DNA of 64,000 nucleotides from an uncultured Mailhella sp. (GTDB lineage: Bacteria; Desulfobacterota; Desulfovibrionia; Desulfovibrionales; Desulfovibrionaceae), in assembly GCF_963931295.1 (NCBI RefSeq), contig NZ_OZ007001.1, forward strand, positions 1,116,001 to 1,180,000. The letters are read 5' to 3'. Every line of letters starts with the position of its first letter. Positions within the stretch are counted from its first letter, which is position 1. Shown here in pieces: positions 1-64,000 of the stretch. A program made the translations under genes and the position numbers. The notes under the pieces are model-generated. The model had not been told where the DNA came from and did not search any database. It worked only from the letters and a program-made list of their open reading frames with translations.

Positions 1-224
1 GAAACATGCCCTTCCACCCTTACCATCTGTCCTGCAGCAAGCGAGGAAAAGGAAAGGCTGAGCGGGCTCCATATCTTGGCTTCCAGTGCCCCGCTCGCAT
101 CCTTGAGCTCCAGTCTCCAGTATGGGCCGTTCCGGGACTGCTGAAGCGATGCCAGCGAAATAAGATAGTTTGAAGCGATCTCCTCACCGGCCGCCAGGTC
201 GCTGATCTTCCGGTGTTCCGTCAT
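1..224 (-). CDS. YhaM-like 3'-5' exoribonuclease, N-terminal OB domain (partial)
   Basis: Reading leftward from ATG at 224, the frame stays open to the window edge and gives about 74 residues beginning MTEHRKISDLAAGEEI, followed by NYLISLASLQQSRNGPYW and LELKDASGALEAKIW. A short OB-fold (tRNA_anti-type) module of this shape starts the YhaM family, where it precedes an HD hydrolase domain; the HD part would lie outside the window. The family trims single-stranded RNA or DNA from the 3' end. A ribosome site (CAGAGGTG) lies just upstream of the start. The gene is divergent from surE. The family call rests on the N-terminus only, so it is moderate. Confidence 0.6.
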   Translation of the reverse strand, partial: MTEHRKISDLAAGEEIASNYLISLASLQQSRNGPYWRLELKDASGALEAKIWSPLSLSFSSLAAGQMVRVEGHV

Positions 225-379
225 ATTCACCTCTGGAGGATTTGACTTTTGGTTCCCGTCCTATACAAGAAAACATGGCAGGCGGCATAACAGCGTCGCT
301 CCATGTTTCACTTTTCTCTTTCAACTATATGCCGCGGCAGAGCTTGTCAAAGCCTTTCGCCGTATCATACGGAGCCACC

Positions 380-1171
380 ATGCGCATCCTGATCAGTAAT
401 GACGACGGTATATACAGCCATAACCTGCATCTGCTCTACACGGCGCTTCTTCGCGCAGGGCACGATGTCCGGGCCGTTGCTCCGGCGGAACAGCACTCCG
501 GGGCGGGGTGCTGCCTGACGGTGCACGGTCCCATTCTTACCCGCAGGGTCCGTCTTGATGAAACAGAAGGCGGCCCTTTTGAAGGTATCGCCGTCTCCGG
601 CACTCCGGCAGACTGCGTCATTCTCGCCCTGCGCGGCCTTATGCCGGAATTCAACCCGGATCTCGTCATTTCCGGCATAAACTTCGGCCCCAACGCAGGT
701 CAGGATGTTTTCTTCTCCGGCACGGTGGGCGCAGCCATCCAGGCAGCCATGTACGGCCTCCCCTCTCTGGCCGTTTCCCACTGCTCCCATGCCGGCGCCA
801 CGCAGGCACATGCCGACCTTGTGGCCCGTATGGCCACGGCACTGGACTGGAACAACCTTCCCCGGCACCGCGTCTATAACTTCAATCTGCCTGATTGTCC
901 GGCAGATCAGATACGAGGCCTCAAGGTATGCCGTCACAGTACCGACTGGGCATGTCTGGACTCCTATGAACGTCGCATCTCTCCGCGGGGCAGAGAGTAC
1001 TACTGGATGATAGATCCCTTCCAGCACTTCCACCTTGAGGACGAAGGCTCCGACAAAAGCTGGCTGCATCAGGGCTTTGCCACCCTGACACCTCTGAATA
1101 TCGATCTCAACGACAGGGAGACCGCAAAAAAACTTAATGAAAACAGTCTGTGGGACCAGATACTATCATAA
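380..1171 (+). CDS. surE: 5'/3'-nucleotidase SurE
   Basis: The product is 263 aa and starts MRILISNDDG. The two Asp of this motif are the metal ligands of SurE. HSG (near residue 40) and ISGINFGPN (near residue 95) supply the conserved Ser and Asn ligands, and the segment FFSGTVGAAIQAAMYGLPS is typical of the family. SurE removes phosphate from nucleoside monophosphates (and polyphosphate) in the cytoplasm. The frame is open upstream to 242, but ATG 380 has GGAG seven bases away and begins the conserved fold, so it is chosen. The next gene, fba, is 144 bp downstream on the same strand. Confidence 0.93.
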   Translation: MRILISNDDGIYSHNLHLLYTALLRAGHDVRAVAPAEQHSGAGCCLTVHGPILTRRVRLDETEGGPFEGIAVSGTPADCVILALRGLMPEFNPDLVISGINFGPNAGQDVFFSGTVGAAIQAAMYGLPSLAVSHCSHAGATQAHADLVARMATALDWNNLPRHRVYNFNLPDCPADQIRGLKVCRHSTDWACLDSYERRISPRGREYYWMIDPFQHFHLEDEGSDKSWLHQGFATLTPLNIDLNDRETAKKLNENSLWDQILS

Positions 1172-1315
1172 TTGGAAAGAAGAAGTCTCCTTTCCGCCTT
1201 CATCCCTTGCGAAAAATTGCCACTGCGGCTACAAAAGAAACAAAGAAACGGAGAGGATTATTTTAACGTATCCGCCTCTCCATGATACCTGCTACCCGCT
1301 CCCCGGAGGGAAGCC

Positions 1316-2239
1316 ATGCCTATTACCACTCCTAAAGAGATGTTCGACCGTGCCTACAAAGAAGGCTATGCCATCGGTGCCTTCAACGTCAACAACATGG
1401 AAATCATACAGGGCATCATGCAGGCCGGTGCGGAAGAACGCTCGCCGCTGATACTTCAGGTTTCCGCCGGTGCCCGCAAGTATGCCGGTCAGGTTTACAT
1501 CATGAAGCTGGTGGAAGCCGCTCTCATCGAAGCCGACATTCCGGTGGTGGTGCATCTCGACCACGGTCCCGACTTTGAACTGTGCAAGGCCTGCATCGAC
1601 GGCGGTTTCAGCTCCGTCATGATCGACGGTTCCCACCTTCCCTTTGAGGAAAATATCGCTGTTACCAAAAAAGTTGTGGAGTACGCTCACGACCGGGGTG
1701 TATGGGTTGAAGCAGAACTCGGACGCCTTGCCGGCATAGAAGAACACGTCTCTTCCGATCACAGCATTTATACCGATCCCGATCAGGCCGTGGAATTCGC
1801 CCAGCGTTCCGGCTGCGACTCTCTCGCCATTGCCATCGGTACCAGCCACGGCGCATACAAGTTCAAGGGTGAAGCCAAGCTCGACTTTGAACGCCTCGAC
1901 AAGATTTCTTCCATGATGCCCGGCTATCCGCTGGTGCTGCACGGCGCTTCCAGCGTTCCGCAGGAATTCGTGGCCATGGCCAACCAGTACGGCGGACAGC
2001 TCGGCAACGCCAAGGGCGTTCCCGAAGAAATGCTGCGCAAGGCCGCCAAGTCCGGCGTATGCAAAATCAACATCGACTCCGATATCCGTCTCGCCATGAC
2101 GGCCAGCATTCGCAAGTACATGGCAGAGCATCCCGAAGCCTTCGATCCGCGCACCTATCTGAAGCCCGCCCGTGAGGCCGTGAAGGATATGGTACAACGC
2201 AAGATCCGCAACGTTCTCGGCAGCTCCAACAAAATCTAA
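1316..2239 (+). CDS. fba: Class II fructose-1,6-bisphosphate aldolase
   Basis: The 307-aa product has the class II (zinc) aldolase landmarks: GAFNVNNME near the N-terminus, VVHLDHGPDFE (metal-binding HxDH region, near residue 80), EAELG (near residue 140), and LHGASSVP followed by KINIDSDIRLA near the C-terminus. It interconverts fructose-1,6-bisphosphate with dihydroxyacetone phosphate and glyceraldehyde-3-phosphate in glycolysis and gluconeogenesis. The start has GGAGGG eight bases upstream. A strong hairpin terminator lies about 110 bp after the stop. The length fits the short class II subgroup. Confidence 0.93.
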   Translation: MPITTPKEMFDRAYKEGYAIGAFNVNNMEIIQGIMQAGAEERSPLILQVSAGARKYAGQVYIMKLVEAALIEADIPVVVHLDHGPDFELCKACIDGGFSSVMIDGSHLPFEENIAVTKKVVEYAHDRGVWVEAELGRLAGIEEHVSSDHSIYTDPDQAVEFAQRSGCDSLAIAIGTSHGAYKFKGEAKLDFERLDKISSMMPGYPLVLHGASSVPQEFVAMANQYGGQLGNAKGVPEEMLRKAAKSGVCKINIDSDIRLAMTASIRKYMAEHPEAFDPRTYLKPAREAVKDMVQRKIRNVLGSSNKI

Positions 2240-2351
2240 CATATTTTCCGACGATGGCCCGGACACAGTCCGGGCGGTTCGCCGGGAACATCATCTGCCG
2301 CAAACGCGGAATCGTCCCCGACGTCATTCCAGCACCTCGGCATGAAACAAC

Positions 2352-2396
2352 AAAACGCGGGATCATGGCACTTCCGGCACCATGATCCCGCGTTTT
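2352..2396. terminator. Bidirectional Rho-independent terminator
   Basis: A 17-bp perfect stem (2352-2368 with 2380-2396) starts with AAAA and ends with TTTT, so it can work in both directions. It separates fba (+) from the ComEA-like gene (-). A second 7-bp hairpin without a U tract lies at 2258-2274. Confidence 0.85.
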
Positions 2397-2451
2397 CACT
2401 ATGGCAGCACTGCCCATATTTCCAGAAGAGAATCAGGCAGGTCAGTATTGA

Positions 2452-2796
2452 TCAGTACAGGGGTACCGTCATTCCTTCCGGCATATCTTCGTCGGGAAGA
2501 TCGACCACCATATCCCCGTGTTCATCCTTATATATGCCTATTCTGAGTATCAGGGCATCATTGATACCCTTGACCTTCAGCAGGTCTTCCACCGAATGGA
2601 AAGGTCCGTGCTCTTCCCTGTATTTGATCAGGTTGGTCACCATGGCACGGTTCATATCAATGGGAGCCTCCAGGAGTTCCGCCTTTGTGGCCGTGTTCAG
2701 ATTAATGACATCGGCATGGGATACCCCCGGAGCAGCCATACAGACAAAAAAAAGAAGTGCTGCCGGAATCATTCTTCTGCGCGCATTCAACATCAT
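2452..2796 (-). CDS. Secreted helix-hairpin-helix protein, ComEA-like
   Basis: The 114-aa product has an N-terminal signal peptide (basic MLNARRRM, then a hydrophobic stretch ending near Ala-Pro-Gly-Val-Ser-His-Ala). A single helix-hairpin-helix unit follows: INLNTATKAELLEAP, then FHSVEDLLKVKGINDALI. This is the layout of ComEA-family proteins, which bind DNA outside the inner membrane during uptake. Small standalone members occur in many bacteria not known to be competent, so a role in transformation is only inferred. CAGGAGA lies before tandem ATG codons. An acidic tail (DLPDEDMPEG) ends the protein. Confidence 0.8.
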   Translation of the reverse strand: MMLNARRRMIPAALLFFVCMAAPGVSHADVINLNTATKAELLEAPIDMNRAMVTNLIKYREEHGPFHSVEDLLKVKGINDALILRIGIYKDEHGDMVVDLPDEDMPEGMTVPLY

Positions 2797-2819
2797 GATA
2801 TTCTCCTGACATAAGACTC

Positions 2820-2879
2820 AACCGGAGCCGTCCCGTAGATGTGCCAAACCGTCACATGAAACAGGATCCGGCTCCGGTT
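2820..2879. repeat. 11-bp inverted repeat between arylsulfotransferase and comEA-like gene
   Basis: AACCGGAGCCG (2820-2830) pairs with CGGCTCCGGTT (2869-2879) across a 38-nt loop. On the plus strand a T-rich run follows, but no gene is read in that direction. On the minus strand it lies after the arylsulfotransferase stop with no clear U tract. It may be a weak terminator. Confidence 0.4.
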
Positions 2880-2897
2880 TTCTTCAGTTATGCATCA

Positions 2898-4382
2898 CTA
2901 CTTTTCAATCAGTACGGGAACCGCCGTTCCTCCGTTTTCCCCGGGCGTCAGACGGAAGAATTCCAGACGCGGAGGAACAACCGCACGTTCCTTGGAATGC
3001 TTTGCCTGAGGAACCCAGTCGTAAGGAACACGATAGGCGCGGAATACCACGTTGTAGTTATCCAGATCTCTCCACTTGGGATCAACATATTCCCACACGG
3101 TATCGAGATCGGGAGTCACTTCAAAAACCCGTCCGTACGCAGCCTCGCAGATAAGCGTATTCCCGTTGGGCAGACGCTGTACATTGCCCTGGAGAGGACT
3201 GAAAAAGATGTTGGGGTTATTATCCGTGGCAATCTTGGCCTTCAGCGCGGAGTACTCCCACACAACTTCTAGGGTCACGGGGTTGATTTCCAGGACTCTC
3301 GAGTAATGGCGCTTCATGACACCGACACCGTCCAGAGCGTCCTGATCCGGCCTGCCGTAGCCGCTGAATCCGCCGTTGTCGAATACCAGCAGGTTACCGG
3401 CACCAGGCAGTCCGCTGGGAATGATATGGCTGCCGTGGGGGCCGATGATGGGTCCGATTTTACGCAGGGCGTCAGTAGAGCTGAAGTCCGGACCGAGCTT
3501 CCACACAATCTTTCCCGTTTTCTTGTCGATGATGGCAATCATCGACATATGGCGGGAGGAAAAGAGAACATTGTCCGGGTTGAAAGCCGCATACTTGACA
3601 GGATCTTCGTCATACCAGCGGTTTTTACCCACATAGGAAACGGCGTTGATATGTGCCCAGTCCACGCCCTTTTTGTTTTTTACCTCATTGACCTTTGAGC
3701 TGGTCTTGGCGCTGGCCTGCCCATACGGAGTAGCCCCCGAATTCTTGTCCTCAACTCTGAGATGCCTGTCGTATCTGTCATAAACACCGAGAGCCTTTAT
3801 ACCTTCTTCCGAAAATCCCAGCTCCTTGAAGTGTTCCGAAATCTTCCACTGCCATACGACCTTTCCGGTGGCATCGACTTCATAGATGGCATTTTCCTGT
3901 ACGGGGAAGTCCACCGGAATATTGCCGGGCTTGGCCAGACCGTTCTGCGAATTCAGCAGAAGCCTGCCGTCGGCACGCGGCTTGGCATCGGGGAAATAGT
4001 AGCCAACGGGACTGCCTTCCATTTGAGCGTCGTGACTCATGGGAATGTCGTTCTGACGAAGAATCTTGTTATTCCAGTCCAGAATAACCATATGGGCATT
4101 TTTACGCTTGCCGTATTCGCCCTGAACAACACCGTTGGGAAGCATTTTTGCGGAATGCCCCAGAAGCTGCGGCCATTCTTTCATGACCTCGCCGTTCATA
4201 TCGACAAGATAGGTGCTGTGGCCGGAATTCCACCAGCTAGGTCCAATTAACGTATACCCGTTGAAACTTCTTTCAGGGTCATACATCGTAACGCCTGTCG
4301 GATAAATGGTAGGCGAGGCGCTGCCGTTTATCGGTATCATGGTCATTACCGCGAGACTGCATAGGAAATAACGTAATTTCAT
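2898..4382 (-). CDS. Periplasmic arylsulfate sulfotransferase (ASST family)
   Basis: The 494-aa product starts MKLRYFLCSLAVMTMIP, a signal peptide ending near NGSAS. The mature part has repeated beta-propeller blades of ASST type (for example MYDPERSFNGYTLIGP, STYLVDMNGEVMKEW, IDKKTGKIVWKLGPDFSS, IGPHGSHIIPSG, NGNTLICEAAYGRVFE). ASST enzymes move sulfate from one phenolic ester to another phenol without PAPS. The frame is open to 4445, but that codon lies inside the sigma-54 promoter element, while ATG 4382 follows AGGAGG at the right distance. It is transcribed alone, away from the sensor kinase. Gut sulfate reducers often carry such genes; the true substrate is unknown. Confidence 0.87.
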   Translation of the reverse strand: MKLRYFLCSLAVMTMIPINGSASPTIYPTGVTMYDPERSFNGYTLIGPSWWNSGHSTYLVDMNGEVMKEWPQLLGHSAKMLPNGVVQGEYGKRKNAHMVILDWNNKILRQNDIPMSHDAQMEGSPVGYYFPDAKPRADGRLLLNSQNGLAKPGNIPVDFPVQENAIYEVDATGKVVWQWKISEHFKELGFSEEGIKALGVYDRYDRHLRVEDKNSGATPYGQASAKTSSKVNEVKNKKGVDWAHINAVSYVGKNRWYDEDPVKYAAFNPDNVLFSSRHMSMIAIIDKKTGKIVWKLGPDFSSTDALRKIGPIIGPHGSHIIPSGLPGAGNLLVFDNGGFSGYGRPDQDALDGVGVMKRHYSRVLEINPVTLEVVWEYSALKAKIATDNNPNIFFSPLQGNVQRLPNGNTLICEAAYGRVFEVTPDLDTVWEYVDPKWRDLDNYNVVFRAYRVPYDWVPQAKHSKERAVVPPRLEFFRLTPGENGGTAVPVLIEK

Positions 4383-4433
4383 AAGGCCTCCTGAAAATAT
4401 TATAGAGACGGGTGTCAGATTCACATATCGTGA

Positions 4434-4449
4434 AGCAAAATACATGCCA
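4434..4449 (-). promoter_or_regulatory. Sigma-54 promoter of the arylsulfotransferase gene
   Basis: On the minus strand the sequence is TGGCATGTATTTTGCT. It matches the sigma-54 consensus TGGCAYG-N4-TTGCW in every fixed position, with GG and GC at the required spacing. Transcription would start near 4423, leaving about 40 nt before ATG 4382. The adjacent two-component system includes a sigma-54 activator, which supports the call. Confidence 0.85.
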
Positions 4450-4526
4450 ATATATAATTCACTGTATTTATTATAGATTATGCAGCGTTCCCTTTTTGCG
4501 ACATAGAAAAATGTAATGTTTCTTAC

Positions 4527-4586
4527 GCATGAAAAAGGCCCTGGTGTGCAACATTTTTCACACTTTCAACGGCTGCTTTTTCATGC
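4527..4586. promoter_or_regulatory. Candidate enhancer (UAS) for the sigma-54 activator
   Basis: An 11-bp perfect inverted repeat, GCATGAAAAAG (4527-4537) with CTTTTTCATGC (4576-4586), encloses a smaller imperfect palindrome at 4544-4563 (GTGTG...CACAC). It lies about 100-165 bp upstream of the inferred sigma-54 start site, the usual distance for NtrC-type activator sites, and directly before the sensor kinase gene. Binding by the neighbouring regulator is inferred. Confidence 0.55.
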
Positions 4587-4610
4587 ATAAAGGAGTACCG
4601 TATTTTTAAG

Positions 4611-6530
4611 ATGAAAAAATTTACGTTCTACCTGTGCTGCATTCTTTGCGCAGTCATATGCGCCGTCGGCCTGATGACGCAGGATCAGCGGACCGATCCC
4701 GTGGAAGCAAAGAAAAAAATCCGCATCGGAGTTCTTCGGGATCGTCCACCCCTTGCCAGCATGGTGGACGGCTCTCCAGAGGGTCTTGCCGTAGAGCTTG
4801 TGCATGGTATCTGTTCCACCCTGAACATCGAAGAGGAGTTTGCTTTTGGTCGTGCCGTGGAATTGTATGAACAGCTGGAAAAGGGAACGATAGAGCTGGC
4901 GGTACTGGTTCCCCGAGTCACGGGGCAGACCTCCAGACTGACGTTCATTCCCACCGGATTCAGCCTCAATCGCCGCATTTTCGTTACGGATGTCAGCATG
5001 GATATCCGGTCGGAATCCGACTTTTCCGGACACAGCATCGCTTTTGTAAAAAGTGACAGCCGATATGCAAATATTGCACGGAATGCAGGGGCCGACGTTG
5101 TCATAGCCGACGACATGCCGTCGGCACTGGACATGCTTATAAACCATGATGTGGATGCCTACATCACCCATCTGGGTGAAGTCGTGGCCAGTCTTGCCTG
5201 GAAAAAAGGCCTTACCGGTATCAACATCAAAGGAGGAAGTCTGGAGCGTACGGAACTGTATCTGGTGACGGAGGAACATAATATTCACCTGTCGGCCCGG
5301 CTTGCAGATTTTCTGACCACTCTGGAAAACAACGGAACATTGATGGAGATGCGCGAAAAATGGCTGGGCGCTCCCGTATGGAGAGAAAGCTTCTGGGAGC
5401 AATATAAGATGCCGATCATCTATTTTTCTCTGGGAGTTGCCTGCCTTATTACCATCATCATAATCTGGAACGTTTCCTTACAGTATAAGGTTTCCAGGGC
5501 TACGGACAGTCTGCGGGCGTCGGAAACCAGATATCGGGAACTGACGGAGGCCTCCCCGGACGGCGTCATTCTTCTGGATGAACACGGAGGGTATCTTTAT
5601 GCCAATCCCGTGGCACGGAAGCTTCTGAACTCCTATGACATGCAGCTGTGCGGATACTCTCTGGCGCCGGAAACCCACCTCGGAGAGCTGGCACAGGATA
5701 TCAGAGCAGGACGATACGGCCGCCGGGAATGTGTACTGCCGGAGAAAAACGGCCAGACCCGCCATTTTGAAATCATGACGTTTCCGGCCACGCTGGATGG
5801 AAGAGGAACTCCCGGAGTATGCACCCTCTGGCGTGACATCACGGCACGGAGGATACTGGAACAGGAACTGGCCAGAACGGACCGCATGTCCATCATCGGC
5901 CGCATGGCGGCCGGAGTGGCCCATGAGATCAACAATCCGCTGGGAGTCATCATGGCCAACGCCGAGTATCTTGCGGAAAAAGGGGTGGGAGGCACACAGG
6001 TGGAGGCCATTCTCGCACACGGCGAAAAGGCGGAAAGTTCCATCCGGCGACTCTTGAATCTTGCCCCGACGCTTGAAATCCGACGCGAAAGCCTCAACCT
6101 GACCGAAGTCGTGCAGGAATGCATACTGTTCCTGCATCCCCGGTTGCGCAAAGTGGATGTTGATGCGCATTTGCCGGACTGGCTTCCTGTGCGGGGAGAC
6201 AGAGGCATGCTGGAACAGGTGGTGCTGAACCTCATCATCAACGCTCTGGACAGCATGAAAGATTCCGGTCGCCTGACAATAACCGGAGAAAGCCGGCATC
6301 AGAAGGAAGCCGACACGGCAAGAATCATCATTGCGGATGACGGCCCGGGGATCGCCGAGTCCGACATGGACCGTATCTTTGACCTGTTCTACAGCACAAA
6401 AGGAAGCCAGGGATTCGGTATCGGACTGTACGTGGCCAGAAATATAGCGGAAATGCACAATGGGACGCTGCGGGCGGAGTCAAAGCCAGGAGAAACCCGA
6501 TTTATTCTGGATCTTCCTCTTTTGGTATAG
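4611..6530 (+). CDS. Sensor histidine kinase with periplasmic SBP_bac_3 domain
   Basis: The 639-aa product has an N-terminal hydrophobic segment (residues 4-22) and a family-3 solute-binding-like domain (about 37-255, starting IRIGVLRDRPPLASM). A membrane helix follows (about 268-288, IIYFSLGVACLITIIII), then a PAS domain (about 305-415), HisKA with phosphoacceptor His438 in GVAHEINNPLG, and an HATPase_c domain with N box LNLIINALDSM, G1 DDGPGIAE and G2 GFGIGLYVA. It should sense a small ligand outside the membrane and phosphorylate the regulator encoded head-on at 6502-7902. The start follows AAGGAG at a longish spacing. The stop region overlaps the regulator gene by 29 bp on opposite strands. 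Confidence 0.92.
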   Translation: MKKFTFYLCCILCAVICAVGLMTQDQRTDPVEAKKKIRIGVLRDRPPLASMVDGSPEGLAVELVHGICSTLNIEEEFAFGRAVELYEQLEKGTIELAVLVPRVTGQTSRLTFIPTGFSLNRRIFVTDVSMDIRSESDFSGHSIAFVKSDSRYANIARNAGADVVIADDMPSALDMLINHDVDAYITHLGEVVASLAWKKGLTGINIKGGSLERTELYLVTEEHNIHLSARLADFLTTLENNGTLMEMREKWLGAPVWRESFWEQYKMPIIYFSLGVACLITIIIIWNVSLQYKVSRATDSLRASETRYRELTEASPDGVILLDEHGGYLYANPVARKLLNSYDMQLCGYSLAPETHLGELAQDIRAGRYGRRECVLPEKNGQTRHFEIMTFPATLDGRGTPGVCTLWRDITARRILEQELARTDRMSIIGRMAAGVAHEINNPLGVIMANAEYLAEKGVGGTQVEAILAHGEKAESSIRRLLNLAPTLEIRRESLNLTEVVQECILFLHPRLRKVDVDAHLPDWLPVRGDRGMLEQVVLNLIINALDSMKDSGRLTITGESRHQKEADTARIIIADDGPGIAESDMDRIFDLFYSTKGSQGFGIGLYVARNIAEMHNGTLRAESKPGETRFILDLPLLV

Positions 6531-7902
6531 CCTCTCCCGCCGACGGAATACCGCAGTCGGCCATCTTATGGTAAAGGGTTCGTCGACTGACCCCCAGCAT
6601 GGTTGCCGCCCTTGTCCGGTTACCATCCGCAAGTGTCAGAGCCAGAAGAATAGCCTTCCGCTCCGCCTCTCTTGCTGCTTCATGCAACGCGATGGGGGCG
6701 CTCGACAACGGCTGAGGACGAGGCTCTGAACCAAGACGGTTTTCCAGGGGGCCTAGAGATGACGGGGTGATGATCTGCCCTTCCGTAAACAGCACTATCC
6801 TCTCCATGGTGTTTTCCAGTTCACGGATATTGCCGGGCCACGGCTGCGCCATGAGAATCTCCAGCGCTGCAGGACTTATCTCTCTGATATTTTTATTATG
6901 TTTTCTATTGTACTTATGAATGAAGTACTCGATGAAACGGATAATATCTTCTTTCCGTTCCCGCAGATCGGGCATGCGTATCGGCAGAACCGCAAGCCTG
7001 TAGTAAAGATCCTCCCGGAAAAGCCCCTGACGAACGGCCTCCTTCAGATCACGGTTACTGGCCGAAATAAAACGCACGTCAATATGCACAGAGGCATTGG
7101 CCCCCACGGGTCGAACTTCCCTTTCCTGAATGGCATGCAGCAGTTTTGTCTGCATACCCAGCGGCATCTCCCCTATCTCATCCAGAAAAACGGTACCGCC
7201 CTGTGCTTCCTCCAGCAGGCCGCGGCGAGACTGAACCGCACCGGTGAACGCACCCCGGACATGGCCGAACAACTCGCTGTCCAGCAGGCTTTCCGGAAGT
7301 GCCCCGCAGTCAATGGTCAGAAAAGCTTTGTTCCGGCGCGGACTGGACGCATGGATCACCTTGGCCAGCAGACTTTTCCCCGTTCCGCTTCTGCCTTCAA
7401 TAAGAACACTGACACTGGATCCGGAAATTTTATCAAGCATCCGCATGATATCGTGCATGGCAGGACTGTCTCCCAGAATCATGGAAGGCACGCCCTCCTC
7501 CTCTTCCCGGCGGGAACTTCCCAGAGAGCGCTGCATGGATCCGTAGTCCGCCGCACGCAGCACCAGCGGCAGGAGTGTTTTCATTTTTAACGGCTTGGTC
7601 ACATAATCATAGGCACCAAGCCTGGTTGCTCTTACGGCGCTCTGAATGGTACCTACACCCGTCATGATGATGAACGGTGTGGAGATCCCCGATATCCGAA
7701 GTCTCTGGAGAAGTTCCACGCCGTCCATACCCGGCATGGACATATCGCAGAGAATCACGTCAAAACTCTTTTCGAGAAGAATCCTGCAGGCTTCTTCTCC
7801 TCCGGAGGCGATATCCGTCTGCCAGCCCGACTCGGAAAAGCGAAGTGCAAGGATATCAAGCCATGCCTGCTCATCGTCGACAAGCAATATACGTCTGGAC
7901 AC
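6502..7902 (-). CDS. Sigma-54-dependent response regulator (NtrC/AtoC type)
   Basis: The 466-aa product starts at GTG 7902 after AAAGGAGAG; the longer open frame upstream (to 8154) has no receiver-like sequence. Receiver domain: LLVDDEQ, phosphoacceptor Asp53 in ILCDMSMPG, and KPLK. AAA+ domain: Walker A EGRSGTGKS, sigma-54-contact loop GAFTGA, Walker B VFLDEIGEM, and an arginine-finger region. A Fis-type helix-turn-helix (NRTRAATMLGVSRRTLYHKM) ends the protein. Activators of this class bind about 100-150 bp upstream of sigma-54 promoters, and such a promoter precedes the arylsulfotransferase gene 2.1 kb away. It is most likely the partner of the kinase at 4611-6530. Confidence 0.93.
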   Translation of the reverse strand: MSRRILLVDDEQAWLDILALRFSESGWQTDIASGGEEACRILLEKSFDVILCDMSMPGMDGVELLQRLRISGISTPFIIMTGVGTIQSAVRATRLGAYDYVTKPLKMKTLLPLVLRAADYGSMQRSLGSSRREEEEGVPSMILGDSPAMHDIMRMLDKISGSSVSVLIEGRSGTGKSLLAKVIHASSPRRNKAFLTIDCGALPESLLDSELFGHVRGAFTGAVQSRRGLLEEAQGGTVFLDEIGEMPLGMQTKLLHAIQEREVRPVGANASVHIDVRFISASNRDLKEAVRQGLFREDLYYRLAVLPIRMPDLRERKEDIIRFIEYFIHKYNRKHNKNIREISPAALEILMAQPWPGNIRELENTMERIVLFTEGQIITPSSLGPLENRLGSEPRPQPLSSAPIALHEAAREAERKAILLALTLADGNRTRAATMLGVSRRTLYHKMADCGIPSAGEAIPKEEDPE

Positions 7903-8225
7903 GTGAACTCTCCTTTTCCCGTCACCGGTCGAAAGCCATAGCGACTCTACCGGAAGATCTGTTCTCCGACCGCTCCGCCGCCTCCGACCTTGCCGAACGA
8001 ATTTCCTCGAAACTCCGCAGCACCTTTGGGGATACACCGATGCCACGCAAAAAACAACGACCGATCCGACACAGGATTGCCATATCGGAGCATGCGCAAG
8101 AAACAACGCTTCCCGAGCTTTTCCCTCGTCTGCCGGAACCAGATTTAAAGACACGGGCCTGTTCTTCTCTCAGACAGGAATATCATACAGAAGAACAGGC
8201 CCCGAACATTCTGACTGTCTGCTAC
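7903..8225. other. Intergenic stretch between argC and response regulator
   Basis: No gene with coding character was found in these 323 bp. The left part must hold the regulator's promoter on the minus strand, but no clear sigma-70 boxes stand out. The right part holds a 14-bp perfect inverted repeat (8155-8168 with 8189-8202) downstream of argC. Confidence 0.5.
8155..8202 (-). terminator. Terminator-like hairpin after argC
   Basis: GGGCCTGTTCTTCT (8155-8168) pairs perfectly with AGAAGAACAGGCCC (8189-8202) around a 20-nt loop, 24 bp beyond the argC stop. The minus-strand side lacks a continuous U tract, so factor-independent termination is not certain. Confidence 0.5.
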
Positions 8226-9272
8226 TTACGGGACCAGCGGAGCAAAATTGAGGCCGGTTTCCACCGGCAACCCGAACAGCAGATTGGCGTTGGCCACAGC
8301 CTGACCGGAAGCTCCGCGACAGAGATTATCTATGGCAGAGGTGATGATGAGACGTCCCGTACGCTCATCCACGGTAACCGCAACGTCACAGAACATCGTA
8401 CCGCGCACATTGCGGGTCTCCGGAAGCTTGCCGGCAGGCATCACTCTCACCCACGGACTGTCCTTCCAGAAATCCTCATACAGCGCCTGCACATCGGCCT
8501 GAGACAGGGGACTGGCCAGCTTGGTGTAGATGGTGGCAAGAATACCGCGGCTGATGGGCAGAAGATGAGGATTGAACGACACGGTGACGGGCGTCCCCGC
8601 TGCCACGGAAAGTTCCTGCTCAATCTCCGGAGTATGGCGATGTCTGCCACCGATGTTGTAGGGACGGAAAGAATCTGCCACCTCACAGAACAGCGAGCTG
8701 ACCACGGCCTTGCGGCCGGCTCCGGTGGTACCGGACTTGGCATCAATGACAATGTCGTCGGTGCGGATGATGCCATTCTTCAACGCCGCATAGAGACCGA
8801 GTATGGACGCCGTGGGGTAACAGCCGGGATTGGCCACCAGACGGGCCTGACGTATCTCATCGGCATAGAGTTCAGGCAGACCGTACACGGCATGAGCGAT
8901 ATGCTCCCTGCGGGTATGGGGCTTGTACCATGCTTCATAAACATCAGCATCCCGCAGACGAAAGTCCGCCGACAGATCAACGACCTTCACCCCCGCATCG
9001 TACAAATCCGCGCCGATTTCCATGGCCACGCCATGAGGCACGGCAAGAAACACCACATCGCAGGCTTCGGCCAGGGCTTTCACCTCAGGCTCCATAAGCA
9101 CCACATCCGCACCGGGCAGTCCCTGCAGGAAAGGATACACGACATCAAGCCGCTTGCCCGCATCCTGTCGGGAAGTAGCCGCAGTCAGTCTAATGGAAGG
9201 ATGGGAGGCCAGAATACGGGAAAGCTCCATTCCCGTGTAGCCCGTCACGCCGACCAATCCGGCTCTCAGCAT
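8226..9272 (-). CDS. argC: N-acetyl-gamma-glutamyl-phosphate reductase
   Basis: The 348-aa product starts [17 protein letters not shown], the NADP-binding glycine motif of ArgC. The catalytic Cys lies in [16 protein letters not shown]. Further family signatures are [11 protein letters not shown], the segment [14 protein letters not shown]-like, [12 protein letters not shown] and [16 protein letters not shown]. It reduces N-acetylglutamyl phosphate to the semialdehyde in arginine synthesis. The frame is open to 9344, but only ATG 9272 begins the conserved fold. A minus-strand terminator lies just upstream (9284-9307), so argC is probably not co-transcribed with whatever preceded it. Confidence 0.94.
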
Positions 9273-9283
9273 GGCAAAACTCC

Positions 9284-9307
9284 AAAAAAAGGCCGGAAAA
9301 TCCGGCC
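9284..9307 (-). terminator. Rho-independent terminator of a lost minus-strand gene
   Basis: On the minus strand GGCCGGA-TTT-TCCGGCC is followed by seven T. It is oriented to end a minus-strand gene upstream of argC. Such a gene is no longer present: only a stop-terminated tail (…[12 protein letters not shown]) can be read before glnS-like sequence begins on the other strand. Confidence 0.7.
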
Positions 9308-9344
9308 TGCTGATGGTAAATATCTGTTCAGGAACGGGCCACAA

Positions 9345-9746
9345 ACTTCATGCGCAGTTCGTAGTTGAGCTGCACTGCACTCACGACCCGTCCTCCCGCG
9401 GCGGCTCCAGCCCCGACGGCCGCAAGGTGAAAGGCCTCTGCACTGGGTAAGCGCGCGGCACGCCGTACCTGCGGAACTCCGCCTCTACGAGCAGATGTTC
9501 ACCACGGAAACCGACAGCGATATTGAAGAAGGCAAGACGTTCCTCGACTATTTCAACCCCGAATTCGAAAAGATCGTCACCGCCATGGCGGAACCCTATC
9601 TGGCCACGCTGCCGGCGGGAAGTCATGTGCAGTTTGAACGTGTGGGCTACTTCTGTGCCGATCCCGACGGCACGGCGGAGCATCCCGTGTTCAACCGCAC
9701 CGTGACGCTCAAGGACTCCTGGGCCAAAATAGAAAAAAAGCAGTAG
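9345..9746 (+). pseudogene. glnS: glnS 3' remnant (glutaminyl-tRNA synthetase C-terminal domain)
   Basis: The anticodon-binding beta-barrel end of GlnRS can be read on the plus strand. First comes [15 protein letters not shown] then SPDGRKVKG (about 9360-9437). After a one-base loss the reading continues in another frame as [20 protein letters not shown], then VGYFCADPDGTAEHPVFNRT and SWAKIEKKQ before the stop. About 120 C-terminal codons remain. The catalytic domain is absent because argC-side sequence begins at about 9360. An open piece (9495-9746) could be translated but would not be an enzyme. An intact copy must exist elsewhere in the genome if this is real. Confidence 0.8.
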
Positions 9747-9751
9747 CAGAT

Positions 9752-9784
9752 AGGCCGGTGCCTCTCCGGCTCCCGGCCTTTTTC
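9752..9784 (+). terminator. Rho-independent terminator after glnS remnant
   Basis: AGGCCGG (9752-9758) pairs with CCGGCCT (9773-9779), followed by a T run. It lies just after the glnS stop and would be its native terminator. Confidence 0.75.
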
Positions 9785-9903
9785 CTTTCCAAGGTCCCCG
9801 TTTCCGGATGTGCAGAAACAGGGCACCGGATGTCGTTTAGACATCCACAGCATAAGGTCGTACATGTTGCGGCTTAAACAGGAACTCCTGACAGGGAGGC
9901 AGT

Positions 9904-10859
9904 ATGTCCATTTTTGAAAGCAACCAGGCTCTGGCTCAGCTGTTCGAACAGCACAAGGCCCGCCTGTGCGAAGAAGAAGGCCTGACGGAAGCAGAAATCC
10001 GTGCCGCCATAGAAGCCGGTACCATGGTTCTTCTTGGCAACCCCAACCATAAAAATGTCCGCCCCATTCTGGTCGGACAGCCTGCACGGGTAAAAATCAA
10101 CGCCAACATCGGCACGTCCCCCTTCCACTGCAGCGTGAAGGGAGAAATGCGCAAACTCAAGATCGCTCTGGACGCCGGAGCCGACACCGTGATGGATCTG
10201 TCCATTGCCGGCGACCTCGACTCCATCCGTCAGCAGATGCTGGATGCCTGCCCCGCGCCGCTCGGCACGGTTCCCATGTACGGCGTGGCCCAGATTTACA
10301 TTGACCGCGGCGAAGATCCCGCCACCATTGATCCCGAAGTCATTTTTGCCGACGTGGAAAAGCAGGCCGAACAGGGGGTGGACTTCATGACCCTGAACTG
10401 CGGCCTGACCCGCCAGGGCGCGGAATGGGGCGCCAAGGGCGGACGTACCATGGGCATCGTCTCCCGTGGCGGCAGCATTCTTTCCCGCTGGATGCTGCAT
10501 AACGACAAGGAAAATCCCCTTCTTACGGAATTCGACCGCATTCTCGACATTGCCCGCCGCTACAACGTGACCCTCTCTCTCGGCGACGGCCTCCGTCCCG
10601 GAGCCAACTGCGATTCCGGCGATGCCGCCCAGTGGATGGAAGTCATCACGCTCGGACAGCTGGCCAAACGCGGTCTGGAAAAAGGTGTGCAGTGCATGAT
10701 CGAAGGCCCCGGCCATGTCAGCCTGAACGAAGTGGAGGCTCAGATTCTCAGCATCAAGAAGCTCACCCACAATGCTCCGCTTTATGTCCTCGGACCGCTG
10801 GTCACCGACACCACTCCGGGATACGATCATATTGCCGGAGCCATCGGTGGAGCGCTGGC
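9904..10859 (+). pseudogene. thiC: thiC 5' fragment (phosphomethylpyrimidine synthase, C-terminally truncated)
   Basis: About 318 codons match ThiC: MSIFESNQALAQLFEQHKAR, VKINANIGTSP, TVMDLSIAGD, VPMYGVAQ, MTLNCGLTRQG, GRTMGIVSRGGSI, SLGDGLRPGA, QCMIEGPGHVSLNE and GPLVTDTTPGYDHIAGAIGG. ThiC is a radical-SAM enzyme that makes HMP phosphate for thiamine. Here the coding sequence stops being ThiC at about 10859 and runs in frame into autotransporter passenger sequence, giving a 431-aa hybrid ORF (to 11199). The C-terminal region with the [4Fe-4S] Cys cluster is missing, so it cannot be active. The start has GGGAGG. No TPP riboswitch (CTGAGA/ACCTGA boxes) was seen upstream. Confidence 0.88.
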
Positions 10860-11215
10860 CCGTAAGCGGAGCAACCTTGTTTATGAAAAAGGCTTTACTT
10901 CTACGGGTGCCGTGGCGCTGAATGCCGTTGAAGGTTCCACCATCCGTGTCAACAGCATGAAAGATACTGATGCGGTGGTGAGCATTGTCGGGAATATCAT
11001 AGCCGGAAAGACTTCTGCAGTGAAGATAGTCGAGTCCGACCTTGTAACTGACAATAATGCCACGGAAAACACTATCACCGTCAATCTTCTGAATGACAAC
11101 TCCCATTTTACCGGCGTCAACGAGTTCGGAAACACGGGAAGCAAAATTGATGGGGCTGTCCTAGCTAAGAAAAAAGAGCTAGGATACCGGCATGTATGAA
11201 AGACGCAGCAGACTA

Positions 11216-12047
11216 GGCTCAGGACTCATTAATTGCCAAAAGGGTAAAAAGTTCTTATTGTCGGCATAGGGAGGATGCCATGAAGGAACTTTTTTATCTT
11301 TCTCATGAACAGATTGCTCGTATCAAACGCTACTTTCCTCGTTCCCATGGCATTCCGAGAGTCGATGACAGGCGTGTCGTCAGCGGCATTATCTATGTCA
11401 TCAAGCACGGCCTGCAATGGAACGATGCTCCGCGCGAGTATGAACCATACAAAACTCTCTACAATCGTTTTATCCGCTGGAGCCGATTGGGGGTCTTTAA
11501 CAGGATTTTTGCGGAGCTTGTTGAGCAAAACGGCTCCACAACACGCTTGATGATTGATGCCACACATCTCAAGGCACACAGGACAGCAGCAAGTTTGCTG
11601 AAAAAAGGGGCCTTTCCCGATGTATCGGACGCACAAAAGGCGGCCTGAATTCAAAACTCCACGCTGTCTGCAATGCCTTCGGTCAACCGTTGGCCTTCCA
11701 TCTGTCCGGCGGTCAGGTGAGCGACTACAAAGGCGCTGCTGTCCTGCTTGATACTCTGCCGCAGGCCGGGGAGCTTCTGGCGGATAGAGGCTATGATGCC
11801 GACTGGTTTCGTCATGCCTTGTCCCGTAAAGGAATCACGCCGTGTATTCCCGGCAGACACAGCCGGAAAACTCCGGTGGCCTATGACAAGGAGGTTTATA
11901 AGCAGCGGCACAAGATAGAAATCATGTTCGGCCGACTCAAGGATTGGCGCAGAATAGCCATGCGTTATGACCGTTGTGCCCACACGTTCTTTTCGGCTAT
12001 TTGTCTCGCTGCCATTGTCATCTTTTATATTTAATGAGTCCTGAACC
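11216..12047 (+). mobile_element. IS5-family insertion sequence inside the IS1595 element
   Basis: The 17-bp terminal inverted repeats differ at one base: GGCTCAGGACTCATTAA at 11216-11232, and the complement of GGTTCAGGACTCATTAA at 12031-12047. A TA lies on both sides (11214-11215 and 12048-12049), consistent with a short target duplication. The length is 832 bp with a two-frame transposase, as in the IS427 group. Confidence 0.9.
11280..12034 (+). CDS. IS5-family transposase, two frames joined by -1 frameshift
   Basis: OrfA (11280-11648, 122 aa) starts MKELFYLSHEQIARIKRYFP and has the DUF4096-type N-terminal domain with GLQWNDAPREYEPYKTLYNR and the first Asp region LMIDATHLKAHRTA. OrfB continues after a -1 shift at A6G (11601-11607) with GLSRCIGRTKGGLNSKLHAV, DRGYDADWFRHAL and the C-terminal DDE Glu region YKQRHKIEIMFGRLKDWRR. 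IS427-group elements use this arrangement to make OrfAB. The ribosome site GGAGG precedes ATG 11280. Both frames look undamaged, so the element may be active. Confidence 0.88.
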
Positions 12048-14113
12048 TAAATAATCGGCAACAGACCGAACTCATAAAGTTTTTTGTGGCCGGTGCCACG
12101 GCAAGGGCTGCCGGAGAGATGGTAGGAGTAAACCGTAACACTGCCACATCCTATTTCATGCGCTTGCGACGTCTTATTGCTTCTCATCTCCCCAGCTATC
12201 GGCTGTCCGGAGAAATAGAAGCCGATGAAAGTTACTTTGGAGGTGTAAGAAAAGGTAAACGAGGACGGGGATCTGCCGGAAAAATAGCTGTTTTTGGTCT
12301 ATTGAAGAGAAACGAAAGAGTCTACACAGTAATCATTCCTGATGCCCGTACTGAAACACTTCTCCCCATCATCAAAGAACAGGTGGAACCTGACAGTATA
12401 GTCTATACAGATACATTTTCAGCTTACAACGCCTTGGATATCAACGGATTCCATCATCATCGTATCAATCATTCTCAGAAGTTTGCAGAACACCATAATC
12501 ATATCAATGGAATAGAAAATTTCTGGAATCAAGCCAAAAGACACTTACGTCGTTTTAACGGTATCAAGCCAGAACACTTTTACTGGTTCCTCAAAGAATG
12601 CGAATGGCGCTTCAATGAAGGCAACCATAAACAACTTCTAACTCGGCTAACTTATTGGATAAAACAAGCTAAACACTAGTCTTAGCTAGGACAGCCCCAA
12701 ATTGATTTAGCCTTCGCCAACGGCGCGCGCTGGAACATGACAGGAGACTCTCCGGTCTCCACGCTTGTCATGCAGAACGGCGGCATCGTGAATCTGACCT
12801 ATGACAACGTCCCGACCACAACCTCCCGATTCCGCACCCTGACGGCGGACAACTTAACCGGTGAAGGCGGTATTTTCCGGGTCAATACAGACATCAAAAA
12901 TGATAAGGCCGACAAAATCATCATCGACAAGGGATCGGGGACGCATCAGATTGAGGTAATTCCCACCGGCACGGGCGCGGATCGCGAAGCAATGAATTCC
13001 TTCATTGTCCAACAACATGAAGGCAGCGCTTCGTTCTCGCTGTCCAACAAAGACGGCAAGGTGGAGCAGGGGCTGTATTTTTACGAGCTGGCAGATCGGA
13101 CGGGCAACGACGGACAGGAATGGTATCTGAAACGTGTCTCTTCCGGCATCGCCCCAGACACGCCGACGGGTGAAGCGGAAGCCTCACTTTCCGGTCTGGC
13201 CGGGCATTATGCCATGTGGTACGGCCAGCTCACCGACCTGCGCAAGCGTCTGGGCGAAGTGCGCTACGGCTCGCAGACCGGCCTGTGGGTGCGCGGCTTC
13301 GCCGACAAGTCCCGTCTCGACGGACTGGCAAGTTCCAGCTTTACCCAGAACCTGTACGGAGGCTCCATCGGGTACGATACGCTACTTGCTGATGGTGAAC
13401 AATATGACTGGATTATAGGAATGCAGCTCCGCAGCGCCCATGCCGACCAGCATACCAACGGGCGTTGGGGCGGACATGGCAATTTGACCAGCATGGGAGG
13501 CGGCCTGTACTCCACATGGGTTCATTACGACGGCTGGTATGTGGACGCCGCCGCCACAATGGACTGGTATAATCACGAAATCCGTGCCACGATGCGTGAC
13601 GGCACAAGTGTGCATGACGACCGTTCTTCTTACGGGCTTGGCGCTTCGCTGGAAGCCGGACGCAGGATAGACTTCGGCTTTAGTAACGGAGGACGCGACC
13701 ACTGGTTCGTGGAACCGCAACTCCAGCTTTCCTATTTCTGGGTGAAAGGCGGTGACTTCACGGCCAGCAACGGCATGGAAATTGACCAGAAAGACATGGA
13801 TTCCCTGACCGGACGCGCCGGTCTCGTGCTCGGCAAAAAGTTCGCTCTGGATGGCGGCAACGGCTCCCGCTACATCCAGCCCTATGTAAAGGCCGGCCTG
13901 AACCATGAATTCCTGGGAGAACAAGAAGCCCGTCTCAACGGCGTCCGCATGACCTCCGACCTGGAAGGTACTCGCGGCTACTATGGCGTGGGCGTAGACT
14001 GGCAGGCCACGGACAACCTCCGTCTTTACATGCAGGCCGAACGTGAACACGGCGAACACTTCACCCGCGAATATAACGTGTCCGCCGGGCTGAAGTGGAC
14101 ATTCTAAGGCATG

Positions 14114-14156
14114 AAACCGGGCACGCCGGACAGGACGCCGTGCCCGGTTTTTTTCT
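14114..14156 (+). terminator. Rho-independent terminator after autotransporter
   Basis: AAACCGGGCACG (14114-14125) pairs with CGTGCCCGGTTT (14139-14150) and is followed by a T run, seven bases after the autotransporter stop. Confidence 0.92.
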
Positions 14157-14187
14157 TCTTTAGCTCGCCGAATCCCGGGAAAGTTGC

Positions 14188-14682
14188 ATGAAATGCGGTA
14201 TTATTTACTTACTTTTTGCCGGAATATTGACAACTGTTTCCTACGGGCATGCGGGGGAAACACCTTTGGGAAACTTCCCGAAATGGGGAGAATCCATTGA
14301 GCGGGTCATTGGGGAACGCCATATCGCCCACCCCTTCATGGAAGAAAGCACAAGCCTTCTTTTCAATATCCCTGTTCAGGTCATGCTTACCCGGGAGCTG
14401 GTAGGAGAACAGAAGTGTACCGTTCTTTACTCTTTTCTCAATAACAAACTGATAGAGTATGTTCTCCACCTTGAGGACAGCGCCGACACTGGCGACACCA
14501 TCAGAACTCAGCTTGAGAGACAGTACGAAAAATATACCGGTCCCCTGTTTTTCTATGACGAAGACGTGTTCGTAGATAAAGCGGGAAAAACCTGCGTCTT
14601 TCTGCTGAAAGATGAAGACGGTGATACTTTTCTCTATTTTCTTGATATGGTGACCTACGCTTCTATAAAAGGTAACGGGTGA
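14188..14682 (+). CDS. Secreted protein of unknown function
   Basis: The 164-aa product starts MKCGIIYLLFAGILTTVSYG, a signal peptide with likely cleavage after GHA. The mature protein is acidic with alternating beta-like stretches (LLFNIPVQVMLTRELVG, CTVLYSFLNNKLIEYVLHLE, FFYDEDVFVDKAGKTCVFLL) and one Cys pair candidate (CTVLY, TCVFL). I do not recognise a family. The ribosome site is weak. It stands alone between the autotransporter terminator and the tRNA-Glu-type attachment site. Confidence 0.65.
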   Translation: MKCGIIYLLFAGILTTVSYGHAGETPLGNFPKWGESIERVIGERHIAHPFMEESTSLLFNIPVQVMLTRELVGEQKCTVLYSFLNNKLIEYVLHLEDSADTGDTIRTQLERQYEKYTGPLFFYDEDVFVDKAGKTCVFLLKDEDGDTFLYFLDMVTYASIKGNG

Positions 14683-14916
14683 AAAGAGAGAATACCGCCT
14701 CGCGTATCACAAAGGGTGCATCTTCTGGCGGAGGAGCAGCCTTTCATTTTGCCTGAGTCAAGTTCTGCTGGGTGTACAGTTATTGAAACCTGATTTGAGA
14801 GGTAAAAGCTCTCCAGCAGGTATCCATCTGGGGCTGAAATACCGACTCTTGGGAGGGAAAGTCACTTCTCGAATTTTGTGGGGCATAGTATGGGGCAAAT
14901 TTGCCCCACAACGAAA
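14683..14916. repeat. Palindrome-rich intergenic sequence left of the attachment site
   Basis: No gene is apparent. A 10-bp inverted repeat (14876-14885 with 14902-14911, TTGTGGGGCA/TGCCCCACAA) overlaps a perfect 18-bp palindrome TGGGGCAAATTTGCCCCA at 14891-14908. The two structures exclude each other, so the strand could switch between folds. It sits 40-75 bp from the left attachment repeat and could be a recombinase or accessory-protein site. Confidence 0.45.
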
Positions 14917-14953
14917 AAGCACTTACATTTTTATGTAAGTGCTTGATTTTTTT
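14917..14953. terminator. Bidirectional terminator at the left attachment site
   Basis: AAGCACTTACAT (14917-14928) pairs perfectly with ATGTAAGTGCTT (14933-14944) around TTTT, with A and T runs outside. Read leftward, it follows the tRNA-Glu-like 3' end at 14953-14970, so it was probably the terminator of the original tRNA gene. Confidence 0.8.
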
Positions 14954-14970
14954 GGCGTCCCCAGGCGGAT
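14951..14970. other. Left attachment site (attL) of the mobilizable element
   Basis: TTTGGCGTCCCCAGGCGGAT occurs here and again at 33880-33899 in the same orientation. On the minus strand it reads as the T-arm, acceptor and CCA end of a tRNA (…CCGCCTGGGGACGCCA). P4-type integrases use tRNA 3' ends, and one lies inside the right repeat. Confidence 0.8.
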
Positions 14971-15227
14971 AAATTTTCAATTACAATCTATTTAATTTAT
15001 TAATTTTTTATATCTTACCATTCATAGATACCTACAAAAATACCTCTTAAATCAAAAATTTTTGGGGGATGGCGTCAGACGCCAATTTTTCTTCCCTTCC
15101 TGATAAGACAGCTTGCTGGTTCAGGTCTGAAAAGGATTTCGCGTGTGAACAAAATGCTAACCGACTTGAGGATGCTCTTCCATTTTCAGAAGTTACAAAA
15201 TTTTTCTTACACTACTTACTGCCGAAA
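14971..15227. other. Left-end non-coding stretch of the mobilizable element
   Basis: This AT-rich stretch lies between attL and the end of the DUF4365-TPR gene. It holds a perfect short palindrome TGGCGTCAGACGCCA (15070-15084) followed by T5, and a GATACCTAC motif near 15029 that resembles sequence near the right end (33720-33757). Both may be integrase arm sites. No gene is seen. Confidence 0.4.
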
Positions 15228-17216
15228 TCAGTCGGTGTCTCGCTGCTTCACACTGCCAAAAGCAGGCCCCTCTCCTGCAAAAAATTGCTCTACTATCTTG
15301 ACGGATTCATGCTTGGGAAATCGTGCAATAGCATTTTCCCATATTTTGAAGGCCATATCCCGATCTCCTAAATTCCAAAGACTTCCTCCAAACTCAAACC
15401 ATACTTCTGTATAATCGGGATTGATTTTTATGGCCTTTTTATATGCTTTTCTACAACCTTCTATATTTCCAAGCCCTTCATATGCCCGCGCGACCTGATA
15501 CCAGCTAAGTTCATCCGGCTGATGTATTTCAGCTTGGGGAAGCAAGATGGAAAGAGCTTCAGCATATTTTCCTAAATGATTTAAAACTACACCAAGACAA
15601 TAACCATACTCATCCGGTTCCTGTTGGCAAGCCTTTCGGTATGCGTCTTCAGCTCGTTCCCATAAACCGTCTGTCTGTGCCCAGTGACCAATGCGATCCC
15701 ATAAAAATGCAGAATCAATGGTGCCGGAATCCATCAACTCCAGCATTTCCCGCTTAAAACTTTCAAAATTTAGATCAACGGGAAAATCCTCTTCGTGAAG
15801 TAGCCATGAACATATGAGATATTCGTACTTTCCTTTTGTGTCTTCGGGAAAATCACGAAGATACTTCTTCCAAAAAAGCAATGACTTCTGAATAGATTCT
15901 ATAGATTCTTTCCCGAATTGCGACACGAACTTGCCGCACCAGGGCAATATCCACTCAAACATCCTGACATGACTCAGTAGGGTATTGATCTCCCTGAATG
16001 CTCCAGCCGAATCTTTTAAATTAAACAATATGGGGATTCGCCATGCATTCACAGATAAAGAACGCGATAATGAGTCCACATCCCAAATGATTTTATCCAA
16101 GTGTTCAAGTGCGGGCTGATACTTTCCTTCAGTGTACAGGCACACGCCCATTGCGAAATGAGCTTCAGGCAAATAGGGGTCCAGCTCTAAAGACTTTTCA
16201 TAGGATTTCCGTTCATCAGTAGAATTACCCAAGGATTTATGCACAGCTCCTATGTTTTTATAGCACATAGCAGCTTCATGCGCGTCTTCCGGAAGAGAGA
16301 ATTCTGTTATTGCCTGCAAATATGAAGACAACGCATTTTGATAGTCCTGCAATATAGAATAGGCATTTCCAATGCAGTATGTGAGATCGCCTTGTTGATG
16401 CCCCTGTTTAGAACGGAGAGCCTCAAATAAGGGGATAGCCTTTTGGACACGTTTCACATCAAACCTGTTCTCATCAATACCCAGATTTATTTCTGCCATA
16501 TAAGCCAATGCGATTGCCTCAGGATATTTACCCAACACCGCATCAAACTTGGGGAATGAGTCACTTATTTTATCGTATTGACCTGCTTTGAACATTTCGA
16601 CAAGTATTTGATATGCGCGCTGAGGCTCACCCGACAAATATATAGGACTAGAGACGGTATTAAGTATCTTATTAAGTTGCTTTGGAGATGTAGTAATACA
16701 TTGAAAGCGCTGTTCCATAAAAAATTTTCCGTCTGTCATAACCAGACTATGCAGCTTATTTTGAAAAACAACGCTAAAATATTCTTTAAATTTAATAGTT
16801 ATATATTTCTGTGTACGCCAATTCGAGCTTTTTTGTTCATACTGCTGTAAGGTGTCGTCTGCGGTTTGGACCAGAAGTCGTTTTGATGGAAGGTGATAAC
16901 AGACATAAATAGAATGAGGCTGGCGTACAAGGTAGTTCAAATTTTTTCTATCAATGGAAATACTTACACTTCCATCGGAGTTTTCTTTGCATTCTGTCCC
17001 CTTAAGCTGTACATGCACGCGAAAGTTCGTCATTGAAGCCCCGATACGAGCTTCAATCTGAATATCGGTACCATAATCATTCGTATCATTACGCTGCTGA
17101 ACAACAAACAGTCCCGCCTCTGTTATGGCATTTTCAAAAGCATTTATAGCGGCCTTTTCAATGTCATGTGCAGCGTCTCGCTGCGGCAGATCGTCTAAAT
17201 AGCTCTTTTCATCCAC
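15228..17216 (-). CDS. DUF4365-like nuclease domain fused to TPR repeats
   Basis: The product is 662 aa. Residues 1-150 resemble DUF4365: Glu20 in an opening helix, GTDIQIEARI with Asp51, and HVQLKGTE with Gln70-x-Lys72. This pattern fits the PD-(D/E)xK restriction-nuclease fold. Residues about 190-650 form TPR-like helical repeats (for example AYSILQDYQNALSSYLQAI, KSLGNSTDERKSYEKSLELD, EGLGNIEGCRKAYKKAIKIN). GTG 17216 lies two bases after the res stop, with GGGAG upstream, so it is the last gene of the restriction operon. Function as an extra effector or sensor is inferred. Its sequence is more AT-rich than res. Confidence 0.75.
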   Translation of the reverse strand: MDEKSYLDDLPQRDAAHDIEKAAINAFENAITEAGLFVVQQRNDTNDYGTDIQIEARIGASMTNFRVHVQLKGTECKENSDGSVSISIDRKNLNYLVRQPHSIYVCYHLPSKRLLVQTADDTLQQYEQKSSNWRTQKYITIKFKEYFSVVFQNKLHSLVMTDGKFFMEQRFQCITTSPKQLNKILNTVSSPIYLSGEPQRAYQILVEMFKAGQYDKISDSFPKFDAVLGKYPEAIALAYMAEINLGIDENRFDVKRVQKAIPLFEALRSKQGHQQGDLTYCIGNAYSILQDYQNALSSYLQAITEFSLPEDAHEAAMCYKNIGAVHKSLGNSTDERKSYEKSLELDPYLPEAHFAMGVCLYTEGKYQPALEHLDKIIWDVDSLSRSLSVNAWRIPILFNLKDSAGAFREINTLLSHVRMFEWILPWCGKFVSQFGKESIESIQKSLLFWKKYLRDFPEDTKGKYEYLICSWLLHEEDFPVDLNFESFKREMLELMDSGTIDSAFLWDRIGHWAQTDGLWERAEDAYRKACQQEPDEYGYCLGVVLNHLGKYAEALSILLPQAEIHQPDELSWYQVARAYEGLGNIEGCRKAYKKAIKINPDYTEVWFEFGGSLWNLGDRDMAFKIWENAIARFPKHESVKIVEQFFAGEGPAFGSVKQRDTD

Positions 17217-17218
17217 GT

Positions 17219-20200
17219 CTAAACTCCCACCCTGAACTCCTTCCAGTCCTTTGCCACCCGCAGCTCCACGCCATTATCCAATGCCTTGAAGTGTTGTCTG
17301 CCGCAGTGGATTTTCAGGGCTTCCGGGGTACGCAGGCCGAAAACGCTGGTGTCACCCTTGGTTTCCAGGACGAAGTAGAGTTTTTTCTCGCCGTCGCGAT
17401 CCAGATACACGGCCCAGTCCGGGTTGTAGGTTCCGATGGGGGTTTCAATTTTGAATGCGCGAGGGATTTTGAAAAACATTTTCACGTCAGGATCGTTGTC
17501 CAAGGCCAAAGCAAAGGGACGCTCCACAGTGCTGCTGTCGTAAATGATATGATCGTAGACGCTGTGCTCGACAGATACGGCATTCTTTTCCAGGTTGGCA
17601 ATAAGCTCTTCGCTGTCGAAAATTTCCTGAATATAATATTCCTGCCCGGCCAGTTTGAGATAGCTGATGCCGTCCACGGCCAGTTGATGGCGACGATTGC
17701 GGATAATTTCCACCGCGCGCTCGATGAACAGTTGCGGATTGTTGCGCAAGTCCTGCAAGCGTCCGCTCTGAAGCAGGATTTCGCAGACCGTAGATCGCTT
17801 GGTCAGGGTCTGTTCACCGATGACAGCCAGCACATCCGGCATGTTGCTGTAGCTGTCTTGGATATCCGTGGTCCGCATTCCCGTTTCCTGATGGCTTACC
17901 CCGGCTGACTCGATATGAATGATCGCGTTTTGCGTGACAAGCCGGGCCGAGGGTATGGGATCCATCTCCTGCAGGTCCTTGACGCACCGGCTGATCAGTA
18001 CGGCGCTGTCGATATTGACTCTGTATGTGGTTTTCTGCTTGATCTTGTTCCATAGCTCCAGAAATTCCGGAGATGCCGTGACCTGTTTCTTCAGCTTGAC
18101 CGTCACGTCTTTGGAAGCGTCGCGGAGAGGGGGACGCCTGTCCGCATTCCTGATGATGGATTCAAAGCGTTCGCGCGCCGCCTCAAATTTTTTCGGCAGA
18201 TCCAGAGTCCCAGTTTTCAGAGCATTTTTCAGGGTATCCTTGATGTTGCCGTTTTTGTCTGTGTAGCCCTTGGCGTGCAAGTGGTTCAGCAATTCCTGGG
18301 CGTCCTCATAGGAAACGGTCTTTTCCGTCTGTACGGTGCGTGTGTAGGTCGCGCCGCACAGGGCGGTTTTCAAGGCGGCGGTTGTCACCGGCGTGGCCGC
18401 GGCAGTGCTTGCCGCGGTAACCGATGTGATTGCTTTGGCGACTTCCACCGTAGCCGCAGCCACTTCCTTCGGCAAATCCAGGCTGTCTTGTTCAACGGCG
18501 GTCTGCAGCGCAGGTTGCGCCCGACCTTCGGGTGAAATGTAACCCTGTTTTTCGAGGTGCGCGACAATCTGCGCGACTTCTTCCGGGGTGATGGTCTTTT
18601 GTTCCTCAATGGTATCCGTGTACGTCATCCCGGTAAACAGGCTCAGTTGCAGAACGCCGAACTTCAGGCCGGTTTCATCCTCGATTTCCTTCTGGAGCGT
18701 GGCCGCAAATTCGGCAAAACTCTCGTTCGCCATGACGTGCAGCAGATTGATATCCTTGTCGTCAATGCGCTCGCCGTCCTGGTTCACGCACAAACGCAGG
18801 CCGCGCCCGACTTTCTGACGACAGGTGAATACAGATTTCTGCTCAATCAGCGTGCAGACTTGAAAAACGTTGGGGTTGTCCCATCCCTCTTTCAGAGCCG
18901 AATGCGAGAAAATGAAACGCAGCGGACAGTTAAAAGACAGCAGCCATTCCTTGTCTTTCATGATGGTGTTGTAGGTGCTGGTGTCGTCCTGGGTATCGCC
19001 TCTGGTGTCCTTGTAGTGGCCCTTTTTGTCCTGAGAAAAATAGCCGTCATGCACTTTTTCAACCGGATTGCGGAACCGCTCCTTAAGCTCGGCGTACTTC
19101 GGCAGATTCAAAAGTTCGTGGTAACACTCCTCGAACATTTCCGCATAAGGCCCTTTTCCGCCTTCCGGGGTGCGGTATTTTTTAACCTCGTCGATAAAGA
19201 ACAGAGAAAGTACCTTGATGCCCTTTTTCGTAAGGCGCAATTCCTTGTCAAAATGGGTCTCAATAGTGCGGCGAATCTGCGCCCGCTTGACGATGTTCTC
19301 ATCAATGCCGCCGATGGTCCGGCCTAGTTTAAGAAATTCCGTATTGCCGAATTCAACACATTCATATCCCGGTGTGCAGTCGATGCCCGCCACCGTGTAC
19401 CCTTCATAAAGCTCACGCCGACCGGAAAGGACAAACAAGTCTGAATTCGGTTTTATGGTGACGTTTTTGCGGGACACCTTACCGTCTTTAGCGGCGACGT
19501 CCATTTCCACTTTGGCCCGATAGCCCTTGTCGTCTTTGGTTACGGAAAGCAGTTTGATGTACGGCTTGTTGAATCCGTGGGCCACCTGGTTGGAAAACAC
19601 ACAGATCTGCTTCACCAGTCCCATCTGGTAGGCGTCAACCGGCGTCAGGCGAAACAGCAGATTGACTTTTTCCCGGTGGGTAGCGGAATAACGCAGCACG
19701 CAGAGCGGATTCAGCGAGGCAATAGCTTCCTTTGCCTTGGGCGTGTTGTCCACGCTCTGCGGTTCGTCAATGATCACTATGGGCCGGGTATCGCGGATAA
19801 AACGCATGGCGGATTCGCCGGAGAGCCGGTCCTGAACCTGATTGATGACGTTCTCGGCCTTTTTAAACGCGTCGATGTTGATGATCATGATTTCGATGTT
19901 GGCGCTGGTTGCGAACTGGCGCACATCGGACAAACGGGCGCTGTTGTAAATGAAATAACGGCACGGAACACGGTTGTAGAGAACGCCGAAGTGCTCCTGC
20001 GTGACTTGCAGAGATTTGTACCCCCCCTCGCGGATGGCCACGGACGGCACCACGATGATGAACTTGGCGAAGCCGAAACGCTTGTGCAGCTCAAAGATGG
20101 TTTTGGTATAGACGTAGGTTTTCCCGGTTCCCGTCTCCATTTCCACGCTGAACTGCCTGCCTTCCAGATCATGCGTCATGGGCAGGGTATTGTGTTTCTG

Positions 20201-20401
20201 CACTGCCTGCATGTTGGCGAGCATGGCGGCGTCATCAATAAGCAGGGCATTGCCGATACCGTACTGATTTTCCAGCAGGGAAAACTGTTCGCCCTGGACA
20301 ATAGAGAAGGTGGCGGTCTTCTTTTCCTGACCGATGAACAGATCAGCCACAGCATTGACGGCGGCTGTCTGGAAAGATTGTTTGATAAACTTAAGTTTCA
20401 T
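17219..20401 (-). CDS. res: Type III restriction enzyme, Res subunit
   Basis: The 1060-aa product has superfamily 2 helicase motifs: Walker A METGTGKTYVYTKTIFE, DEPQ box VIIDEPQSVDN, SAT motif LRYSATHREKV, and FIFSHSALKEGWDNPNVFQV with QKVGRGLRL (motifs V-VI). A C-terminal endonuclease domain shows NPDWAVYLD followed by LYFVLETKGD, the PD-ExK-type site. An Ala/Thr-rich linker (about residues 645-675) joins them. Res cuts DNA only in complex with Mod, using ATP. Its mod gene lies at 21760-24664 and is IS-interrupted, with an unrelated gene between them. The ribosome site before ATG 20401 is weak. Confidence 0.93.
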   Translation of the reverse strand: MKLKFIKQSFQTAAVNAVADLFIGQEKKTATFSIVQGEQFSLLENQYGIGNALLIDDAAMLANMQAVQKHNTLPMTHDLEGRQFSVEMETGTGKTYVYTKTIFELHKRFGFAKFIIVVPSVAIREGGYKSLQVTQEHFGVLYNRVPCRYFIYNSARLSDVRQFATSANIEIMIINIDAFKKAENVINQVQDRLSGESAMRFIRDTRPIVIIDEPQSVDNTPKAKEAIASLNPLCVLRYSATHREKVNLLFRLTPVDAYQMGLVKQICVFSNQVAHGFNKPYIKLLSVTKDDKGYRAKVEMDVAAKDGKVSRKNVTIKPNSDLFVLSGRRELYEGYTVAGIDCTPGYECVEFGNTEFLKLGRTIGGIDENIVKRAQIRRTIETHFDKELRLTKKGIKVLSLFFIDEVKKYRTPEGGKGPYAEMFEECYHELLNLPKYAELKERFRNPVEKVHDGYFSQDKKGHYKDTRGDTQDDTSTYNTIMKDKEWLLSFNCPLRFIFSHSALKEGWDNPNVFQVCTLIEQKSVFTCRQKVGRGLRLCVNQDGERIDDKDINLLHVMANESFAEFAATLQKEIEDETGLKFGVLQLSLFTGMTYTDTIEEQKTITPEEVAQIVAHLEKQGYISPEGRAQPALQTAVEQDSLDLPKEVAAATVEVAKAITSVTAASTAAATPVTTAALKTALCGATYTRTVQTEKTVSYEDAQELLNHLHAKGYTDKNGNIKDTLKNALKTGTLDLPKKFEAARERFESIIRNADRRPPLRDASKDVTVKLKKQVTASPEFLELWNKIKQKTTYRVNIDSAVLISRCVKDLQEMDPIPSARLVTQNAIIHIESAGVSHQETGMRTTDIQDSYSNMPDVLAVIGEQTLTKRSTVCEILLQSGRLQDLRNNPQLFIERAVEIIRNRRHQLAVDGISYLKLAGQEYYIQEIFDSEELIANLEKNAVSVEHSVYDHIIYDSSTVERPFALALDNDPDVKMFFKIPRAFKIETPIGTYNPDWAVYLDRDGEKKLYFVLETKGDTSVFGLRTPEALKIHCGRQHFKALDNGVELRVAKDWKEFRVGV

Positions 20402-20455
20402 GACAGTCTAAAATATAAATCCTTAAAGTATTAACTTAATAATTAGGTTACCTGG

Positions 20456-21688
20456 TTAGCTATGTCGACTTTTTTTACTTTTTTGCTTTTTCATAGCCAA
20501 TATAAAAAGTAAAATGTCAATACAAACCATTGATGAACATGAAAACAATAATTCAACACACCCGTTTATGTAGTCAAAATAATCGATTGTATATATTTTT
20601 TGGGGATCTTTTTTGGGTTGGTACGATATTATTTTTTTTGTTGGATCGTATTCAAATGTTGCATGATGAGAGCCGTTACGAATCGAAACATTATATTCTG
20701 AATAAATATTGATAAATTCCGGTATTCTCTCAAAGCACTTTATTCTATTTACTTTATCTATCTGTAAATAATTATCTAATGTAAAATCTTTTGTGGCGAA
20801 TGTATCATATTCTATTCCTGCTTCAATATTTTGAATAGCTGCAAAAGTAACAGCACCAGAACCAAGGACCTCAAAAGCAAATCCATAAAAGTCACGCGTC
20901 TTAGCGAAATCATATGAAGACAAAGCGCTTTTAATGAAAGGTCTATTCAACTTATAACTTATGAACAGTTGTGAATATTCAGAATAGGCATCAAAAAATC
21001 TTTCAAATATAGAATAATACTTTCTAATCCTATTTTTTACATTGCTACTATGGTAAACTAAATATTTGTCAAATTCTTCTTCATACTTTTCTGCTATTTC
21101 ATAAATTTTCTCTTTTGCATCGATGAGTAATTGAATCCTACCGTTACAAAGGGTTCTTGCGCAAAAGTCATAAATCCAGTGAAGAGCACCAGCAGCACTC
21201 TCCGGATATTGTATGCTATTTTGTTTTGATATATTGTCTGCAAGAGTAATATTATTCTTATTGAATTGAGACCAAGCCCTTTTAATTTTTGGCCACTCGT
21301 CATCAAGACGCAAGATCCTTTCTGCTTCTGACACACCTCTTTCATATTCTTTCCGATCTAATGTTACCCCTTTTTCTTTCATTTCGGCAAACAATTGCTG
21401 AGCGGCAAAAATTCCGGGACTAAAGAATGGATCATGCCTATAACTTTCTGGAATTTGGTTTTCCGAAGATAAATTTTCAATTATGCCTTCCTCCTCACAG
21501 CATTCACAATTATTAACTAAATCGAAACCAACATTAGGTGGATTCGATAAATCAAGCTTTATTTCTATCTCTTCACCACATCCAGAACAGTTAAATACAT
21601 GTTTTTGTTCTTTTGAGTGACCAATATCAATCCTCAGAGTCGAAATGGTACCACAAGTGAGGCATTTTACGTTTATTCTTTGAATCAT
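20456..21688 (-). CDS. Zinc-ribbon protein with HEPN-like RNxxxH motif, unknown function
   Basis: The 410-aa product starts MIQRINVKCLTCGTI. Cys9, Cys12, Cys34 and Cys37 form a zinc ribbon, and a further CxCC follows at 61-64. The middle is helical and charged. Near the end R337-N338-G-S-H-H342 fits the RX4-6H signature of HEPN ribonucleases with the usual polar residue after Arg, and a hydrophobic helix follows (CVELLFSCSSMVCIDILLFI). It sits between mod and res, an unusual place. It is far more AT-rich than both, which indicates separate acquisition. AGGGGA precedes the start. HEPN assignment is a motif-level inference; it could be a simple insertion-site passenger. Confidence 0.6.
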   Translation of the reverse strand: MIQRINVKCLTCGTISTLRIDIGHSKEQKHVFNCSGCGEEIEIKLDLSNPPNVGFDLVNNCECCEEEGIIENLSSENQIPESYRHDPFFSPGIFAAQQLFAEMKEKGVTLDRKEYERGVSEAERILRLDDEWPKIKRAWSQFNKNNITLADNISKQNSIQYPESAAGALHWIYDFCARTLCNGRIQLLIDAKEKIYEIAEKYEEEFDKYLVYHSSNVKNRIRKYYSIFERFFDAYSEYSQLFISYKLNRPFIKSALSSYDFAKTRDFYGFAFEVLGSGAVTFAAIQNIEAGIEYDTFATKDFTLDNYLQIDKVNRIKCFERIPEFINIYSEYNVSIRNGSHHATFEYDPTKKIISYQPKKDPQKIYTIDYFDYINGCVELLFSCSSMVCIDILLFILAMKKQKSKKSRHS

Positions 21689-23820
21689 TTACATGTCCCC
21701 TTTGCAATAGATTCCAGACGATACAGAATGTCACTATTTTTACACAATTATCAAAAAACTTAGACTAACTTCAGCTCAATATTCCTGTCACGCAGGATAT
21801 AGAAGGCGTTGGACATAGCCGTATCGTCGGCCAGGGAGTTTTCGGACAGAACGATTTGCCCCGGCGCGTACTCCGCCATTTCCTCGACCATTTCCACGGT
21901 CAGACCGTCCGACAGGCAGATAAGCAGCAGAAAATCCCCCACAGACCAGGCGGTTTTGCCGGAAATATCCACCGACGACACGTTGTACGTCAGGGGAACG
22001 CCCATCTTGAGCATGATTTCATACACTACATCCAGATCGGTCCGGTCCGGCTTTATCCGGTCGATCATATTGTGCAGCCGGTTGCTGATGGAAAGCAGAT
22101 CATCTTCCGGGAAGGGCGTGCTGTCCCAGGTTTTCAGATTGGAGGAATCCAGCTTGAAGACCTTGAAACCGGTGTCAGGCAACGGAGAATTACCTGAAGC
22201 ATCTTCACCATCAGGGACAAGCGAAAGCTGTTCCGCATGTTTTGTCATCTGTTTTTCATGCTGCTTTGCAGGTTCGATATTCTCAAGTATCTTCGCACCG
22301 GCCCGCCGAATGCGCTCCTTGCCTATTTCACAGATATTTTTGTATCCGGCCTTGAACGCTTCCGAACTTTCCGGACAAAGTTCCGGAAGCTGCACCATAA
22401 TAAAACGACGCTTGCCTCCGTCTTCTGCATTGAGCTGCATCACCGCATGGGCCGTACTTCCAGATCCAGAAAAAAAGTCCAGAATTATCGCATTCGAATC
22501 ATCACCACAAACGTAGTCAAAAAGTTTTGCAAGTTCAAAATGATCTTTGGGGTTATCGAAAAATTTTCCACCCAGCAATTTTCTAAAATATTTAATAGCG
22601 ACCTGCGATTGTTTATAGAAATAACTTCCACGTACTTGGGTCGCTAGTTCTTCTTCGTTGGATTCTTCATTAACTAAATCCAATTCATCTCCAGAATGCA
22701 CGGGGCGTATATGTGCCTTGCGGAATGGAGGATCTGTTTCATCCTTACGAAATTCGACCAATCCCAGAGAAATTTGTCGTTGCATTTCTTGAGGTGACGA
22801 GTAGATCCAGCCACGCTCAGGCACTTTGCACGCTTTACCAGTTATAGGATGAATTACATCATAGCGAGGACCTCCGCCGCCGGGCCATGAAATATCACGA
22901 TCTCGCCAAGGGCCATTTGCATCAACCCGTTTATATCGACTCCATTTTTTTGAAGGATGTTTTGCTGGTAACGACGAAAACCATTGTTGTAGTTCTTTTT
23001 CAATTGAAGCATCATCGGTGCCATATTCTTCACGAAGTTTTAAATATTTCTCCCAAATTTCTTTTGTTCCTGGTTTGTTTTCGCGCCAGATAGTCTTAAG
23101 CTCCCGGAGTCTACACAGACTCTTTGCATAAAGGAGAAGGTACTCATGACCAACTGAAAAAAGTTTGGCGTCGTTTTTTCGCCCTTTTTCCCAAACGAGA
23201 CAGGCGACAAAATTCTCTTCCCCAAAAACTTCATCACATAACTTCCGCAAGTTATGCACTTCATGGTCATCTATGGAAATAAAAATAACCCCGTCATCAC
23301 GCAACAAATTCGCCGCCAGGCGCAAGCGCGGGTACATCATGTTCAGCCAGTTGGTATGAAAGCGGCCCATGACCTCAGGGTTGCTTTTGGTGGTCTGGCT
23401 GGTCACTTCCCTGTAGCGTTCGAGCGGGTCTTTAAAATCATCCTCGTACACAAAATCGTTGCCCGTATTGTACGGCGGGTCGATGTAGATCATCTTCACC
23501 TGCCTAAAATACGAAGCCTGCAACAGCTTTAAGACTTCCAGGTTGTCGCCTTCAATATACAGATTCTGCGTGGTGTCGAAGTTGACGCTTTCTTCAGGAC
23601 ACGGACGAAGCGTTGCCGTAGAACGCTGCTGGGCCAGGCGCAGGCACTCGCTTTTCCCCTTCCAGGTAAATTCGTACTTCTCAAAATCCTTGAGGATGTA
23701 TTCGCCGCAGAGTGAAAGCAGCTTGTCGATATCCAGCTTGCCCTCCACAAAGCACTGCGGGAAAACCGAAGCCAGCTTTTCGCGCTCGGTCAGTTCAATA
23801 TTCTTGGAGAGTCCTTCTAG

Positions 23821-24651
23821 ATAGTGTCGTCAAATTATGTTTGCCCACAAAGATATGCATCTGATTTGAACGGCGGCAAGAAAAGATGCACATCTTTTGG
23901 CATATCGTGTGGCAATTCCCCGCCAGCGCTTGAGATGGAGAAAAGCATTCTCGACAAGATGCCTGACTTTGTAGAGCTCTCTGTCATAGTTGCGTGATAT
24001 TTTACGACTTCTCTTTGGCGGGATGACAACCTGGAAACCGGATTCACCTGCTTTGCGGAGAATACTCTCCGTATCGTAGCCTCTATCAGCCAAAAGTGCC
24101 CCGGCACTCAACCCGTCAATCAACGCACAGGCCTCTTTGCAATCAGCTCGGGTACCTTCTGTAACAATAACTCTGACCGGCATACCATGCGCATCCACGG
24201 CCAGGTGTATTTTTGAGTTGAGCCCCCTTTTGTGCGGCTCATGGCCTCATTACCTCCCGCAGCGCCCGCCGCATGGGGATGTACTTTGCAATGACTGGCA
24301 TCAATGATGAGCCATTCAAAATCAGGTTCGACAATGAGAGCTTCGAGTATTTTCTCCCAAACTCCCCGATCTCGCCATCGGCAGAAGCGGCGATGTGTAT
24401 TTTTCCAGTCGCCAAGATCGGGGGGTAAATCCCGCCACGGAGCCCCGGTTCTCAGTATCCAGAAGACGGTGTTGATAAACAATCGGTTATCGGCGGAAGG
24501 ACGACCGACAGAGCCTTTGGAACCGGGAAGAAGTTTTTCAATATTTGCCCATACCTTGTCGGAAATATCATGCCTCCGATGTGCCGCCATATGGTCTCTC
24601 CTCATTGTAAGTGAAGAGATTATAACATACTTTTAAATTTGACGACACTAT
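23821..24651 (-). mobile_element. IS5-family insertion sequence in mod
   Basis: The ends are 16-bp perfect inverted repeats (ATAGTGTCGTCAAATT at 23821-23836 and its complement at 24636-24651). A 4-bp CTAG is duplicated on both sides (23817-23820 and 24652-24655). The 831-bp length and two-frame transposase fit the IS427 group. It is a different element from the one at 11216-12047: the ends and the protein sequences do not match. Confidence 0.92.
23830..24605 (-). CDS. IS5-family transposase, two frames joined by -1 frameshift
   Basis: OrfA (24120-24605) starts at ATG 24605 or ATG 24590 and reads HDISDKVWANIEKLLPGSKG, RTGAPWRDLPPDLGDWKNTH and WLIIDASHCKVHPHAAGA. OrfB continues after a -1 slip in the AAAAGGGGG run (24222-24231, minus strand) with GLNSKIHLAVDAHGMPVRV, LLADRGYDTESILRKAG and YKVRHLVENAFLHLKRWRG, giving the DDE triad. 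The stop (23830) lies inside the terminal repeat. Both frames look intact. Confidence 0.88.
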
Positions 24652-24688
24652 CTAGTTTTTCCATAAAATCACCCGGTTTTCCTGAAAA

Positions 24689-27547
24689 TCATGCCGTGCC
24701 GCTTACCTGTACCACAAACAGACGTTCCATCGTTGCGGCAAGTTGCGCGTCAGCCAAAAGCTCTTGTATGTGTTCTTCGAGCTCCGTGTCCAGTTGACGG
24801 TGTTGAGCGGACAGTTGTTGTTCCGCCCGCCTCAACTCTGCGGTCAATCGGCTGCATCGGCGTTGCAGGGACAGTCGCTCCATGCGCGAAAGCTCCTTGT
24901 CCAAAGCGGCCCTGGCTGTTTTCACCTGGAAGCGTAACCCCTCAAGACGGCGCATCAGCTCGACTTTACGCTCGGCCGCCTTGTTTTTCAAAGCGTTGAC
25001 GGCCTCTTTTTCCGCTGAATCGGTTTCCGTAAGCACCTTGCGGATAAAATCATCGCCGGAAATGAGTCTGTCCAGCTTATGCTCCACGGCAGGACGCAAA
25101 TGGCGGTTACGTTTGCCCACAGGTTCGCCCCGTACAGAGAAGTCACGCACCGGTAAGGCCATGAGCGCGGCGCATTCGTCATGGGAAAGCACGCGGCCGG
25201 AACGGGTTTCCCCTGTCAGCGGATAAAAGGCATACCCGCCCCAAAAGTTCCCCTTGGGCCGAACCCGCACTTCATACAATGCAAGTTCGCACGGCTCAAT
25301 ATCCGCGTCTACAACAAGGCTCCCGCTTTCCGGAATGCCGCGCCAGAACATTTCTCCAAAGATACCTCTTGCAAGAGAACCGGTGACCGTGTGACGGCCG
25401 GAGCGCGGCTGATAGTCTTTGGCCATGCCATATTCCATGCGGCGCAACGCCTTGCCGGTGAATACCTTGGGCGGCGGAAGATGCGTAACGGCAACCGTGC
25501 GGGTTGCGTCATCCAGACGAAAGCCCTGTTTTCCTGCAAAAAACCAGCGAGTGACATACCACAGGTCGTCTTCAATCTCTTTTGTCTTGGCTTCGATATA
25601 GCGCGGGGTGATGTAAACCTTTTCCGCTATATCCCTGGTGAAGGAAGTGAACAGCGAATGTTCGGCCCGGCTTACAAGCTCTTTGTTCTGCGCTTCAAAC
25701 CGCTCCAATGTGCTTTGATGGGTCTGCTCTATCTCCTGTCTGGTCCGGGCCTTGGCGAGCATGTTGGAAAAATTGCCTTCCGAATCATTGCTGAAGTTGC
25801 CGATTACCGTATCCGACATGCCGAAGATGCCGGAAAATTGCAGAATACGTTTGTTGATCAGCTCCAGAGTACGCACATCAGCAAAATTGTTGCGGTTCAG
25901 GAAATTGAGAATGATCACGTCCGACTGCTGCCCCTGTCGGTGACAACGGTTGATGCGCTGCTCAAGGGTGAGCGTATTGTACGGCAAATCGTAGTTGATA
26001 ACAAAGGAACAGAATTCCAGATTGAAACCTTCCGCCCCGATATCCGTGGAAATGAGAATTTTCGCCTCATCCTGAAAGCGTTTCATGATGGAATACTCGC
26101 GGGTTTTCCCGCCGTGATAGGTCAGCACCCTGCCCTTGTACGGGCCGTTATCCAGCAGGGAAAACAAAAAATCCTGCGTGGCCCGGTTTTCGGTGAAGAT
26201 AAGGGCTTTCTGCTTTGCGCCCAGTTCCTTGAGCCGGGCAAAGCCCTGCTTCAAGCCTGCAAGCAGTTCTGTAGCCTTGGCATTTTGTTTGATGCAGGAG
26301 GCCAAAGTCTGCATGTGATGAAGTTCGGAAAGTTCAGCGGCAATATGCGCGCTCTTTATTTCAGCGCTGGATTCCATCCGTCGAATTACGCCGCGCAACA
26401 GTTTGTCTAAAGCAAATGTGGAGGAGGAAAAAGTGCGAAAGAACAGGAGCGCCAGATCGTACTGGTCCATGTTCGGGAATGCGACCCTGCTCCCCTTTTG
26501 CACATACCTATCAAGCAGATCATACAGTTCCTGCTCTTTGGGAGTGAGCGTGAATTCAGCGGTAATCGGAATGCGGTCCGGAATCTTGACGTAGTTCGTT
26601 ACTTCCTGTCTGGTGGTCCGAAAACAGAAGGGGCCGACTCTGTCAGCCAGTTCCGGATAGTTTTCAGGCTTGCGGAAATAACGCTCGTAAAACGCTTTTT
26701 CATCCGGAAACACCGTCTCGTCAATAACATGAATCAGACCGTACAGATCCATGATGGAGTTCTGCATGGGCGTGGCCGTAAGCAGAATCTTGAAGGCTCT
26801 GCCGACCGCGTTTTTCAAAACAGCGGCGGTCTTGTTGGTGTCCGCGTATATCCGGCGAAGATGGTGGGCTTCTTCAAAAACAACCGCGTCCCACTGCACC
26901 TTGGCGATGTATTCGACATTTTGCGCCGCAATGTCGTAGGTCGTCAGAACAATCCCATCCTGAAGAAAAGGATTGCCGTCCCCATTGTAGCTTACGTCAT
27001 GAACCGTGGCCAAGTCCAATGCAAAACAGGGAACAGAGAAACTTTTATCAATGGTCTCGCGCCATTGGTAAAGCAAGGGAGTGGGCACAACAAGCAACAG
27101 CCGGTCTTTGCCCTCATACCAAAGCTGGCTGATGATCAACAGGGCTTCATACGTTTTACCCAACGAACCCTCGTCACACAAAATAACGCCTTTCAGATAC
27201 GGTGAACGCAAGGCAAAACGCGCGGCTGCTATCTGGTAGGGATAGACTTCAATATTGGAAGACGCGAAAACAGCCGTCAGTCTGTCCTGACCAAAGGCGT
27301 AGTTTGAAAGCTTATGGGCTTTGTACAGGGCGTGAAAAGGGGACAAGGACAACTGTTTTTCCTCCTTTTCTTTTTTAGGTAAGAAAAAAGCCCTCGTCAA
27401 TTGATACCGCGCGGCGTTTTGGTCCGTTCCAAGGTAAAAACAGCCAACTTCACGCTTATGACACGTTTCCATCCAGTGTGGTGGAACCGAGGGTAAGCAT
27501 GGCAAGGTTCTGTCGATATCTTTCAATTGTGTCACGGTGATACTCAT
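24689..27547 (-). CDS. SNF2/RapA-like DNA helicase of the type III R-M cassette
   Basis: The 952-aa product has superfamily 2 Snf2-type motifs: I LCDEGSLGKTYEALL (a variant of DEMGLGKT), II VFEEAHHLRRIY, III LLTATPMQNSIMDLYGL, V LISTDIGAEGFNLEFC and VI LEQRINRCHRQGQQSDV. A long C-terminal part includes a basic coiled coil (about residues 840-930). ATG 27547 follows AGGGGA; the longer frame upstream is not used. It lies 24 bp before the native mod start, so they were one operon. Snf2 helicases accompany methylases in several phage-defence systems such as DISARM, but no other DISARM gene is here. Confidence 0.85.
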   Translation of the reverse strand: MSITVTQLKDIDRTLPCLPSVPPHWMETCHKREVGCFYLGTDQNAARYQLTRAFFLPKKEKEEKQLSLSPFHALYKAHKLSNYAFGQDRLTAVFASSNIEVYPYQIAAARFALRSPYLKGVILCDEGSLGKTYEALLIISQLWYEGKDRLLLVVPTPLLYQWRETIDKSFSVPCFALDLATVHDVSYNGDGNPFLQDGIVLTTYDIAAQNVEYIAKVQWDAVVFEEAHHLRRIYADTNKTAAVLKNAVGRAFKILLTATPMQNSIMDLYGLIHVIDETVFPDEKAFYERYFRKPENYPELADRVGPFCFRTTRQEVTNYVKIPDRIPITAEFTLTPKEQELYDLLDRYVQKGSRVAFPNMDQYDLALLFFRTFSSSTFALDKLLRGVIRRMESSAEIKSAHIAAELSELHHMQTLASCIKQNAKATELLAGLKQGFARLKELGAKQKALIFTENRATQDFLFSLLDNGPYKGRVLTYHGGKTREYSIMKRFQDEAKILISTDIGAEGFNLEFCSFVINYDLPYNTLTLEQRINRCHRQGQQSDVIILNFLNRNNFADVRTLELINKRILQFSGIFGMSDTVIGNFSNDSEGNFSNMLAKARTRQEIEQTHQSTLERFEAQNKELVSRAEHSLFTSFTRDIAEKVYITPRYIEAKTKEIEDDLWYVTRWFFAGKQGFRLDDATRTVAVTHLPPPKVFTGKALRRMEYGMAKDYQPRSGRHTVTGSLARGIFGEMFWRGIPESGSLVVDADIEPCELALYEVRVRPKGNFWGGYAFYPLTGETRSGRVLSHDECAALMALPVRDFSVRGEPVGKRNRHLRPAVEHKLDRLISGDDFIRKVLTETDSAEKEAVNALKNKAAERKVELMRRLEGLRFQVKTARAALDKELSRMERLSLQRRCSRLTAELRRAEQQLSAQHRQLDTELEEHIQELLADAQLAATMERLFVVQVSGTA

Positions 27548-27691
27548 GGTGTTTTCCCCTGTATTTCTCCAACGCACTGACTCGAATTGGCGTTTTGCCT
27601 TTCCGGTCGAGCGGGACGGTCGCCCACGCTTCACGAAGTGAAGCATAGTGGGCTATATCTTCGGTCTGTGCGAAGATTTCTCCCCGACGCC
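27548..27691. other. Short intergenic region between mobV and helicase
   Basis: It holds a 7-bp hairpin, GCTTCAC-GAA-GTGAAGC (27628-27644), with no U tract. It probably contains the promoter of the minus-strand defence operon, but I could not assign boxes with confidence. Confidence 0.4.
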
Positions 27692-28876
27692 TTAGCGCAT
27701 CCTCGTGCCACGGACGGTCATTGCCTGCCGATGCTCGCTGTCCCGCGAGTCCTGCTCCCGCCGCTGCAGTCCCTCTTCCTGGCGCTGAAGCTGTTCAGCA
27801 CATTTGCGCTCCACAAATTCAAGATGCAGCGGTCTGATTTCCGGCAGAAGCAAAAATTCCCGATAGCCGGCCATGATTCTCTCCATCTTCTTCAACTGAA
27901 ATTCCAGAGCCTCTTTTTCCTCATGACTTTGCTTTCTGTGTGTCGTGTATTCCGCTTCAAGGCGTGTCTGTTTTTTACGCAGCGAGTCCACTTCCCGTTT
28001 CAGGATTTCCTTCTCTGTCTGGACAAGATGCTTGACGGCAAGCGCCTTTTTCAGCTCTTCAATAATAAAGGAGGCTTTTTCCAGCACAGACGGATAATTG
28101 AAAAGTGAGGCTTTCGGCAAGGAAGAGTCTTCACGAAGGACTTTTTCCGCCTCCTCGGCCTGCCGCTCATAGGCTTCGATGCTCTTTTTCAATTCCTCTT
28201 CGCGTTGTCCCAGAATCCCAAGTGACTGCAAGGAATCACGCATCAAGGCAGCAGCTTCCTGCGCCAGCCGTGCCAGTTCCTCTTTCTGCTGTTTGAACTC
28301 GCGGGTATTCAGATGCTTTTTGGCGGAACCGGGCGTCTGCTCCACGCCTCGTTCAATGGCAAAACCTCGGCTTTGCAGATAGGCGGGAAGTTCGGATTGC
28401 AGTTTTCGCAGACTCTGACGCGTATAAATTTTGTTGGCGTTGAGTCTCCCGTCCTGCGTGACCGGCACATGGAAAAAGTGCATATGCGGCGTCTTTTCAT
28501 CCATGTGAACCATTGCGGAAACGACATTCTCCGCCCCTACAAACTCCGTAAGAAAGGCTTTGCTCTCCTCAAAGAATCGTCTGGCGTCTTCTGAAGAAAG
28601 ATTCTGAAAAAAGGCGCTGTCCGAGGTGACGATAAGCCCGCACATACGCACGGCGTCCTTTCTCACTGCTTTGGCCAACTGAAGAGCGTCAATGCGGCGC
28701 TGAATGGCCCCGGCATAGTTTGTCGACGCGGATTCGTGCAATTCGTAGTTCGCCGTACTCCTGCCGTAGTCAATATCGGGGTTGCTGTGACTCTCCCGTT
28801 CCCGCCGGTTATGGCTCTGGATGCCGCGTATGGCCTCTTTCTTGAACTTATCCATATGGAGGACGAGGTAGGACAT
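27692..28876 (-). CDS. MobV-family relaxase (Mob/Pre)
   Basis: The 394-aa product starts MSYLVLHMDKFKKEAIRGIQ, with HNRRERESHSNPDIDYGRS and the metal-binding motif MVHMDEKTPHMHFFHVPVT (three-His cluster near residue 125), all MobV/Pre hallmarks. The C-terminal 200 residues are a coiled coil rich in Glu, Lys and Arg. MobV relaxases nick oriT and lead single-strand transfer of small mobilizable plasmids and elements. ATG 28876 has AAGGAAG upstream; the longer frame is rejected. The candidate oriT lies directly upstream (29023-29066). Confidence 0.9.
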   Translation of the reverse strand: MSYLVLHMDKFKKEAIRGIQSHNRRERESHSNPDIDYGRSTANYELHESASTNYAGAIQRRIDALQLAKAVRKDAVRMCGLIVTSDSAFFQNLSSEDARRFFEESKAFLTEFVGAENVVSAMVHMDEKTPHMHFFHVPVTQDGRLNANKIYTRQSLRKLQSELPAYLQSRGFAIERGVEQTPGSAKKHLNTREFKQQKEELARLAQEAAALMRDSLQSLGILGQREEELKKSIEAYERQAEEAEKVLREDSSLPKASLFNYPSVLEKASFIIEELKKALAVKHLVQTEKEILKREVDSLRKKQTRLEAEYTTHRKQSHEEKEALEFQLKKMERIMAGYREFLLLPEIRPLHLEFVERKCAEQLQRQEEGLQRREQDSRDSEHRQAMTVRGTRMR

Positions 28877-29022
28877 GATGAAACTTCCTTGTATCCATGA
28901 CTGCACCATTTCTGATGCGGCAGAAAAGCGGTACACTTTTCCCGTTCAAACGGTACAAAAGGGGATGACGTATTCGGACCTGACCGGACATCACCGGATA
29001 ACTGACGGATCGAATATTGCGA

Positions 29023-29066
29023 GTGTACCGCTGTACCACGGCTTAAGAGGCGGTACAGCGGTACAC
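29023..29066. repeat. Candidate oriT: 15-bp perfect inverted repeat upstream of mobV
   Basis: GTGTACCGCTGTACC (29023-29037) pairs with GGTACAGCGGTACAC (29052-29066) around a 14-nt loop. More copies of GGTACA occur at about 28930-28955. It lies between the helicase stop and the relaxase start, where MobV origins are found, and has no U tract, which argues against a terminator. The nick site cannot be assigned by eye. Confidence 0.55.
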
Positions 29067-29082
29067 CTGATCATATGAGCCT

Positions 29083-29853
29083 TCAGAAATGTTCCTCCAA
29101 TTTCTTTTTCAGTCTCTGGATGGCCCCTTTGGATTTCCCCATTTCCTCTGCGCAGTCGCGGATGCTGTAGCCTTCTTTTAAAAGTCGTCTCAAGCTTTCC
29201 AGTTCAACGTCTTCCAGCTCTCTGACCTGCCAGTGGAGCGCATTACCTTCGGTAACAAGATTGGCCTCAAATGGTTTGGCGTCATCACCCAATATGCCCC
29301 GTGCCTTGGTCAGGTGGACCTCAAAACGTGCTCCTTCGGCCATACTGTATTCCCTGGGTCTGCGCAGGCTGATCACCGTGTCCATAATATCTTCCCTGGC
29401 GCTGGTGCCACGCTGGTCGCCGGATTTTCCGGCATGATGGATAAGCAGGAAGGTCATACCCCTGCGGCGCAACTCCAGCAGCCATGCCTGCATGGTCTGC
29501 CAGGACTGCGATTCATTTTCCTTGCCGGTGCGGCACAAGGTAGCAATGTTGTCCAGCACCACCATGTCCACACCTTGCAGAAAAGGCTCAATCATGCCCT
29601 GCCCACCGGCGGTGGACAAATCCGGCATGGGACAAGGTTGCAGGTCCGGTGTGATGAGCGCCATGTTTTTCAACGTATGCGGAGGAACGGACATACCGCT
29701 GACAAGCGCTGCAAGACGACTCTGCATGGATGTGGCAGGCATTTCCCCATCCACATACAGCGTTCGTTTAGGCATCGGCGCACGCCAGTTGAACACCGCA
29801 CCGCCGGAAGCCACGGCAACGGCTAAACGTCTTGCCGATGCCGCGCGGAGCAT
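29083..29853 (-). CDS. RepA-like hexameric helicase part (downstream of frameshift)
   Basis: This frame encodes a RecA-fold ATPase: LYVDGEMPATSMQSRLAAL (Walker A′ region), MVVLDNIATLCRTGKENESQ (Walker B), FLLIHHAGKSGDQRGTSARE and DTVISLRRPREY, as in RSF1010 RepA and AAA_25 proteins. A C-terminal helix-turn-helix-like tail (YSIRDCAEEMGKSKGAIQRL) follows. The Walker A (LYAPRGIGKT) is encoded in the other frame by the preceding primase ORF, and the two join at 'aag acg ttt agcc' near 29822. So this is the second half of one primase-helicase gene with a one-base insertion, or a frameshift-translated pair. Confidence 0.75.
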   Translation of the reverse strand: MLRAASARRLAVAVASGGAVFNWRAPMPKRTLYVDGEMPATSMQSRLAALVSGMSVPPHTLKNMALITPDLQPCPMPDLSTAGGQGMIEPFLQGVDMVVLDNIATLCRTGKENESQSWQTMQAWLLELRRRGMTFLLIHHAGKSGDQRGTSAREDIMDTVISLRRPREYSMAEGARFEVHLTKARGILGDDAKPFEANLVTEGNALHWQVRELEDVELESLRRLLKEGYSIRDCAEEMGKSKGAIQRLKKKLEEHF

Positions 29854-30856
29854 ACAGGATGCCTATCCCTTGAACCGGAAGAATGGGGGATAAAAGATAC
29901 CCCCGTTCAGGTATGGACATGGAAAGAAACTCCCCCATGTCCAGAGAAATCAGAGACGGACGGGCAGCTGTATGCATGGCCTCTTCCACCTGACGGAGAA
30001 CTTCCTCCAGCCCCTCACTCTGATGCAGGTCGTTGAAGTCTTTCCCCTCGCCGGTGGTAAACTTGGGCAGGACCAATCGAGTCTGTGCTGCTTGAGCAGC
30101 TTCCTGCCCTTTACTGCGGCCTGCTTCATCATTGTCACCACAAATAAGGATGGAAGCCTCCGGGAATCTGTGTCTCACAAGATTGGCCACGACAGGCAGA
30201 TTATTGGCTGAGAACGTCACATATACGGTGCAGTTGACGGCTAGATGGATGCTTGCTCCCGTAGCATAACCTTCGCAAAGGGCTAGAGGCTTTTCCGACT
30301 TGCCGGGAATAATGAAATGTCCTCCCTGTACTTTGCCGCCCGTGAGAAAACGCTTTGTCCCGTCCGGGGCGATATATTGCAGGCTTTGTAAGGTTCCCGA
30401 TATATCCCTGACTGGAAGGAGCAGCAGACCGCTCCGGGTCTGACGCATATCACCAAGCGCGGGAACGCCTTTACGCCGTAAATATGTGTGTTCCGACGAG
30501 CAGGGAAAAGATGCATCCAAGACGCCCTGGGCCTGTTTTGCCGCTGCTTCATACCGGCGGGCACATTCTTCCTCTCGTTGATGACGAATGTTGTGTTGCC
30601 GTTTCTGCCATGCTTCCTTTTCAGCCGGGGAGAACGTTCTCTGATCCATTTCAGTAAACGTCCCCTGGTCTCCGCTCTCCCAGTTGCACCACCAGAGCGT
30701 GGCAGGAGGGTCAACATGCGCGATGTATGCGCCGTTCTGTTTATGCGGCCTGGTCTGCGTGGGACAACGATGCAGTTTTCCGTCCGCTTCGATGTCAGAC
30801 GGAATCAAGCCCTTGTCGGTCAGGATGTCCCGAAAATTTTGCAGGGGATTACTCAT
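29768..30856 (-). CDS. Toprim primase part of a primase-helicase (upstream of frameshift)
   Basis: ATG 30856 begins MSNPLQNFRDILTDKGLIPS. A CHC2-like N-terminal zone (RCPTQTRPHKQNGAYIAHVD, WWCNWESGD) is followed by a Toprim domain with KPLALCEGYATGASIHLA (catalytic Glu) and ILICGDNDEAGRS (DxD region). The frame then reaches GIGILYAPRGIGKT, the Walker A of the helicase, and goes out of frame into a 19-residue tail before stopping at 29768. Proteins of this type prime and unwind DNA for replication of mobilizable elements. The start overlaps the alpA stop by 8 bp. Confidence 0.8.
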   Translation of the reverse strand: MSNPLQNFRDILTDKGLIPSDIEADGKLHRCPTQTRPHKQNGAYIAHVDPPATLWWCNWESGDQGTFTEMDQRTFSPAEKEAWQKRQHNIRHQREEECARRYEAAAKQAQGVLDASFPCSSEHTYLRRKGVPALGDMRQTRSGLLLLPVRDISGTLQSLQYIAPDGTKRFLTGGKVQGGHFIIPGKSEKPLALCEGYATGASIHLAVNCTVYVTFSANNLPVVANLVRHRFPEASILICGDNDEAGRSKGQEAAQAAQTRLVLPKFTTGEGKDFNDLHQSEGLEEVLRQVEEAMHTAARPSLISLDMGEFLSMSIPERGYLLSPILPVQGIGILYAPRGIGKTFSRCRGFRRCGVQLACADA

Positions 30857-31067
30857 GCTCTTCCCCCTGCCTGCCAAGACTTTCGATGAACGCGGCAATA
30901 TCTTCTGCTCTCCAGACCGTGGTTCTGGGACCAAGTTTCACGGGTTTGGGATAACGCCCGGTCCGACAGCCTTCCCACCATGCGCTCTTGCTTATGGGAA
31001 TCATGCTGAGAACCTGAGGAAGACGCAAAAGGCCGTGGGCGGGGATGGACGGTTGGTGCTGTTTCAT
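30849..31067 (-). CDS. AlpA-family transcriptional regulator
   Basis: The 72-aa product starts MKQHQPSIPAHGLLRLPQVL. It has the AlpA/MerR-like winged helix pattern: LPQVLSMIPISKSAWWEGCR, GRYPKPVKLGPRTTVWRAED, then IAAFIESL. AlpA-type proteins control excision or replication genes of P4-like elements. It is first in an operon with primase and helicase. A hairpin followed by T7 sits exactly between ribosome site and start, suggesting control at the RNA level. Confidence 0.85.
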   Translation of the reverse strand: MKQHQPSIPAHGLLRLPQVLSMIPISKSAWWEGCRTGRYPKPVKLGPRTTVWRAEDIAAFIESLGRQGEEHE

Positions 31068-31102
31068 AAAAAAATCTCCTGAATCTGTTTGGATTTCAGG
31101 AG
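31068..31102 (-). promoter_or_regulatory. Hairpin overlapping the alpA ribosome binding site
   Basis: On the minus strand CTCCTGAA (31095-31102) pairs with TTCAGGAG (31076-31083), followed by a run of seven T that ends at the ATG. The stem contains the CAGGAG ribosome site. It could act as an attenuator or as a start-blocking hairpin. Confidence 0.5.
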
Positions 31103-31121
31103 ACTCTGGCACACGTCCAAA

Positions 31122-31178
31122 GATTCCCGTGAGGGAATCGGACGGGAAAAGAACGGGAACTTCTCAAAAAGACGGGAA
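31122..31178. repeat. Palindrome and ACGGGAA repeats upstream of alpA
   Basis: A 7-4-7 palindrome GATTCCC-GTGA-GGGAATC (31122-31139) is followed by three copies of ACGGGAA (31142-31148, 31153-31159, 31172-31178). They lie in the 124-bp gap before alpA. They may be an operator, iterons for the element's primase/helicase, or excisionase sites. Confidence 0.5.
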
Positions 31179-31191
31179 AACAGCAGGCTGG

Positions 31192-32181
31192 TCACGCCTT
31201 GACTATGGTGTATGTCTCCGCTTCCTTGAGGAGCATATCCATCAAATTGCGATAGGATTTGTCGTCCCTGTACTCTTTGCCCGCAAGCAAACGTCCCACA
31301 TGTGTCTTTCTGCCCTGCGGGGTTTTGTGACTGGTCTCGGATTTTTGAGGACCACACCAGTACAGAAGAACATAAGCGATGACCGAAAGAGGATACTTTT
31401 CTTTCATGGCGTCACGGACGGCGGCGTCCGGCCTTCCTTGCCAGACGGCTCCGGGAATACGGAAAATAAATTTTTCATCCTGCGGTGCCCTTTCACACAG
31501 GGGAACTGCCGCCACTTTATCGGCAACGGAAGATTCCGGCGAAGCTGTCTGTAAAACGGCTTCCACAAGAGCACGGGTGATGCCTTTCACTTCCCGGCGC
31601 AGGGGATAGTAGCGAAGCTGCCTGATGGCGACGCTCCTATCCACCATTATAGTATCAGCAAAGATATGTGCAATAAAGTGATAACTTGAGGCGGGAATGG
31701 AGAATATCGGCTTATCAAAGAGAGGTGAATCCGGTGAATACTGCGCGAAGATGTCTGTTGTGCTCAGTATTTTCAAACTGCTGAACAGAAATTCTCGTTC
31801 CTTGGGAAAGACAGACGCCGTATCTTCAAAGGATTCTTCAAGAATGACATTCAACCCATATTGTAGGGAGGTAACAGGAACAAGCGTTGATATCTTTCTG
31901 AAAAATTCCATCACATCAAAGCCAAGCAGATATGTCTGAATGCCCGCCACCAGTTCCGGCCCTGAAGGAAATTCCGGTATCTGCGTTCCATATGCGGCGT
32001 GACTGCCAGCAACAAATGCCTGCCAGCAGGATTCATATGTTGTGCGCCATAATTCCAGAGGTTGAACTGCGTCAGGCCAGAGCGCCTGAACAAGCATGTC
32101 GCCTTCTCTGACAGTCAGGCCATACGCCTGCCGTACTCTGCCTAGGGTAATAATCTGCCGGTCTATCATGGAAAAAAGCAT
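31192..32181 (-). CDS. Protein of unknown function of the mobilizable element
   Basis: The 329-aa product starts MLFSMIDRQIITLGRVRQAY (or at the inner Met5). It has no membrane segment. Features visible are an aromatic, helical N-terminal half and a basic C-terminus (KTPQGRKTHVGRLLAGKEYR). I recognise no family. It lies between the integrase group and alpA, all on the minus strand, so it may belong to the replication or excision set. A restriction- or DNA-binding role cannot be shown. Confidence 0.6.
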   Translation of the reverse strand: MLFSMIDRQIITLGRVRQAYGLTVREGDMLVQALWPDAVQPLELWRTTYESCWQAFVAGSHAAYGTQIPEFPSGPELVAGIQTYLLGFDVMEFFRKISTLVPVTSLQYGLNVILEESFEDTASVFPKEREFLFSSLKILSTTDIFAQYSPDSPLFDKPIFSIPASSYHFIAHIFADTIMVDRSVAIRQLRYYPLRREVKGITRALVEAVLQTASPESSVADKVAAVPLCERAPQDEKFIFRIPGAVWQGRPDAAVRDAMKEKYPLSVIAYVLLYWCGPQKSETSHKTPQGRKTHVGRLLAGKEYRDDKSYRNLMDMLLKEAETYTIVKA

Positions 32182-32266
32182 AGTCTGTTGTCAAAAAATG
32201 GACAACAAAAAACAGCGGCAGGGACTTCCAATGTCCTCGCTACCGCTGTTTCCTGTAAAACCTGTT

Positions 32267-32434
32267 TCAGCTATACCATACCCGGATGATATCCATGTCG
32301 TCATAGCCGTATTGTCTCATACGGTCCTTGTCTTCTTCGCTCCAGCCAGTGTCGTTTTCCGTCACCTGCGTTTCATCCTCTGTTTTCCCGATAACGATAC
32401 AGACATTCCGTTCTGTCATGGCGTTCTCTTTCAT
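32267..32434 (-). CDS. Small acidic protein coupled to the integrase
   Basis: The 55-aa product starts MKENAMTERNVCIVIGKTED and ends DDMDIIRVWYS. Its ATG overlaps the integrase stop (ATGA), with GGAG upstream, so it is translated together with the integrase. It is strongly acidic. No family recognised; an excisionase or a recombination modulator is possible only from position. Confidence 0.6.
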   Translation of the reverse strand: MKENAMTERNVCIVIGKTEDETQVTENDTGWSEEDKDRMRQYGYDDMDIIRVWYS

Positions 32435-33642
32435 ACCGTATCTCCGCTTTCTTTCCGCTTTGCGTGGCGCAGTCCATCCAGATAATCCGCCCAATCCTGC
32501 ATCATCTTTCTGCGTTCCGGCAGGTATTCTGCGTAATTGTATGCTGCCCGCACTTCATCCTGTTCTCCGTGGGCAAGCTGCCGCTCTATCCAGTCCCGGT
32601 TATAACCAAGTTCGTTGAGCAGCGTGGACGCGATGGAGCGAAAACCATGCACGCTCATTTCGTGCTTCTGATAGCCCATGCGCCGGAGCGCATTGAGCAT
32701 GGTCGCATCGGAAATGGGCCGTACCTCCGTGCGGATGGAAGGGAAAAGATATGTTCCCTCCCCGGAATATTTCTGAAGTTCCCGAAGAATGGATATCGCT
32801 TGTCTGGATAAGGGAACAAGATGCTGACGGCGCATTTTCATGCGTTCGGCAGGGATGCGCCACTCCCCGGACTCAAGGTCAAATTCCTTCCATTGGGCAG
32901 CCCGCAGTTCCGTGGGACGGGTGAAAACCAGCGGAGCCAGCTTCAAGGCACAGACCAGAGGAAAATAACCTTCGTAGGCGTCGATATCCCGCAAAAGCTG
33001 ACCGACTTTTTCCGGTTCCAGCACCGCCGCGCGGTGGACCGTTTTTCTCGGCCTCAAGGCTCCCCGAAGATCGGCTGCGATATTGTGCTTTGCCCGGCCT
33101 GTGATGACCGCATAACGGAACACCTGATTGATGATTTGCAGCACTCTCCGGGAGGTCTCGTAGTTTCCCCTCTGCTCCAGAGACTTGACCACGTCCATGA
33201 TATCCCGTGTTTCCAGCTTGGCGATATGCGTTTTGCCGATGCGAGGAAAGATGTAGGTTTTCAGCCGGTACATGACGGTTCCCTGATGCTTTTCAGAAAA
33301 CTCTGACATGCGGGTTTCATGCCATTCTCTGGCGATATTCTGAAAACTGTCGCGTTCCGCCGTGGCTCTGGCCTGCCGCATCTGACGTTTATGGTCTGAC
33401 GGGTCGATGCCTCTGGACAACATACGCTTCGCGTCTTCGCGGCGTTCTCTGGCATCCTTGAGAGATACGGTAGGATATTCCCCGAAACTGAGCAGCTTGC
33501 TCTTTCCGTCAAAACGGTAGGCCATTCTCCAGAGCTTGCTTCCACTGGTGGGAATGAAAAGAAACAGACCGCCGCCGTCGAAATACTTGCGGGGCCTCAG
33601 GTCGGGTTTCAGACTGCGGATATGGGTATCGGTAAGAGGCAT
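32431..33642 (-). CDS. P4-type tyrosine integrase
   Basis: The 403-aa product starts MPLTDTHIRSLKPDLRPRKY with the DUF4102 N-terminal domain (YFDGGGLFLFIPTSGSKLW, LLSFGEYPTVSLKDARERR). The catalytic domain shows the first Arg in PLVFTRPTELRAAQWKEFDL, HGFRSIASTLLNE (H-x-x-R) and RAAYNYAEYLPER with the nucleophile Tyr. P4-type integrases insert elements at tRNA 3' ends. The right tRNA-Glu repeat is 240 bp upstream. ATG 33642 follows AGGGAG and is preferred to the longer GTG-initiated frame to 33681. Confidence 0.92.
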   Translation of the reverse strand: MPLTDTHIRSLKPDLRPRKYFDGGGLFLFIPTSGSKLWRMAYRFDGKSKLLSFGEYPTVSLKDARERREDAKRMLSRGIDPSDHKRQMRQARATAERDSFQNIAREWHETRMSEFSEKHQGTVMYRLKTYIFPRIGKTHIAKLETRDIMDVVKSLEQRGNYETSRRVLQIINQVFRYAVITGRAKHNIAADLRGALRPRKTVHRAAVLEPEKVGQLLRDIDAYEGYFPLVCALKLAPLVFTRPTELRAAQWKEFDLESGEWRIPAERMKMRRQHLVPLSRQAISILRELQKYSGEGTYLFPSIRTEVRPISDATMLNALRRMGYQKHEMSVHGFRSIASTLLNELGYNRDWIERQLAHGEQDEVRAAYNYAEYLPERRKMMQDWADYLDGLRHAKRKESGDTV

Positions 33643-33719
33643 GGGTACTCCCTGGCTGTCGTTGGACGAAGGGATACCCACATGGATAAAAATATTTTTG
33701 ATTCCGCGCGGTTATTCAT

Positions 33720-33757
33720 GTAGGTATCAGAAATGTCATACCACATTTCTACCTACG
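33720..33757. repeat. Imperfect hairpin between integrase and attachment site
   Basis: GTAGGTA followed by GAAATGT pairs with ACATTTC followed by TACCTAC around a short loop. The location between int and the core repeat, and GATACCTAC-like sequence at the left end, suggest integrase arm binding sites. Confidence 0.4.
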
Positions 33758-33819
33758 GATATACCCATAAAATGTTTGGATGCAAGCGGACGAGGCTGGA
33801 CTTCGGGAAACCATACCGG

Positions 33820-33866
33820 AAAGAAAAAACAAAGAACGCCAAGACGTTATGCATCTTGGCGTTCTT
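33820..33866 (-). terminator. Rho-independent terminator reading leftward from the tRNA relic
   Basis: AAGAACGCCAAG (33832-33843) pairs with CTTGGCGTTCTT (33855-33866). On the minus strand the stem is followed by TTTGTTTTTTC. It lies 15 bp beyond the CCA end of the tRNA-like sequence, as a tRNA terminator would. Confidence 0.8.
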
Positions 33867-33879
33867 CATTGTACTCAAA

Positions 33880-33924
33880 TTTGGCGTCCCCAGGCGGATT
33901 TGAACCGCCGTTGACGGCGTGAAA
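33880..33924 (-). tRNA. tRNA-Glu 3' fragment: shared attachment site of two elements (attR/attL)
   Basis: Positions 33882-33924 on the minus strand read TTTCACGCCGTC, then AACGGCGGTTCAAATCC and GCCTGGGGACGCCA. These are the anticodon loop (TTC, Glu), T arm and acceptor end of tRNA-Glu. The 5' half of a tRNA is absent: sequence beyond 33925 does not fold with it, and the anticodon stem-loop is one base short. It is therefore a relic and not a working tRNA. The first 20 bp repeat at 14951-14970. It fits a junction between two tandem integrations, with the complete tRNA expected beyond the right end of the window. Confidence 0.7.
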
Positions 33925-34612
33925 GCCGTTTTACATGCGCCTACCGCCATTATATTTCAATGAGTTATAGCACATTGAGGGGCATAAAATGTCACCAAAA
34001 CTCTCTGTGCTTGTAACCCGCTTTTGTAACCCATGCTCTCGGCGCGCCGTCCTGTTTTTGCCCGCTGAAAGTATCCCTTCTCACACCGTCCTTTCTCTTC
34101 CTGTCTTCTCTCACGGCTCCGTCTTCTCTTCCTGGAGTCGTCTTCTTCGCCCTCTGCTCCCTCAAAAAATCTGCCCTGTTCCCGTGCTGAAAAAGCACCG
34201 CTGGAGGCTTCTTCCGCATCTGAAGCGGCCCAGAATTCTGCCGCGTCTCATATGCGAAGAGGTCTTCTGTTGAAGCCTCTGCCATCCCTCCGGCAAACAG
34301 CACTCTGCCTGCTCAGGTTCCTCAGATCCCTTCAGACCGATCGGCGATTCCTCAAGCGCCGCTTTGTCAGGGCGCCACCAGCAATCCTTTGCAGGTCATG
34401 CGACAGGCGCAGTTCAGCGCAACCTGCCTCAAGGTTTTGAGGATGAAAAAGGCTTTGGGAAAACAAAAAGCCGTCAGGTGGCACCCCAACGGCTTCTTGC
34501 AGAACATTTGTTCTTTCTCAAAAGAATCTGAAAGAACAATAGCTGAATTACCGTCTATTGTCAATATTCAGCTCTGCAAAAGTATCTTTTTCCTTGGCCG
34601 GGAGAAAGACAT
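33925..34612. other. Left-end region of the conjugative element without a convincing gene
   Basis: Several open frames cross 33990-34440 on both strands (for example 33992-34303 on the minus strand) but none has a good start site or recognisable domain. Short inverted repeats occur near 33957-33978. The right part, 34469-34590, is dense in inverted repeats and precedes the winged-helix gene. The transfer operon's promoter is probably here. Confidence 0.45.
34469..34590. repeat. Cluster of inverted repeats before the winged-helix gene
   Basis: AAGCCGT/ACGGCTT (34469-34496) is followed by TTGTTCTTTC (34508-34517) with GAAAGAACAA (34530-34539), a perfect 10-bp stem. Next come overlapping pairs CAATAG/CTATTG and AGCTGAAT/ATTCAGCT (about 34537-34575). 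They lie within 30-140 bp of ATG 34613. Operator or replication-origin function is possible. Confidence 0.45.
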
Positions 34613-35731
34613 ATGGAGACATTTGCGCCTAAAGGAAAAATTTTTGGTCCTATTCTTCCACAATTTATTTTGGAAAAGCGCATCACACTTGGAGCAAAGG
34701 TCATGTATGCCTTACTGTGCAACTATGCTTCTGAAAAAGATCATTGTTGGCCGTCCCATGCCACTCTTGCTTCTCGCCTTTCTTGCAGCATTAGCAGTGT
34801 AAAAAATTATCTTGCTGAACTGGTGCGTGAAAATCTCATTACCATACGAAAGGAGCATTACCGCTCTTCTGTGTATTACCTTATAAGACCTGAACATAAT
34901 AATAACGCTGACAAGTCAAATTCTGAAATAAGTGAACGAGTTTTTACCTGCAACAAGTCAAGTTCTGGCTACATAAATAATTTTAACAAACAAAAACAAG
35001 AAAAAAACACCCCCCTTCCCCCAAAAATGACAGAAGAGACTCCGCAGCCTACGGATCTCTCTGCGCCTTCGGCGGGGTGTGGGATTTCTTCTGAACAGGA
35101 TTTTGAAAACGTATGGAATCTCTATCCCAAAAAAGAGGCAAAAGGCTTCGCCCGACTTGCCTGGTTCCGTCTGGCCCGTTGCGGTCAGCTTCCTCCCGTA
35201 TCTGAACTTCACGCCGCTCTGCAGCATTGCATGGTTCAGGAAAGCTGGCACCGGGAACAGGGACGATTCATCCCCCAGCTTGGAAACTGGCTTCGCGGGC
35301 AGCGATGGCTTGATGCCCTTTCTTCCGGTTCTCCTTCGGGACGGCGTCCTGATCCCGGCGTGCAAAAGGCCATGCAGGAAAGAGAGGAACAAGAAAAACG
35401 CATCCTGGAACGGCAGAAAGCGGAAAAAGAAAGACTGCGTCCTCTCTTCCGGGCTTTTGCGGAAAAATTTGATGCTCCCTTCAACGAGGCCATGGCTTTC
35501 GGCATCTGGCTGCATTTGCACTCCATTCACAGCGCTCCCGCTGCCGAAGATGTTCCTGCGGATAACACCAGGAGCATTGTGGCCTTTCTTCTTGAGTACC
35601 GTCGGAAAGTACAGGAACGACGCTATACGTCCCCATCTTCCAAAGCTGATACGCCGATTTCCTATTTTCACCGCCCGGAACTGCTGTTCGGCAGAAATTC
35701 CGAATCCCCAGCCATACCGACATACGCATAA
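34613..35731 (+). CDS. Winged-helix (HTH_36-like) protein, possible replication initiator
   Basis: The 372-aa product starts METFAPKGKIFGPILPQFIL. Residues about 20-105 form a helix-turn-helix domain: YALLCNYASEKDHCWPSHAT, LASRLSCSISSVKNYLAELV and ENLITIRKEHYRSSVYYLI, as in HTH_36/RepA-type proteins. A low-complexity linker follows, then FENVWNLYPKKEAKGFARLA, a motif seen in phage and plasmid replication proteins, and a basic coiled coil (QEREEQEKRILERQKAEKER). It opens the transfer region ten bases before dotH. It may start replication of the excised element or regulate the operon. Confidence 0.65.
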   Translation: METFAPKGKIFGPILPQFILEKRITLGAKVMYALLCNYASEKDHCWPSHATLASRLSCSISSVKNYLAELVRENLITIRKEHYRSSVYYLIRPEHNNNADKSNSEISERVFTCNKSSSGYINNFNKQKQEKNTPLPPKMTEETPQPTDLSAPSAGCGISSEQDFENVWNLYPKKEAKGFARLAWFRLARCGQLPPVSELHAALQHCMVQESWHREQGRFIPQLGNWLRGQRWLDALSSGSPSGRRPDPGVQKAMQEREEQEKRILERQKAEKERLRPLFRAFAEKFDAPFNEAMAFGIWLHLHSIHSAPAAEDVPADNTRSIVAFLLEYRRKVQERRYTSPSSKADTPISYFHRPELLFGRNSESPAIPTYA

Positions 35732-35740
35732 GGAGCTACC

Positions 35741-36736
35741 GTGAAGCAACTGATTTCTTTAGGAATACTGGCTCTGCTTTCGCTGCCGTGGGACGCCCAG
35801 GCAGAGACTTCCGCCGCAACTCGGACGCCTCTTTCCCCCGCAACGATGGCGACCGTTCACGGGCAATCCGCCGACTCGGCCTCCTTGCCCGAAGAATCGA
35901 CACAGAAAACGACCGCGCCCTCAGGTTCGGACCTGAAAAAGGCCCAGGAGGCGCAAGCGCTTTTTGAGGAAAGTCTGCGGCAGATGATGCCGCTGGATAA
36001 GGAACACATACAGGAATACCGAAAACGGTCGGATCAGCGTGAACGAGCGCTTTTGCCCGTTTCCCCCGACCTGCGGACCCGAACGGTGCGCGTCACGCTG
36101 GAACCCGGTCGTGCGCCGGTCAAGGTATTTACCACGGCCAACATCGCCACATCTCTGGTTTTTCATGACTCCACAGGTCAGCCGTGGCCCATTACTTCCG
36201 TGACCAACGGAGGGCCTTCCTCGTTTCAGGTTCTCCGCCCGGAACTGCCGGAAGGCAATCTGCTCAATGTCATGCCCATACAGGGCTATGCCACGTCAAC
36301 CCTCGTGGTCACTCTGGAAAATCGGGACATTCCGCTGGTCATCAGGCTTGAGTCGGATTCCGTCCGCGCTCCTGAACGCAAAGCCGACGCGCTGGTGCTG
36401 ATTCAGCTCGCCCACCATGGTCCGAAGGCTGCGATTCCCCTGACCAGCACCATCAAGGAAACCGCCAGCTCCGCCATGCTGTCCTTTCTTGACCGCGTCC
36501 CCCCGGATGATGCCGTGCGTCTTCGCTCCGAACCGGATTCGGATGCCGTGATGGCCTGGAAATACAACGGAAAACACTACGTCAGAACCACGCACAGCCT
36601 GATGTGGCCGGCATGGACTGCCGTCGTCAACGGGGCAGGCTCCACCAAATGTTACGAGCTGCCCGTCACGACAAGAATCATGCTTTCCCGTGAAGGAAGC
36701 GTGCAGACCATCCTTCTGAAAAATACTCTCAAATAA
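35741..36736 (+). CDS. DotH/IcmK-like outer-membrane core protein (TraN family)
   Basis: The 331-aa product starts at GTG 35741 after AGGAG, with a signal peptide (ISLGILALLSLPWDAQA). The rest fits DotH/TraN: QMMPLDKEHIQEYRKRSDQR, RTVRVTLEPGRAPVKVFTTA, ATSLVFHDSTGQPWPITSVT and a C-terminal beta domain ending with VQTILLKNTLK. In Dot/Icm and IncI systems it forms the outer-membrane ring with DotC and DotD. dotG follows after nine bases. Confidence 0.85.
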   Translation: MKQLISLGILALLSLPWDAQAETSAATRTPLSPATMATVHGQSADSASLPEESTQKTTAPSGSDLKKAQEAQALFEESLRQMMPLDKEHIQEYRKRSDQRERALLPVSPDLRTRTVRVTLEPGRAPVKVFTTANIATSLVFHDSTGQPWPITSVTNGGPSSFQVLRPELPEGNLLNVMPIQGYATSTLVVTLENRDIPLVIRLESDSVRAPERKADALVLIQLAHHGPKAAIPLTSTIKETASSAMLSFLDRVPPDDAVRLRSEPDSDAVMAWKYNGKHYVRTTHSLMWPAWTAVVNGAGSTKCYELPVTTRIMLSREGSVQTILLKNTLK

Positions 36737-36745
36737 GGCGGACAC

Positions 36746-37852
36746 ATGGCTATCACCAGCACGGAAAAAAAGCGACGATTCATACTCTTCAGCCTGTTGG
36801 GGCTGGCTGCCGCCGTTGTCATTGTTCTTGCCTCGTTTCTGCTGTTCACGCCGGAAAAACCGTCCGGCACCTCAAAAATGGCATCGGCAAGAACGGAAGC
36901 CGTAAGCGGGCAGGCGGGCGGCGTTGGCTCTGAGGAATACAACCAGAAGTTGAAGGAACACGACGCGCAACAGGCCAACGCGGCGCTTCAAAGCGGTGCG
37001 AGTTTCATTCCTACGCCGATAGGAGAAAAAAAGTCCGTTGTCATTAAGAAGCAGGATACCCCTCCGTCGCCTCCGCCGGTTGCTCAGGTACGCACCGTGC
37101 CTGTTCAGACGCCGCGCACGGACAACGCCATGCTCAAAAGGATGATGGATGACCTGGCCGAACTGGACACCAGGCTGGCCAGCGCTTCCGTGGGTCAGGG
37201 ACAAATCGCCTATGTCCGGGAGTTCCAGGATGAGACCGGCCAGCAGGAGTCCGAAAAACAGCCTGCCTCCGGGACGCCGTCGGTCGCTGCATCCTCCAGA
37301 CCTGCGGTGAAACCGGGCGACCTGTTGTACGCCATCATAGATGTGGGAGTGAACTCCGATGTTCCGTCCGCCGTGCTGGCGACCGTCACCTCAGGCACAT
37401 ACAGAAATGCCCGCCTCACAGGCTCTTTCCAGCGCCATGACGAACGCCTTGTGCTGGCCTTCAATCGGATCATTCTGCCCTCCGGCGAAACCATCCAGGT
37501 GGAATCCTATGCCGTTGATCCCACCACCTCGGAAGCCTCGGTCGCCAGTTCCGTGGACACTCATTTCTTCAGCCGGTGGGGCGGTCTGGTCGCCTCGGCG
37601 TTTCTGGAAGGACTGGGTACGGCCAAACGCTACAGCGGTGCCCAGAGTACCATCTACGGCTACGGCAACGACGTAACCGACCAGATGGTCTGGAACACCT
37701 ACAGCGTCAGCGATCAGGCATGGATTGCCGCCGGAAAGGTCGGCGAGAAGGCCGGAAAAATCTTTGAAAGAAACTTCGACCGACCTCCCACCGTCAGGCT
37801 CGAAAGCGGCACTCCCGTGGGCGTTCTGGTCATGAACGTCAAGGACAGGTGA
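36746..37852 (+). CDS. DotG/IcmE-like core-channel protein (TraO, VirB10-like)
   Basis: The 368-aa product has one membrane helix (about residues 11-32, FILFSLLGLAAAVVIVLASF), then a Pro-rich periplasmic linker (DTPPSPPPVAQVRTVPVQTP). The C-terminal beta-barrel of TrbI/VirB10 type shows KPGDLLYAIIDVGVNSDVPS, AVLATVTSGTYRNARLTGSF, FNRIILPSGETIQVESYAVD and LESGTPVGVLVMNV. It spans both membranes in type IV systems. The Legionella protein is about three times longer because of repeats; this size matches the conjugative TraO form. Confidence 0.88.
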   Translation: MAITSTEKKRRFILFSLLGLAAAVVIVLASFLLFTPEKPSGTSKMASARTEAVSGQAGGVGSEEYNQKLKEHDAQQANAALQSGASFIPTPIGEKKSVVIKKQDTPPSPPPVAQVRTVPVQTPRTDNAMLKRMMDDLAELDTRLASASVGQGQIAYVREFQDETGQQESEKQPASGTPSVAASSRPAVKPGDLLYAIIDVGVNSDVPSAVLATVTSGTYRNARLTGSFQRHDERLVLAFNRIILPSGETIQVESYAVDPTTSEASVASSVDTHFFSRWGGLVASAFLEGLGTAKRYSGAQSTIYGYGNDVTDQMVWNTYSVSDQAWIAAGKVGEKAGKIFERNFDRPPTVRLESGTPVGVLVMNVKDR

Positions 37853-37856
37853 CGCC

Positions 37857-38363
37857 ATGGAAAATTACGTTGCCAACGTCATTCCGCATTTGCAGCAATG
37901 GTGGCCCGTCATCATCCGGCTTGCCTATCTCATCGGCATTGTCTTTGCCGTTGTCTCTCTTGTTCAGGCCGTCAGCCGGAAACAACGCTTCAACCGCTCC
38001 ACGGCGGTCTGGAGCTTCATCTGTGCCGTTCTGCTGCTGAATCTTCCCGCGCTCATGGATTCTCTGTCCATGACGGTTTTCAACCAAAGCTCGGAACAGG
38101 CCCTGAGCTACAGCCCGCCTTCGTCCCCCGGTTCCATCTATATCCAGTTCGCCGTGTACGCCATTGCCTCCATCGGCGTCATCGGCATTGCGCGGGGGCT
38201 GTGTCTCATACGCGACACGCCGAACCAGAGCATGAATCTCAGCCGGGGCCTTGTCCATCTGTTCGGAGGCATTCTCGCGGTCAACCTTGTCACTTTCCTG
38301 CGCGGCCTGGGGGCCACGGTAGGCGGTGACGTGCAAACATACATCGCCAACATCATTGGCTGA
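37857..38363 (+). CDS. IcmC/DotE-like inner-membrane protein (TraQ-like)
   Basis: The 168-aa product has four hydrophobic segments (about residues 20-40, 53-70, 97-117 and 136-155; for example IIRLAYLIGIVFAVVSLVQA and LVHLFGGILAVNLVTFLRGL). The last is typical of the small Icm membrane proteins next to DotG and DotI. The exact orthologue within the IcmC/IcmD/TraQ/TraR group cannot be settled by eye. The ATG follows four bases after the dotG stop. Confidence 0.65.
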   Translation: MENYVANVIPHLQQWWPVIIRLAYLIGIVFAVVSLVQAVSRKQRFNRSTAVWSFICAVLLLNLPALMDSLSMTVFNQSSEQALSYSPPSSPGSIYIQFAVYAIASIGVIGIARGLCLIRDTPNQSMNLSRGLVHLFGGILAVNLVTFLRGLGATVGGDVQTYIANIIG

Positions 38364-38377
38364 GTACGGAGGACTCT

Positions 38378-38767
38378 ATGAACTTCATCAATCATCAGCT
38401 CTCCATTTCCCCGCTGCGCTGTACTGCCGCCGTTATCGGTGTCGCCGCCGTATGGCTCCTCATGCCTGAGATTGTCCAGGCTGCCGTCACCTTCGGAGAA
38501 ATCGGCGAAAATGTGGCGGAAAACGCCAAAGGCGTCGCCAAGGGCGTCACCCTTGCCGGATACGCCTCCGGTGCAGGCATGGGCGTCTGGGGTTGCGTGG
38601 ACATGTACAAGGCCACCAAACGCCAGGGCGAATCGACCTATCCCGGCGGCCTTATCAAGATTCTGGTCGGAGCCGTGCTGCTCGGTCTGGGAGAAACCCT
38701 CGGTTCCGGCTCGGCCACGCTTTTCGGAGCCGATCAGACCTCCGGCATGAGTGATCTCGGCCTGTAA
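38378..38767 (+). CDS. IcmD/DotP-like small membrane protein (TraR-like)
   Basis: The 129-aa product has an N-terminal hydrophobic segment (CTAAVIGVAAVWLLMPEIVQ). Then comes FGEIGENVAENAKGVAKGVT, a Gly/Ala-rich helix (LAGYASGAGMGVWGCVDMYK) and a second membrane segment (LIKILVGAVLLGLGETLG). This pattern resembles IcmD/DotP, a core-complex-associated inner-membrane protein. GGAGG-like RBS precedes it, and it stands between the IcmC-like and dotI genes. Confidence 0.65.
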   Translation: MNFINHQLSISPLRCTAAVIGVAAVWLLMPEIVQAAVTFGEIGENVAENAKGVAKGVTLAGYASGAGMGVWGCVDMYKATKRQGESTYPGGLIKILVGAVLLGLGETLGSGSATLFGADQTSGMSDLGL

Positions 38768-38785
38768 CCTCAAAGGAGACGAGGC

Positions 38786-39496
38786 ATGAGTATGTTCAAA
38801 AAAAAGGAAACATCTTCCCTGCCGGAAGCTCCGGGGCAGGCTCTGAGCATGGAACCTCATGCCTCGTCTCCGGCCCCGGACGCGTCTGCCGTTATCGGAG
38901 GTCTCGGCTGGTACAGAACCCAGTTTCATCGCGCCATGAAACTCGCGCTGGGACTGAGCCTGGCGCTGATGGTCAGCCTGGCCGTCATTGCGCTGCTTCT
39001 GCTGAATCAGCCGAAACCCCGATATTTCGCCGCCACGCCTGATTTGCGCCTCGCGCCTCTGGTTCCTCTCGACCAGCCGCTGCTTACCCAGAGCGGGCTG
39101 CTGACGTGGGTGTCTGACACCATTACTGGGGCCATGTCGCTCAACTTTCTGGAGTGGCGCGAAAAGCTGGAAGCCGTCAGACCGAATTTCGACGACGACA
39201 CGTTCAAATCCTTCCTTTCCTCTCTGGAAAGTTCCGGGATTCTGAACATGATTCAGGAAAAACGGCTTTCCGCCTCATCCGTTGCCACCGGTGCCCCGGT
39301 CATCATCGCCTCCGGGCTGGTCAGCGGGAAAGCCACATGGCGCATCGAGTTTCCCCTGATCGTTTCCTACGAATCAAGCCAGGGGGTGGAGAGCACCCAG
39401 CGTCTTATCGCCACTGTTCTTGTCTGCCGTGCCTCCACGGCCACCACCCCGCGCGGGGTGGTGATTCAACAGGTCGTTCTGAAGAGGGAATCCTGA
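38786..39496 (+). CDS. DotI/IcmL-like inner-membrane protein (TraM)
   Basis: The 236-aa product has a cytoplasmic start, one membrane helix (about residues 52-74, MKLALGLSLALMVSLAVIAL) and a periplasmic domain of DotI type: RYFAATPDLRLAPLVPLDQP, LLTWVSDTITGAMSLNFLEW and TWRIEFPLIVSYESSQGVES. In Legionella DotI forms a ring-like inner-membrane assembly with DotJ. Its stop overlaps the dotO start (TGATG). Confidence 0.87.
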   Translation: MSMFKKKETSSLPEAPGQALSMEPHASSPAPDASAVIGGLGWYRTQFHRAMKLALGLSLALMVSLAVIALLLLNQPKPRYFAATPDLRLAPLVPLDQPLLTQSGLLTWVSDTITGAMSLNFLEWREKLEAVRPNFDDDTFKSFLSSLESSGILNMIQEKRLSASSVATGAPVIIASGLVSGKATWRIEFPLIVSYESSQGVESTQRLIATVLVCRASTATTPRGVVIQQVVLKRES

Positions 39497-42474
39497 TGCT
39501 GGATAAACTTGTCAATGGCATAGACTGCGGCATACGCGCCATCTCTGAAGTCTTCGCCGGACCGGTGTACGGTTACTGCCGACTGGAAACGGTTGATGAC
39601 GACGTTCTGGTGGCGGACGACGGAAGTCTCGTGAGTCTTCTGCGTCTTGAGGGTTCCCTGAAGCATGTGGGCGTAGAAGAATACGGGAGCATTGTTTCCG
39701 GTCTGACGGAAAAATTCCAGTCTTCCTTTTCCAAGCCGGGGCACCTGCTTCAGGTCGTTTTTGAGTACGACCCGGAAAGCAGCGCTTCCCGAATTACCGA
39801 ACTTCTGCGTCCTTCCCGGCTGACGGCACAGAATCTGGGCCTTCATATCGGCCCGCTGCTGGATGACTGGGGAGCCACGCTGCAACGCTACTGCGCTCTG
39901 GAAACCTGCTGGCTCGTTCTTTGGACAAGGCCCGCCGTTCTGCCGGATTCCCTGCGGAAAACAGCCCTGAAGGAACGCCATACCGCCATGTCCAAGGTGC
40001 CGACGATTCCGGGCTGTCAGCAGGTATCCCGCGCCGTAGCTGCGCTGCATGACGCCCATAACGGTTTTCTGACCGGCGTGATGGACGCTTTCCGTCAGGT
40101 TGACCTGCTGGTGCATCCCCTTTCGGCCCATGAGGCTCTGCGTGATATCCGCTTGTGCATTTCCCCGGACATGACCGGTCGGGACTGGCGGCCTCTCATC
40201 CCCGGCGATTCCTTGCCGCTGCGTCTGCCTGACCCCGACACAAGCAGGGCGGACAGACTGCATAACATGCTGTACCCGGATTTCAAGACACAACTCTGGC
40301 CCCATGAGGGAGAACTGATTTCCCGCAACGCCATACGCATCGGCGACAGAATATTCGGGCCTCTCATCATGACGCTCATGCCCCAGACGCCGAAACCGTT
40401 TCAGGAACTTTTCAGGGTACTTGCCAAGCGTGATGAACGACTGCCGTACCGCATTTCCTTTCTGCTGGAAGACGGAGGCCTGAACATGGGTCTCCGGCCC
40501 CTGCTTGCGGCCATTCTGGCCTTCAGCTCTTCGGACAACAAAAAGTTCAATAAGGCCGTCGATGCTCTGAAAGAGCTGGACCTTGAAGGCGTATGCTGCA
40601 TCCGGTTTCGCATCTGCTTCTGCACCTGGGCCAGCGTGACGGATTCCGAGCAGGAAGCCCATCTGCTGCTTCGGCGGCGCGTCGCGGAACTTTCCAAAAC
40701 CGTTCAGGGATGGGGAACGGCGGATGTTTCCGAAGCCACAGGCGACCCGCTTCTCGGTTTTACCGCGACGCTTCCCGCCATGATGCCCGCAAGTCCGGCT
40801 CCCATCACCGCCGCGCCCTTGCAGGACGCTCTTGGCATGTTGCCGCTGCGTCCAGCGTCGCCGTGGCGGGAAGGAAGCCTGCTGTTCCGGACCCAGGACG
40901 GTAAAATCATGCCGTATGCGGCCAACTCTTCGGAACAGGCCGCCTGGATAGACCTCGGCGTTGCCCCCATGGGCGGCGGCAAGTCCGTTTTTCTCAATGC
41001 CTTCAACTTCGCGTTCGTCACTCAAAGCGGACTGTCACGTCTGCCGTGGCTGTCCATCGTGGATGTCGGTCCGTCCAGCTCCGGGCTGATAACGCTGCTG
41101 AAGGAAAACCTGCCTGAAGGCCGCAAACATCTCGCGGCCTATCACAGACTCAGGATGACGCCGGACTATGCCATCAATCCCTTTGATACGCCGCTCGGCA
41201 ACAGAAAACCTCTGCCGTCTCACAAGGCCTTTCTGGTCAATCTGCTGTCTTTGCTGGCCACGCCTCTGGATGTCACGGCTCCGGCAGACGGCGTTCCCGG
41301 ACTCATAGGCAGAGCGGTTGATCTCGCCTATGAGGAACTCTCCGACAACCATCACCCCCGGCTTTACCAGCCGAACGTGCTTCCGAAGCTGCACGCCCTC
41401 ATCACGGAAGAAGGCATACGCCGGGACGCTTCCACGTCCTGGTGGGAAGTGGTCGATGGACTGTTTGAACGGGGCTATGTCCATGAAGCCTTGCAGGCCC
41501 AGCGCTACGCCGTGCCTCTGCTGGCGGATGTCGGCTCGCAAATCAGGCAGAACAAAGGTATCCAGAACACCTATGACGAAAATCTCATCCTCAATGTCTG
41601 GCGCTCCCTTCTGGATGCCATCGACGCCTATGTCATCCTGAAGGAACCCACGCAATTCGACCTCGGCGACGCTCAGATCGTCAGCCTTGACCTTGATGAA
41701 GTGGCTCCGCGCGGCGGTTCCACGGCGGATCGTCAGTCCGCCGTCATGTATATGCTGGCCCGGCACGTCCTCGGTTCACGCTTCTTCCTGATGCCTGCGG
41801 ATGTGCAGCTCATGCCCGAAGCCTACCGGGACTATCATGCCGGGCGAATCGAGGCGATTCGGGAGGACCCTAAAAGGCTTTGCTACGACGAAGCGCATCG
41901 CGTCACCAAAAACACCTCGGTTTCCGGCCAGTTGCAGGCGGATATGACCACCATGGCCCGTGAAAGCCGCAAATGGAACCTTTCCATCGGTCTCTATACG
42001 CAATCCATCGACGATATTCCCAAAATCATCACAGACGAACTGGCCACCACGGTCGTCATTCTGGGGTCCGGCACGGAAAAGAGCATTGAGAATCTGAGTC
42101 TCCGCTTCGGTCTGAACGGGGCCTGCCGTCATGCCCTTTCCCGTCTGGGAAAGCCCGGCAAGTCAGGCTCCAATCTCGTAGCCCTGTTCCGCACAGGTTC
42201 GGGCATGTCGCAGCTTGTCCTCAGCCTGACCATAGGCGGCCAGTCTCTCTGGGCCTTCAGCACCACCACGGAAGACGTGACTATCCGCAATCACCTTTAT
42301 CAAAGGCTGGGACCATCCGAGGCCTTGCGCAGACTGGCTCGACGTTTTCCCGGAGGTTCGGCCAAGGCCGAAGTGGAACGACGCAGACGGCAGGTGGAGG
42401 ACAGGAGCGATTCCGACGATGAAGTCGTCAACGTCATTTTGGAAATTGCCAATGAACTGGCGGAGGAACAATGA
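39496..42474 (+). CDS. DotO/IcmB-like ATPase (TraU, VirB4-like)
   Basis: ATG 39496 begins MLDKLVNGIDCGIRAISEVF (992 aa); the longer open frame to 39154 overlaps dotI and is rejected. The ATPase domain has Walker A VAPMGGGKSVFLNAFNFAF, DLDEVAP (Walker B-like), PKRLCYDEAHRVTKNT and LSIGLYTQSIDDIPKIITDE. DotO is the VirB4-class energy source at the base of the Dot/Icm channel. The next gene starts inside its stop (ATGA). Confidence 0.9.
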   Translation: MLDKLVNGIDCGIRAISEVFAGPVYGYCRLETVDDDVLVADDGSLVSLLRLEGSLKHVGVEEYGSIVSGLTEKFQSSFSKPGHLLQVVFEYDPESSASRITELLRPSRLTAQNLGLHIGPLLDDWGATLQRYCALETCWLVLWTRPAVLPDSLRKTALKERHTAMSKVPTIPGCQQVSRAVAALHDAHNGFLTGVMDAFRQVDLLVHPLSAHEALRDIRLCISPDMTGRDWRPLIPGDSLPLRLPDPDTSRADRLHNMLYPDFKTQLWPHEGELISRNAIRIGDRIFGPLIMTLMPQTPKPFQELFRVLAKRDERLPYRISFLLEDGGLNMGLRPLLAAILAFSSSDNKKFNKAVDALKELDLEGVCCIRFRICFCTWASVTDSEQEAHLLLRRRVAELSKTVQGWGTADVSEATGDPLLGFTATLPAMMPASPAPITAAPLQDALGMLPLRPASPWREGSLLFRTQDGKIMPYAANSSEQAAWIDLGVAPMGGGKSVFLNAFNFAFVTQSGLSRLPWLSIVDVGPSSSGLITLLKENLPEGRKHLAAYHRLRMTPDYAINPFDTPLGNRKPLPSHKAFLVNLLSLLATPLDVTAPADGVPGLIGRAVDLAYEELSDNHHPRLYQPNVLPKLHALITEEGIRRDASTSWWEVVDGLFERGYVHEALQAQRYAVPLLADVGSQIRQNKGIQNTYDENLILNVWRSLLDAIDAYVILKEPTQFDLGDAQIVSLDLDEVAPRGGSTADRQSAVMYMLARHVLGSRFFLMPADVQLMPEAYRDYHAGRIEAIREDPKRLCYDEAHRVTKNTSVSGQLQADMTTMARESRKWNLSIGLYTQSIDDIPKIITDELATTVVILGSGTEKSIENLSLRFGLNGACRHALSRLGKPGKSGSNLVALFRTGSGMSQLVLSLTIGGQSLWAFSTTTEDVTIRNHLYQRLGPSEALRRLARRFPGGSAKAEVERRRRQVEDRSDSDDEVVNVILEIANELAEEQ

Positions 42475-43571
42475 AAAAGCTCTTTTTTACCCTGGCGCTT
42501 GTTCTGTTTCCGGTCCAGGTCTGGGCCGCTGGCTGCGGCTGCGGTTCCATCAACGCCATGATTTCAGCGGCCAAATCTGAAACGATTCAGGCCGTCAACG
42601 CCTATACCGCTGCGGAAGCCCAGGCCATCCGTTCGGAAATTCTGCTGGCCGCACAGAATATCATCGGTACCATCAAAAGCGAAACGGCAACGGTCGTCCG
42701 GGCGCTGGTCGCGCTCAAGGAAAGCAATGTCGCCGCCATCAAGGGGCAGGCCGTCGCAGGCGAAGCCATGAAAACCGAAGATCTGTACGGCACTGCGGCC
42801 CAGCCTTCAGGGCTTTGCGGCGCAACCTCGCTGGGCGCGGGAATACAGCTCGGCGCACAGGCAGGGCAGGAAATTCATGCGACCATGAGGGAAAAACAGT
42901 TCGCCTATGCCAACACACCCGGCGCAAAGCCGGTGGAATTTCTGCACCGTATTCTGGCCGACGACCAGCCTTCCGAACCCGAAAGTCTGGATGCGCTCTT
43001 TCCGCTCCAAAGCACGCTTACGGAAGACCAGGTGGCGCAGGCGCATGAATCCATCAAAACTCTGGCCAATCCCCATCCGCTTCCCATGGTCACGGACGCA
43101 CAGAAAGAAACTCCGGCGGGGCAGACCTACGCAGCGGCAAGGAAGGTTCATGAAGAACGTCTGGCCGCCGTTACCGAAGCGCTTAACCACCACGTCGTGC
43201 TACACGCTCCCACATTGCCGGAAGACGTGACCGAATGGGCGCAGAATCAGTGGTCGGAAGCGGGAGGAAGCGGCACTCCTCCCGGCATTGTGGACGGAAA
43301 ACTTTCGGAAGTCGGGCTTTACAAACTGCTCTCACAGATGCGCGTAGGCAACCCCAACTGGTTTGCCCAGATAGCCACGGCCACGGATGCCGGACTGTTG
43401 CGGGAAATGGCGGTCATGCAGGCTTTTCAGATGGAGCTTGCCCGAAAAAACATGGAGCTTATGGACCGCCTGACCGTCATTGCGGCGCTGGACTTCCTTT
43501 CCCGCATGGAAGGAACCACCGGCAGGGACATGGACGACCTTTATGCCCGCATGGTCGGCGCACAGCAGTAG
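42471..43571 (+). CDS. Secreted transfer protein, TraW-like by position
   Basis: The 366-aa product starts MKKLFFTLALVLFPVQVWAA, a signal peptide, followed by GCGCGS at the mature end. The rest is helical and Ala-rich (INAMISAAKSETIQAVNAYT, DRLTVIAALDFLSRMEGTTG). Order between DotO (TraU) and DotA (TraY) matches TraW of IncI plasmids. Sequence identity to TraW was not tested, so the name is positional. The stop is followed by GGAG and an ATG (43581) whose frame leads nowhere, because a toxin-antitoxin pair has been inserted there. Confidence 0.6.
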   Translation: MKKLFFTLALVLFPVQVWAAGCGCGSINAMISAAKSETIQAVNAYTAAEAQAIRSEILLAAQNIIGTIKSETATVVRALVALKESNVAAIKGQAVAGEAMKTEDLYGTAAQPSGLCGATSLGAGIQLGAQAGQEIHATMREKQFAYANTPGAKPVEFLHRILADDQPSEPESLDALFPLQSTLTEDQVAQAHESIKTLANPHPLPMVTDAQKETPAGQTYAAARKVHEERLAAVTEALNHHVVLHAPTLPEDVTEWAQNQWSEAGGSGTPPGIVDGKLSEVGLYKLLSQMRVGNPNWFAQIATATDAGLLREMAVMQAFQMELARKNMELMDRLTVIAALDFLSRMEGTTGRDMDDLYARMVGAQQ

Positions 43572-43589
43572 GAGACCGCCATGCGCCTG

Positions 43590-43862
43590 CTACAAGGAAA
43601 AAAGATCGGCATGGGTGCCGGTACGATAAAAAACGCACTCATTCTCGCTTACTTTATACACAAGAAGCCAATCCGGTTCTATATGCAACTCCCGGTATGG
43701 TTTCCACTCTCCTTTGAGGGCATGGTCACGACAATGCTTAGGCAGTGGTTCCTCATTAAGCAAAAGCATGATTATCGTTTTCAGCTTTTGCATATCGTAG
43801 CCGCGATGTTCCACCTTTCTCAGATCACGGCGAAACTGAGCGGTAAAAGTGGAGTTACGCAC
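43590..43862 (-). CDS. YafQ/RelE-family mRNA interferase toxin
   Basis: The 90-aa product (GTG start) reads STFTAQFRRDLRKVEHRGYD, LPKHCRDHALKGEWKPYREL and HIEPDWLLVYKVSENECVFY, ending RTGTHADLFSL. These are YafQ features (RDH, YRELHI and the C-terminal HxxLF). YafQ cuts mRNA on the ribosome. Its GTG directly follows the antitoxin stop. The pair is antisense to the transfer operon, between the TraW-like and dotA genes. Confidence 0.88.
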   Translation of the reverse strand: MRNSTFTAQFRRDLRKVEHRGYDMQKLKTIIMLLLNEEPLPKHCRDHALKGEWKPYRELHIEPDWLLVYKVSENECVFYRTGTHADLFSL

Positions 43863-44123
43863 TTATATCCCCAACTGTCTGAAAAGATCTTCCGCATCCT
43901 TGGCGTGAAATATTTCCTCTCCCCGTTCCGCCTTCTCTATAGTTTCACGGGTCAGTGCATTGGGAATATCGTCGCTGAAAGGCAGACGCTTTTCATGAGC
44001 CACTCTGGTCAGCGCCATGCGGCAGAGATCGGATACCGTCAGCCCCATGGTTGCCAGTACGGCGGCGGCCTCATTCTTGATGGCGGGGTCAATGCGGGCG
44101 CGAACATAATCGTTGGCAGGCAT
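43863..44123 (-). CDS. DinJ/RelB-family antitoxin
   Basis: The 86-aa product has the ribbon-helix-helix DinJ pattern: DYVRARIDPAIKNEAAAVLA, TMGLTVSDLCRMALTRVAHE, then a toxin-binding tail (NALTRETIEKAERGEEIFHA). AGGAGG precedes the ATG. It neutralises the YafQ-type toxin and should repress its own promoter, where a palindrome overlaps the -35/-10 spacer (44146-44173). Confidence 0.9.
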   Translation of the reverse strand: MPANDYVRARIDPAIKNEAAAVLATMGLTVSDLCRMALTRVAHEKRLPFSDDIPNALTRETIEKAERGEEIFHAKDAEDLFRQLGI

Positions 44124-44145
44124 GATTGTCCTCCTGTTTTTAGAA

Positions 44146-44173
44146 AATGTAGCTCAATTGAGCACAAAGTCAA
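44146..44173 (-). promoter_or_regulatory. Promoter and operator of the dinJ-yafQ pair
   Basis: On the minus strand TTGACT (44168-44173) and TACATT (44146-44151) are 16 bp apart. The perfect palindrome GCTCAATTGAGC (44152-44163) lies between them, a fitting site for antitoxin autorepression. Confidence 0.75.
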
Positions 44174-44205
44174 CAGCACCCTCAATGAAGAAAGGGGAAG
44201 ACGCC

Positions 44206-46305
44206 ATGGCCTCTGAACTCCCTGCCACCTCGGAAATTCTTCTGCCCACGGATGCCAGCAAGCAGATTCTCGACACCTTCCTCGGACAGGGATGGGATAC
44301 CTGGGGAGCCGGTCTTGGAGGCTCGCAGGCTTCGGAGCTGATGCTCCAGATTTTCAGCGCCTTCAATCTGGTGGCGCTGGCCGTCATTTCCGCGCTGTTC
44401 CTGTGGGTTATGGCTCTGGCCGTGGCCGGAACGGCGCATGAAGGCGTACCCTTCGGCAAGCGTTTCAGCTCTCTGTGGATGCCCCTGCGTTTTGTGGGGG
44501 CCATGGGTGCTCTGGCTCCGATCTTCAAGGGGCTGAGTCTCTTCCAGGTGGCCATTCTGGCCTGCATCGGCTTTTCCATCAACCTCGGCAATTTCGTCTG
44601 GGAACTGGGGACCGACTACTTTGTGGAACACGCCGGTCAGATCACCGTACAGGCACCGGACCAGAACGTCACGCACTATGCGGCCATTACCAATGGCGCT
44701 CTGGAATCTTTGACGCTCCAGTATTACCTGAACGAGCGTCGAGGCATGAACATCTCGCCGGGCGGAGAATGGAACTACAAAAGCAACTGGTTCCGCTCCG
44801 GGGGAGAATACCAGTTCCTTTTCAACGGCAATGCGGGTTCCATTCAGGTTTCCTGTGTGGATGAAAGCGATGCCCTGTGCAGGGGCAAGGTCAATGCCGT
44901 AGGAACGGCCATCTCCGCTCTTTCTTCTGTGGCGCAGCAGCTTGCCGACCCGGAAACGCCGTCTTCCTCCATTGACCCCCGCGCGCTGCACAGTGCCGCA
45001 AATCAGGTCAATGCGACCATTCTTTCCGAACTGCAAAGCTATGCCGGACAGGGACAGCTTCAAAGCAAGCTCGCAGACTTCCAGGAAAACTCCGCCCAGT
45101 ACGGCTGGCTCATCGCCGGTTCTTCCTACTGGTCCATAGCATGGATCAATCAGGAAGTTCGCGAGGCCATGTACTCCGGCATCACCTACAGCCCGCACCA
45201 ATATACCGTCTCCGAACTGTATGCCTGGACGCACGGCCTGCAGGACTATGAAGCCGCGAAGGAACGTGTGGCAAACTATATCAAGACCGCCTATTCCAGC
45301 CGAAGGGGAATCACGGACATCACGGCCACGCCGTCCGTGACGGATGAAGGCCGGGCCTTTGACGAGCTGACCAACTGGCTGCGGGCCACGTTGAATCAGC
45401 TGGTCGCCGCAAACATTCTGCCCATTGCCGTTGAAAAGCTCTCCAGCCAGGACCCCATCATGGCGATTTCCAATGTGGGGGACTACTTCATCGGTACGGC
45501 ATGGGGGCTGGCCTCGGCTCTCGGCGTCGTGGATGTGGCGCACTCCATGGGCAAGGAGCTGCCCCTCGTAGGCAAGGCCATTCCGAATCTGGACAAGTAT
45601 ATCTCCTTTGCCCTGTTCGCCGTTTTTCTTCCCCTTCTGCTGTACGGGCTGGCGCTGGCCTACTACCTGCCCGCCATTCCCTTCATTCGCTGGATTTCGG
45701 CCATGGTGGGCTGGATCATCCTCATTGTGGAAGCCCTGGTCGCGGCCCCGCTCTGGCTGTGCGCCCATGCGCTGCCCGACGGAGACGGCGCTGCCGGTCA
45801 GCACGGCAAAAGAGGCTATTTTCTTCTCCTTGCCATCATCATCCGTCCTCCTCTGATGGTGGCGGGATTCTTTGCCGCCGTCATTCTCATGAATGTCCTC
45901 GGCAGACTTCTCGGAGCCAGCTTTGAGATGTTCGTCGCCGGAACCGCACAAACCAAAATTCTCGGCATTACCGGCACGTTCTCCATGCTGGTCATCCTCG
46001 GCATCGTCGTCATCATGGCGGCCAACAAGTTCTTCTCCCTCATCCATTACCTGCCGGAGCATGTGACCAGCTGGATAGGTCAGCAAATCCACGGGCTGGG
46101 AGAAAAGGAAGACCAGGCCGGAGTCAAGAGCATCTTTATCGCCTCCACCAATACCGTCAGCTCCGGGGCGCAGGGTGCAAGGGAACTTCGCGGCGACATT
46201 TCGAGGCAATGGAACAGCCCCGGCTCCGGGCACGCGATGCCGACGCAATCGCCGTCAGGAGTTTCCCAGACTTCACGAGTATCACAGGATAACTTCAGAA
46301 GCTGA
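44206..46305 (+). CDS. DotA/TraY-like polytopic membrane protein
   Basis: The 699-aa product starts MASELPATSEILLPTDASKQ; ATG 44206 has GGGGAA upstream, unlike ATG 44185. It has membrane segments at both ends (for example LVALAVISALFLWVMALAVA, LSLFQVAILACIGFSINLGN, VGWIILIVEALVAAPLWLCA, LMVAGFFAAVILMNVLGRLL) around a large periplasmic domain. DotA-type features are LGGSQASELMLQIFSAFN and WGLASALGVVDVAHSMG. DotA is needed for the channel and TraY is the IncI counterpart. The gene was probably closer to the TraW-like gene before the TA insertion. Confidence 0.88.
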   Translation: MASELPATSEILLPTDASKQILDTFLGQGWDTWGAGLGGSQASELMLQIFSAFNLVALAVISALFLWVMALAVAGTAHEGVPFGKRFSSLWMPLRFVGAMGALAPIFKGLSLFQVAILACIGFSINLGNFVWELGTDYFVEHAGQITVQAPDQNVTHYAAITNGALESLTLQYYLNERRGMNISPGGEWNYKSNWFRSGGEYQFLFNGNAGSIQVSCVDESDALCRGKVNAVGTAISALSSVAQQLADPETPSSSIDPRALHSAANQVNATILSELQSYAGQGQLQSKLADFQENSAQYGWLIAGSSYWSIAWINQEVREAMYSGITYSPHQYTVSELYAWTHGLQDYEAAKERVANYIKTAYSSRRGITDITATPSVTDEGRAFDELTNWLRATLNQLVAANILPIAVEKLSSQDPIMAISNVGDYFIGTAWGLASALGVVDVAHSMGKELPLVGKAIPNLDKYISFALFAVFLPLLLYGLALAYYLPAIPFIRWISAMVGWIILIVEALVAAPLWLCAHALPDGDGAAGQHGKRGYFLLLAIIIRPPLMVAGFFAAVILMNVLGRLLGASFEMFVAGTAQTKILGITGTFSMLVILGIVVIMAANKFFSLIHYLPEHVTSWIGQQIHGLGEKEDQAGVKSIFIASTNTVSSGAQGARELRGDISRQWNSPGSGHAMPTQSPSGVSQTSRVSQDNFRS

Positions 46306-46310
46306 CGCCT

Positions 46311-46754
46311 ATGAAAAAGTATCTCTCGACCACGGCTCTTGTTACCGCTCTTTGCGAGTCCAGGCGGCAATGTTCCCTTCTTCGGAACAGACTTTGTGCC
46401 CGTGTCGCTTTTTTCCGCAGTCATCGCTCTTCCCAGGAACAACACGCGGTTGCTCAGGACTTTTCTCTGCTGCTTGCCGCCTGGGGTATTGCCGACGACG
46501 CGGATATTCCCGGCGTCATCAGGGTGCTGCGTCTGCGCGTTCCGCTTTTTATCGCTCCCGTCGTTCTCTGCGCTCTGGCGGCTATATGGCAGCGAACCAT
46601 GCTGTCCGTCATCGCCCTCTGTCTCATCTCTCTGCCATGTCTTCTTGGAATCCTCACGACGCTCTGGCGCATTTCCCTTTTGCGTAACCGCCGTTTCCTG
46701 CCGTTCGGTCGCTGGCTGCTGCAAGGAGTCGGCGTCGTTTCTCCTCGCTCGTAA
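46311..46754 (+). CDS. Small membrane protein of the transfer operon, unknown function
   Basis: The 147-aa product has two adjacent hydrophobic segments (VPLFIAPVVLCALAAIW and VIALCLISLPCLLGILTTLW) and a basic N-terminal part rich in Arg. The start has no strong ribosome site. Two other frames are open across the same stretch, so this call is less certain than its neighbours. Genes at this place in related systems include IcmV- and TraX-like proteins; I cannot assign it. Confidence 0.5.
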   Translation: MKKYLSTTALVTALCESRRQCSLLRNRLCARVAFFRSHRSSQEQHAVAQDFSLLLAAWGIADDADIPGVIRVLRLRVPLFIAPVVLCALAAIWQRTMLSVIALCLISLPCLLGILTTLWRISLLRNRRFLPFGRWLLQGVGVVSPRS

Positions 46755-46796
46755 GGCGGGCGGGGTGTGTCTTTTCATCCATAAAGGAGGTCCATC

Positions 46797-47267
46797 ATGT
46801 TCCGCAACCTTATGCTGTGCTTATGCTGTCTTTTTCTTGCCGCCTGCGCGGGAAGGGAGCAGTCTTCCGCTCCTCCGCCCGCCGATTTCGTATCAACCAC
46901 CCTGGGACACGCGGCAGAACAGGCTCATGGGGAACTCGCCATGATCGCCAGACTGCGCGGACAGGGCTTGCAGCCCCTGCTGCTGCCTTCCGACCCTTCG
47001 CTGAATCTGCCTATCTCCATTACCTGGACGGGACCCGTGGAAGGAGCGCTCAAGGAAATCTGCCTGCAACTCGGCTTTCGCTACAGGGAAGCGGGACCCC
47101 CCTCCGCACAGGTCATGACCGTGGTGGTGCATGGGCTGAACCGTCCCGCGCATGAACTTCTGGAAGACATCGCATGGCAGATACAGCCTCAGGCCGCCGT
47201 GCGCTTCGACCCCATCAACCGCGTTCTCACGCTGGCAAGAACCACCGGTAAGGAGCTTCATTCATGA
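46797..47267 (+). CDS. DotD-like lipoprotein (TraH)
   Basis: The 156-aa product starts with a lipoprotein signal (LCLCCLFLAACAGREQ, lipobox LAAC). It has the secretin-N-like fold of DotD: LPISITWTGPVEGALKEICL, QLGFRYREAG and AHELLEDIAWQIQPQAAVRF. DotD and DotC anchor DotH in the outer membrane. AAAGGAGG lies before ATG. It overlaps dotC by four bases. Confidence 0.87.
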   Translation: MFRNLMLCLCCLFLAACAGREQSSAPPPADFVSTTLGHAAEQAHGELAMIARLRGQGLQPLLLPSDPSLNLPISITWTGPVEGALKEICLQLGFRYREAGPPSAQVMTVVVHGLNRPAHELLEDIAWQIQPQAAVRFDPINRVLTLARTTGKELHS

Positions 47268-48310
47268 CGATGTTCGCCCGTCTCATCCCTGCGCTTCGGC
47301 TCCGTCTTTTCGGTTCCCGGAAGGCGACTTCTCTTCTGCTGGCCTTCATCGCAGCCGTCTCTCTGACCGGGTGCGCGGGAATGCGCCCGCAGAATGCCCC
47401 CACGACTCCCGTGCCCGTTCCCCCCGGCACGGTCAATGCGCCGAAAGCGGCGGACAAAACAAACGACGACCATGCCTTCACCCCCTACGACGCCTCCTAT
47501 GCTGAAGACGGCAACGGGCAATACCTGGCCGTGCATGTTCCCGCCGACCCCGCTTCGGGACCGCGCAAAGGCGATCCCGACGAGCTGGCGGAACTTCTGG
47601 AAATGAAAGGCGGCAGTGAAAAAGAGCATACCGCCGTCAAGCTCATGCGCCCCAGAGCCATCAAGGAGGCGGCCCGGCTTGTTACGTTTCAGACGGCCAT
47701 AGCCTGGCGCTACCGACAGCTTGCCGCCAGAACCGAAGAATTCAGTACCATCATGGATGCCGCCTTCAACTTCACGCCGCTTGTTCTGACGCAGGGGGAA
47801 GCCCTCATCATGCCGCCGATTCTGGCACGGGCCGGAGCCTCCATGCGGATTGAAGAGCCGGGAACCGCGACAGCAGCAAAAGCGACTTATGAAATGCTTG
47901 AACCGGCACAGTACATCGCGGTTGTTCCTCACTGGCGAACCTTTCTGATGATGGACGATTTCCCCGAACCGGAAAAGCCTAACCCCGCCGTTCTGCCCCA
48001 AAGCAGCGAAGAGCGGGCCATCTGGCGACGCGCCGTGCGCGATGCCTGGACGCAGGGGCTGAAAGAGGCGGATCAGCTTTACGCGGACAACGTGGCGCGG
48101 ATGGTGCGGAGCTATCGCGGAGCCATGCTGTATCATCTGCTCACGGCCCAGCACCTTCTGAGCCGCATCAGAACCGCCTCTTCCGACCTGGGAATGCACA
48201 CCACGGACAACGGAAACAAGCTGAACATCGGCCAGCGCGTCTATCGGATTACCGCGCCGTCCGCCTTCACGGTCGCCCCGTCTCCTTCCGTAAAAAAGGG
48301 GAGAAAGTGA
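47264..48310 (+). CDS. DotC-like lipoprotein (TraI of IncI type)
   Basis: The 348-aa product carries a lipoprotein signal with lipobox SLTGC (Cys near residue 37). DotC features are LRPRAIKEAARLVTF-like, ARTEEFSTIMDAAFNFTPL, NFTPLVLTQGEALIMPPIL, YIAVVPHWRTFLMMDDFPEP and RMVRSYRGAMLYHLLTAQHL. It forms the outer-membrane complex with DotD and DotH. Four-base overlaps on both sides show translational coupling. Confidence 0.9.
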   Translation: MTMFARLIPALRLRLFGSRKATSLLLAFIAAVSLTGCAGMRPQNAPTTPVPVPPGTVNAPKAADKTNDDHAFTPYDASYAEDGNGQYLAVHVPADPASGPRKGDPDELAELLEMKGGSEKEHTAVKLMRPRAIKEAARLVTFQTAIAWRYRQLAARTEEFSTIMDAAFNFTPLVLTQGEALIMPPILARAGASMRIEEPGTATAAKATYEMLEPAQYIAVVPHWRTFLMMDDFPEPEKPNPAVLPQSSEERAIWRRAVRDAWTQGLKEADQLYADNVARMVRSYRGAMLYHLLTAQHLLSRIRTASSDLGMHTTDNGNKLNIGQRVYRITAPSAFTVAPSPSVKKGRK

Positions 48311-49482
48311 CCATGACGAATCCCGGCTGGTATCCTCGTGAACCGCGTATCCGCTGGGACTATGCGGGCATCAACGACCTGCTGCTCTGGGGAACCCGTT
48401 GCGGCATGTCCGACCTGTGCCTGCGTTCCGCGCTTCCGGCATGGATGCGCCTCAACGGAACATGGCGGATGGTCACGCAGCGGGCCATTACGACCGATGA
48501 ACTTCTGTCCGCACTGGAACGCCTGACCCGGAACAATTCCGTGGCCGCGCTCATCAAGTCCGGCCAGTCGGACTATGACTTTGCCCATGAAATCGAGGAA
48601 AGCCGAGGTGTACGCCGCCGCTATCGCGGCAATGCCACCCCGGTGGCCGACGGCTATTCCACCGGCGTCAAAATCGTGTTCCGTGCCATTCCTTCCATGC
48701 CCCCGGCCCTGGAAGACCTGCATGTGGAACAGGAAATTCTGGACCATGCCATGCCGTCCAACGGTCTGGTTCTGGTCACTGGCGTCATGGGAAGTGGAAA
48801 AAGCACGCTGCTCGCCGCCATTCTTCGACGCATCATTGAAAAGGGCGGGCGCAACGTCAGCACCTATGAATCCCCCATAGAATTCGACTTTGACGCCATA
48901 CCGACCCCCGGAGGTCCGGTATCGCAAAGCACCATTCCCGAACATCTGAAATCGTTTCTTACGGCCACGCGCAACTCAACGCGCACGGCGCCGGACGTGG
49001 TGCTTATCGGAGAAAGCCGTGATCCCGATACGCTCCGGGGCATGATAGAAAGCGCGGAAATAGGCGTTGCCGCCTATTCCACGGTGCATACGCGCTCCGT
49101 GCCGGAAACGCTTTCCCGCATCATCAACGTCTTTCCCATTGCGGAAAGGCTGCAAATCACGGCGACGCTCATTTCCAGTCTCAGGCTCATCATTTCCCAG
49201 CGTCTCGTTCCGTTGCCGGACAACAGCGGACGCACGGCGCTGCGCGAATATCTGGCCTTCACACCCGAAATCCGGGAAACCCTGCTGAACACGCCCCTGG
49301 AACGTCTGATTCCGCAGGCCGAAGAACTGCTTTCCTCCTCCGGCCAGCGCATACAGGATGCCGCCGAACTCGCCTATGCCGGAGGCCACATAGGCAGGGA
49401 CATCTATCAGGCCATTCTGGCGGAGCGCAAGGCAAGGCAAAACAGTCCGTCCCACGCACTCGCTCTGGAGGAAACCTCATGA
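48307..49482 (+). CDS. DotB-like ATPase (TraJ of IncI type, VirB11/PilT-like)
   Basis: The 391-aa product has Walker A VTGVMGSGKSTLLAAILRRI (near residue 160), Asp box YESPIEFDF, Walker B PDVVLIGESRDPDT and His box VGAAAYSTVHTRSV-like. DotB is a hexameric ATPase of the type IVB channel that docks on DotO. The length and the adjoining dotC and icmT genes agree. Confidence 0.92.
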   Translation: MTMTNPGWYPREPRIRWDYAGINDLLLWGTRCGMSDLCLRSALPAWMRLNGTWRMVTQRAITTDELLSALERLTRNNSVAALIKSGQSDYDFAHEIEESRGVRRRYRGNATPVADGYSTGVKIVFRAIPSMPPALEDLHVEQEILDHAMPSNGLVLVTGVMGSGKSTLLAAILRRIIEKGGRNVSTYESPIEFDFDAIPTPGGPVSQSTIPEHLKSFLTATRNSTRTAPDVVLIGESRDPDTLRGMIESAEIGVAAYSTVHTRSVPETLSRIINVFPIAERLQITATLISSLRLIISQRLVPLPDNSGRTALREYLAFTPEIRETLLNTPLERLIPQAEELLSSSGQRIQDAAELAYAGGHIGRDIYQAILAERKARQNSPSHALALEETS

Positions 49483-49751
49483 ACGGTGAAGTTCTCTGGC
49501 GGGATACCGGTCTCACGCCGAAAATTTTCATTCTGGACGCCCGTGCCATCTTTCCCCTGGCTCTGTGGCTGTTCCACTGGTCCTGGTGGACGGCGGCCAT
49601 TGCCTGCCTGGGCATTGTGGCCCTGTTCTTTGTTCAACGCTCCGGCATGTCGCCTCTTGCCTGTCTCAGAGCGATACGCACGGCGTTCATGGGCAGACGC
49701 CGGGAGACCAGATACACCGAAACCCTCTGGCGCAAACGATGCCGCTGGTAA
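49479..49751 (+). CDS. IcmT-like membrane protein (TraK)
   Basis: The 90-aa product contains WRDTGLTPKIFILDARAIFP, LALWLFHWSWWTAAIACLGI, VALFFVQRSGMSPLACLRAI and RRRETRY. These follow the IcmT family pattern throughout, with two hydrophobic segments. It overlaps dotB by four bases. Confidence 0.9.
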   Translation: MNGEVLWRDTGLTPKIFILDARAIFPLALWLFHWSWWTAAIACLGIVALFFVQRSGMSPLACLRAIRTAFMGRRRETRYTETLWRKRCRW

Positions 49752-49776
49752 TTCAACAACCCGAAAGGAGTTCGAC

Positions 49777-49992
49777 ATGAAAGACGTTCCGCGCAACAGT
49801 TTCGGCCTCTTTGATTCCCCTGTCCGTTGCCGGGAAAAGGAGCGCGTATCCCTTACGCCCCGGCATATTGAACGACAGCTCGACGCCGGGGCCTTCCTGA
49901 TGAGCAGGGATGACGCCGTTCTGGCGGGCTTTCTCAATCCGCACGACGAACAGGATTCCGTCATCGTGGAACTAAGGGAGGAAAACGCATGA
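49777..49992 (+). CDS. Small protein of the transfer operon, unknown function
   Basis: The 71-aa product starts MKDVPRNSFGLFDSPVRCRE and contains VSLTPRHIERQLDAGAFLMS. AAAGGAG precedes ATG 49777. It overlaps the ardC-like gene by four bases. It is charged and soluble. No family recognised; the longer open frame from 49486 is not used because it overlaps icmT. Confidence 0.65.
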   Translation: MKDVPRNSFGLFDSPVRCREKERVSLTPRHIERQLDAGAFLMSRDDAVLAGFLNPHDEQDSVIVELREENA

Positions 49993-51413
49993 GTGAGCAG
50001 CCGCGCGAAAGAAAAAACCGCTTTCAGATAAGCCGCGAAGTCCAGGAAGAGTTCGTCAACGGCATCGCTGAAACCATGCTTTCCCTGGCGGAAAAAGCCG
50101 GGGACTGGCAACGGGGCTGGACCTCCGACACTCCTGTGGGAATGCCGTTCTGTCCCGTGACCGGCAGAGAGTACAGCGGGGCGAACCTGGTTCGGCTGCT
50201 GCTGACAACCATTGTCAGGGGATACGCCGATGACCGGTGGATGACCTTCAACCAGCTTCAGAGCTTTCAGAACGCCCACCCCGAACTGCAAATGAACATC
50301 CGCAAGGGCGAACGGGGCGTCAAGGTGCTGCGGCCGGAGGAAGTCGCCTACATTGTGGAAGAAAACGGAGCCTGGAAATTCCTGACTAAAGAAGAACTCC
50401 GGCGCATCGAGGAAATGAAGGACCGGGGGCAGGACGTTCCCGACGTTCAGCGCAAAACGCTTTTCTATCCTTTCACGGTCTTCAATGCCGCCCAGATTGA
50501 GGGATTCCCCGCCAAGGAACGTCCCGCCCATGCCATGACGCAGATTGAACGGCATGAGATGGTGGAACGCTTCATCGCCAGCTCCGGCGTTCACGTCAGG
50601 CACTACGGCGGCGATCCCTGCTTCAACATGGAAAAAAACGAGGTGGCCCTGCCGTATCCCGAACGGTTCAGCGGTACGGATGAATATTACGCCGCCAAAC
50701 TGCACGAGTTCTTCCATGCCACCGGGCACGAAACGCGGGAAAACCGTCAGCTGAAAAATGCGCAGACCATCAAGAGCTACGCCTTTGAAGAAATGCGCGC
50801 GGAAATGTTTTCCATGCTGGCCGGCGCGCATCTTGCGCTGCCCATGCCGGAAACGAATTCCGCCGCCTATATCGCCAACTGGAATCAGAAATTTTCCGGC
50901 GGCGATGTCAAAGCCGTGTTTCAGGCGGCTTCGGAAGCGGCAAAGATACTGACGGTGCTGCATCAGTTTGAATCCGATGAACAGCCTGCGGCAAGGTGGT
51001 TTCCCAGACGGGAAGCATGGCCGGAACTGGTGGAACTTCAGAAGCAGCGCGACGCGGCCTGCGGCGTTTCCTTCCATGCCGAAGAGACTTCCGGCTCGCA
51101 GGTCTTCGAGCGCCTTTCCCGAAACAGCGCCTTCTCCGAACCGCTGTCTTTCACCGAGGCAGCCGTTGCCTTCAAGAACACGGACAACCCGGTCACAAAA
51201 ACACGCCTCATCCTTCAGAACCCGGACTTCCTCAATCTGGCCCTCAAGCAGGACCCTGACTCCGTGATGGAGCTTGCCGCGCTTTTCGACAAGATGGCCC
51301 ACGTTCTCCACATGGAAATGGACGACAAACTCCGCTCGGCTCCGGGCGCTCTGGAACATAACGCTCCCTTACTGGAACAGCAGGCTGCCTCGGCGCAGCG
51401 CATGAGGATATAA
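49989..51413 (+). CDS. ArdC-like antirestriction protein
   Basis: The 474-aa product has an ArdC N-terminal domain (residues about 10-150: EMLSLAEKAGDW-like, MPFCPVTGREYSGANLVRLL, DDRWMTFNQLQSFQNAHPEL, NIRKGERGVKVLRPE). A zincin-like metallopeptidase follows with YYAAKLHEFFHATGHETREN (HExxH form) and FEEMRAEMFSMLAGAHLALP. ArdC proteins bind single-stranded DNA and protect incoming plasmid DNA from restriction. The last 120 residues are unassigned. It sits directly before topB. Confidence 0.85.
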   Translation: MSEQPRERKNRFQISREVQEEFVNGIAETMLSLAEKAGDWQRGWTSDTPVGMPFCPVTGREYSGANLVRLLLTTIVRGYADDRWMTFNQLQSFQNAHPELQMNIRKGERGVKVLRPEEVAYIVEENGAWKFLTKEELRRIEEMKDRGQDVPDVQRKTLFYPFTVFNAAQIEGFPAKERPAHAMTQIERHEMVERFIASSGVHVRHYGGDPCFNMEKNEVALPYPERFSGTDEYYAAKLHEFFHATGHETRENRQLKNAQTIKSYAFEEMRAEMFSMLAGAHLALPMPETNSAAYIANWNQKFSGGDVKAVFQAASEAAKILTVLHQFESDEQPAARWFPRREAWPELVELQKQRDAACGVSFHAEETSGSQVFERLSRNSAFSEPLSFTEAAVAFKNTDNPVTKTRLILQNPDFLNLALKQDPDSVMELAALFDKMAHVLHMEMDDKLRSAPGALEHNAPLLEQQAASAQRMRI

Positions 51414-51416
51414 CGC

Positions 51417-53546
51417 ATGAGACTTTTCATCGCTGAAAAACCGAATCTTGGAAAAGCCATTGCCAGAGGACTTGGCGGGGGACGCACGGAACAGGGCTGT
51501 ATCCGGTGCGGAGACAACATCGTCACCTGGTGCTTCGGCCACCTTCTTGAACCCGCCTATCCTGAAGCCTACTGCCTGGAATATGCCCAATGGCGACGCG
51601 AACATCTGCCCATCATTCCTTCCTCATGGAAATATGTGGTCAAGCGCACGTCGAAAGCACAGCTCGACACCATCGGCAAACTGCTGCGCGACGCCGCCTC
51701 CGTCGTCCATGCGGGCGACCCTGACCGGGAAGGTCAGCTTCTTGTTGATGAAGTGCTGGAACATTTCCGCTATCGCGGCCCTGTCTTCCGTATCTGGCTG
51801 CCTTCCCTGGATGACCGCTCCGTCAGCATCGCTCTCGGCAACATCACGGACAACGCCGCCAATGCGCCTTTGCGGGACGCCGCCCGCGCCAGAATGATGG
51901 CCGACTGGCTGGTCGGCATAAACGCCACCCGCGCCCTGACCATCACAGGCAGAGAAAACGGACGCACGGAAGTGCTTTCCCTCGGCAGAGTCCAGACGCC
52001 CACGCTGGCGTTGGTTGTGGCCCGCGACAGGGAGATCGCCCATTTCAAGCCCTCGGATTATTTTGTGCTGCGGGCAAGCATCATCCACCCCCACGGAGAA
52101 TGTTCCGTCACCTTCGTGCCTTCCGACTCGCAGGACGGACTGGACAGCTCCGGGCGTCTTGTGGACCTTGCTCAGGTTGCCGCCGTTCTGGAATCGGTCA
52201 ACGGCAAGGAAGGAACGGTTCTGGAATCTCTGCGGGAAAAGAAAACCAGACCCGCCCCCTTGCCTCATTGCCTCTCTTCCCTGCAAAAATCCGCTTCCGC
52301 CAGACTCGGCATGTCGGCCAAGCGCGTCCTGGATGTCGCCCAGAGCCTTTATGAAAAGAAACTCACCACCTACCCCAGGACAGACTGCCGCTATCTGCCG
52401 GAAGAGCAGCATGGCGAAGCCGCATCCATTCTAAGCCGCCTTGCCGGAGTCTCCGGCCTGGAGCAGCTTGCGGGCAAGGCGGATTCCCGCCTGAAAAGCA
52501 CGGTCTGGAACACGAAAAAGATTACCGCCCACCACGCCATCATTCCCACCGGGGAACCTGCGGAAAGCCTTGCCGGGGAAGAACGCGCCCTTTTTCTGCT
52601 GATCGCCACGGCCTACTGTCTGCAATTTCATCCGCCCATGCGCTATGAAGCCCAGAAAATCGCCGTTGCTCTCGGAGATACCCGATGGGAAGCCTCAGGG
52701 CGGCGACTGCTGGAGGCCGGATGGACGGCGCTTTCCAGGGATGACGATGATTCCGATGAACAGGAGCAGGAACTTCTGCCGCTCATGGAACAGGGCGACG
52801 CCGTGCGCTGCCGTAACGCGGAAAGCGTGCGGAAAAAGACTTCTCCTCCCTCACGATTCAGCGAGGGGAGCCTGATTGACGCCATGGCCCACGTCCATCT
52901 TCTGGTCAAGGACGGTCAGGCGAAAGCCACGCTCAAGGAAAGCAAGGGCCTCGGAACCGAAGCCACCCGCGCCAATATCATTGAGACGCTGAAAGAACGC
53001 GGCTATCTCGTCGCCGAGAAAAAATCCATCGTATCCACGCCGCTGGGGCAGGAAATCATCGACCTGACGCCGCCCGCTCTGAAAGACCCCATCACCACCG
53101 CCGCATGGGAAGACCAGCTTGAAGCCATCGCCCAGGGCAAGGGCAGTCTGGACGCTTTTCTCTCGGAACAAAAACGTCTTCTGCCGACGCTGCTGGCTCC
53201 GATTCTGGAACGCAAAGCCAGCCCCGCCCATGTCTGCCCCGACTGCGGGGCCGCTCTTCAGCGCCGTAAAAGAAAAAAGGACGGCTCATGGTTCTGGAGC
53301 TGCTCCGCCTATCCCGACTGCAAGACCATACTTCCCGATGACAACGGCAAACCGGGAAGTCCCAGACCGAAACCCACGCTTTCGGAACACGCCTGCAAAG
53401 TCTGCGGCAAGCCTCTCGTCCTGCGCAGCAGCGCCAAAGGGAAGTTCTACGGCTGTTCCGATTATCCCCGCTGCAAGCAGATATATCCGGTCGGAGAAAA
53501 CGGGGCCCCCGTTTTTGAAGGCCGGAAAGGGAGGAAGGAACAATGA
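51417..53546 (+). CDS. topB: DNA topoisomerase III
   Basis: The 709-aa product starts MRLFIAEKPNLGKAIARGLG. It has the Toprim Asp motif HAGDPDREGQLLVDEVLEHF, LSLGRVQTPTLALVVARDRE, the catalytic Tyr in KKLTTYPRTDCRYLPEEQH, and FSEGSLIDAMAHVH with GLGTEATRANIIETLKERGY. Two C-terminal Cys4 zinc fingers follow (HVCPDCGAALQRR and HACKVCGKPLVLRS). Type IA topoisomerases on conjugative elements resolve single-stranded links during transfer or replication. Confidence 0.93.
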   Translation: MRLFIAEKPNLGKAIARGLGGGRTEQGCIRCGDNIVTWCFGHLLEPAYPEAYCLEYAQWRREHLPIIPSSWKYVVKRTSKAQLDTIGKLLRDAASVVHAGDPDREGQLLVDEVLEHFRYRGPVFRIWLPSLDDRSVSIALGNITDNAANAPLRDAARARMMADWLVGINATRALTITGRENGRTEVLSLGRVQTPTLALVVARDREIAHFKPSDYFVLRASIIHPHGECSVTFVPSDSQDGLDSSGRLVDLAQVAAVLESVNGKEGTVLESLREKKTRPAPLPHCLSSLQKSASARLGMSAKRVLDVAQSLYEKKLTTYPRTDCRYLPEEQHGEAASILSRLAGVSGLEQLAGKADSRLKSTVWNTKKITAHHAIIPTGEPAESLAGEERALFLLIATAYCLQFHPPMRYEAQKIAVALGDTRWEASGRRLLEAGWTALSRDDDDSDEQEQELLPLMEQGDAVRCRNAESVRKKTSPPSRFSEGSLIDAMAHVHLLVKDGQAKATLKESKGLGTEATRANIIETLKERGYLVAEKKSIVSTPLGQEIIDLTPPALKDPITTAAWEDQLEAIAQGKGSLDAFLSEQKRLLPTLLAPILERKASPAHVCPDCGAALQRRKRKKDGSWFWSCSAYPDCKTILPDDNGKPGSPRPKPTLSEHACKVCGKPLVLRSSAKGKFYGCSDYPRCKQIYPVGENGAPVFEGRKGRKEQ

Positions 53547-53959
53547 GGACTGCGCTTCTCCTTATCCTTTGTCTGGCACAGGCTTTTCCCTGTTTTGCGG
53601 CTTCCTGTCAGGATATGCGGGATGCCGTCGGCTCAGCCATGCAGCAGCGCAACGGACGGGTATCCGATACTCACAACACCATGATTCCCGACCCTGAATC
53701 CGAACGGGATGCGCTGTCCGGCTGTCTCGGCTCCATCAATGCTCTCGGCGACGCTTTCAGCCTTGGCGTGACGTTGCCGGGCATGGACCAGATCGTCGCG
53801 GGAATGTGCCATCAGGTTGACTCCCTCATTCAGCAGAAAATCAACGATGCTCACAATCAGGTCCTCAACTCCATAAACGGCATCGGCGGCAACAATCCGT
53901 TCAAGGTGTACGGCACGGGCGGAGACTATGTGGTGAAGCTCAAGGAGAAATTGAAATGA
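53543..53959 (+). CDS. Secreted Cys-containing protein of the transfer operon
   Basis: The 138-aa product has a signal peptide (LLLILCLAQAFPCFA). Three mature Cys occur, in SCQDM, SGCLGS and GMCHQ. The remainder is helical. It overlaps topB and the transglycosylase gene by four bases each. I do not recognise the family. A periplasmic partner of the nearby thioredoxin-fold protein (58262-59017) would explain the Cys residues, but this is inference. Confidence 0.6.
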   Translation: MRTALLLILCLAQAFPCFAASCQDMRDAVGSAMQQRNGRVSDTHNTMIPDPESERDALSGCLGSINALGDAFSLGVTLPGMDQIVAGMCHQVDSLIQQKINDAHNQVLNSINGIGGNNPFKVYGTGGDYVVKLKEKLK

Positions 53960-54468
53960 GAGCGCTCTGCCTGTTTCTGAGCATCCTTTGTCTGTCTCCC
54001 GGCATGGCCTTCTCCGCCGAGCGGGCCAAAGTCGTCGTTTCGATGACACGACCTCTGACCACGGGCTGTGTTCTGGATGCCGCCCGTGTAAGCGGAATGC
54101 CTCCGGCCGCGCTTTTCGGTCTGCTCGCCACGGAGGGAGGGAGCATGGGAGAAGCTCTGAGCAACACCAACGGCACCTGGGACCTGGGCTGCTTTCAAAT
54201 CAACACCGTTCACGTCAATGAACTGGCCGCCATGGGCATAGCCCCGGAAACCCTGCTTCGGGACGGCTGCGTCAACGCCTATGCGGCGGCATGGCTGCTT
54301 CGCAAGGAGTATGAACGGACCGGCGATCTCTGGCTGGCCATAGGCGCGTATCATTCCAGAACGCCCCATCGCAGGGATGCCTATATCAGAAAGGTCAGAA
54401 CGAACCTGGAAGAACTGCGTCGCCGGGGTATCTCCAGCCTCTCTTCCCTTCAGGAGGCGCAGCCGTGA
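53956..54468 (+). CDS. VirB1-like lytic transglycosylase
   Basis: The 170-aa product has a signal peptide ending FSA. An SLT domain follows: AARVSGMPPAALFGLLATEG (catalytic Glu), NTNGTWDLGCFQINTVHVNE and DGCVNAYAAAWLLRKEYERT with LAIGAYHSRTP. Such enzymes open peptidoglycan for the transfer channel. It overlaps dotM by four bases. Confidence 0.9.
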   Translation: MRALCLFLSILCLSPGMAFSAERAKVVVSMTRPLTTGCVLDAARVSGMPPAALFGLLATEGGSMGEALSNTNGTWDLGCFQINTVHVNELAAMGIAPETLLRDGCVNAYAAAWLLRKEYERTGDLWLAIGAYHSRTPHRRDAYIRKVRTNLEELRRRGISSLSSLQEAQP

Positions 54469-55784
54469 GTCAGCTCCGCGACGAAAGAGACGACATGCTT
54501 TTTCTGTGGTTTGCGCTTCTGGTGCTGATTTTTGTCGTCATCCCGGCTCTGTACGCAGCGCATAAGGGAAGCGTCAACGCGCCTCTGGTCTGGCTGGCAA
54601 GTATCCAGCTCAGAGTCTTTGCGCCTTTTTCAGAAGAAGTACGGACCATCCTTGAGCGTCTCACCGAGGTGGAACCCGCCGCGCTGACCTGGGAACAGGT
54701 GCGGGGATTACTGCGCTATGCCGGGTCATGGATGCGATGGCCGCTCGCGCTGCTTCTGCTTTTGTGCGGCTGCACCGCCATTTTCATAGGACGGGTGGGA
54801 AGGCTCGTCCGGCATTTCAGCATGAAAAGCCTGCTGAAAAACAACGCGGAATCCTTCCCCTGTCTCAGACCGGTCGTTGGTCGCGGCAAGTACCTGCTTT
54901 CGCCCAAATCCTACGATTCCGGCTTATGGCGCATTGCCCGAACTCCCGTTCAATTCGCGCTGGAACAGGAACTTCTGCTCAATGAAAACGGTGAAGCCTT
55001 CACTCTGGAGCAGGCTCTGCATAACGGGCTGGCGGATACGGAGCTTCCCGCATGGGGCAATGCCAGGCTGGATGAAGACAAAGCTCTCGCCGCCTTTCAG
55101 GACCAGCTCGGCAAACCGTTCGAGAACCATACGGCCATGACTGCCTGCCGTCGCGCGCTGGCCGCCGCATTCCTGTCCTATGCGGACGGAGACAAAAAAG
55201 GCTGCGTTGCCGTACTGGATGCCGTCTCATCCTCCTATCGGGAAAAACGCGACAGGGCGACATGCCCCATTCTGGAACAAAAAAACTTCCATCTGAATCT
55301 GAACCGCATCTGGGAAAAGCATCAGTCCGTTCTTTCCGAAAAATCTCTCCGTATTCACGCGGCGTTCGAGCTTCCGTGGTTCATGGCACTGCTGTGCCGG
55401 GCAAGGAAAAAAGGCGTTCTGGCCAGTTCCCAGTTCCTGTGGCTTCGCCCGTTGGACAGGCCGCTCTGGTACGCGCTCAATCAATGCGGGGGAAGAACCG
55501 CGTGGGTGGAAAGCCTGGCTCCCTGGGCGCACTACAAGGCAGAAGAACAGGTGGGGCAGGCCCTGACCGAGCCTCACGTTGATCTCGCCGTCACGAGTCT
55601 CAAGGATTCCTTGTCCGCCCAGGGCTGGCTGACGGACATTTTCATTCCGCCCATGTTCGAGCAGTCCTTTACGCCTGCCGTGGAGCAGGCGGAACCTGTG
55701 TCGGATATGGTGTACGCTGCGGCAGAAAACGACCCGGAATACGATGCCAACGACGACCCTTCCCTGGCGGAAGAACACTATTGA
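54465..55784 (+). CDS. DotM/IcmP-like coupling-complex protein (TrbA)
   Basis: The 439-aa product has membrane helices at about residues 11-28 and 91-108 and a cytoplasmic domain. DotM features are WLASIQLRVFAPFSEEVRTI, TWEQVRGLLRYAGSWMRWPL, EQALHNGLADTELPAWGNAR and RPLDRPLWYALNQCGGRTAW. In Legionella DotM joins DotL in the coupling complex that receives substrates. It precedes dotL directly, as trbA precedes trbC in IncI plasmids. Confidence 0.88.
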   Translation: MSQLRDERDDMLFLWFALLVLIFVVIPALYAAHKGSVNAPLVWLASIQLRVFAPFSEEVRTILERLTEVEPAALTWEQVRGLLRYAGSWMRWPLALLLLLCGCTAIFIGRVGRLVRHFSMKSLLKNNAESFPCLRPVVGRGKYLLSPKSYDSGLWRIARTPVQFALEQELLLNENGEAFTLEQALHNGLADTELPAWGNARLDEDKALAAFQDQLGKPFENHTAMTACRRALAAAFLSYADGDKKGCVAVLDAVSSSYREKRDRATCPILEQKNFHLNLNRIWEKHQSVLSEKSLRIHAAFELPWFMALLCRARKKGVLASSQFLWLRPLDRPLWYALNQCGGRTAWVESLAPWAHYKAEEQVGQALTEPHVDLAVTSLKDSLSAQGWLTDIFIPPMFEQSFTPAVEQAEPVSDMVYAAAENDPEYDANDDPSLAEEHY

Positions 55785-55791
55785 GGTGCGT

Positions 55792-57567
55792 ATGGAACGA
55801 AAAATCAGAGGTCTTGAAGACCACGAAACACAGGAACGGAAACGGCTCTTCCGGGATGTGCGCTCCCCGCTGCAACGCCTGGGAGACACGCTCAGGCTCG
55901 GCCATGTGCAAACCGGCGGCATCTTTGCGGCGGGGGTGTGTCTTTTTCTTTTTCCCTCGCTCTCCATGCCGTTCTTTATCGCCGGGCTTGCTCTGTTTGC
56001 CGCCCGCTGCGTCTATGTCGAAGACGAAAGGCTGCCTTTCCGAATGCCGCTCGGTCTCTCCGGCACGGATAAAGGCGATCCTCTGCCCGGCAGACGCGGC
56101 TACGCCAGACCGGAGGGCATCTTCTTCCTGGGAAACAGGGTACAGGACCAGAAAGAACTCTGGCTGAAGGCCAAGGACATTCTTACCCACTGCCTGCTTT
56201 TCGGCACCACCGGTTCCGGCAAGACGGAAACCCTCGTTTCCCTTTCATACAATGCTCTGGCTACGGGAAGCGGGCTGTTCTACATCGACCCGAAAGCAAG
56301 TCCGAAACTCGCCGTACAGATATGGCAGATGGCCCGCTTTCTGGGACGGGACGACGACTTCCGCGTACTGAACTACGGCACTTCCGGCAAAGTCAAAGGA
56401 AAAACTCCGCGCCGTCTTTCCAACACCAACAATCCCTTCACCTTCGGCAGTGCGGAAGCCCTGACGCAGCTTCTTGTTTCCCTCATGCCCGCGTCCGACG
56501 GGGCGAACAGCATCTTTGCCGACAAGGCGCAGGCGTTGATTTCCGGCGTCATGTACGCCCTGGTGGACCTGCGCGACAAAGGGCTGCTCAAGCTCTCCAC
56601 CAGCGTCATCCGTGAATCGCTGGCGCTTGAAAAATGTGTCGCCCTCGCGCTGCGGGCGGAGCTTGATGAAGAGTCCCGCGCCTCCATCCATGCGGCTCTC
56701 GGCACCTGCGGCTGGATTGCCGGACGGGAAATGAAAGACCAGCCCCAGTCCTTTGCGGAGCAGTTCGGCTATGCCCAGAGCTACTTCGGAAAGGCCCTTT
56801 CCAGCCTGACGGACACCTATTCCCACATCTACGGGGCTGAAGACGGAGAAGTCGATTTTGCCGACGCCATCATGCAGCGCCGCGTGCTGGTCGTTCTTCT
56901 GCCTTCGCTGGAAAAAGCCCCCGCAGAACTGGCCAGCCTCGGAAAAATCAGCCTCTCCGCCATACGCAACGCCTGTGCCGTGGGCCTCGGCGCACATATT
57001 GAAGGCGACGCCGCCGACGTGCTGGAAGCCCTGCCCACGGACACTGTGGGCATCGGCCCGTATCTGTGCATCGTGGATGAATATGCGGCCATCGTCACCC
57101 CCGGCTTTGAGGTCGTGCTGACACAGGGGCGCGGTCTCGGCATAGCCGCCATCGTCGCCTCCCAGGATTACGCCGGTATTCTGGAAGCGGACAAAAAAGG
57201 CGCGCAGCAGATGGTGGCCAACACCTCCATAAAAATCTTCATGAAAATGCAGGACGCGGAAAAAACCTGGGAACTCATACGGGGACAGGCCGGCCAAGGC
57301 ACCGTCCTCCGCACCACCGGCTTCAATGTCAACGAAAAAATAAGCGCAGGTTACCGCGACGCCATGAACACCACCGTGGAACAGGAAGACCGCGTCGTCC
57401 TGCGCGACTTGCAGGAACAGATCGAAGGCGAAGCCCATTTCATCTTCAGCGGGCAAATCGTCCGGGGCACCATGTTCTTTGCCAACCCTTCCCTGAAAAA
57501 AGCGCAGCTGCGCGTCCCCCAGCTTGTGCAGCTCTCCCAGGAGAAACACTATGACCATGCGGCATAA
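55792..57567 (+). CDS. DotL/IcmO-like coupling ATPase (TrbC, T4CP)
   Basis: The 591-aa product has two membrane helices (about 40-75), Walker A LLFGTTGSGKTETLVSLSYN, Walker B PYLCIVDEYAAIVTPGF and the conserved GLGIAAIVASQDYAG plus NTSIKIFMKMQDAEKTWELI. DotL is the VirD4-class motor that brings relaxase-DNA to the channel. It is shorter than Legionella DotL, which has an effector-adaptor tail, as expected for a conjugation system. ATG 55792 is preferred; GTG 55786 is also possible. Confidence 0.9.
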   Translation: MERKIRGLEDHETQERKRLFRDVRSPLQRLGDTLRLGHVQTGGIFAAGVCLFLFPSLSMPFFIAGLALFAARCVYVEDERLPFRMPLGLSGTDKGDPLPGRRGYARPEGIFFLGNRVQDQKELWLKAKDILTHCLLFGTTGSGKTETLVSLSYNALATGSGLFYIDPKASPKLAVQIWQMARFLGRDDDFRVLNYGTSGKVKGKTPRRLSNTNNPFTFGSAEALTQLLVSLMPASDGANSIFADKAQALISGVMYALVDLRDKGLLKLSTSVIRESLALEKCVALALRAELDEESRASIHAALGTCGWIAGREMKDQPQSFAEQFGYAQSYFGKALSSLTDTYSHIYGAEDGEVDFADAIMQRRVLVVLLPSLEKAPAELASLGKISLSAIRNACAVGLGAHIEGDAADVLEALPTDTVGIGPYLCIVDEYAAIVTPGFEVVLTQGRGLGIAAIVASQDYAGILEADKKGAQQMVANTSIKIFMKMQDAEKTWELIRGQAGQGTVLRTTGFNVNEKISAGYRDAMNTTVEQEDRVVLRDLQEQIEGEAHFIFSGQIVRGTMFFANPSLKKAQLRVPQLVQLSQEKHYDHAA

Positions 57568-57583
57568 AAGAGAAAAAGCCCGG

Positions 57584-57916
57584 CTAGCTGAAAATGGTCG
57601 CCAACCTTGCAAGAACTTCATCCATAATGACGGGCGGTACTTGTTCCAGCCGTCTGCCGGATCTCGCCCGCAAGTCCAGCGCCCTGGGCTGGTCACAACG
57701 AACTACTCCTGTAGTACGCGTGCCGCATCCGCTGAGCGACACGGCGAATCCTGCAGTACGGGCAAAATTCCCCCCGCTGGTAATCGGCAACACTACGGGA
57801 ACCTGCGTCACTCTGTTGAACTCGTCGGGAGAAATCACCAACACCGGTCGCGTTCCCTGTTGCTCATGCCCTTCTGTAGGATCAAGCGTCACCAGATAAA
57901 TATCACCACGCCGCAT
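57584..57916 (-). CDS. ChpB/PemK/MazF-type mRNA interferase toxin
   Basis: The 110-aa product starts MRRGDIYLVTLDPTEGHEQQ, with GTRPVLVISPDEFNRVTQVP, VVLPITSGGNFARTAGFAVS and RCDQPRALDLRARSGRRLEQ, which follow the MazF/PemK fold and the ChpB subgroup. It cleaves mRNA. Its ATG overlaps the antitoxin stop (TGATG). The pair is antisense to the transfer operon, 16 bp after dotL. Confidence 0.92.
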   Translation of the reverse strand: MRRGDIYLVTLDPTEGHEQQGTRPVLVISPDEFNRVTQVPVVLPITSGGNFARTAGFAVSLSGCGTRTTGVVRCDQPRALDLRARSGRRLEQVPPVIMDEVLARLATIFS

Positions 57917-58173
57917 CAGATCAGCTCCCCGCCCGTGGCTCCAGCCCCGGTCCACACTCCATCCTCAGGGGAAAGCGGCGCGGAAGCATCACACTGGGCC
58001 AACAGTTCCTGCAGGCTGTACTTCTTCCTGACGTTCGGCTCAATAATCAGACGCCCGGATTCCACGGCCATGCTTACCGATGACCCCGATTCCATTCGCA
58101 GCATTTCCAAAATGGCGGGAGGAACGGCCAGCATCACTGAACCGCCGACTTTTCTCAAATTTGCTGTGTACAT
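57916..58173 (-). CDS. ChpS/PemI/MazE-type antitoxin (AbrB fold)
   Basis: The 85-aa product starts MYTANLRKVGGSVMLAVPPA, with ILEMLRMESGSSVSMAVESG and RLIIEPNVRKKYSLQELLAQ. The AbrB-type N-terminus binds DNA and the C-terminus blocks the toxin. ATG 58173 sits six bases after GGAGG; the ATG at 58179 touches the ribosome site and is less likely. A palindrome upstream (58188-58207) is the probable operator. Confidence 0.9.
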   Translation of the reverse strand: MYTANLRKVGGSVMLAVPPAILEMLRMESGSSVSMAVESGRLIIEPNVRKKYSLQELLAQCDASAPLSPEDGVWTGAGATGGELI

Positions 58174-58187
58174 CGTCATCCTCCATA

Positions 58188-58207
58188 AGTTATATTTTTA
58201 TATAACT
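58188..58207. promoter_or_regulatory. Operator-like palindrome of the ChpS/ChpB pair
   Basis: AGTTATAT-TTTT-ATATAACT is an 8-4-8 perfect palindrome ending 15 bp upstream of the antitoxin start. AbrB-type antitoxins repress their own promoter at such sites. Confidence 0.65.
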
Positions 58208-58261
58208 CGCAATCGCCAATATGGCAAGTCCCCTTCGACAATACCGCACCGGAGAACAGTT

Positions 58262-59017
58262 ATGACGCGACTCGTACAACTTATTACTCTTTTCATCTGT
58301 CTTTTGTCGGGATCGGTTCCTTCTGCCCATGCCGGAACGCCCGTGTCCGACCGGATAGCCGTGGAAGCTGGCGTAAAGGCGGAACTTTCAAAAGACCTGG
58401 CGCTGCCTTACGCGCCCGATGCGGCCCTTTCCGGCAGAACCTGTCTGGACGGCAGGCCGACAAAAGAATTTCAGGGCGACATCATGGAATACTGGGTCAA
58501 CCTGGAATGTCCTTACTGCGGCATTGAGGAACCGCTCCGGGCACAGCGGGAAAATCCCGGCATGTGCATTGTCGTGCGTCACAGCCCTTCGGACAACTAC
58601 GGAGAGTCGTTGAAAAAAGCCCTGAGCTTTGAAGCACTCCTGCGCTTTTCTCCGAACGCCGCGCACAGCTTCTGGAATGCCGTGGTGCCCCGGACACCTC
58701 TCGGCGTTCCGAAACCCTATGAGGCTGCGCTGCAAACGGCGCTTCAGGATGCGGCCATTGTGCCGGAAGACTTTGCCGACTCTCTGCAACAGGTCGCTCC
58801 TGTCGTAGGCGCGGATATTATCGCCTCGCAATCCAGAATCACCTCAACTCCCACCTGGATTCTGGACGGCATTCGTTTTCCCGCCTGTGATTTCACGGCC
58901 TCACAAGTGCCGCTGGCTCTCGAACTCGCCCATAAGGCCCGCGCCGACGACGCCGATGCCAAAGAACGCATCGTCCAGATGATTACGCGCGGCCTTTTGA
59001 ATGAGTCCGTTTTATGA
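58262..59017 (+). CDS. Periplasmic thioredoxin-fold protein (DsbA/DsbC-like, TrbB-like)
   Basis: The 251-aa product starts MTRLVQLITLFICLLSGSVP, a signal peptide ending AHA. The active site is CPYC in YWVNLECPYCGIEE, with the cis-Pro loop TSTPTWILDG. IncI plasmids carry TrbB, a DsbC-like protein that aids disulfide formation in transfer proteins, between TrbA and TrbC. Here the gene follows DotL instead, beyond the toxin-antitoxin insertion. The frame is open far upstream (57524), but that part overlaps the TA genes and is not used. Confidence 0.85.
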   Translation: MTRLVQLITLFICLLSGSVPSAHAGTPVSDRIAVEAGVKAELSKDLALPYAPDAALSGRTCLDGRPTKEFQGDIMEYWVNLECPYCGIEEPLRAQRENPGMCIVVRHSPSDNYGESLKKALSFEALLRFSPNAAHSFWNAVVPRTPLGVPKPYEAALQTALQDAAIVPEDFADSLQQVAPVVGADIIASQSRITSTPTWILDGIRFPACDFTASQVPLALELAHKARADDADAKERIVQMITRGLLNESVL

Positions 59018-59063
59018 CGCCCTCTTTCCCTGACCCGTCTTGACGAACGCTTCCCTTCTCACT

Positions 59064-59100
59064 AATCTTATAAGTAAGATTTATCTTGTAAATAAGATTT
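59064..59100. promoter_or_regulatory. Tandem operator upstream of the AbrB-type gene
   Basis: Two 18-bp direct repeats (59065-59082 and 59083-59100) differ at two bases. The first is also a 7-4-7 palindrome (AATCTTA-TAAG-TAAGATT). They end 12 bp before ATG 59113. Such a layout suits autorepression by the AbrB-type protein. Confidence 0.7.
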
Positions 59101-59112
59101 CAGGGAGAACTC

Positions 59113-59286
59113 ATGGAACTTGCCAAGGTCACTTCGCGCGGTCAGATCACGCTGCCCCTCGCCATTCGCAGAAAGCTCGACGTGAAGGAAGGGGATAAGG
59201 TTGTTTTTTATGAAGAAAACGGGCGCATTGTCGTTGAAAACGCCGCAAAGCTGACAATCGCCCAGGAAAAAAAGCCCGGCGAGTAG
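59113..59286 (+). CDS. Stand-alone AbrB/SpoVT-type DNA-binding protein
   Basis: The 57-aa product reads MELAKVTSRGQITLPLAIRR and KLDVKEGDKVVFYEENGRIV, a complete swapped-hairpin AbrB domain, and ends IAQEKKPGE. AGGGAG precedes ATG. No toxin gene follows; the next gene starts 63 bp later and encodes a very large protein. It may regulate the downstream methylase-helicase operon, or be an orphan antitoxin. Confidence 0.85.
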   Translation: MELAKVTSRGQITLPLAIRRKLDVKEGDKVVFYEENGRIVVENAAKLTIAQEKKPGE

Positions 59287-59349
59287 GAACAGGCTGTCTT
59301 CATTTCGACGCGCCGCCTTTCCTCCGCCCAGCGGCAAGGAAAGGACAGT

Positions 59350-62300
59350 ATGGCCAGACGGCGCAAGCAGACCAGTGATTCCCGTCAGTTGTCGCTGTTC
59401 GACATCATGGTCAGCCATATCGAACAGATCAGGGAAGAAAACATTCAGGATGACATAAGGGAAGAAGCCGGAACACGGATACTCCGGGAGCCGACGCACG
59501 AACAGCCCCCGTCCGCTACGCCTCCGGTCAGCCCCGCCTCACACGAAGAACTTCCGAAAGAACCGGAACATCCCGGCAAACGGAAGCCGCTGCTTCCGCC
59601 CGATGACAGCATCCCCCCGAAAAGGCTCGGCGTGAACGGACGCGGTTTCTCTGTTTATGAAACGTCGGACGGGGGACGCATGTACAGTCCTTCCCTGGAC
59701 ATCGTGCGCTTCATCGACGGCGACAGGGACACGCCGGAAGAGCTGTTCCGGAAAGGAAACGAAGACTACCTGACCGTGCAGGAAGTCGCGGCCTTCAGAC
59801 AACAACATTCCTCAACTCAGGAGGTTTCCCATGCTGGACAGACAGACAAACCCGCTGGACATCGCCAGAACCGTTCTCAAGCCAGAAACCATTCACGACC
59901 TCAAGGTCAGAGGGTTCACCAATTCAGCCTACTTGATTCTCGACCGCTGGGCACTGAACAGTCCCGACGAACTGAAGCGCCTGGAAGAGGAAGGGAATCT
60001 GGCCTTGCAGATACGACTGGATCAGCAGCAGGCCATAGAGAAGAGGACGCTGTGCAGCGAATCCGCCCGGCAGGCGAGCCTGCGGGGGATGTCGGACTGG
60101 GAGATTTTGGAAAGCTGCGGGGTGGAGATGAACCTGAAAATTACCGGATAAGCCCGGAAGAACAGCTTGGTGTCGGCGGCGCAAAGAAAAAATATGCGGA
60201 TAACCTCGCCGCCATACGTCTGCTGAAGCAGCTCCAGGCCAACGGCGCGAAACTGGCCACCCCGGAAGAAAAAAGCACGCTGGTGCATTTTGTCGGATGG
60301 GGTGGTCTTCCGCAGGTCTTTGACCCCAAAAACGACAAATGGGCGGCGGAATACCGGGAACTTCAAGGCGTACTCTCCCCCGATGAATACGCGGCCGCCC
60401 GGCGCTCCACACAGGACGCTCACTATACCTCGGAAACCGTCATCAGGGGCATCTATCAGGGGCTTTCCAGACTCGGCGTTGAAACGGGAAAGGAACTCCA
60501 CATTCTCGAACCTTCGGCGGGTATCGGCAATTTTATCGGACTTTGCCCGGAAAGTTTCCAGGCCCGGTTCCTGGCCGTGGAACTGGAACCGACAACAGCG
60601 GCCATTGCCGCATACCTGTACCCCAAAGCCCGCCACATCAATAACGGCTTTCAGACCATCCCCCTCAACACGCCGAGTTTCGACCTTGCAGTGGGCAATC
60701 CTCCTTTCGGGAATCAGTCTCTCTACGACCCCGAATTTCCCGAACTGAAAAAATTTTCCATCCACAACTATTTTCTCGCCAAGTCCATGCGCCTGCTGCG
60801 CGAGGGCGGCATAGCCGCCTTTGTGGTCAGCCGTTACTTCATGGATGCCGTCGATTCCTCCGCCCGCGAACATATCGCGGGATATGCCGACTTCCTGGGC
60901 GCGGTGCGCCTGCCTGAAACCGCTTTCCGGCAAAATGCCCTGACGGATGTCACCACCGACATCGTTTTCTTTCAAAAGCACAACGGCGAAAACAAGCGGA
61001 GTCTGGAGTGGCTCCACACGTCCAGCATGGAAGTGGACGACTTCAAGCACGGCGGCAGGCGCACCGCCGTGGTCAACAGCTACTTCGCTTCCCGCCCGGA
61101 ACAGATCATCGGAAGAATGGCGTATTCCGGGGGCATGTTCGAGGACAGCCTGAACTGCGTGTCCGATGCGTCTCAGACAGACCTCGGCGAAGAAATAGCC
61201 CGGCGTCTGGACGCGCTGCCTGCCGTGCAGTTCAGCCCCTTACCCTCTGCCGAAGTCCGTGAAGCCGAATCCGGTCTCAATCATGACTTCCTGGCTTCCG
61301 ACTACTTCCAGTCCCTGAAAATGGGCGCACTCTGCGTTGAACCTCAAAGCAGAAAAATCGTCTTCAAGACTTCCGGGGAGTTCGGCGACGGAGGTTATGA
61401 ACCCGTCACCGTAAAAAATGAAACCGCCCGACTGCGCCTGGCTTCCATGATTCAGCTCAGGGATACCCTGCGTGAGCTGCTCAATGAGGAAAAAGGCGAA
61501 GGAAGTGAAAGTCGTATGGCGAACCTGCGCCAGCGGCTCAACACGCAATACGACGCCTTTGTCAAAAAATACGGGCACCTTAACTCACAAACCAACCGCA
61601 GCCTCATGCGGGAAGACCCTGAACACGCTCTGCTGGAATCCCTGGAAGCGGACTACGACAAGGGCATTTCGCCGGATGTGGCCCGCAAGACCGGCAGACA
61701 GGCCAGACCCGCTTCCGCCAGAAAAGCTGCCGTATTCCGACAGCGTGTGCTTAAACCGGCGACGCTCGCCCAACAGGCGGAAAGCCCCAAGGATGCCCTT
61801 GTCATAGCGCTTCGGGAAAGCGGCAAGGTGGACTTTGCCCGCATGGAACAGCTTCTCGGACGCTCCACCGATGTCATTCAGCGGGACTTGCAGGAACAGG
61901 GCCTTATTTTTCTCAACCCCGCCACGGAACTCTGGGAAATCAGGGATAAGTATCTCACGGGCAATGTCCGGGCAAAACTGCGTCAGGCACGGGACGCCGC
62001 AAGCTCCGACCCTCGCTTTCTGCCCAATGTGGAAGCGCTTACGGAGGCTCTGCCGCCCGACATAGAAGCCGTGGACATCGGCGTCAAGTTCGGCTCCGCC
62101 TGGCTTCCTCCTTCCGTCATATCGGACTTCATCGAACATCTGCATGGCGGAAAAGGCTCTCAGCAGGTGGATTACCTGCCCACGCTCGGTCGATGGAGCG
62201 TCCGTGTCTATCTGTACGATGCCGCGCTGAATACCAACGTCTGGGGCATCCCGGAATACCCTGCGGAAAAAATCATTGAAGCCCTTCTGATGAACAAGCC

Positions 62301-64000
62301 CATCAAGGTGGAAAAGGAAACCGGCCAGCGCGACGAACAGGGCAGACCCATCACGGTTCTGGACCAGGAGCTGACCGCCGCAGCCATGCAGAAGGCCGAC
62401 GAAATAAAACAGGCCTTCACGGACTGGATATGGACGGATGACGACAGAAGAGCCAGCCTGTCCAGGCTCTACAACGACCGCTTCAACACGAACGTGCCTC
62501 CCAGGTATGACGGCTCCCATCTTGAGCTGGTCGGCGCTTCTTCAGAAGTAAAACTTCGGCCTCACCAGAAGGATGCCGTCTGGCGGGCCATTCAGGAAGG
62601 CACGGCCCTGTTCGATCACGTCGTCGGCGCGGGAAAGACCATGGCCTGCATAGCGACCATCATGGAATCCAAGCGCATGGGCTTTGTTTCCAAACCGATG
62701 GTGGTCGTACCCAACCACCTTCTCCACCAGTGGCGGGATGAGTTCTACAAGCTCTATCCCAATGCCCATATTCTGGTGGCGGACAAGACCGACTTCACCA
62801 AACAGAACCGGGAACGGCTTTTTTCCCGTATTGCGACCGGAGACTGGGACGCCGTTATCGTCGCGCACAGCTCCTTCCGTAAAATCGACATGCCTCACGA
62901 CATTCAGCGGGAGATTCTGAAGGAGCAGATTGATGCGGTGCTGGAAGCCATTGAGGCCGTGAAGGAGGCGGAAGGAGGCCGGGCCACGGTCAAGCAGCTT
63001 GAAAAGCAGCGGGAAAACATGGAAGCCCGCTATGAACTTCTGCTCGCAGGAACGGGGAAAAAGGATACCTCCGTTGATTTCGCCGACCTGGGCGTGGACG
63101 CGCTCTTTGTGGACGAAAGCCACGAGTTCAAGAACCTTGCCTACCAGACCACCATGAACGTCTCCGGTCTGGGCAATATCACAGGTTCGGCCAAGGCGCT
63201 CGATCTCTTCATCAAATGCCGCTACCTGCAACGGAAAAACGAAGGCCGGGGCGTGTACTTTCTGACCGGCACCCCCATATCGAACACCATTGCCGAAGTA
63301 TACACGCTCCAGCGCTACATGCAGTATGAGGAATTGCAGGCCAAGGGCATAGACCATTTTGACTCCTGGGCCTCCACCTTCGGCCAGGTCACAAGCGGCT
63401 GGGAACTCGACGCCACAGGGGTGAACTACAAGCTCAAAAGCCGCTTCGCCAAATTCCAGAACATCCCGGAACTGCTTGCCATGTACCGGACCTTTGCCGA
63501 TGTCGTCACCAAAAACGATCTGGATGAACAGGCAAAGCAGGCAGGGCTGCGCCCCCTGACGCCTCCCGTCACTGATGGAAAGCCGTATAACGATGTAGCC
63601 GAACGCTCCGGGGAGCAGGCTGCCTACATGGAAAAAATCATCAACCGCATGGAAAACCTTCCTCCCGACCCGCGTTTGGACAATCCGCTCAAAATCACCA
63701 ACGACGCCCGCAAGGCCGGTCTGGACTATCGCCTGATAGAACCGCACGCGGATGATTTCGCAGGTTCCAAGGTCAACGCCGCCGTTGAACGCATCTATCA
63801 AATTTGGAGCGACACGGCGGCGGACAGAGGCACGCAGCTTGTCTTCTGCGATTTGTCCACCCCCAAGGGCGGCAGAACTCCGACTTCCGCACCGGACAAC
63901 CGTAACGACCTGGAATTGGAAACTCTGCTGAACGTGGACGGCACGCTTCTGCCTGAACAGAAGGATGAGGAACCTCATGGAACAACACAGGCCGAAACGA
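59350..64000 (+). CDS. Giant N6-adenine methylase / SNF2-like helicase (partial at window end)
   Basis: One frame is open from ATG 59350 (AAGGAAAGG upstream) to the window end, 1550 codons without a stop. The first 160 residues start MARRRKQTSDSRQLSLFDIM and include GRGFSVYETSDGGRMYSPSL. Clear homology-like sequence begins near 60124: NYRISPEEQLGVGGAKKKYA, LVHFVGWGGLPQVFDP, SAM motif HILEPSAGIGNF and catalytic NPPF. A helicase domain follows: Walker A DHVVGAGKTMA, DESH box LFVDESHEFKN and FLTGTPISNT. Such proteins are common on conjugative elements. Residues about 160-257 lie opposite a second gene (59831-60151), so GTG 60052 is an alternative start. Confidence 0.85.
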   Translation, partial: MARRRKQTSDSRQLSLFDIMVSHIEQIREENIQDDIREEAGTRILREPTHEQPPSATPPVSPASHEELPKEPEHPGKRKPLLPPDDSIPPKRLGVNGRGFSVYETSDGGRMYSPSLDIVRFIDGDRDTPEELFRKGNEDYLTVQEVAAFRQQHSSTQEVSHAGQTDKPAGHRQNRSQARNHSRPQGQRVHQFSLLDSRPLGTEQSRRTEAPGRGRESGLADTTGSAAGHREEDAVQRIRPAGEPAGDVGLGDFGKLRGGDEPENYRISPEEQLGVGGAKKKYADNLAAIRLLKQLQANGAKLATPEEKSTLVHFVGWGGLPQVFDPKNDKWAAEYRELQGVLSPDEYAAARRSTQDAHYTSETVIRGIYQGLSRLGVETGKELHILEPSAGIGNFIGLCPESFQARFLAVELEPTTAAIAAYLYPKARHINNGFQTIPLNTPSFDLAVGNPPFGNQSLYDPEFPELKKFSIHNYFLAKSMRLLREGGIAAFVVSRYFMDAVDSSAREHIAGYADFLGAVRLPETAFRQNALTDVTTDIVFFQKHNGENKRSLEWLHTSSMEVDDFKHGGRRTAVVNSYFASRPEQIIGRMAYSGGMFEDSLNCVSDASQTDLGEEIARRLDALPAVQFSPLPSAEVREAESGLNHDFLASDYFQSLKMGALCVEPQSRKIVFKTSGEFGDGGYEPVTVKNETARLRLASMIQLRDTLRELLNEEKGEGSESRMANLRQRLNTQYDAFVKKYGHLNSQTNRSLMREDPEHALLESLEADYDKGISPDVARKTGRQARPASARKAAVFRQRVLKPATLAQQAESPKDALVIALRESGKVDFARMEQLLGRSTDVIQRDLQEQGLIFLNPATELWEIRDKYLTGNVRAKLRQARDAASSDPRFLPNVEALTEALPPDIEAVDIGVKFGSAWLPPSVISDFIEHLHGGKGSQQVDYLPTLGRWSVRVYLYDAALNTNVWGIPEYPAEKIIEALLMNKPIKVEKETGQRDEQGRPITVLDQELTAAAMQKADEIKQAFTDWIWTDDDRRASLSRLYNDRFNTNVPPRYDGSHLELVGASSEVKLRPHQKDAVWRAIQEGTALFDHVVGAGKTMACIATIMESKRMGFVSKPMVVVPNHLLHQWRDEFYKLYPNAHILVADKTDFTKQNRERLFSRIATGDWDAVIVAHSSFRKIDMPHDIQREILKEQIDAVLEAIEAVKEAEGGRATVKQLEKQRENMEARYELLLAGTGKKDTSVDFADLGVDALFVDESHEFKNLAYQTTMNVSGLGNITGSAKALDLFIKCRYLQRKNEGRGVYFLTGTPISNTIAEVYTLQRYMQYEELQAKGIDHFDSWASTFGQVTSGWELDATGVNYKLKSRFAKFQNIPELLAMYRTFADVVTKNDLDEQAKQAGLRPLTPPVTDGKPYNDVAERSGEQAAYMEKIINRMENLPPDPRLDNPLKITNDARKAGLDYRLIEPHADDFAGSKVNAAVERIYQIWSDTAADRGTQLVFCDLSTPKGGRTPTSAPDNRNDLELETLLNVDGTLLPEQKDEEPHGTTQAET
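59831..60151 (+). CDS. Small protein encoded within another frame of the methylase-helicase ORF
   Basis: The 106-aa product starts MLDRQTNPLDIARTVLKPET and includes LKVRGFTNSAYLILDRWALN, SPDELKRLEEEGNLALQIRL and MSDWEILESCGVEMNLKITG. A strong AGGAGG lies seven bases before ATG. The protein looks globular with normal codon choice, whereas the larger frame over the same bases gives a Gly/Arg/Ser/Gln-rich string. No family recognised. Either this gene separates two independent genes whose frames happen to stay open, or the region is truly dual-coding. Confidence 0.7.
   Translation: MLDRQTNPLDIARTVLKPETIHDLKVRGFTNSAYLILDRWALNSPDELKRLEEEGNLALQIRLDQQQAIEKRTLCSESARQASLRGMSDWEILESCGVEMNLKITG

What the first reader, a model, noticed from the sequence alone, without database searches (positions are those of the whole stretch)
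15228..27547. Five-gene type III restriction cassette with a helicase and two unusual partners
The sequence shows one minus-strand run: Snf2-like helicase (24689-27547), type III mod (21760-24664), a zinc-ribbon/HEPN-like protein (20456-21688), res (17219-20401), and a DUF4365-TPR fusion (15228-17216). Gaps are short: 24 bp, about 70 bp, 54 bp and 2 bp. Classical type III systems consist of mod and res only. A helicase before mod and a nuclease-TPR gene coupled to res suggest a composite anti-phage system with several effectors. The grouping as one functional unit is inference.
Basis: partly seen in the sequence, partly recalled or inferred. Interest (0 to 1): 0.78.

Follow-up and report, generated by a model that had tools for sequence, protein, structure and literature searches.

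The report
Restriction operon with swappable defence genes
This is a mobile anti-virus operon, a helicase plus a DNA-modifying and a DNA-cutting gene, of a kind that recurs in many bacteria and often carries exchangeable extra defence genes at fixed places; the two extras found here are not part of a conserved five-gene system, and in this strain the modifying gene has been broken by a jumping gene.

Summary
Helicase-mod-res is a real, recurrent unit: 27 of 30 informative helicase places fetched from 348 class and 395 phylum genomes have mod behind the helicase. That unit is already in print (PMC8259958). The two "unusual partners" are not conserved parts: relatives of gene 3 (zinc ribbon + HEPN-like) lie beside no detected mod/res/helicase in 13 of 13 contexts opened; relatives of DUF4365-TPR lie beside no type III genes in 7 of 7, and beside a type I operon in 1 of 7. 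Instead the trio is a chassis with slots for interchangeable cargo, in 18 of 24 complete loci: RhuM, Fic, HEC-01, GmrSD, Schlafen, a KwaA-KwaB pair. The nearest chassis visible through to res (Hel 77%, Res 78%) holds RhuM where the window holds gene 3, homology ending at gene borders. All sits on an ~18.9-kb integrative mobilizable element. Best reading: a new variant of a known kind. Cargo function is inferred, not shown.

The parts
14951..14970 (.). left end repeat of the mobile element (20 bp, identical to 33880-33899)
   Evidence: sequence read
15228..17216 (-). cargo: DUF4365 (PD-(D/E)XK-like nuclease domain, family knowledge) fused to TPRs; GTG start 2 bp after the res stop
   Evidence: D50, Q69 and K71 invariant in 7 aligned homologues
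17219..20401 (-). res: type III restriction subunit, intact frame
20456..21688 (-). cargo: zinc ribbon + HEPN-like protein, in the slot between mod and res
21760..23819 (-). mod: main part of the type III methyltransferase, downstream of the IS (frame from GTG at 23748)
23820..24652 (-). insertion sequence inside mod (833 bp, 17-bp terminal repeats, TA on both sides; DUF4096 + DDE_Tnp_1 frames)
   Evidence: one full copy in the genome
24653..24664 (-). first four codons of mod, cut off by the IS
24689..27547 (-). SNF2-family (RapA/DrmD-like) helicase, first gene of the chassis
27692..28936 (-). Mob_Pre relaxase of the carrier element
29083..29853 (-). AAA_25 protein (RepA-like ATPase, name recalled)
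29768..30934 (-). Toprim_3 protein (primase-like)
32431..33681 (-). tyrosine integrase (PRK09692-like, below the curated cut-off)
33880..33899 (.). right end repeat of the element, at the edge of a tRNA-like 3' fragment (tRNA likeness judged by eye)

Best explanation
A helicase-mod-res type III restriction operon (a chassis also seen in E. coli, other proteobacteria and a Clostridia plasmid) carried by an ~18.9-kb integrative mobilizable element. It has loaded two unrelated defence-like genes as cargo: a zinc-ribbon/HEPN-like putative RNase in the slot between mod and res, and a DUF4365-TPR putative nuclease behind res. Intended working, inferred from families: Mod marks self DNA; Mod2Res cuts unmarked incoming DNA; the SNF2 ATPase assists or monitors on DNA in an unknown way; the cargo proteins are autonomous second-line effectors (RNA and DNA cleavage) that are spread, and probably transcribed, with the operon. 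Shown: gene order, homology, recurrence of the trio, different cargo between homologous chassis with gene-precise borders, relatives of both cargo genes living without a detected type III operon, the IS in mod. Inferred: operon transcription, nuclease activities, cargo autonomy, and that restriction is off or weak in this strain.
For: Recurrence: 12 of 13 informative class places and 15 of 17 informative phylum places have mod behind the helicase. Slots: 18 of 24 complete loci carry at least one extra same-strand ORF of 120 aa or more between helicase and mod or between mod and res, mostly of known defence families: by Pfam/PADLOC scan RhuM/PDC-S05, Fic/SoFic, HEC-01A+B, GmrSD, Schlafen, PDC-S01, KwaA+KwaB, and by BLAST to these in L091, L095-L099 and L164. 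Swap: window against L027/L028, Hel 77% and Res 78% identical, res DNA homology 17221-20402 and mod homology from 21760, no blastn match between; RhuM there, gene 3 here. Similarly L095 (Fic) against L096 (RhuM): Hel 74%, Res 72%. Autonomy: gene 3 relatives without a detected chassis in 13 of 13 contexts opened, DUF4365-TPR relatives without type III genes in 7 of 7. HEPN: invariant RNxSHH and Csm6 as best structural match, Z 7.8, 130 aligned residues, rmsd 3.7. Element: 20-bp end repeats, integrase, Mob_Pre; DNA 98% identical over the helicase and the 3' end of Mob_Pre in another genus (L013).
Against: No function was measured. The Csm6 match stays below the Z 8 (helical folds: about 13) that the tool asks for, and Foldseek gave nothing at E <= 0.001. 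Sampled loci are partly related (for example L145/L146 Res 94%, L155/L158 91%), so the counts are not independent events. 6 of 24 complete loci carry no cargo; 2 of 6 plasmid chassis and 2 of 5 E. coli chassis opened carry none; of 6 plasmid loci of the second helicase type, 5 carry none beyond DUF4391. 3 of 30 informative helicase places lack mod (L031, L101, L103). The reference copy L027/L028 is itself damaged (split RhuM and res, stops in helicase and mod). Some flanks around gene 3 and DUF4365-TPR relatives are short or one-sided. Cargo might instead be regulated by the restriction complex, as PrrC is by EcoPrrI (PMC3710099), rather than autonomous.
Confidence: 0.68

Rival explanations
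1. PrrC-like guard: the HEPN-like protein (and perhaps DUF4365-TPR) is held inactive by the Mod-Res complex and released when a phage disables restriction, so the cargo is a functional partner of the RM enzyme.
For: PrrC, a HEPN ribonuclease inside the EcoPrrI operon, works this way, and at least 16 HEPN clades are linked to R-M neighbourhoods (PMC3710099, passages read). Cargo lies inside the operon and on the same strand. A weak contrast: cargo between mod and res in 24 of 40 loci with a helicase against 1 of 7 where none was detected (Fisher p 0.04, relatedness not corrected; with the window's helicase type alone 14 of 24, p 0.08).
Against: Gene 3 relatives occur without a detected RM partner (13 of 13 contexts opened). 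The same slot accepts unrelated families (RhuM, Fic, HEC-01), which argues against one specific contact surface. The IS in mod has not been lethal here, though downstream silencing or a leftover Mod from GTG 23748 could explain that.
Confidence: 0.2
2. A dedicated five-gene composite system.
For: Short gaps and one strand; GTG of the last gene 2 bp after the res stop.
Against: No second locus with gene 3 or DUF4365-TPR next to helicase/mod/res in the searches made and the contexts opened. The nearest homologous chassis visible through to res (L027/L028) has RhuM in the slot and no DUF4365-TPR match behind res.
Confidence: 0.05
3. A decaying island: the genes are together only by accretion, mod is dead, and nothing here works as a defence in this strain.
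For: IS in mod. The related copies in G372 have stops in the helicase, and L027 has split RhuM and res frames. The same-species genome G538 has only part of a Mob_Pre with other genes behind it. IS1 also sits inside this type of operon in E. coli L167 and L168.
Against: Res, gene 3, DUF4365-TPR and the helicase keep full open frames and conserved motifs; the IS is a single full copy, which would fit a recent event.
Confidence: 0.2

Closest known systems
Type III R-M systems with an extra helicase-like ATPase (Eco86II, BspHIV; PMC8259958)
   Same: SF2-helicase-like ATPase gene 5' of mod, then res; reported in more than 500 genomes (passages and section 17 read)
   Different: The passages and the section I read speak of no interchangeable cargo between the genes; the window's mod is IS-broken. 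Sequence identity of the window's helicase to the Eco86II one was not tested.
PrrC within EcoPrrI and other HEPN, RhuM and Doc genes in R-M loci (PMC3710099)
   Same: A HEPN-type candidate RNase gene inside a restriction operon; the passages read already note RhuM-like genes in the position of the Doc toxin in R-M neighbourhoods
   Different: PrrC sits in a type I operon and has an ABC ATPase domain; gene 3 has a zinc ribbon, no ATPase domain found, and sits in a type III operon. The paper's two 'type III' passages were not shown to me.
DISARM DrmD helicase
   Same: Best NCBIfam hit of the helicase (NF038318, E 5.6e-116)
   Different: 388.7 bits against a cut-off of 950; the genes that follow are type III mod and res
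Helicase-DUF4391-mod-res operons
   Same: Same order with another helicase (about 1,060-1,090 aa), often with cargo in the class genomes (12 of 17)
   Different: An extra DUF4391 gene stands between helicase and mod; 5 of 6 plasmid examples opened carry no further cargo

Membership tests
Type III R-M system | Beta-class Mod with DPPY and FxGxG motifs (motif names recalled) | tested here: met
   MTase_III E 1.1e-187; DPPYN and FSGSGS read in the translation
Type III R-M system | Res with Walker A, SF2 ATPase and C-terminal PD-(D/E)XK nuclease | tested here: met
   REase_III 1018 bits; RE_endonuc 944-1049; TGTGKT and PD...ETK read in the translation
Type III R-M system | Intact, expressed mod | tested here: not met
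   833-bp IS after codon 4; expression from GTG 23748 not testable. So: a broken member in this strain
Helicase-type III variant (Eco86II/BspHIV) | Helicase-like ATPase 5' of mod | tested here: met
   24 bp from the mod ATG; order recurs in 27 of 30 informative places
Helicase-type III variant (Eco86II/BspHIV) | Helicase homologous to the published ones | not tested
   the Eco86II and BspHIV sequences were not fetched
DISARM | DrmD above the curated score | tested here: not met
   388.7 against 950 bits
DISARM | drmA, drmB and drmC beside it | tested here: not met
   no Drm hit in the other 9 proteins scanned with PADLOC, 15228-32181; further ORFs not scanned
HEPN superfamily (gene 3) | Rx4-6H motif | tested here: met
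   R336...H341 invariant in 11 aligned sequences; motif definition from PMC3710099
HEPN superfamily (gene 3) | HEPN fold | tested here: inconclusive
   Csm6 first at Z 7.8, second Csm6 Z 4.9, RnlA Z 3.7; below the tool's caution level; model pLDDT 81.8
HEPN superfamily (gene 3) | RNase activity | not testable with these tools
   needs biochemistry
DUF4365 nuclease with TPRs | DUF4365 domain with conserved acidic and QxK residues | tested here: met
   Pfam E 5.9e-16; D50, Q69, K71 invariant in 7 sequences
PrrC-like guarded effector | Held inactive by the R-M complex | not testable with these tools
   needs genetics

The most novel reading that the evidence does not exclude
The SNF2 helicase-mod-res trio is a general carrier platform for anti-phage genes: two internal slots plus a place behind res accept whole defence systems (here a ZnR-HEPN gene and DUF4365-TPR; elsewhere a KwaA-KwaB pair, HEC-01, GmrSD, Fic, RhuM) with gene-precise borders. 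The helicase, whose role is unknown, may serve as the common link that arms or restrains whatever cargo is loaded.
Probability: 0.25. Interest if true: 0.8.

Novelty: new variant of a known kind. Interest (0 to 1): 0.55.

Why it matters
The helicase found in hundreds of type III operons has no known role (PMC8259958). A pattern in which these operons carry swappable defence genes would suggest a testable role for it, point to unrecognised effectors by position alone (gene 3, DUF4365-TPR, the 435- and 527-aa unknowns in L033 and L046), and let chassis with and without cargo be compared within one species such as E. coli (L165 against L169 and L170).

Tried and rejected
Rejected: a five-gene conserved system. 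DISARM. A mod without defect. Chance neighbourhood of helicase and mod.

Led nowhere or weak: single-sequence fold of gene 3 (pLDDT 38.9). Foldseek search of the good model, no hit at E <= 0.001. PDB sequence search with the gene 3 alignment, best E 0.053. DUF4365-TPR in viral contigs and phages, no match. Rfam on 13500-36000 at gathering score, no match. Promoter and terminator scan: 23 promoter-like sites against 15.9 (sd 4.0) expected, 11 terminator-like against 14.7 (sd 3.5), uninformative. Helicase against no helicase: my first comparison (30 of 40 against 1 of 7, p 0.004) was unfair, because the slot before mod is counted only where a helicase is seen; restricted to the mod-res slot it is 24 of 40 against 1 of 7, p 0.04. 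Ten paper searches: 69 and 116 gave no paper; 131 was swamped by unrelated papers and is no test; 'not seen in print' rests on listings and passages only.

Rows dropped or unclear: L040 and L100 (contig ends at or near the helicase) left out of the 30 informative places; G698 (partial helicase at a contig edge) not fetched; the piece G372:C51 not fetched; L141 and L147 have no visible mod/res pair; L150 unclear and not counted; L149 counted as without cargo although its 203-aa ORF before mod matched no DUF4391 query; L138 and L163 left out of the no-helicase group because the contig starts or ends beside mod (L163 has a DUF1016-like ORF between mod and res). A divergent helicase could be missed by BLAST in L139, L151, L154 and L162. 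L063 (P1-like plasmid, no helicase detected, no cargo) was not in the counts. L090's cargo is a 141-aa DUF1016_N fragment, counted as cargo. L104's helicase lacks its 5' part. For L027 the helicase lies in the neighbouring locus L028. Not opened: H2; 12 of 17 records; 637 of 643; 2 of 3 E. coli genomes; 237 of 243 (most of whose matches cover only 10-30% of the query); of 54 records, 7 were opened and 3 more are the records of L041, L042 and L045. In alignment A3 the rows L057 and L058 begin outside the gene, so their N-terminal columns mean nothing. An earlier count said 0 of 14 for gene 3 and 'without helicase' for L064; the opened contexts are 13, and one search finds a helicase match before mod in L064.

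Full report
WHAT IS THERE. Family searches confirm an SNF2/DrmD-like helicase, a type III Mod, a type III Res and a DUF4365-TPR fusion; gene 3 (20456-21688) matches no family in Pfam, NCBIfam or PADLOC. One correction: mod (24664 to 21760) is interrupted after codon 4 by an 833-bp insertion sequence at 23820-24652, with 17-bp perfect terminal repeats and TA on both sides. Its frames hit DUF4096 and DDE_Tnp_1, and it is the only full copy in the genome. A mod with an uninterrupted start, 92% identical in protein where visible, exists in another genus (L013, cut by its contig end).

SURROUNDINGS. A 20-bp direct repeat stands at 14951-14970 and 33880-33899. Between the repeats, ahead of the cassette, lie an integrase, a Toprim_3 protein, an AAA_25 protein and a Mob_Pre relaxase. 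I read this as an integrative mobilizable element of about 18.9 kb. The right repeat borders a sequence that looks to me like the 3' half of a tRNA gene; ARAGORN calls none. The same-species genome G538 holds the end of a similar Mob_Pre (75%) followed by different genes, one ATPase-like. In G372, another genus, the helicase and the adjoining 3' end of Mob_Pre are 98% identical in DNA.

DOES THE TRIO RECUR? Class search: 13 of 348 genomes, 15 places. Of the 14 places outside the window one contig is too short (L040); 12 of the other 13 have mod behind the helicase, 10 of them visible as far as res. Phylum search: 18 of 395 genomes, the window's included. Of 18 places fetched (one more was not), one contig ends just after the helicase (L100); 15 of the other 17 have mod, 13 of them as far as res. 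Exceptions: L031, L101 (an ISL3-type transposase and CRISPR genes follow) and L103. Six of six plasmid contexts opened, out of 643 records matched, show helicase, mod and res. In E. coli, 243 of 5426 genomes have a helicase match, mostly over 10-30% of the query; of six opened, five have the trio and one (L168) lacks mod and res. PMC8259958 (passages, and its section 17 in full) already reports this kind of helicase-like gene 5' of mod in more than 500 genomes, not required for methylation and not found in partially purified Eco86II. So this part is known.

DO THE TWO PARTNERS RECUR? Gene 3: own genome only, 1 of 297 phylum genomes; 4 plasmid records (three opened) and 10 genome loci. None of these 13 contexts holds a BLAST-detectable helicase, mod or res; in one (L011) gene 3 overlaps the ATPase gene of an ABC-3C locus. 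Some flanks are short. DUF4365-TPR: 2 of 348 class genomes, one being the window's, and 17 plasmid records. Of 7 contexts opened (5 plasmids, 1 E. coli, L048) none shows type III genes; L048 has HsdM-HsdS-Fic-HsdR-[DUF4365-TPR]. So both appear as free-standing genes, and DUF4365-TPR lies behind the restriction gene of a type I operon once.

THE SLOTS. Among 24 complete loci with this helicase type (10 class, 13 phylum, plus L164 from the mod search), 18 carry at least one extra same-strand ORF of 120 aa or more between helicase and mod or between mod and res. Identified by Pfam or PADLOC: RhuM (L027, L029, L037), Fic (L034), HEC-01A with DUF4276 (L030; also L102, cut in mod), GmrSD with others (L088), Schlafen (L092), a PD-T4-4_A-like ATPase (L094), PDC-S01 (L104), DUF1016_N (L090), and KwaA + KwaB between helicase and mod (L097). 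By BLAST to these: Fic (L091, L095, L098, L099), RhuM (L096, and weaker in L097), HEC-01 (L164). L033 has an unknown 435-aa protein before mod and PDC-S06 behind res. Plasmids: 4 of 6 with cargo. E. coli: 3 of 5, with Abi or with AAA + S8 peptidase. A second chassis type (another helicase plus DUF4391) carries further cargo in 12 of 17 class loci, none in 4, unclear in 1, but in only 1 of 6 plasmid loci. Where no helicase was detected, 1 of 7 loci has cargo between mod and res, against 24 of 40 with a helicase (p 0.04; related loci not corrected for).

SWAP. Window against L027/L028 (G372): helicase 77% and Res 78% identical. DNA homology covers res and, from its stop codon, mod; between them, gene 3 here and RhuM there, blastn finds none; behind res the homology ends at the stop codon. 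That copy is damaged itself. The middle of mod (about 22488-23204, presumably target recognition) differs too. L095 (Fic) against L096 (RhuM), and L144 against L145, repeat the pattern. In E. coli L167 and L169, helicase and res are about 97% identical in DNA while the Abi slot and the middle of mod diverge.

GENE 3. CxxC...CxxC is present in the 9 aligned rows that reach the N-terminus; R336, N337, S339, H340 and H341 are invariant in 11 sequences. The model from 11 sequences (pLDDT 81.8) matches Csm6 best (Z 7.8, 130 residues, rmsd 3.7); residues 3-65 match chains of spliceosome entries (Z 5.0-6.2). This suggests, but does not prove, a zinc ribbon joined to a HEPN RNase. DUF4365-TPR keeps D50, Q69 and K71.

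MECHANISM. Best supported: a type III chassis that restricts unmarked DNA, with autonomous effectors loaded as second-line defence. Rivals are a PrrC-like guard relation (PMC3710099, passages) and plain decay. The IS makes it likely that this copy restricts poorly or not at all; a Mod started at GTG 23748 cannot be excluded.

VERDICT. Observation partly confirmed, interpretation partly supported. The helicase-type III unit is known; RhuM and Doc genes in R-M loci are known. Interchangeable cargo slots in helicase-type III operons appear in none of the listings and passages I saw in ten searches, which is a limited test. New variant of a known kind.

Noticed in passing
L097:4804-6295: A KwaA + KwaB pair (Kiwa) lies between the helicase and mod of a type III operon, with a RhuM-like gene between mod and res.
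   Followed up: partly
window 22488-23204; L167/L169: The middle of mod, presumably the target-recognition part, finds no DNA match between otherwise similar chassis, like the cargo.
   Followed up: partly
L182 (G538, same species): A partial related element: a 75% similar Mob_Pre end followed by three other genes, one ATPase-like, instead of the restriction cassette.
   Followed up: partly
window 24689-27547: The window's helicase and its 77% relative have unusual motifs (GSLGKT; EEAH instead of DEAH); the Clostridia one (L041) has EEAN; the other 8 aligned have GLGKT and DEAH.
   Followed up: no
L170:14388-17765: In E. coli FDAARGOS_401 an AAA ATPase and an S8 family peptidase stand between helicase and mod.
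   Followed up: no
L048:2010-14590: Type I operon with Fic between HsdS and HsdR and DUF4365-TPR plus PDC-S28 behind HsdR: similar cargo positions in a type I system.
   Followed up: partly
window 33880-33948: tRNA-like 3' fragment at the right end of the element; pieces of it recur several times in related genomes.
   Followed up: no
window 14917-14944: A 12-pair hairpin just outside the left end repeat, terminator-like in both directions.
   Followed up: no

Follow-up and report, generated by a model that had tools for sequence, protein, structure and literature searches.

Genes and mobile features of the locus

The analysed window, i.e., the whole stretch of 64,000 nucleotides from an uncultured Mailhella sp., carries a type III restriction–modification (R-M) operon in which a gene for a 410-aa protein with an N-terminal zinc ribbon lies between the methyltransferase gene mod and the restriction gene res (Table 1). 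The open reading frame is intact, starts with the ATG at 21688 and is immediately preceded by an apparent Shine–Dalgarno-like AAAGGGG. All three genes occupy one strand, with mod located 71 bp upstream and res 54 bp downstream. The last gene of the operon is probably the one for a DUF4365/TPR protein, which would represent an additional defence-type gene.

Table 1. Features of the type III R-M locus and of the protein encoded in its mod–res interval (coordinates are those of the window)
Feature	Coordinates	Strand	Basis
Integrative element with the locus, 18.9 kb	14951..33899	.	20-bp perfect direct repeat; integrase, relaxase and Toprim genes inside
DUF4365 (nuclease-like) + TPR repeat protein	15228..17216	-	Pfam DUF4365 E 6e-16, TPR; 2 bp after res
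Type III restriction subunit (res)	17219..20401	-	PADLOC REase_III E 0; Pfam ResIII, RE_endonuc
Zinc-ribbon/HEPN-like protein gene, 410 aa	20456..21688	-	ORF; full-length homologues; dN/dS 0.12–0.26 in close homologue pairs
C-terminal HEPN-like helical domain, residues 203–409	20462..21082	-	AlphaFold model
R337-N-G-S-H-H342, predicted RNase motif	20663..20680	-	RN[AG]SHH in every homologue
Invariant Glu273 (FYGxAFE), second long helix of the domain	20870..20872	-	16/16 rows of alignment A4
Zinc ribbon, residues 1–46, Cys9/Cys12/Cys34/Cys37	21551..21688	-	Homologue Cys, weak Pfam match, predicted strands
Type III DNA methyltransferase (mod)	21760..23748	-	PADLOC MTase_III E 1e-187

The original prediction described the gene as far more AT-rich than its neighbours and as encoding two CxxC pairs within residues 9–37 together with an R337-N-G-S-H-H342 motif, and these descriptions proved accurate. 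The GC content of the gene is 32.4% (GC3 25.1%) against 47.4% in mod (GC3 51.4%) and 53.2% in res (GC3 68.1%), with 54.2% for the whole window; the cysteines occupy residues 9, 12, 34 and 37. The composition supports the view that the gene is foreign to its surroundings, and its difference from both mod and res points to a recent insertion.

A perfect 20-bp direct repeat, TTTGGCGTCCCCAGGCGGAT, occurs at 14951–14970 and 33880–33899 (0 expected in shuffles) and brackets the R-M operon along with integrase, Mob_Pre relaxase, Toprim and AAA_25 genes. The right copy runs into a sequence resembling the 3′ end of a tRNA; ARAGORN called no tRNA within the window. The 18.9-kb segment is an integrative element which carries defence genes and can probably be mobilized. 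In the genome (contig 1, 886091–1196711), the 17-base core of the repeat is present in seven copies, which share one orientation and are spread over 310 kb of the chromosome; this suggests repeated integration at one target.

Directly upstream of mod, apart from an insertion sequence, lies a gene for a DrmD-like SNF2 helicase (24689–27646). Such a helicase gene was also found in two related loci (at 7858–10743 of L040, and upstream of mod in L042), and helicase–mod–cargo–res is a possible operon type. The insertion between the SNF2 gene and mod encodes an IS4/5-family transposase in two overlapping frames (23830–24605), which stop some 80 bp short of the mod start, and may affect mod expression.

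Conservation and distribution of the protein family

None of the Pfam, NCBIfam and PADLOC models names the protein. Its sole profile match is phrog_13366, which covers residues 192–392 and has no recorded function. Twenty homologous loci, 21–34% identical to the protein, were found; they come from Alpha- and Betaproteobacteria and one planctomycete, as well as from (pro)viral contigs. Four of these are on plasmids of Rhizobium, Ensifer and Novosphingobium, ten on genome contigs (rhizobia, sphingomonads, Tropicimonas, Comamonas, Nitrotoga, an unclassified proteobacterium and a Phycisphaeraceae MAG), and six on IMG/VR contigs; this set includes the near-duplicates L004/L011 and L019/L020 as well as two loci cut by contig ends (L015/L016). 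Among 395 genomes of the host phylum, one weak partial match was detected besides the protein itself, and the phrog_13366 search in this phylum returned, besides the window, only weak and mostly partial matches. No homologue was found in the phage collection, nor in a scan of genome contigs with the single protein. The zinc-ribbon RN[AG]SHH family is rare.

The motif takes the form RN[AG]SHH in all 20 homologous loci. This conservation is essential for reading the motif, since RNx3H arises in about 2.4% of composition-matched shuffles of the protein and the looser Rx4-6H in 68% of them: in one protein, taken alone, the RN-xxx-H motif is weak evidence, and it is its strict conservation across the 20 loci that raises it above chance. 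In alignment A4 (16 rows), the invariant gap-free columns are F175, Q240, S258, F261, G269, A271, E273, N287, R337, N338, S340, H341, H342, Y370 and Y373. The cysteines C9/C12 and C34/C37 are kept in every homologue whose N-terminus is on the contig; Pfam zinc-ribbon models match the protein at E 0.01, below the cut-off, and the two CxxC knuckles together with predicted beta strands identify a zinc ribbon.

For five close homologue pairs with dS of 0.10–0.33, dN/dS is 0.12–0.26, and the relatives of the protein are under purifying selection; three prophage-type pairs were uninformative for dN/dS because their dS is saturated. Matches to PPR proteins in the PDB were rejected as an artefact, since they result from adding up about nine sub-threshold copies of a single 21-residue match in designed repeat proteins.

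Predicted fold and relation to HEPN nucleases

Anantharaman et al. (2013, PMC3710099) described the HEPN motif as Rx4-6H, with N, D or H after the Arg, placed at the end of helix 3, and a supporting acid in helix 2, typically as Ex3[KR], in many though not all families. In the Csx1 HEPN family, a beta hairpin follows right after the motif, and both zinc ribbon–HEPN fusions and HEPN genes within R-M operons are established (PMC3710099).

The AlphaFold model of the full-length protein, built with a 16-sequence alignment (mean pLDDT 84, pTM 0.71), contains a beta-rich zinc ribbon (residues 1–73), a poorly modelled linker (about 80–110) and a helical body. In its C-terminal half, helices 203–246 and 267–289 are followed by short helices (304–340), and after the motif there are a beta hairpin and a long last helix (370–409). 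According to AlphaFold/DSSP, R337 belongs to helix 334–340, while H341 and H342 are in the loop just after it. This succession agrees with the layout given in the HEPN survey, including the hairpin known from Csx1. The model places E273, a candidate active-site acid, in helix 267–289; position +4 from it (residue 277) is Ser, i.e., the Ex3[KR] form is absent, and helix 3 is short and broken. The motif itself is an Rx4-6H with a polar residue after the Arg, conserved throughout the family.

Searches by fold used only the full-length model (a single-sequence model of residues 209–410, with pLDDT 38, was left unused). Foldseek, run against the PDB without a positive control, returned no HEPN structure up to E = 10, and against BFVD it returned nothing at E <= 0.001. 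No HEPN family of Pfam matched the protein. Using hhalign, we obtained probabilities of at most 0.2% against DUF4145, Abi_C, Apea and Ymh, no better than with a reversed query; this is a weak negative, since with equally shallow alignments known HEPN families matched each other in only 1/6 pairs. A C-terminal profile used with hmmsearch against the PDB gave a lone NTF2-like match, which we judged to be due to chance.

The idea of a HEPN ribonuclease, from which this analysis started, thus stands in part. An HEPN-type nuclease is supported by the invariant RN[AG]SHH, by an invariant Glu on a helix that precedes the motif, and by the order of the predicted helices, while Foldseek, profiles and HMMs provide no HEPN match. 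Because of the missing Foldseek and hhalign matches (the latter coming from a weak test), we call the protein HEPN-like instead of a proven member: judged by sequence and model, its membership of the superfamily is probable but unproven.

The same missing matches by fold and by profile would also fit a protein that is not a nuclease at all, but a zinc-ribbon nucleic-acid-binding protein or a phage-encoded regulatory (e.g., anti-defence) protein that uses its conserved RN-SHH patch for ligand or metal binding. Such a role would agree with the occurrence of several homologues on viral contigs, with the fact that phrog_13366 matches 17/18 family members, and with the pair of invariant His residues and the tyrosines, which go beyond the minimal HEPN motif. 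We nevertheless consider it unlikely, since the motif and the acid in a preceding helix, both invariant, as well as the order of helices fit HEPN.

Genomic partners and the mod–res interval

Relatives of the Mod and Res proteins are absent from the flanks (up to 10 kb) of all 20 homologous loci, and in an all-against-all comparison of the neighbours no partner gene recurred except among closely related replicons. The L005 homologue abuts an ABC-three-component operon, the L012 homologue is convergent with another one (DUF2326 ATPase, ABC-3C CTD12), and the L022 homologue is near Vsr, C5 methylase and GHKL ATPase genes; others are in prophage or plasmid backbones. The family occurs in mobile contexts and has no fixed partner gene.

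The zinc-ribbon/HEPN-like gene is likewise missing from the related mod/res loci found in the host phylum (13 loci, L039–L051). In 8/13 of these operons, other open reading frames are located between mod and res, coding for SLFN_AlbA_2 or RecG-C-like ATPases, DUF1016_N, RhuM, Bro-N, 23S IVP and Fic proteins. The two genes are adjacent in 3/13 loci, the order res–X–mod occurs in 1/13, and in the remaining one (L041:6343-7121) a 0.8-kb gap contains no clear same-strand gene and is possibly a decayed cargo gene. Since 8 of the 13 operons have other occupants, the mod–res interval behaves as a cargo slot. In the open-access PMC literature, we found no account of type III R-M operons in which another gene separates mod from res, nor of the HEPN architecture proposed here.

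The original prediction considered a toxin guarded by the R-M operon, and released on inhibition of Mod/Res, to be a plausible model. In a version of this model similar to PrrC, which accompanies the PrrI system (PMC3710099), the nuclease would be restrained by Mod and/or Res and freed when a phage inhibits the R-M complex. The arrangement of the locus is compatible with such a guard, as mod and res are both intact, the three genes share one strand with only short gaps between them, and no terminator-like site was found. However, the conserved linkage of nuclease and R-M genes that characterises the PrrC type was found neither among the homologues (0/20) nor among the related operons (0/13), the interval often contains an unrelated accessory gene, and the composition is strongly unlike that of mod and res. 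As the homologues occur by themselves, with no fixed partner, Mod/Res cannot be a general antitoxin for the family, and the guard relationship could at most be a local arrangement; we estimate it as quite improbable.

Least probable of all is an inert or decaying AT-rich passenger in the mod–res gap, functionless in its host, which would explain the divergent composition and the lack of close relatives among the 395 genomes of the phylum, but not the intact 410-codon frame with an apparent ribosome-binding site or the conservation of the catalytic-type residues and zinc cysteines.

Proposed function and comparison with known systems

We suggest, giving it slightly better than an even chance, that the gene encodes a zinc-ribbon HEPN-like RNase which is portable and probably serves defence, and that it was acquired into the type III R-M operon. 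The mobile and defensive reading is supported by homologues that reside on plasmids or (pro)viral contigs and, in several cases (L005, L012 and L022), lie near defence-type genes. According to this proposal, a horizontally moving stand-alone cassette would have been inserted into the accessory slot between mod and res, on an integrative element. Nucleic acid or an infection signal may be recognised by the zinc ribbon together with the middle helices, and the C-terminal helical domain would probably dimerise, as is usual for HEPN proteins. This domain could cut RNA in a metal-free manner using R337/N338 and either H341 or H342, with the assistance of E273, and the resulting damage to host or phage RNA would halt phage production.

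A more far-reaching version of this proposal is rather doubtful: the protein would represent a new family of HEPN-like RNases, distinguished by an RN[AG]SHH/FYGxAFE active site and sensing through the zinc ribbon, and would work as a single-gene anti-phage system which the type III R-M operon captured as a second defence line in its mod–res cargo slot, a slot that accepts Fic, RhuM and SLFN_AlbA_2 genes as well. If true, an unannotated single-gene RNase family would join the testable defence proteins, and the mod–res interval of this type III clade would be an exchangeable slot for toxin-like cargo. Such a slot would explain how second defence lines occur in R-M operons without a dedicated antitoxin relationship.

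With the HEPN superfamily (Anantharaman et al. 2013, PMC3710099), including its DUF4145 and Abi2/Swt1 zinc-ribbon clades, the protein has in common Rx4H with Asn after the Arg, an acid in a preceding helix (though without the typical Ex3[KR] form), the position of the motif before the last helix, an N-terminal zinc ribbon and location in an R-M operon. Neither by sequence nor by Foldseek is it detectably similar to the HEPN families tested, and it also differs by its invariant second His, the flanking FYGxAFE and Tyr motifs, and the beta hairpin that separates the motif from the last helix. Phrog_13366 covers nearly the whole family but carries no function, so it provides no name for the protein.

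PrrC of the PrrI type Ic R-M system is also encoded by an HEPN-type gene inside an R-M operon. However, PrrC carries an ABC NTPase and belongs to a type I system, whereas the protein described here has a zinc ribbon and resides in a type III operon, and its gene, unlike prrC, has no conserved linkage to R-M genes. A positional parallel is given by the accessory DOC/Fic and RhuM genes, which are already known from R-M neighbourhoods (PMC3710099) and occupy the same mod–res position in the related operons; the zinc-ribbon/HEPN-like protein belongs to a different family and represents a new occupant of this slot.
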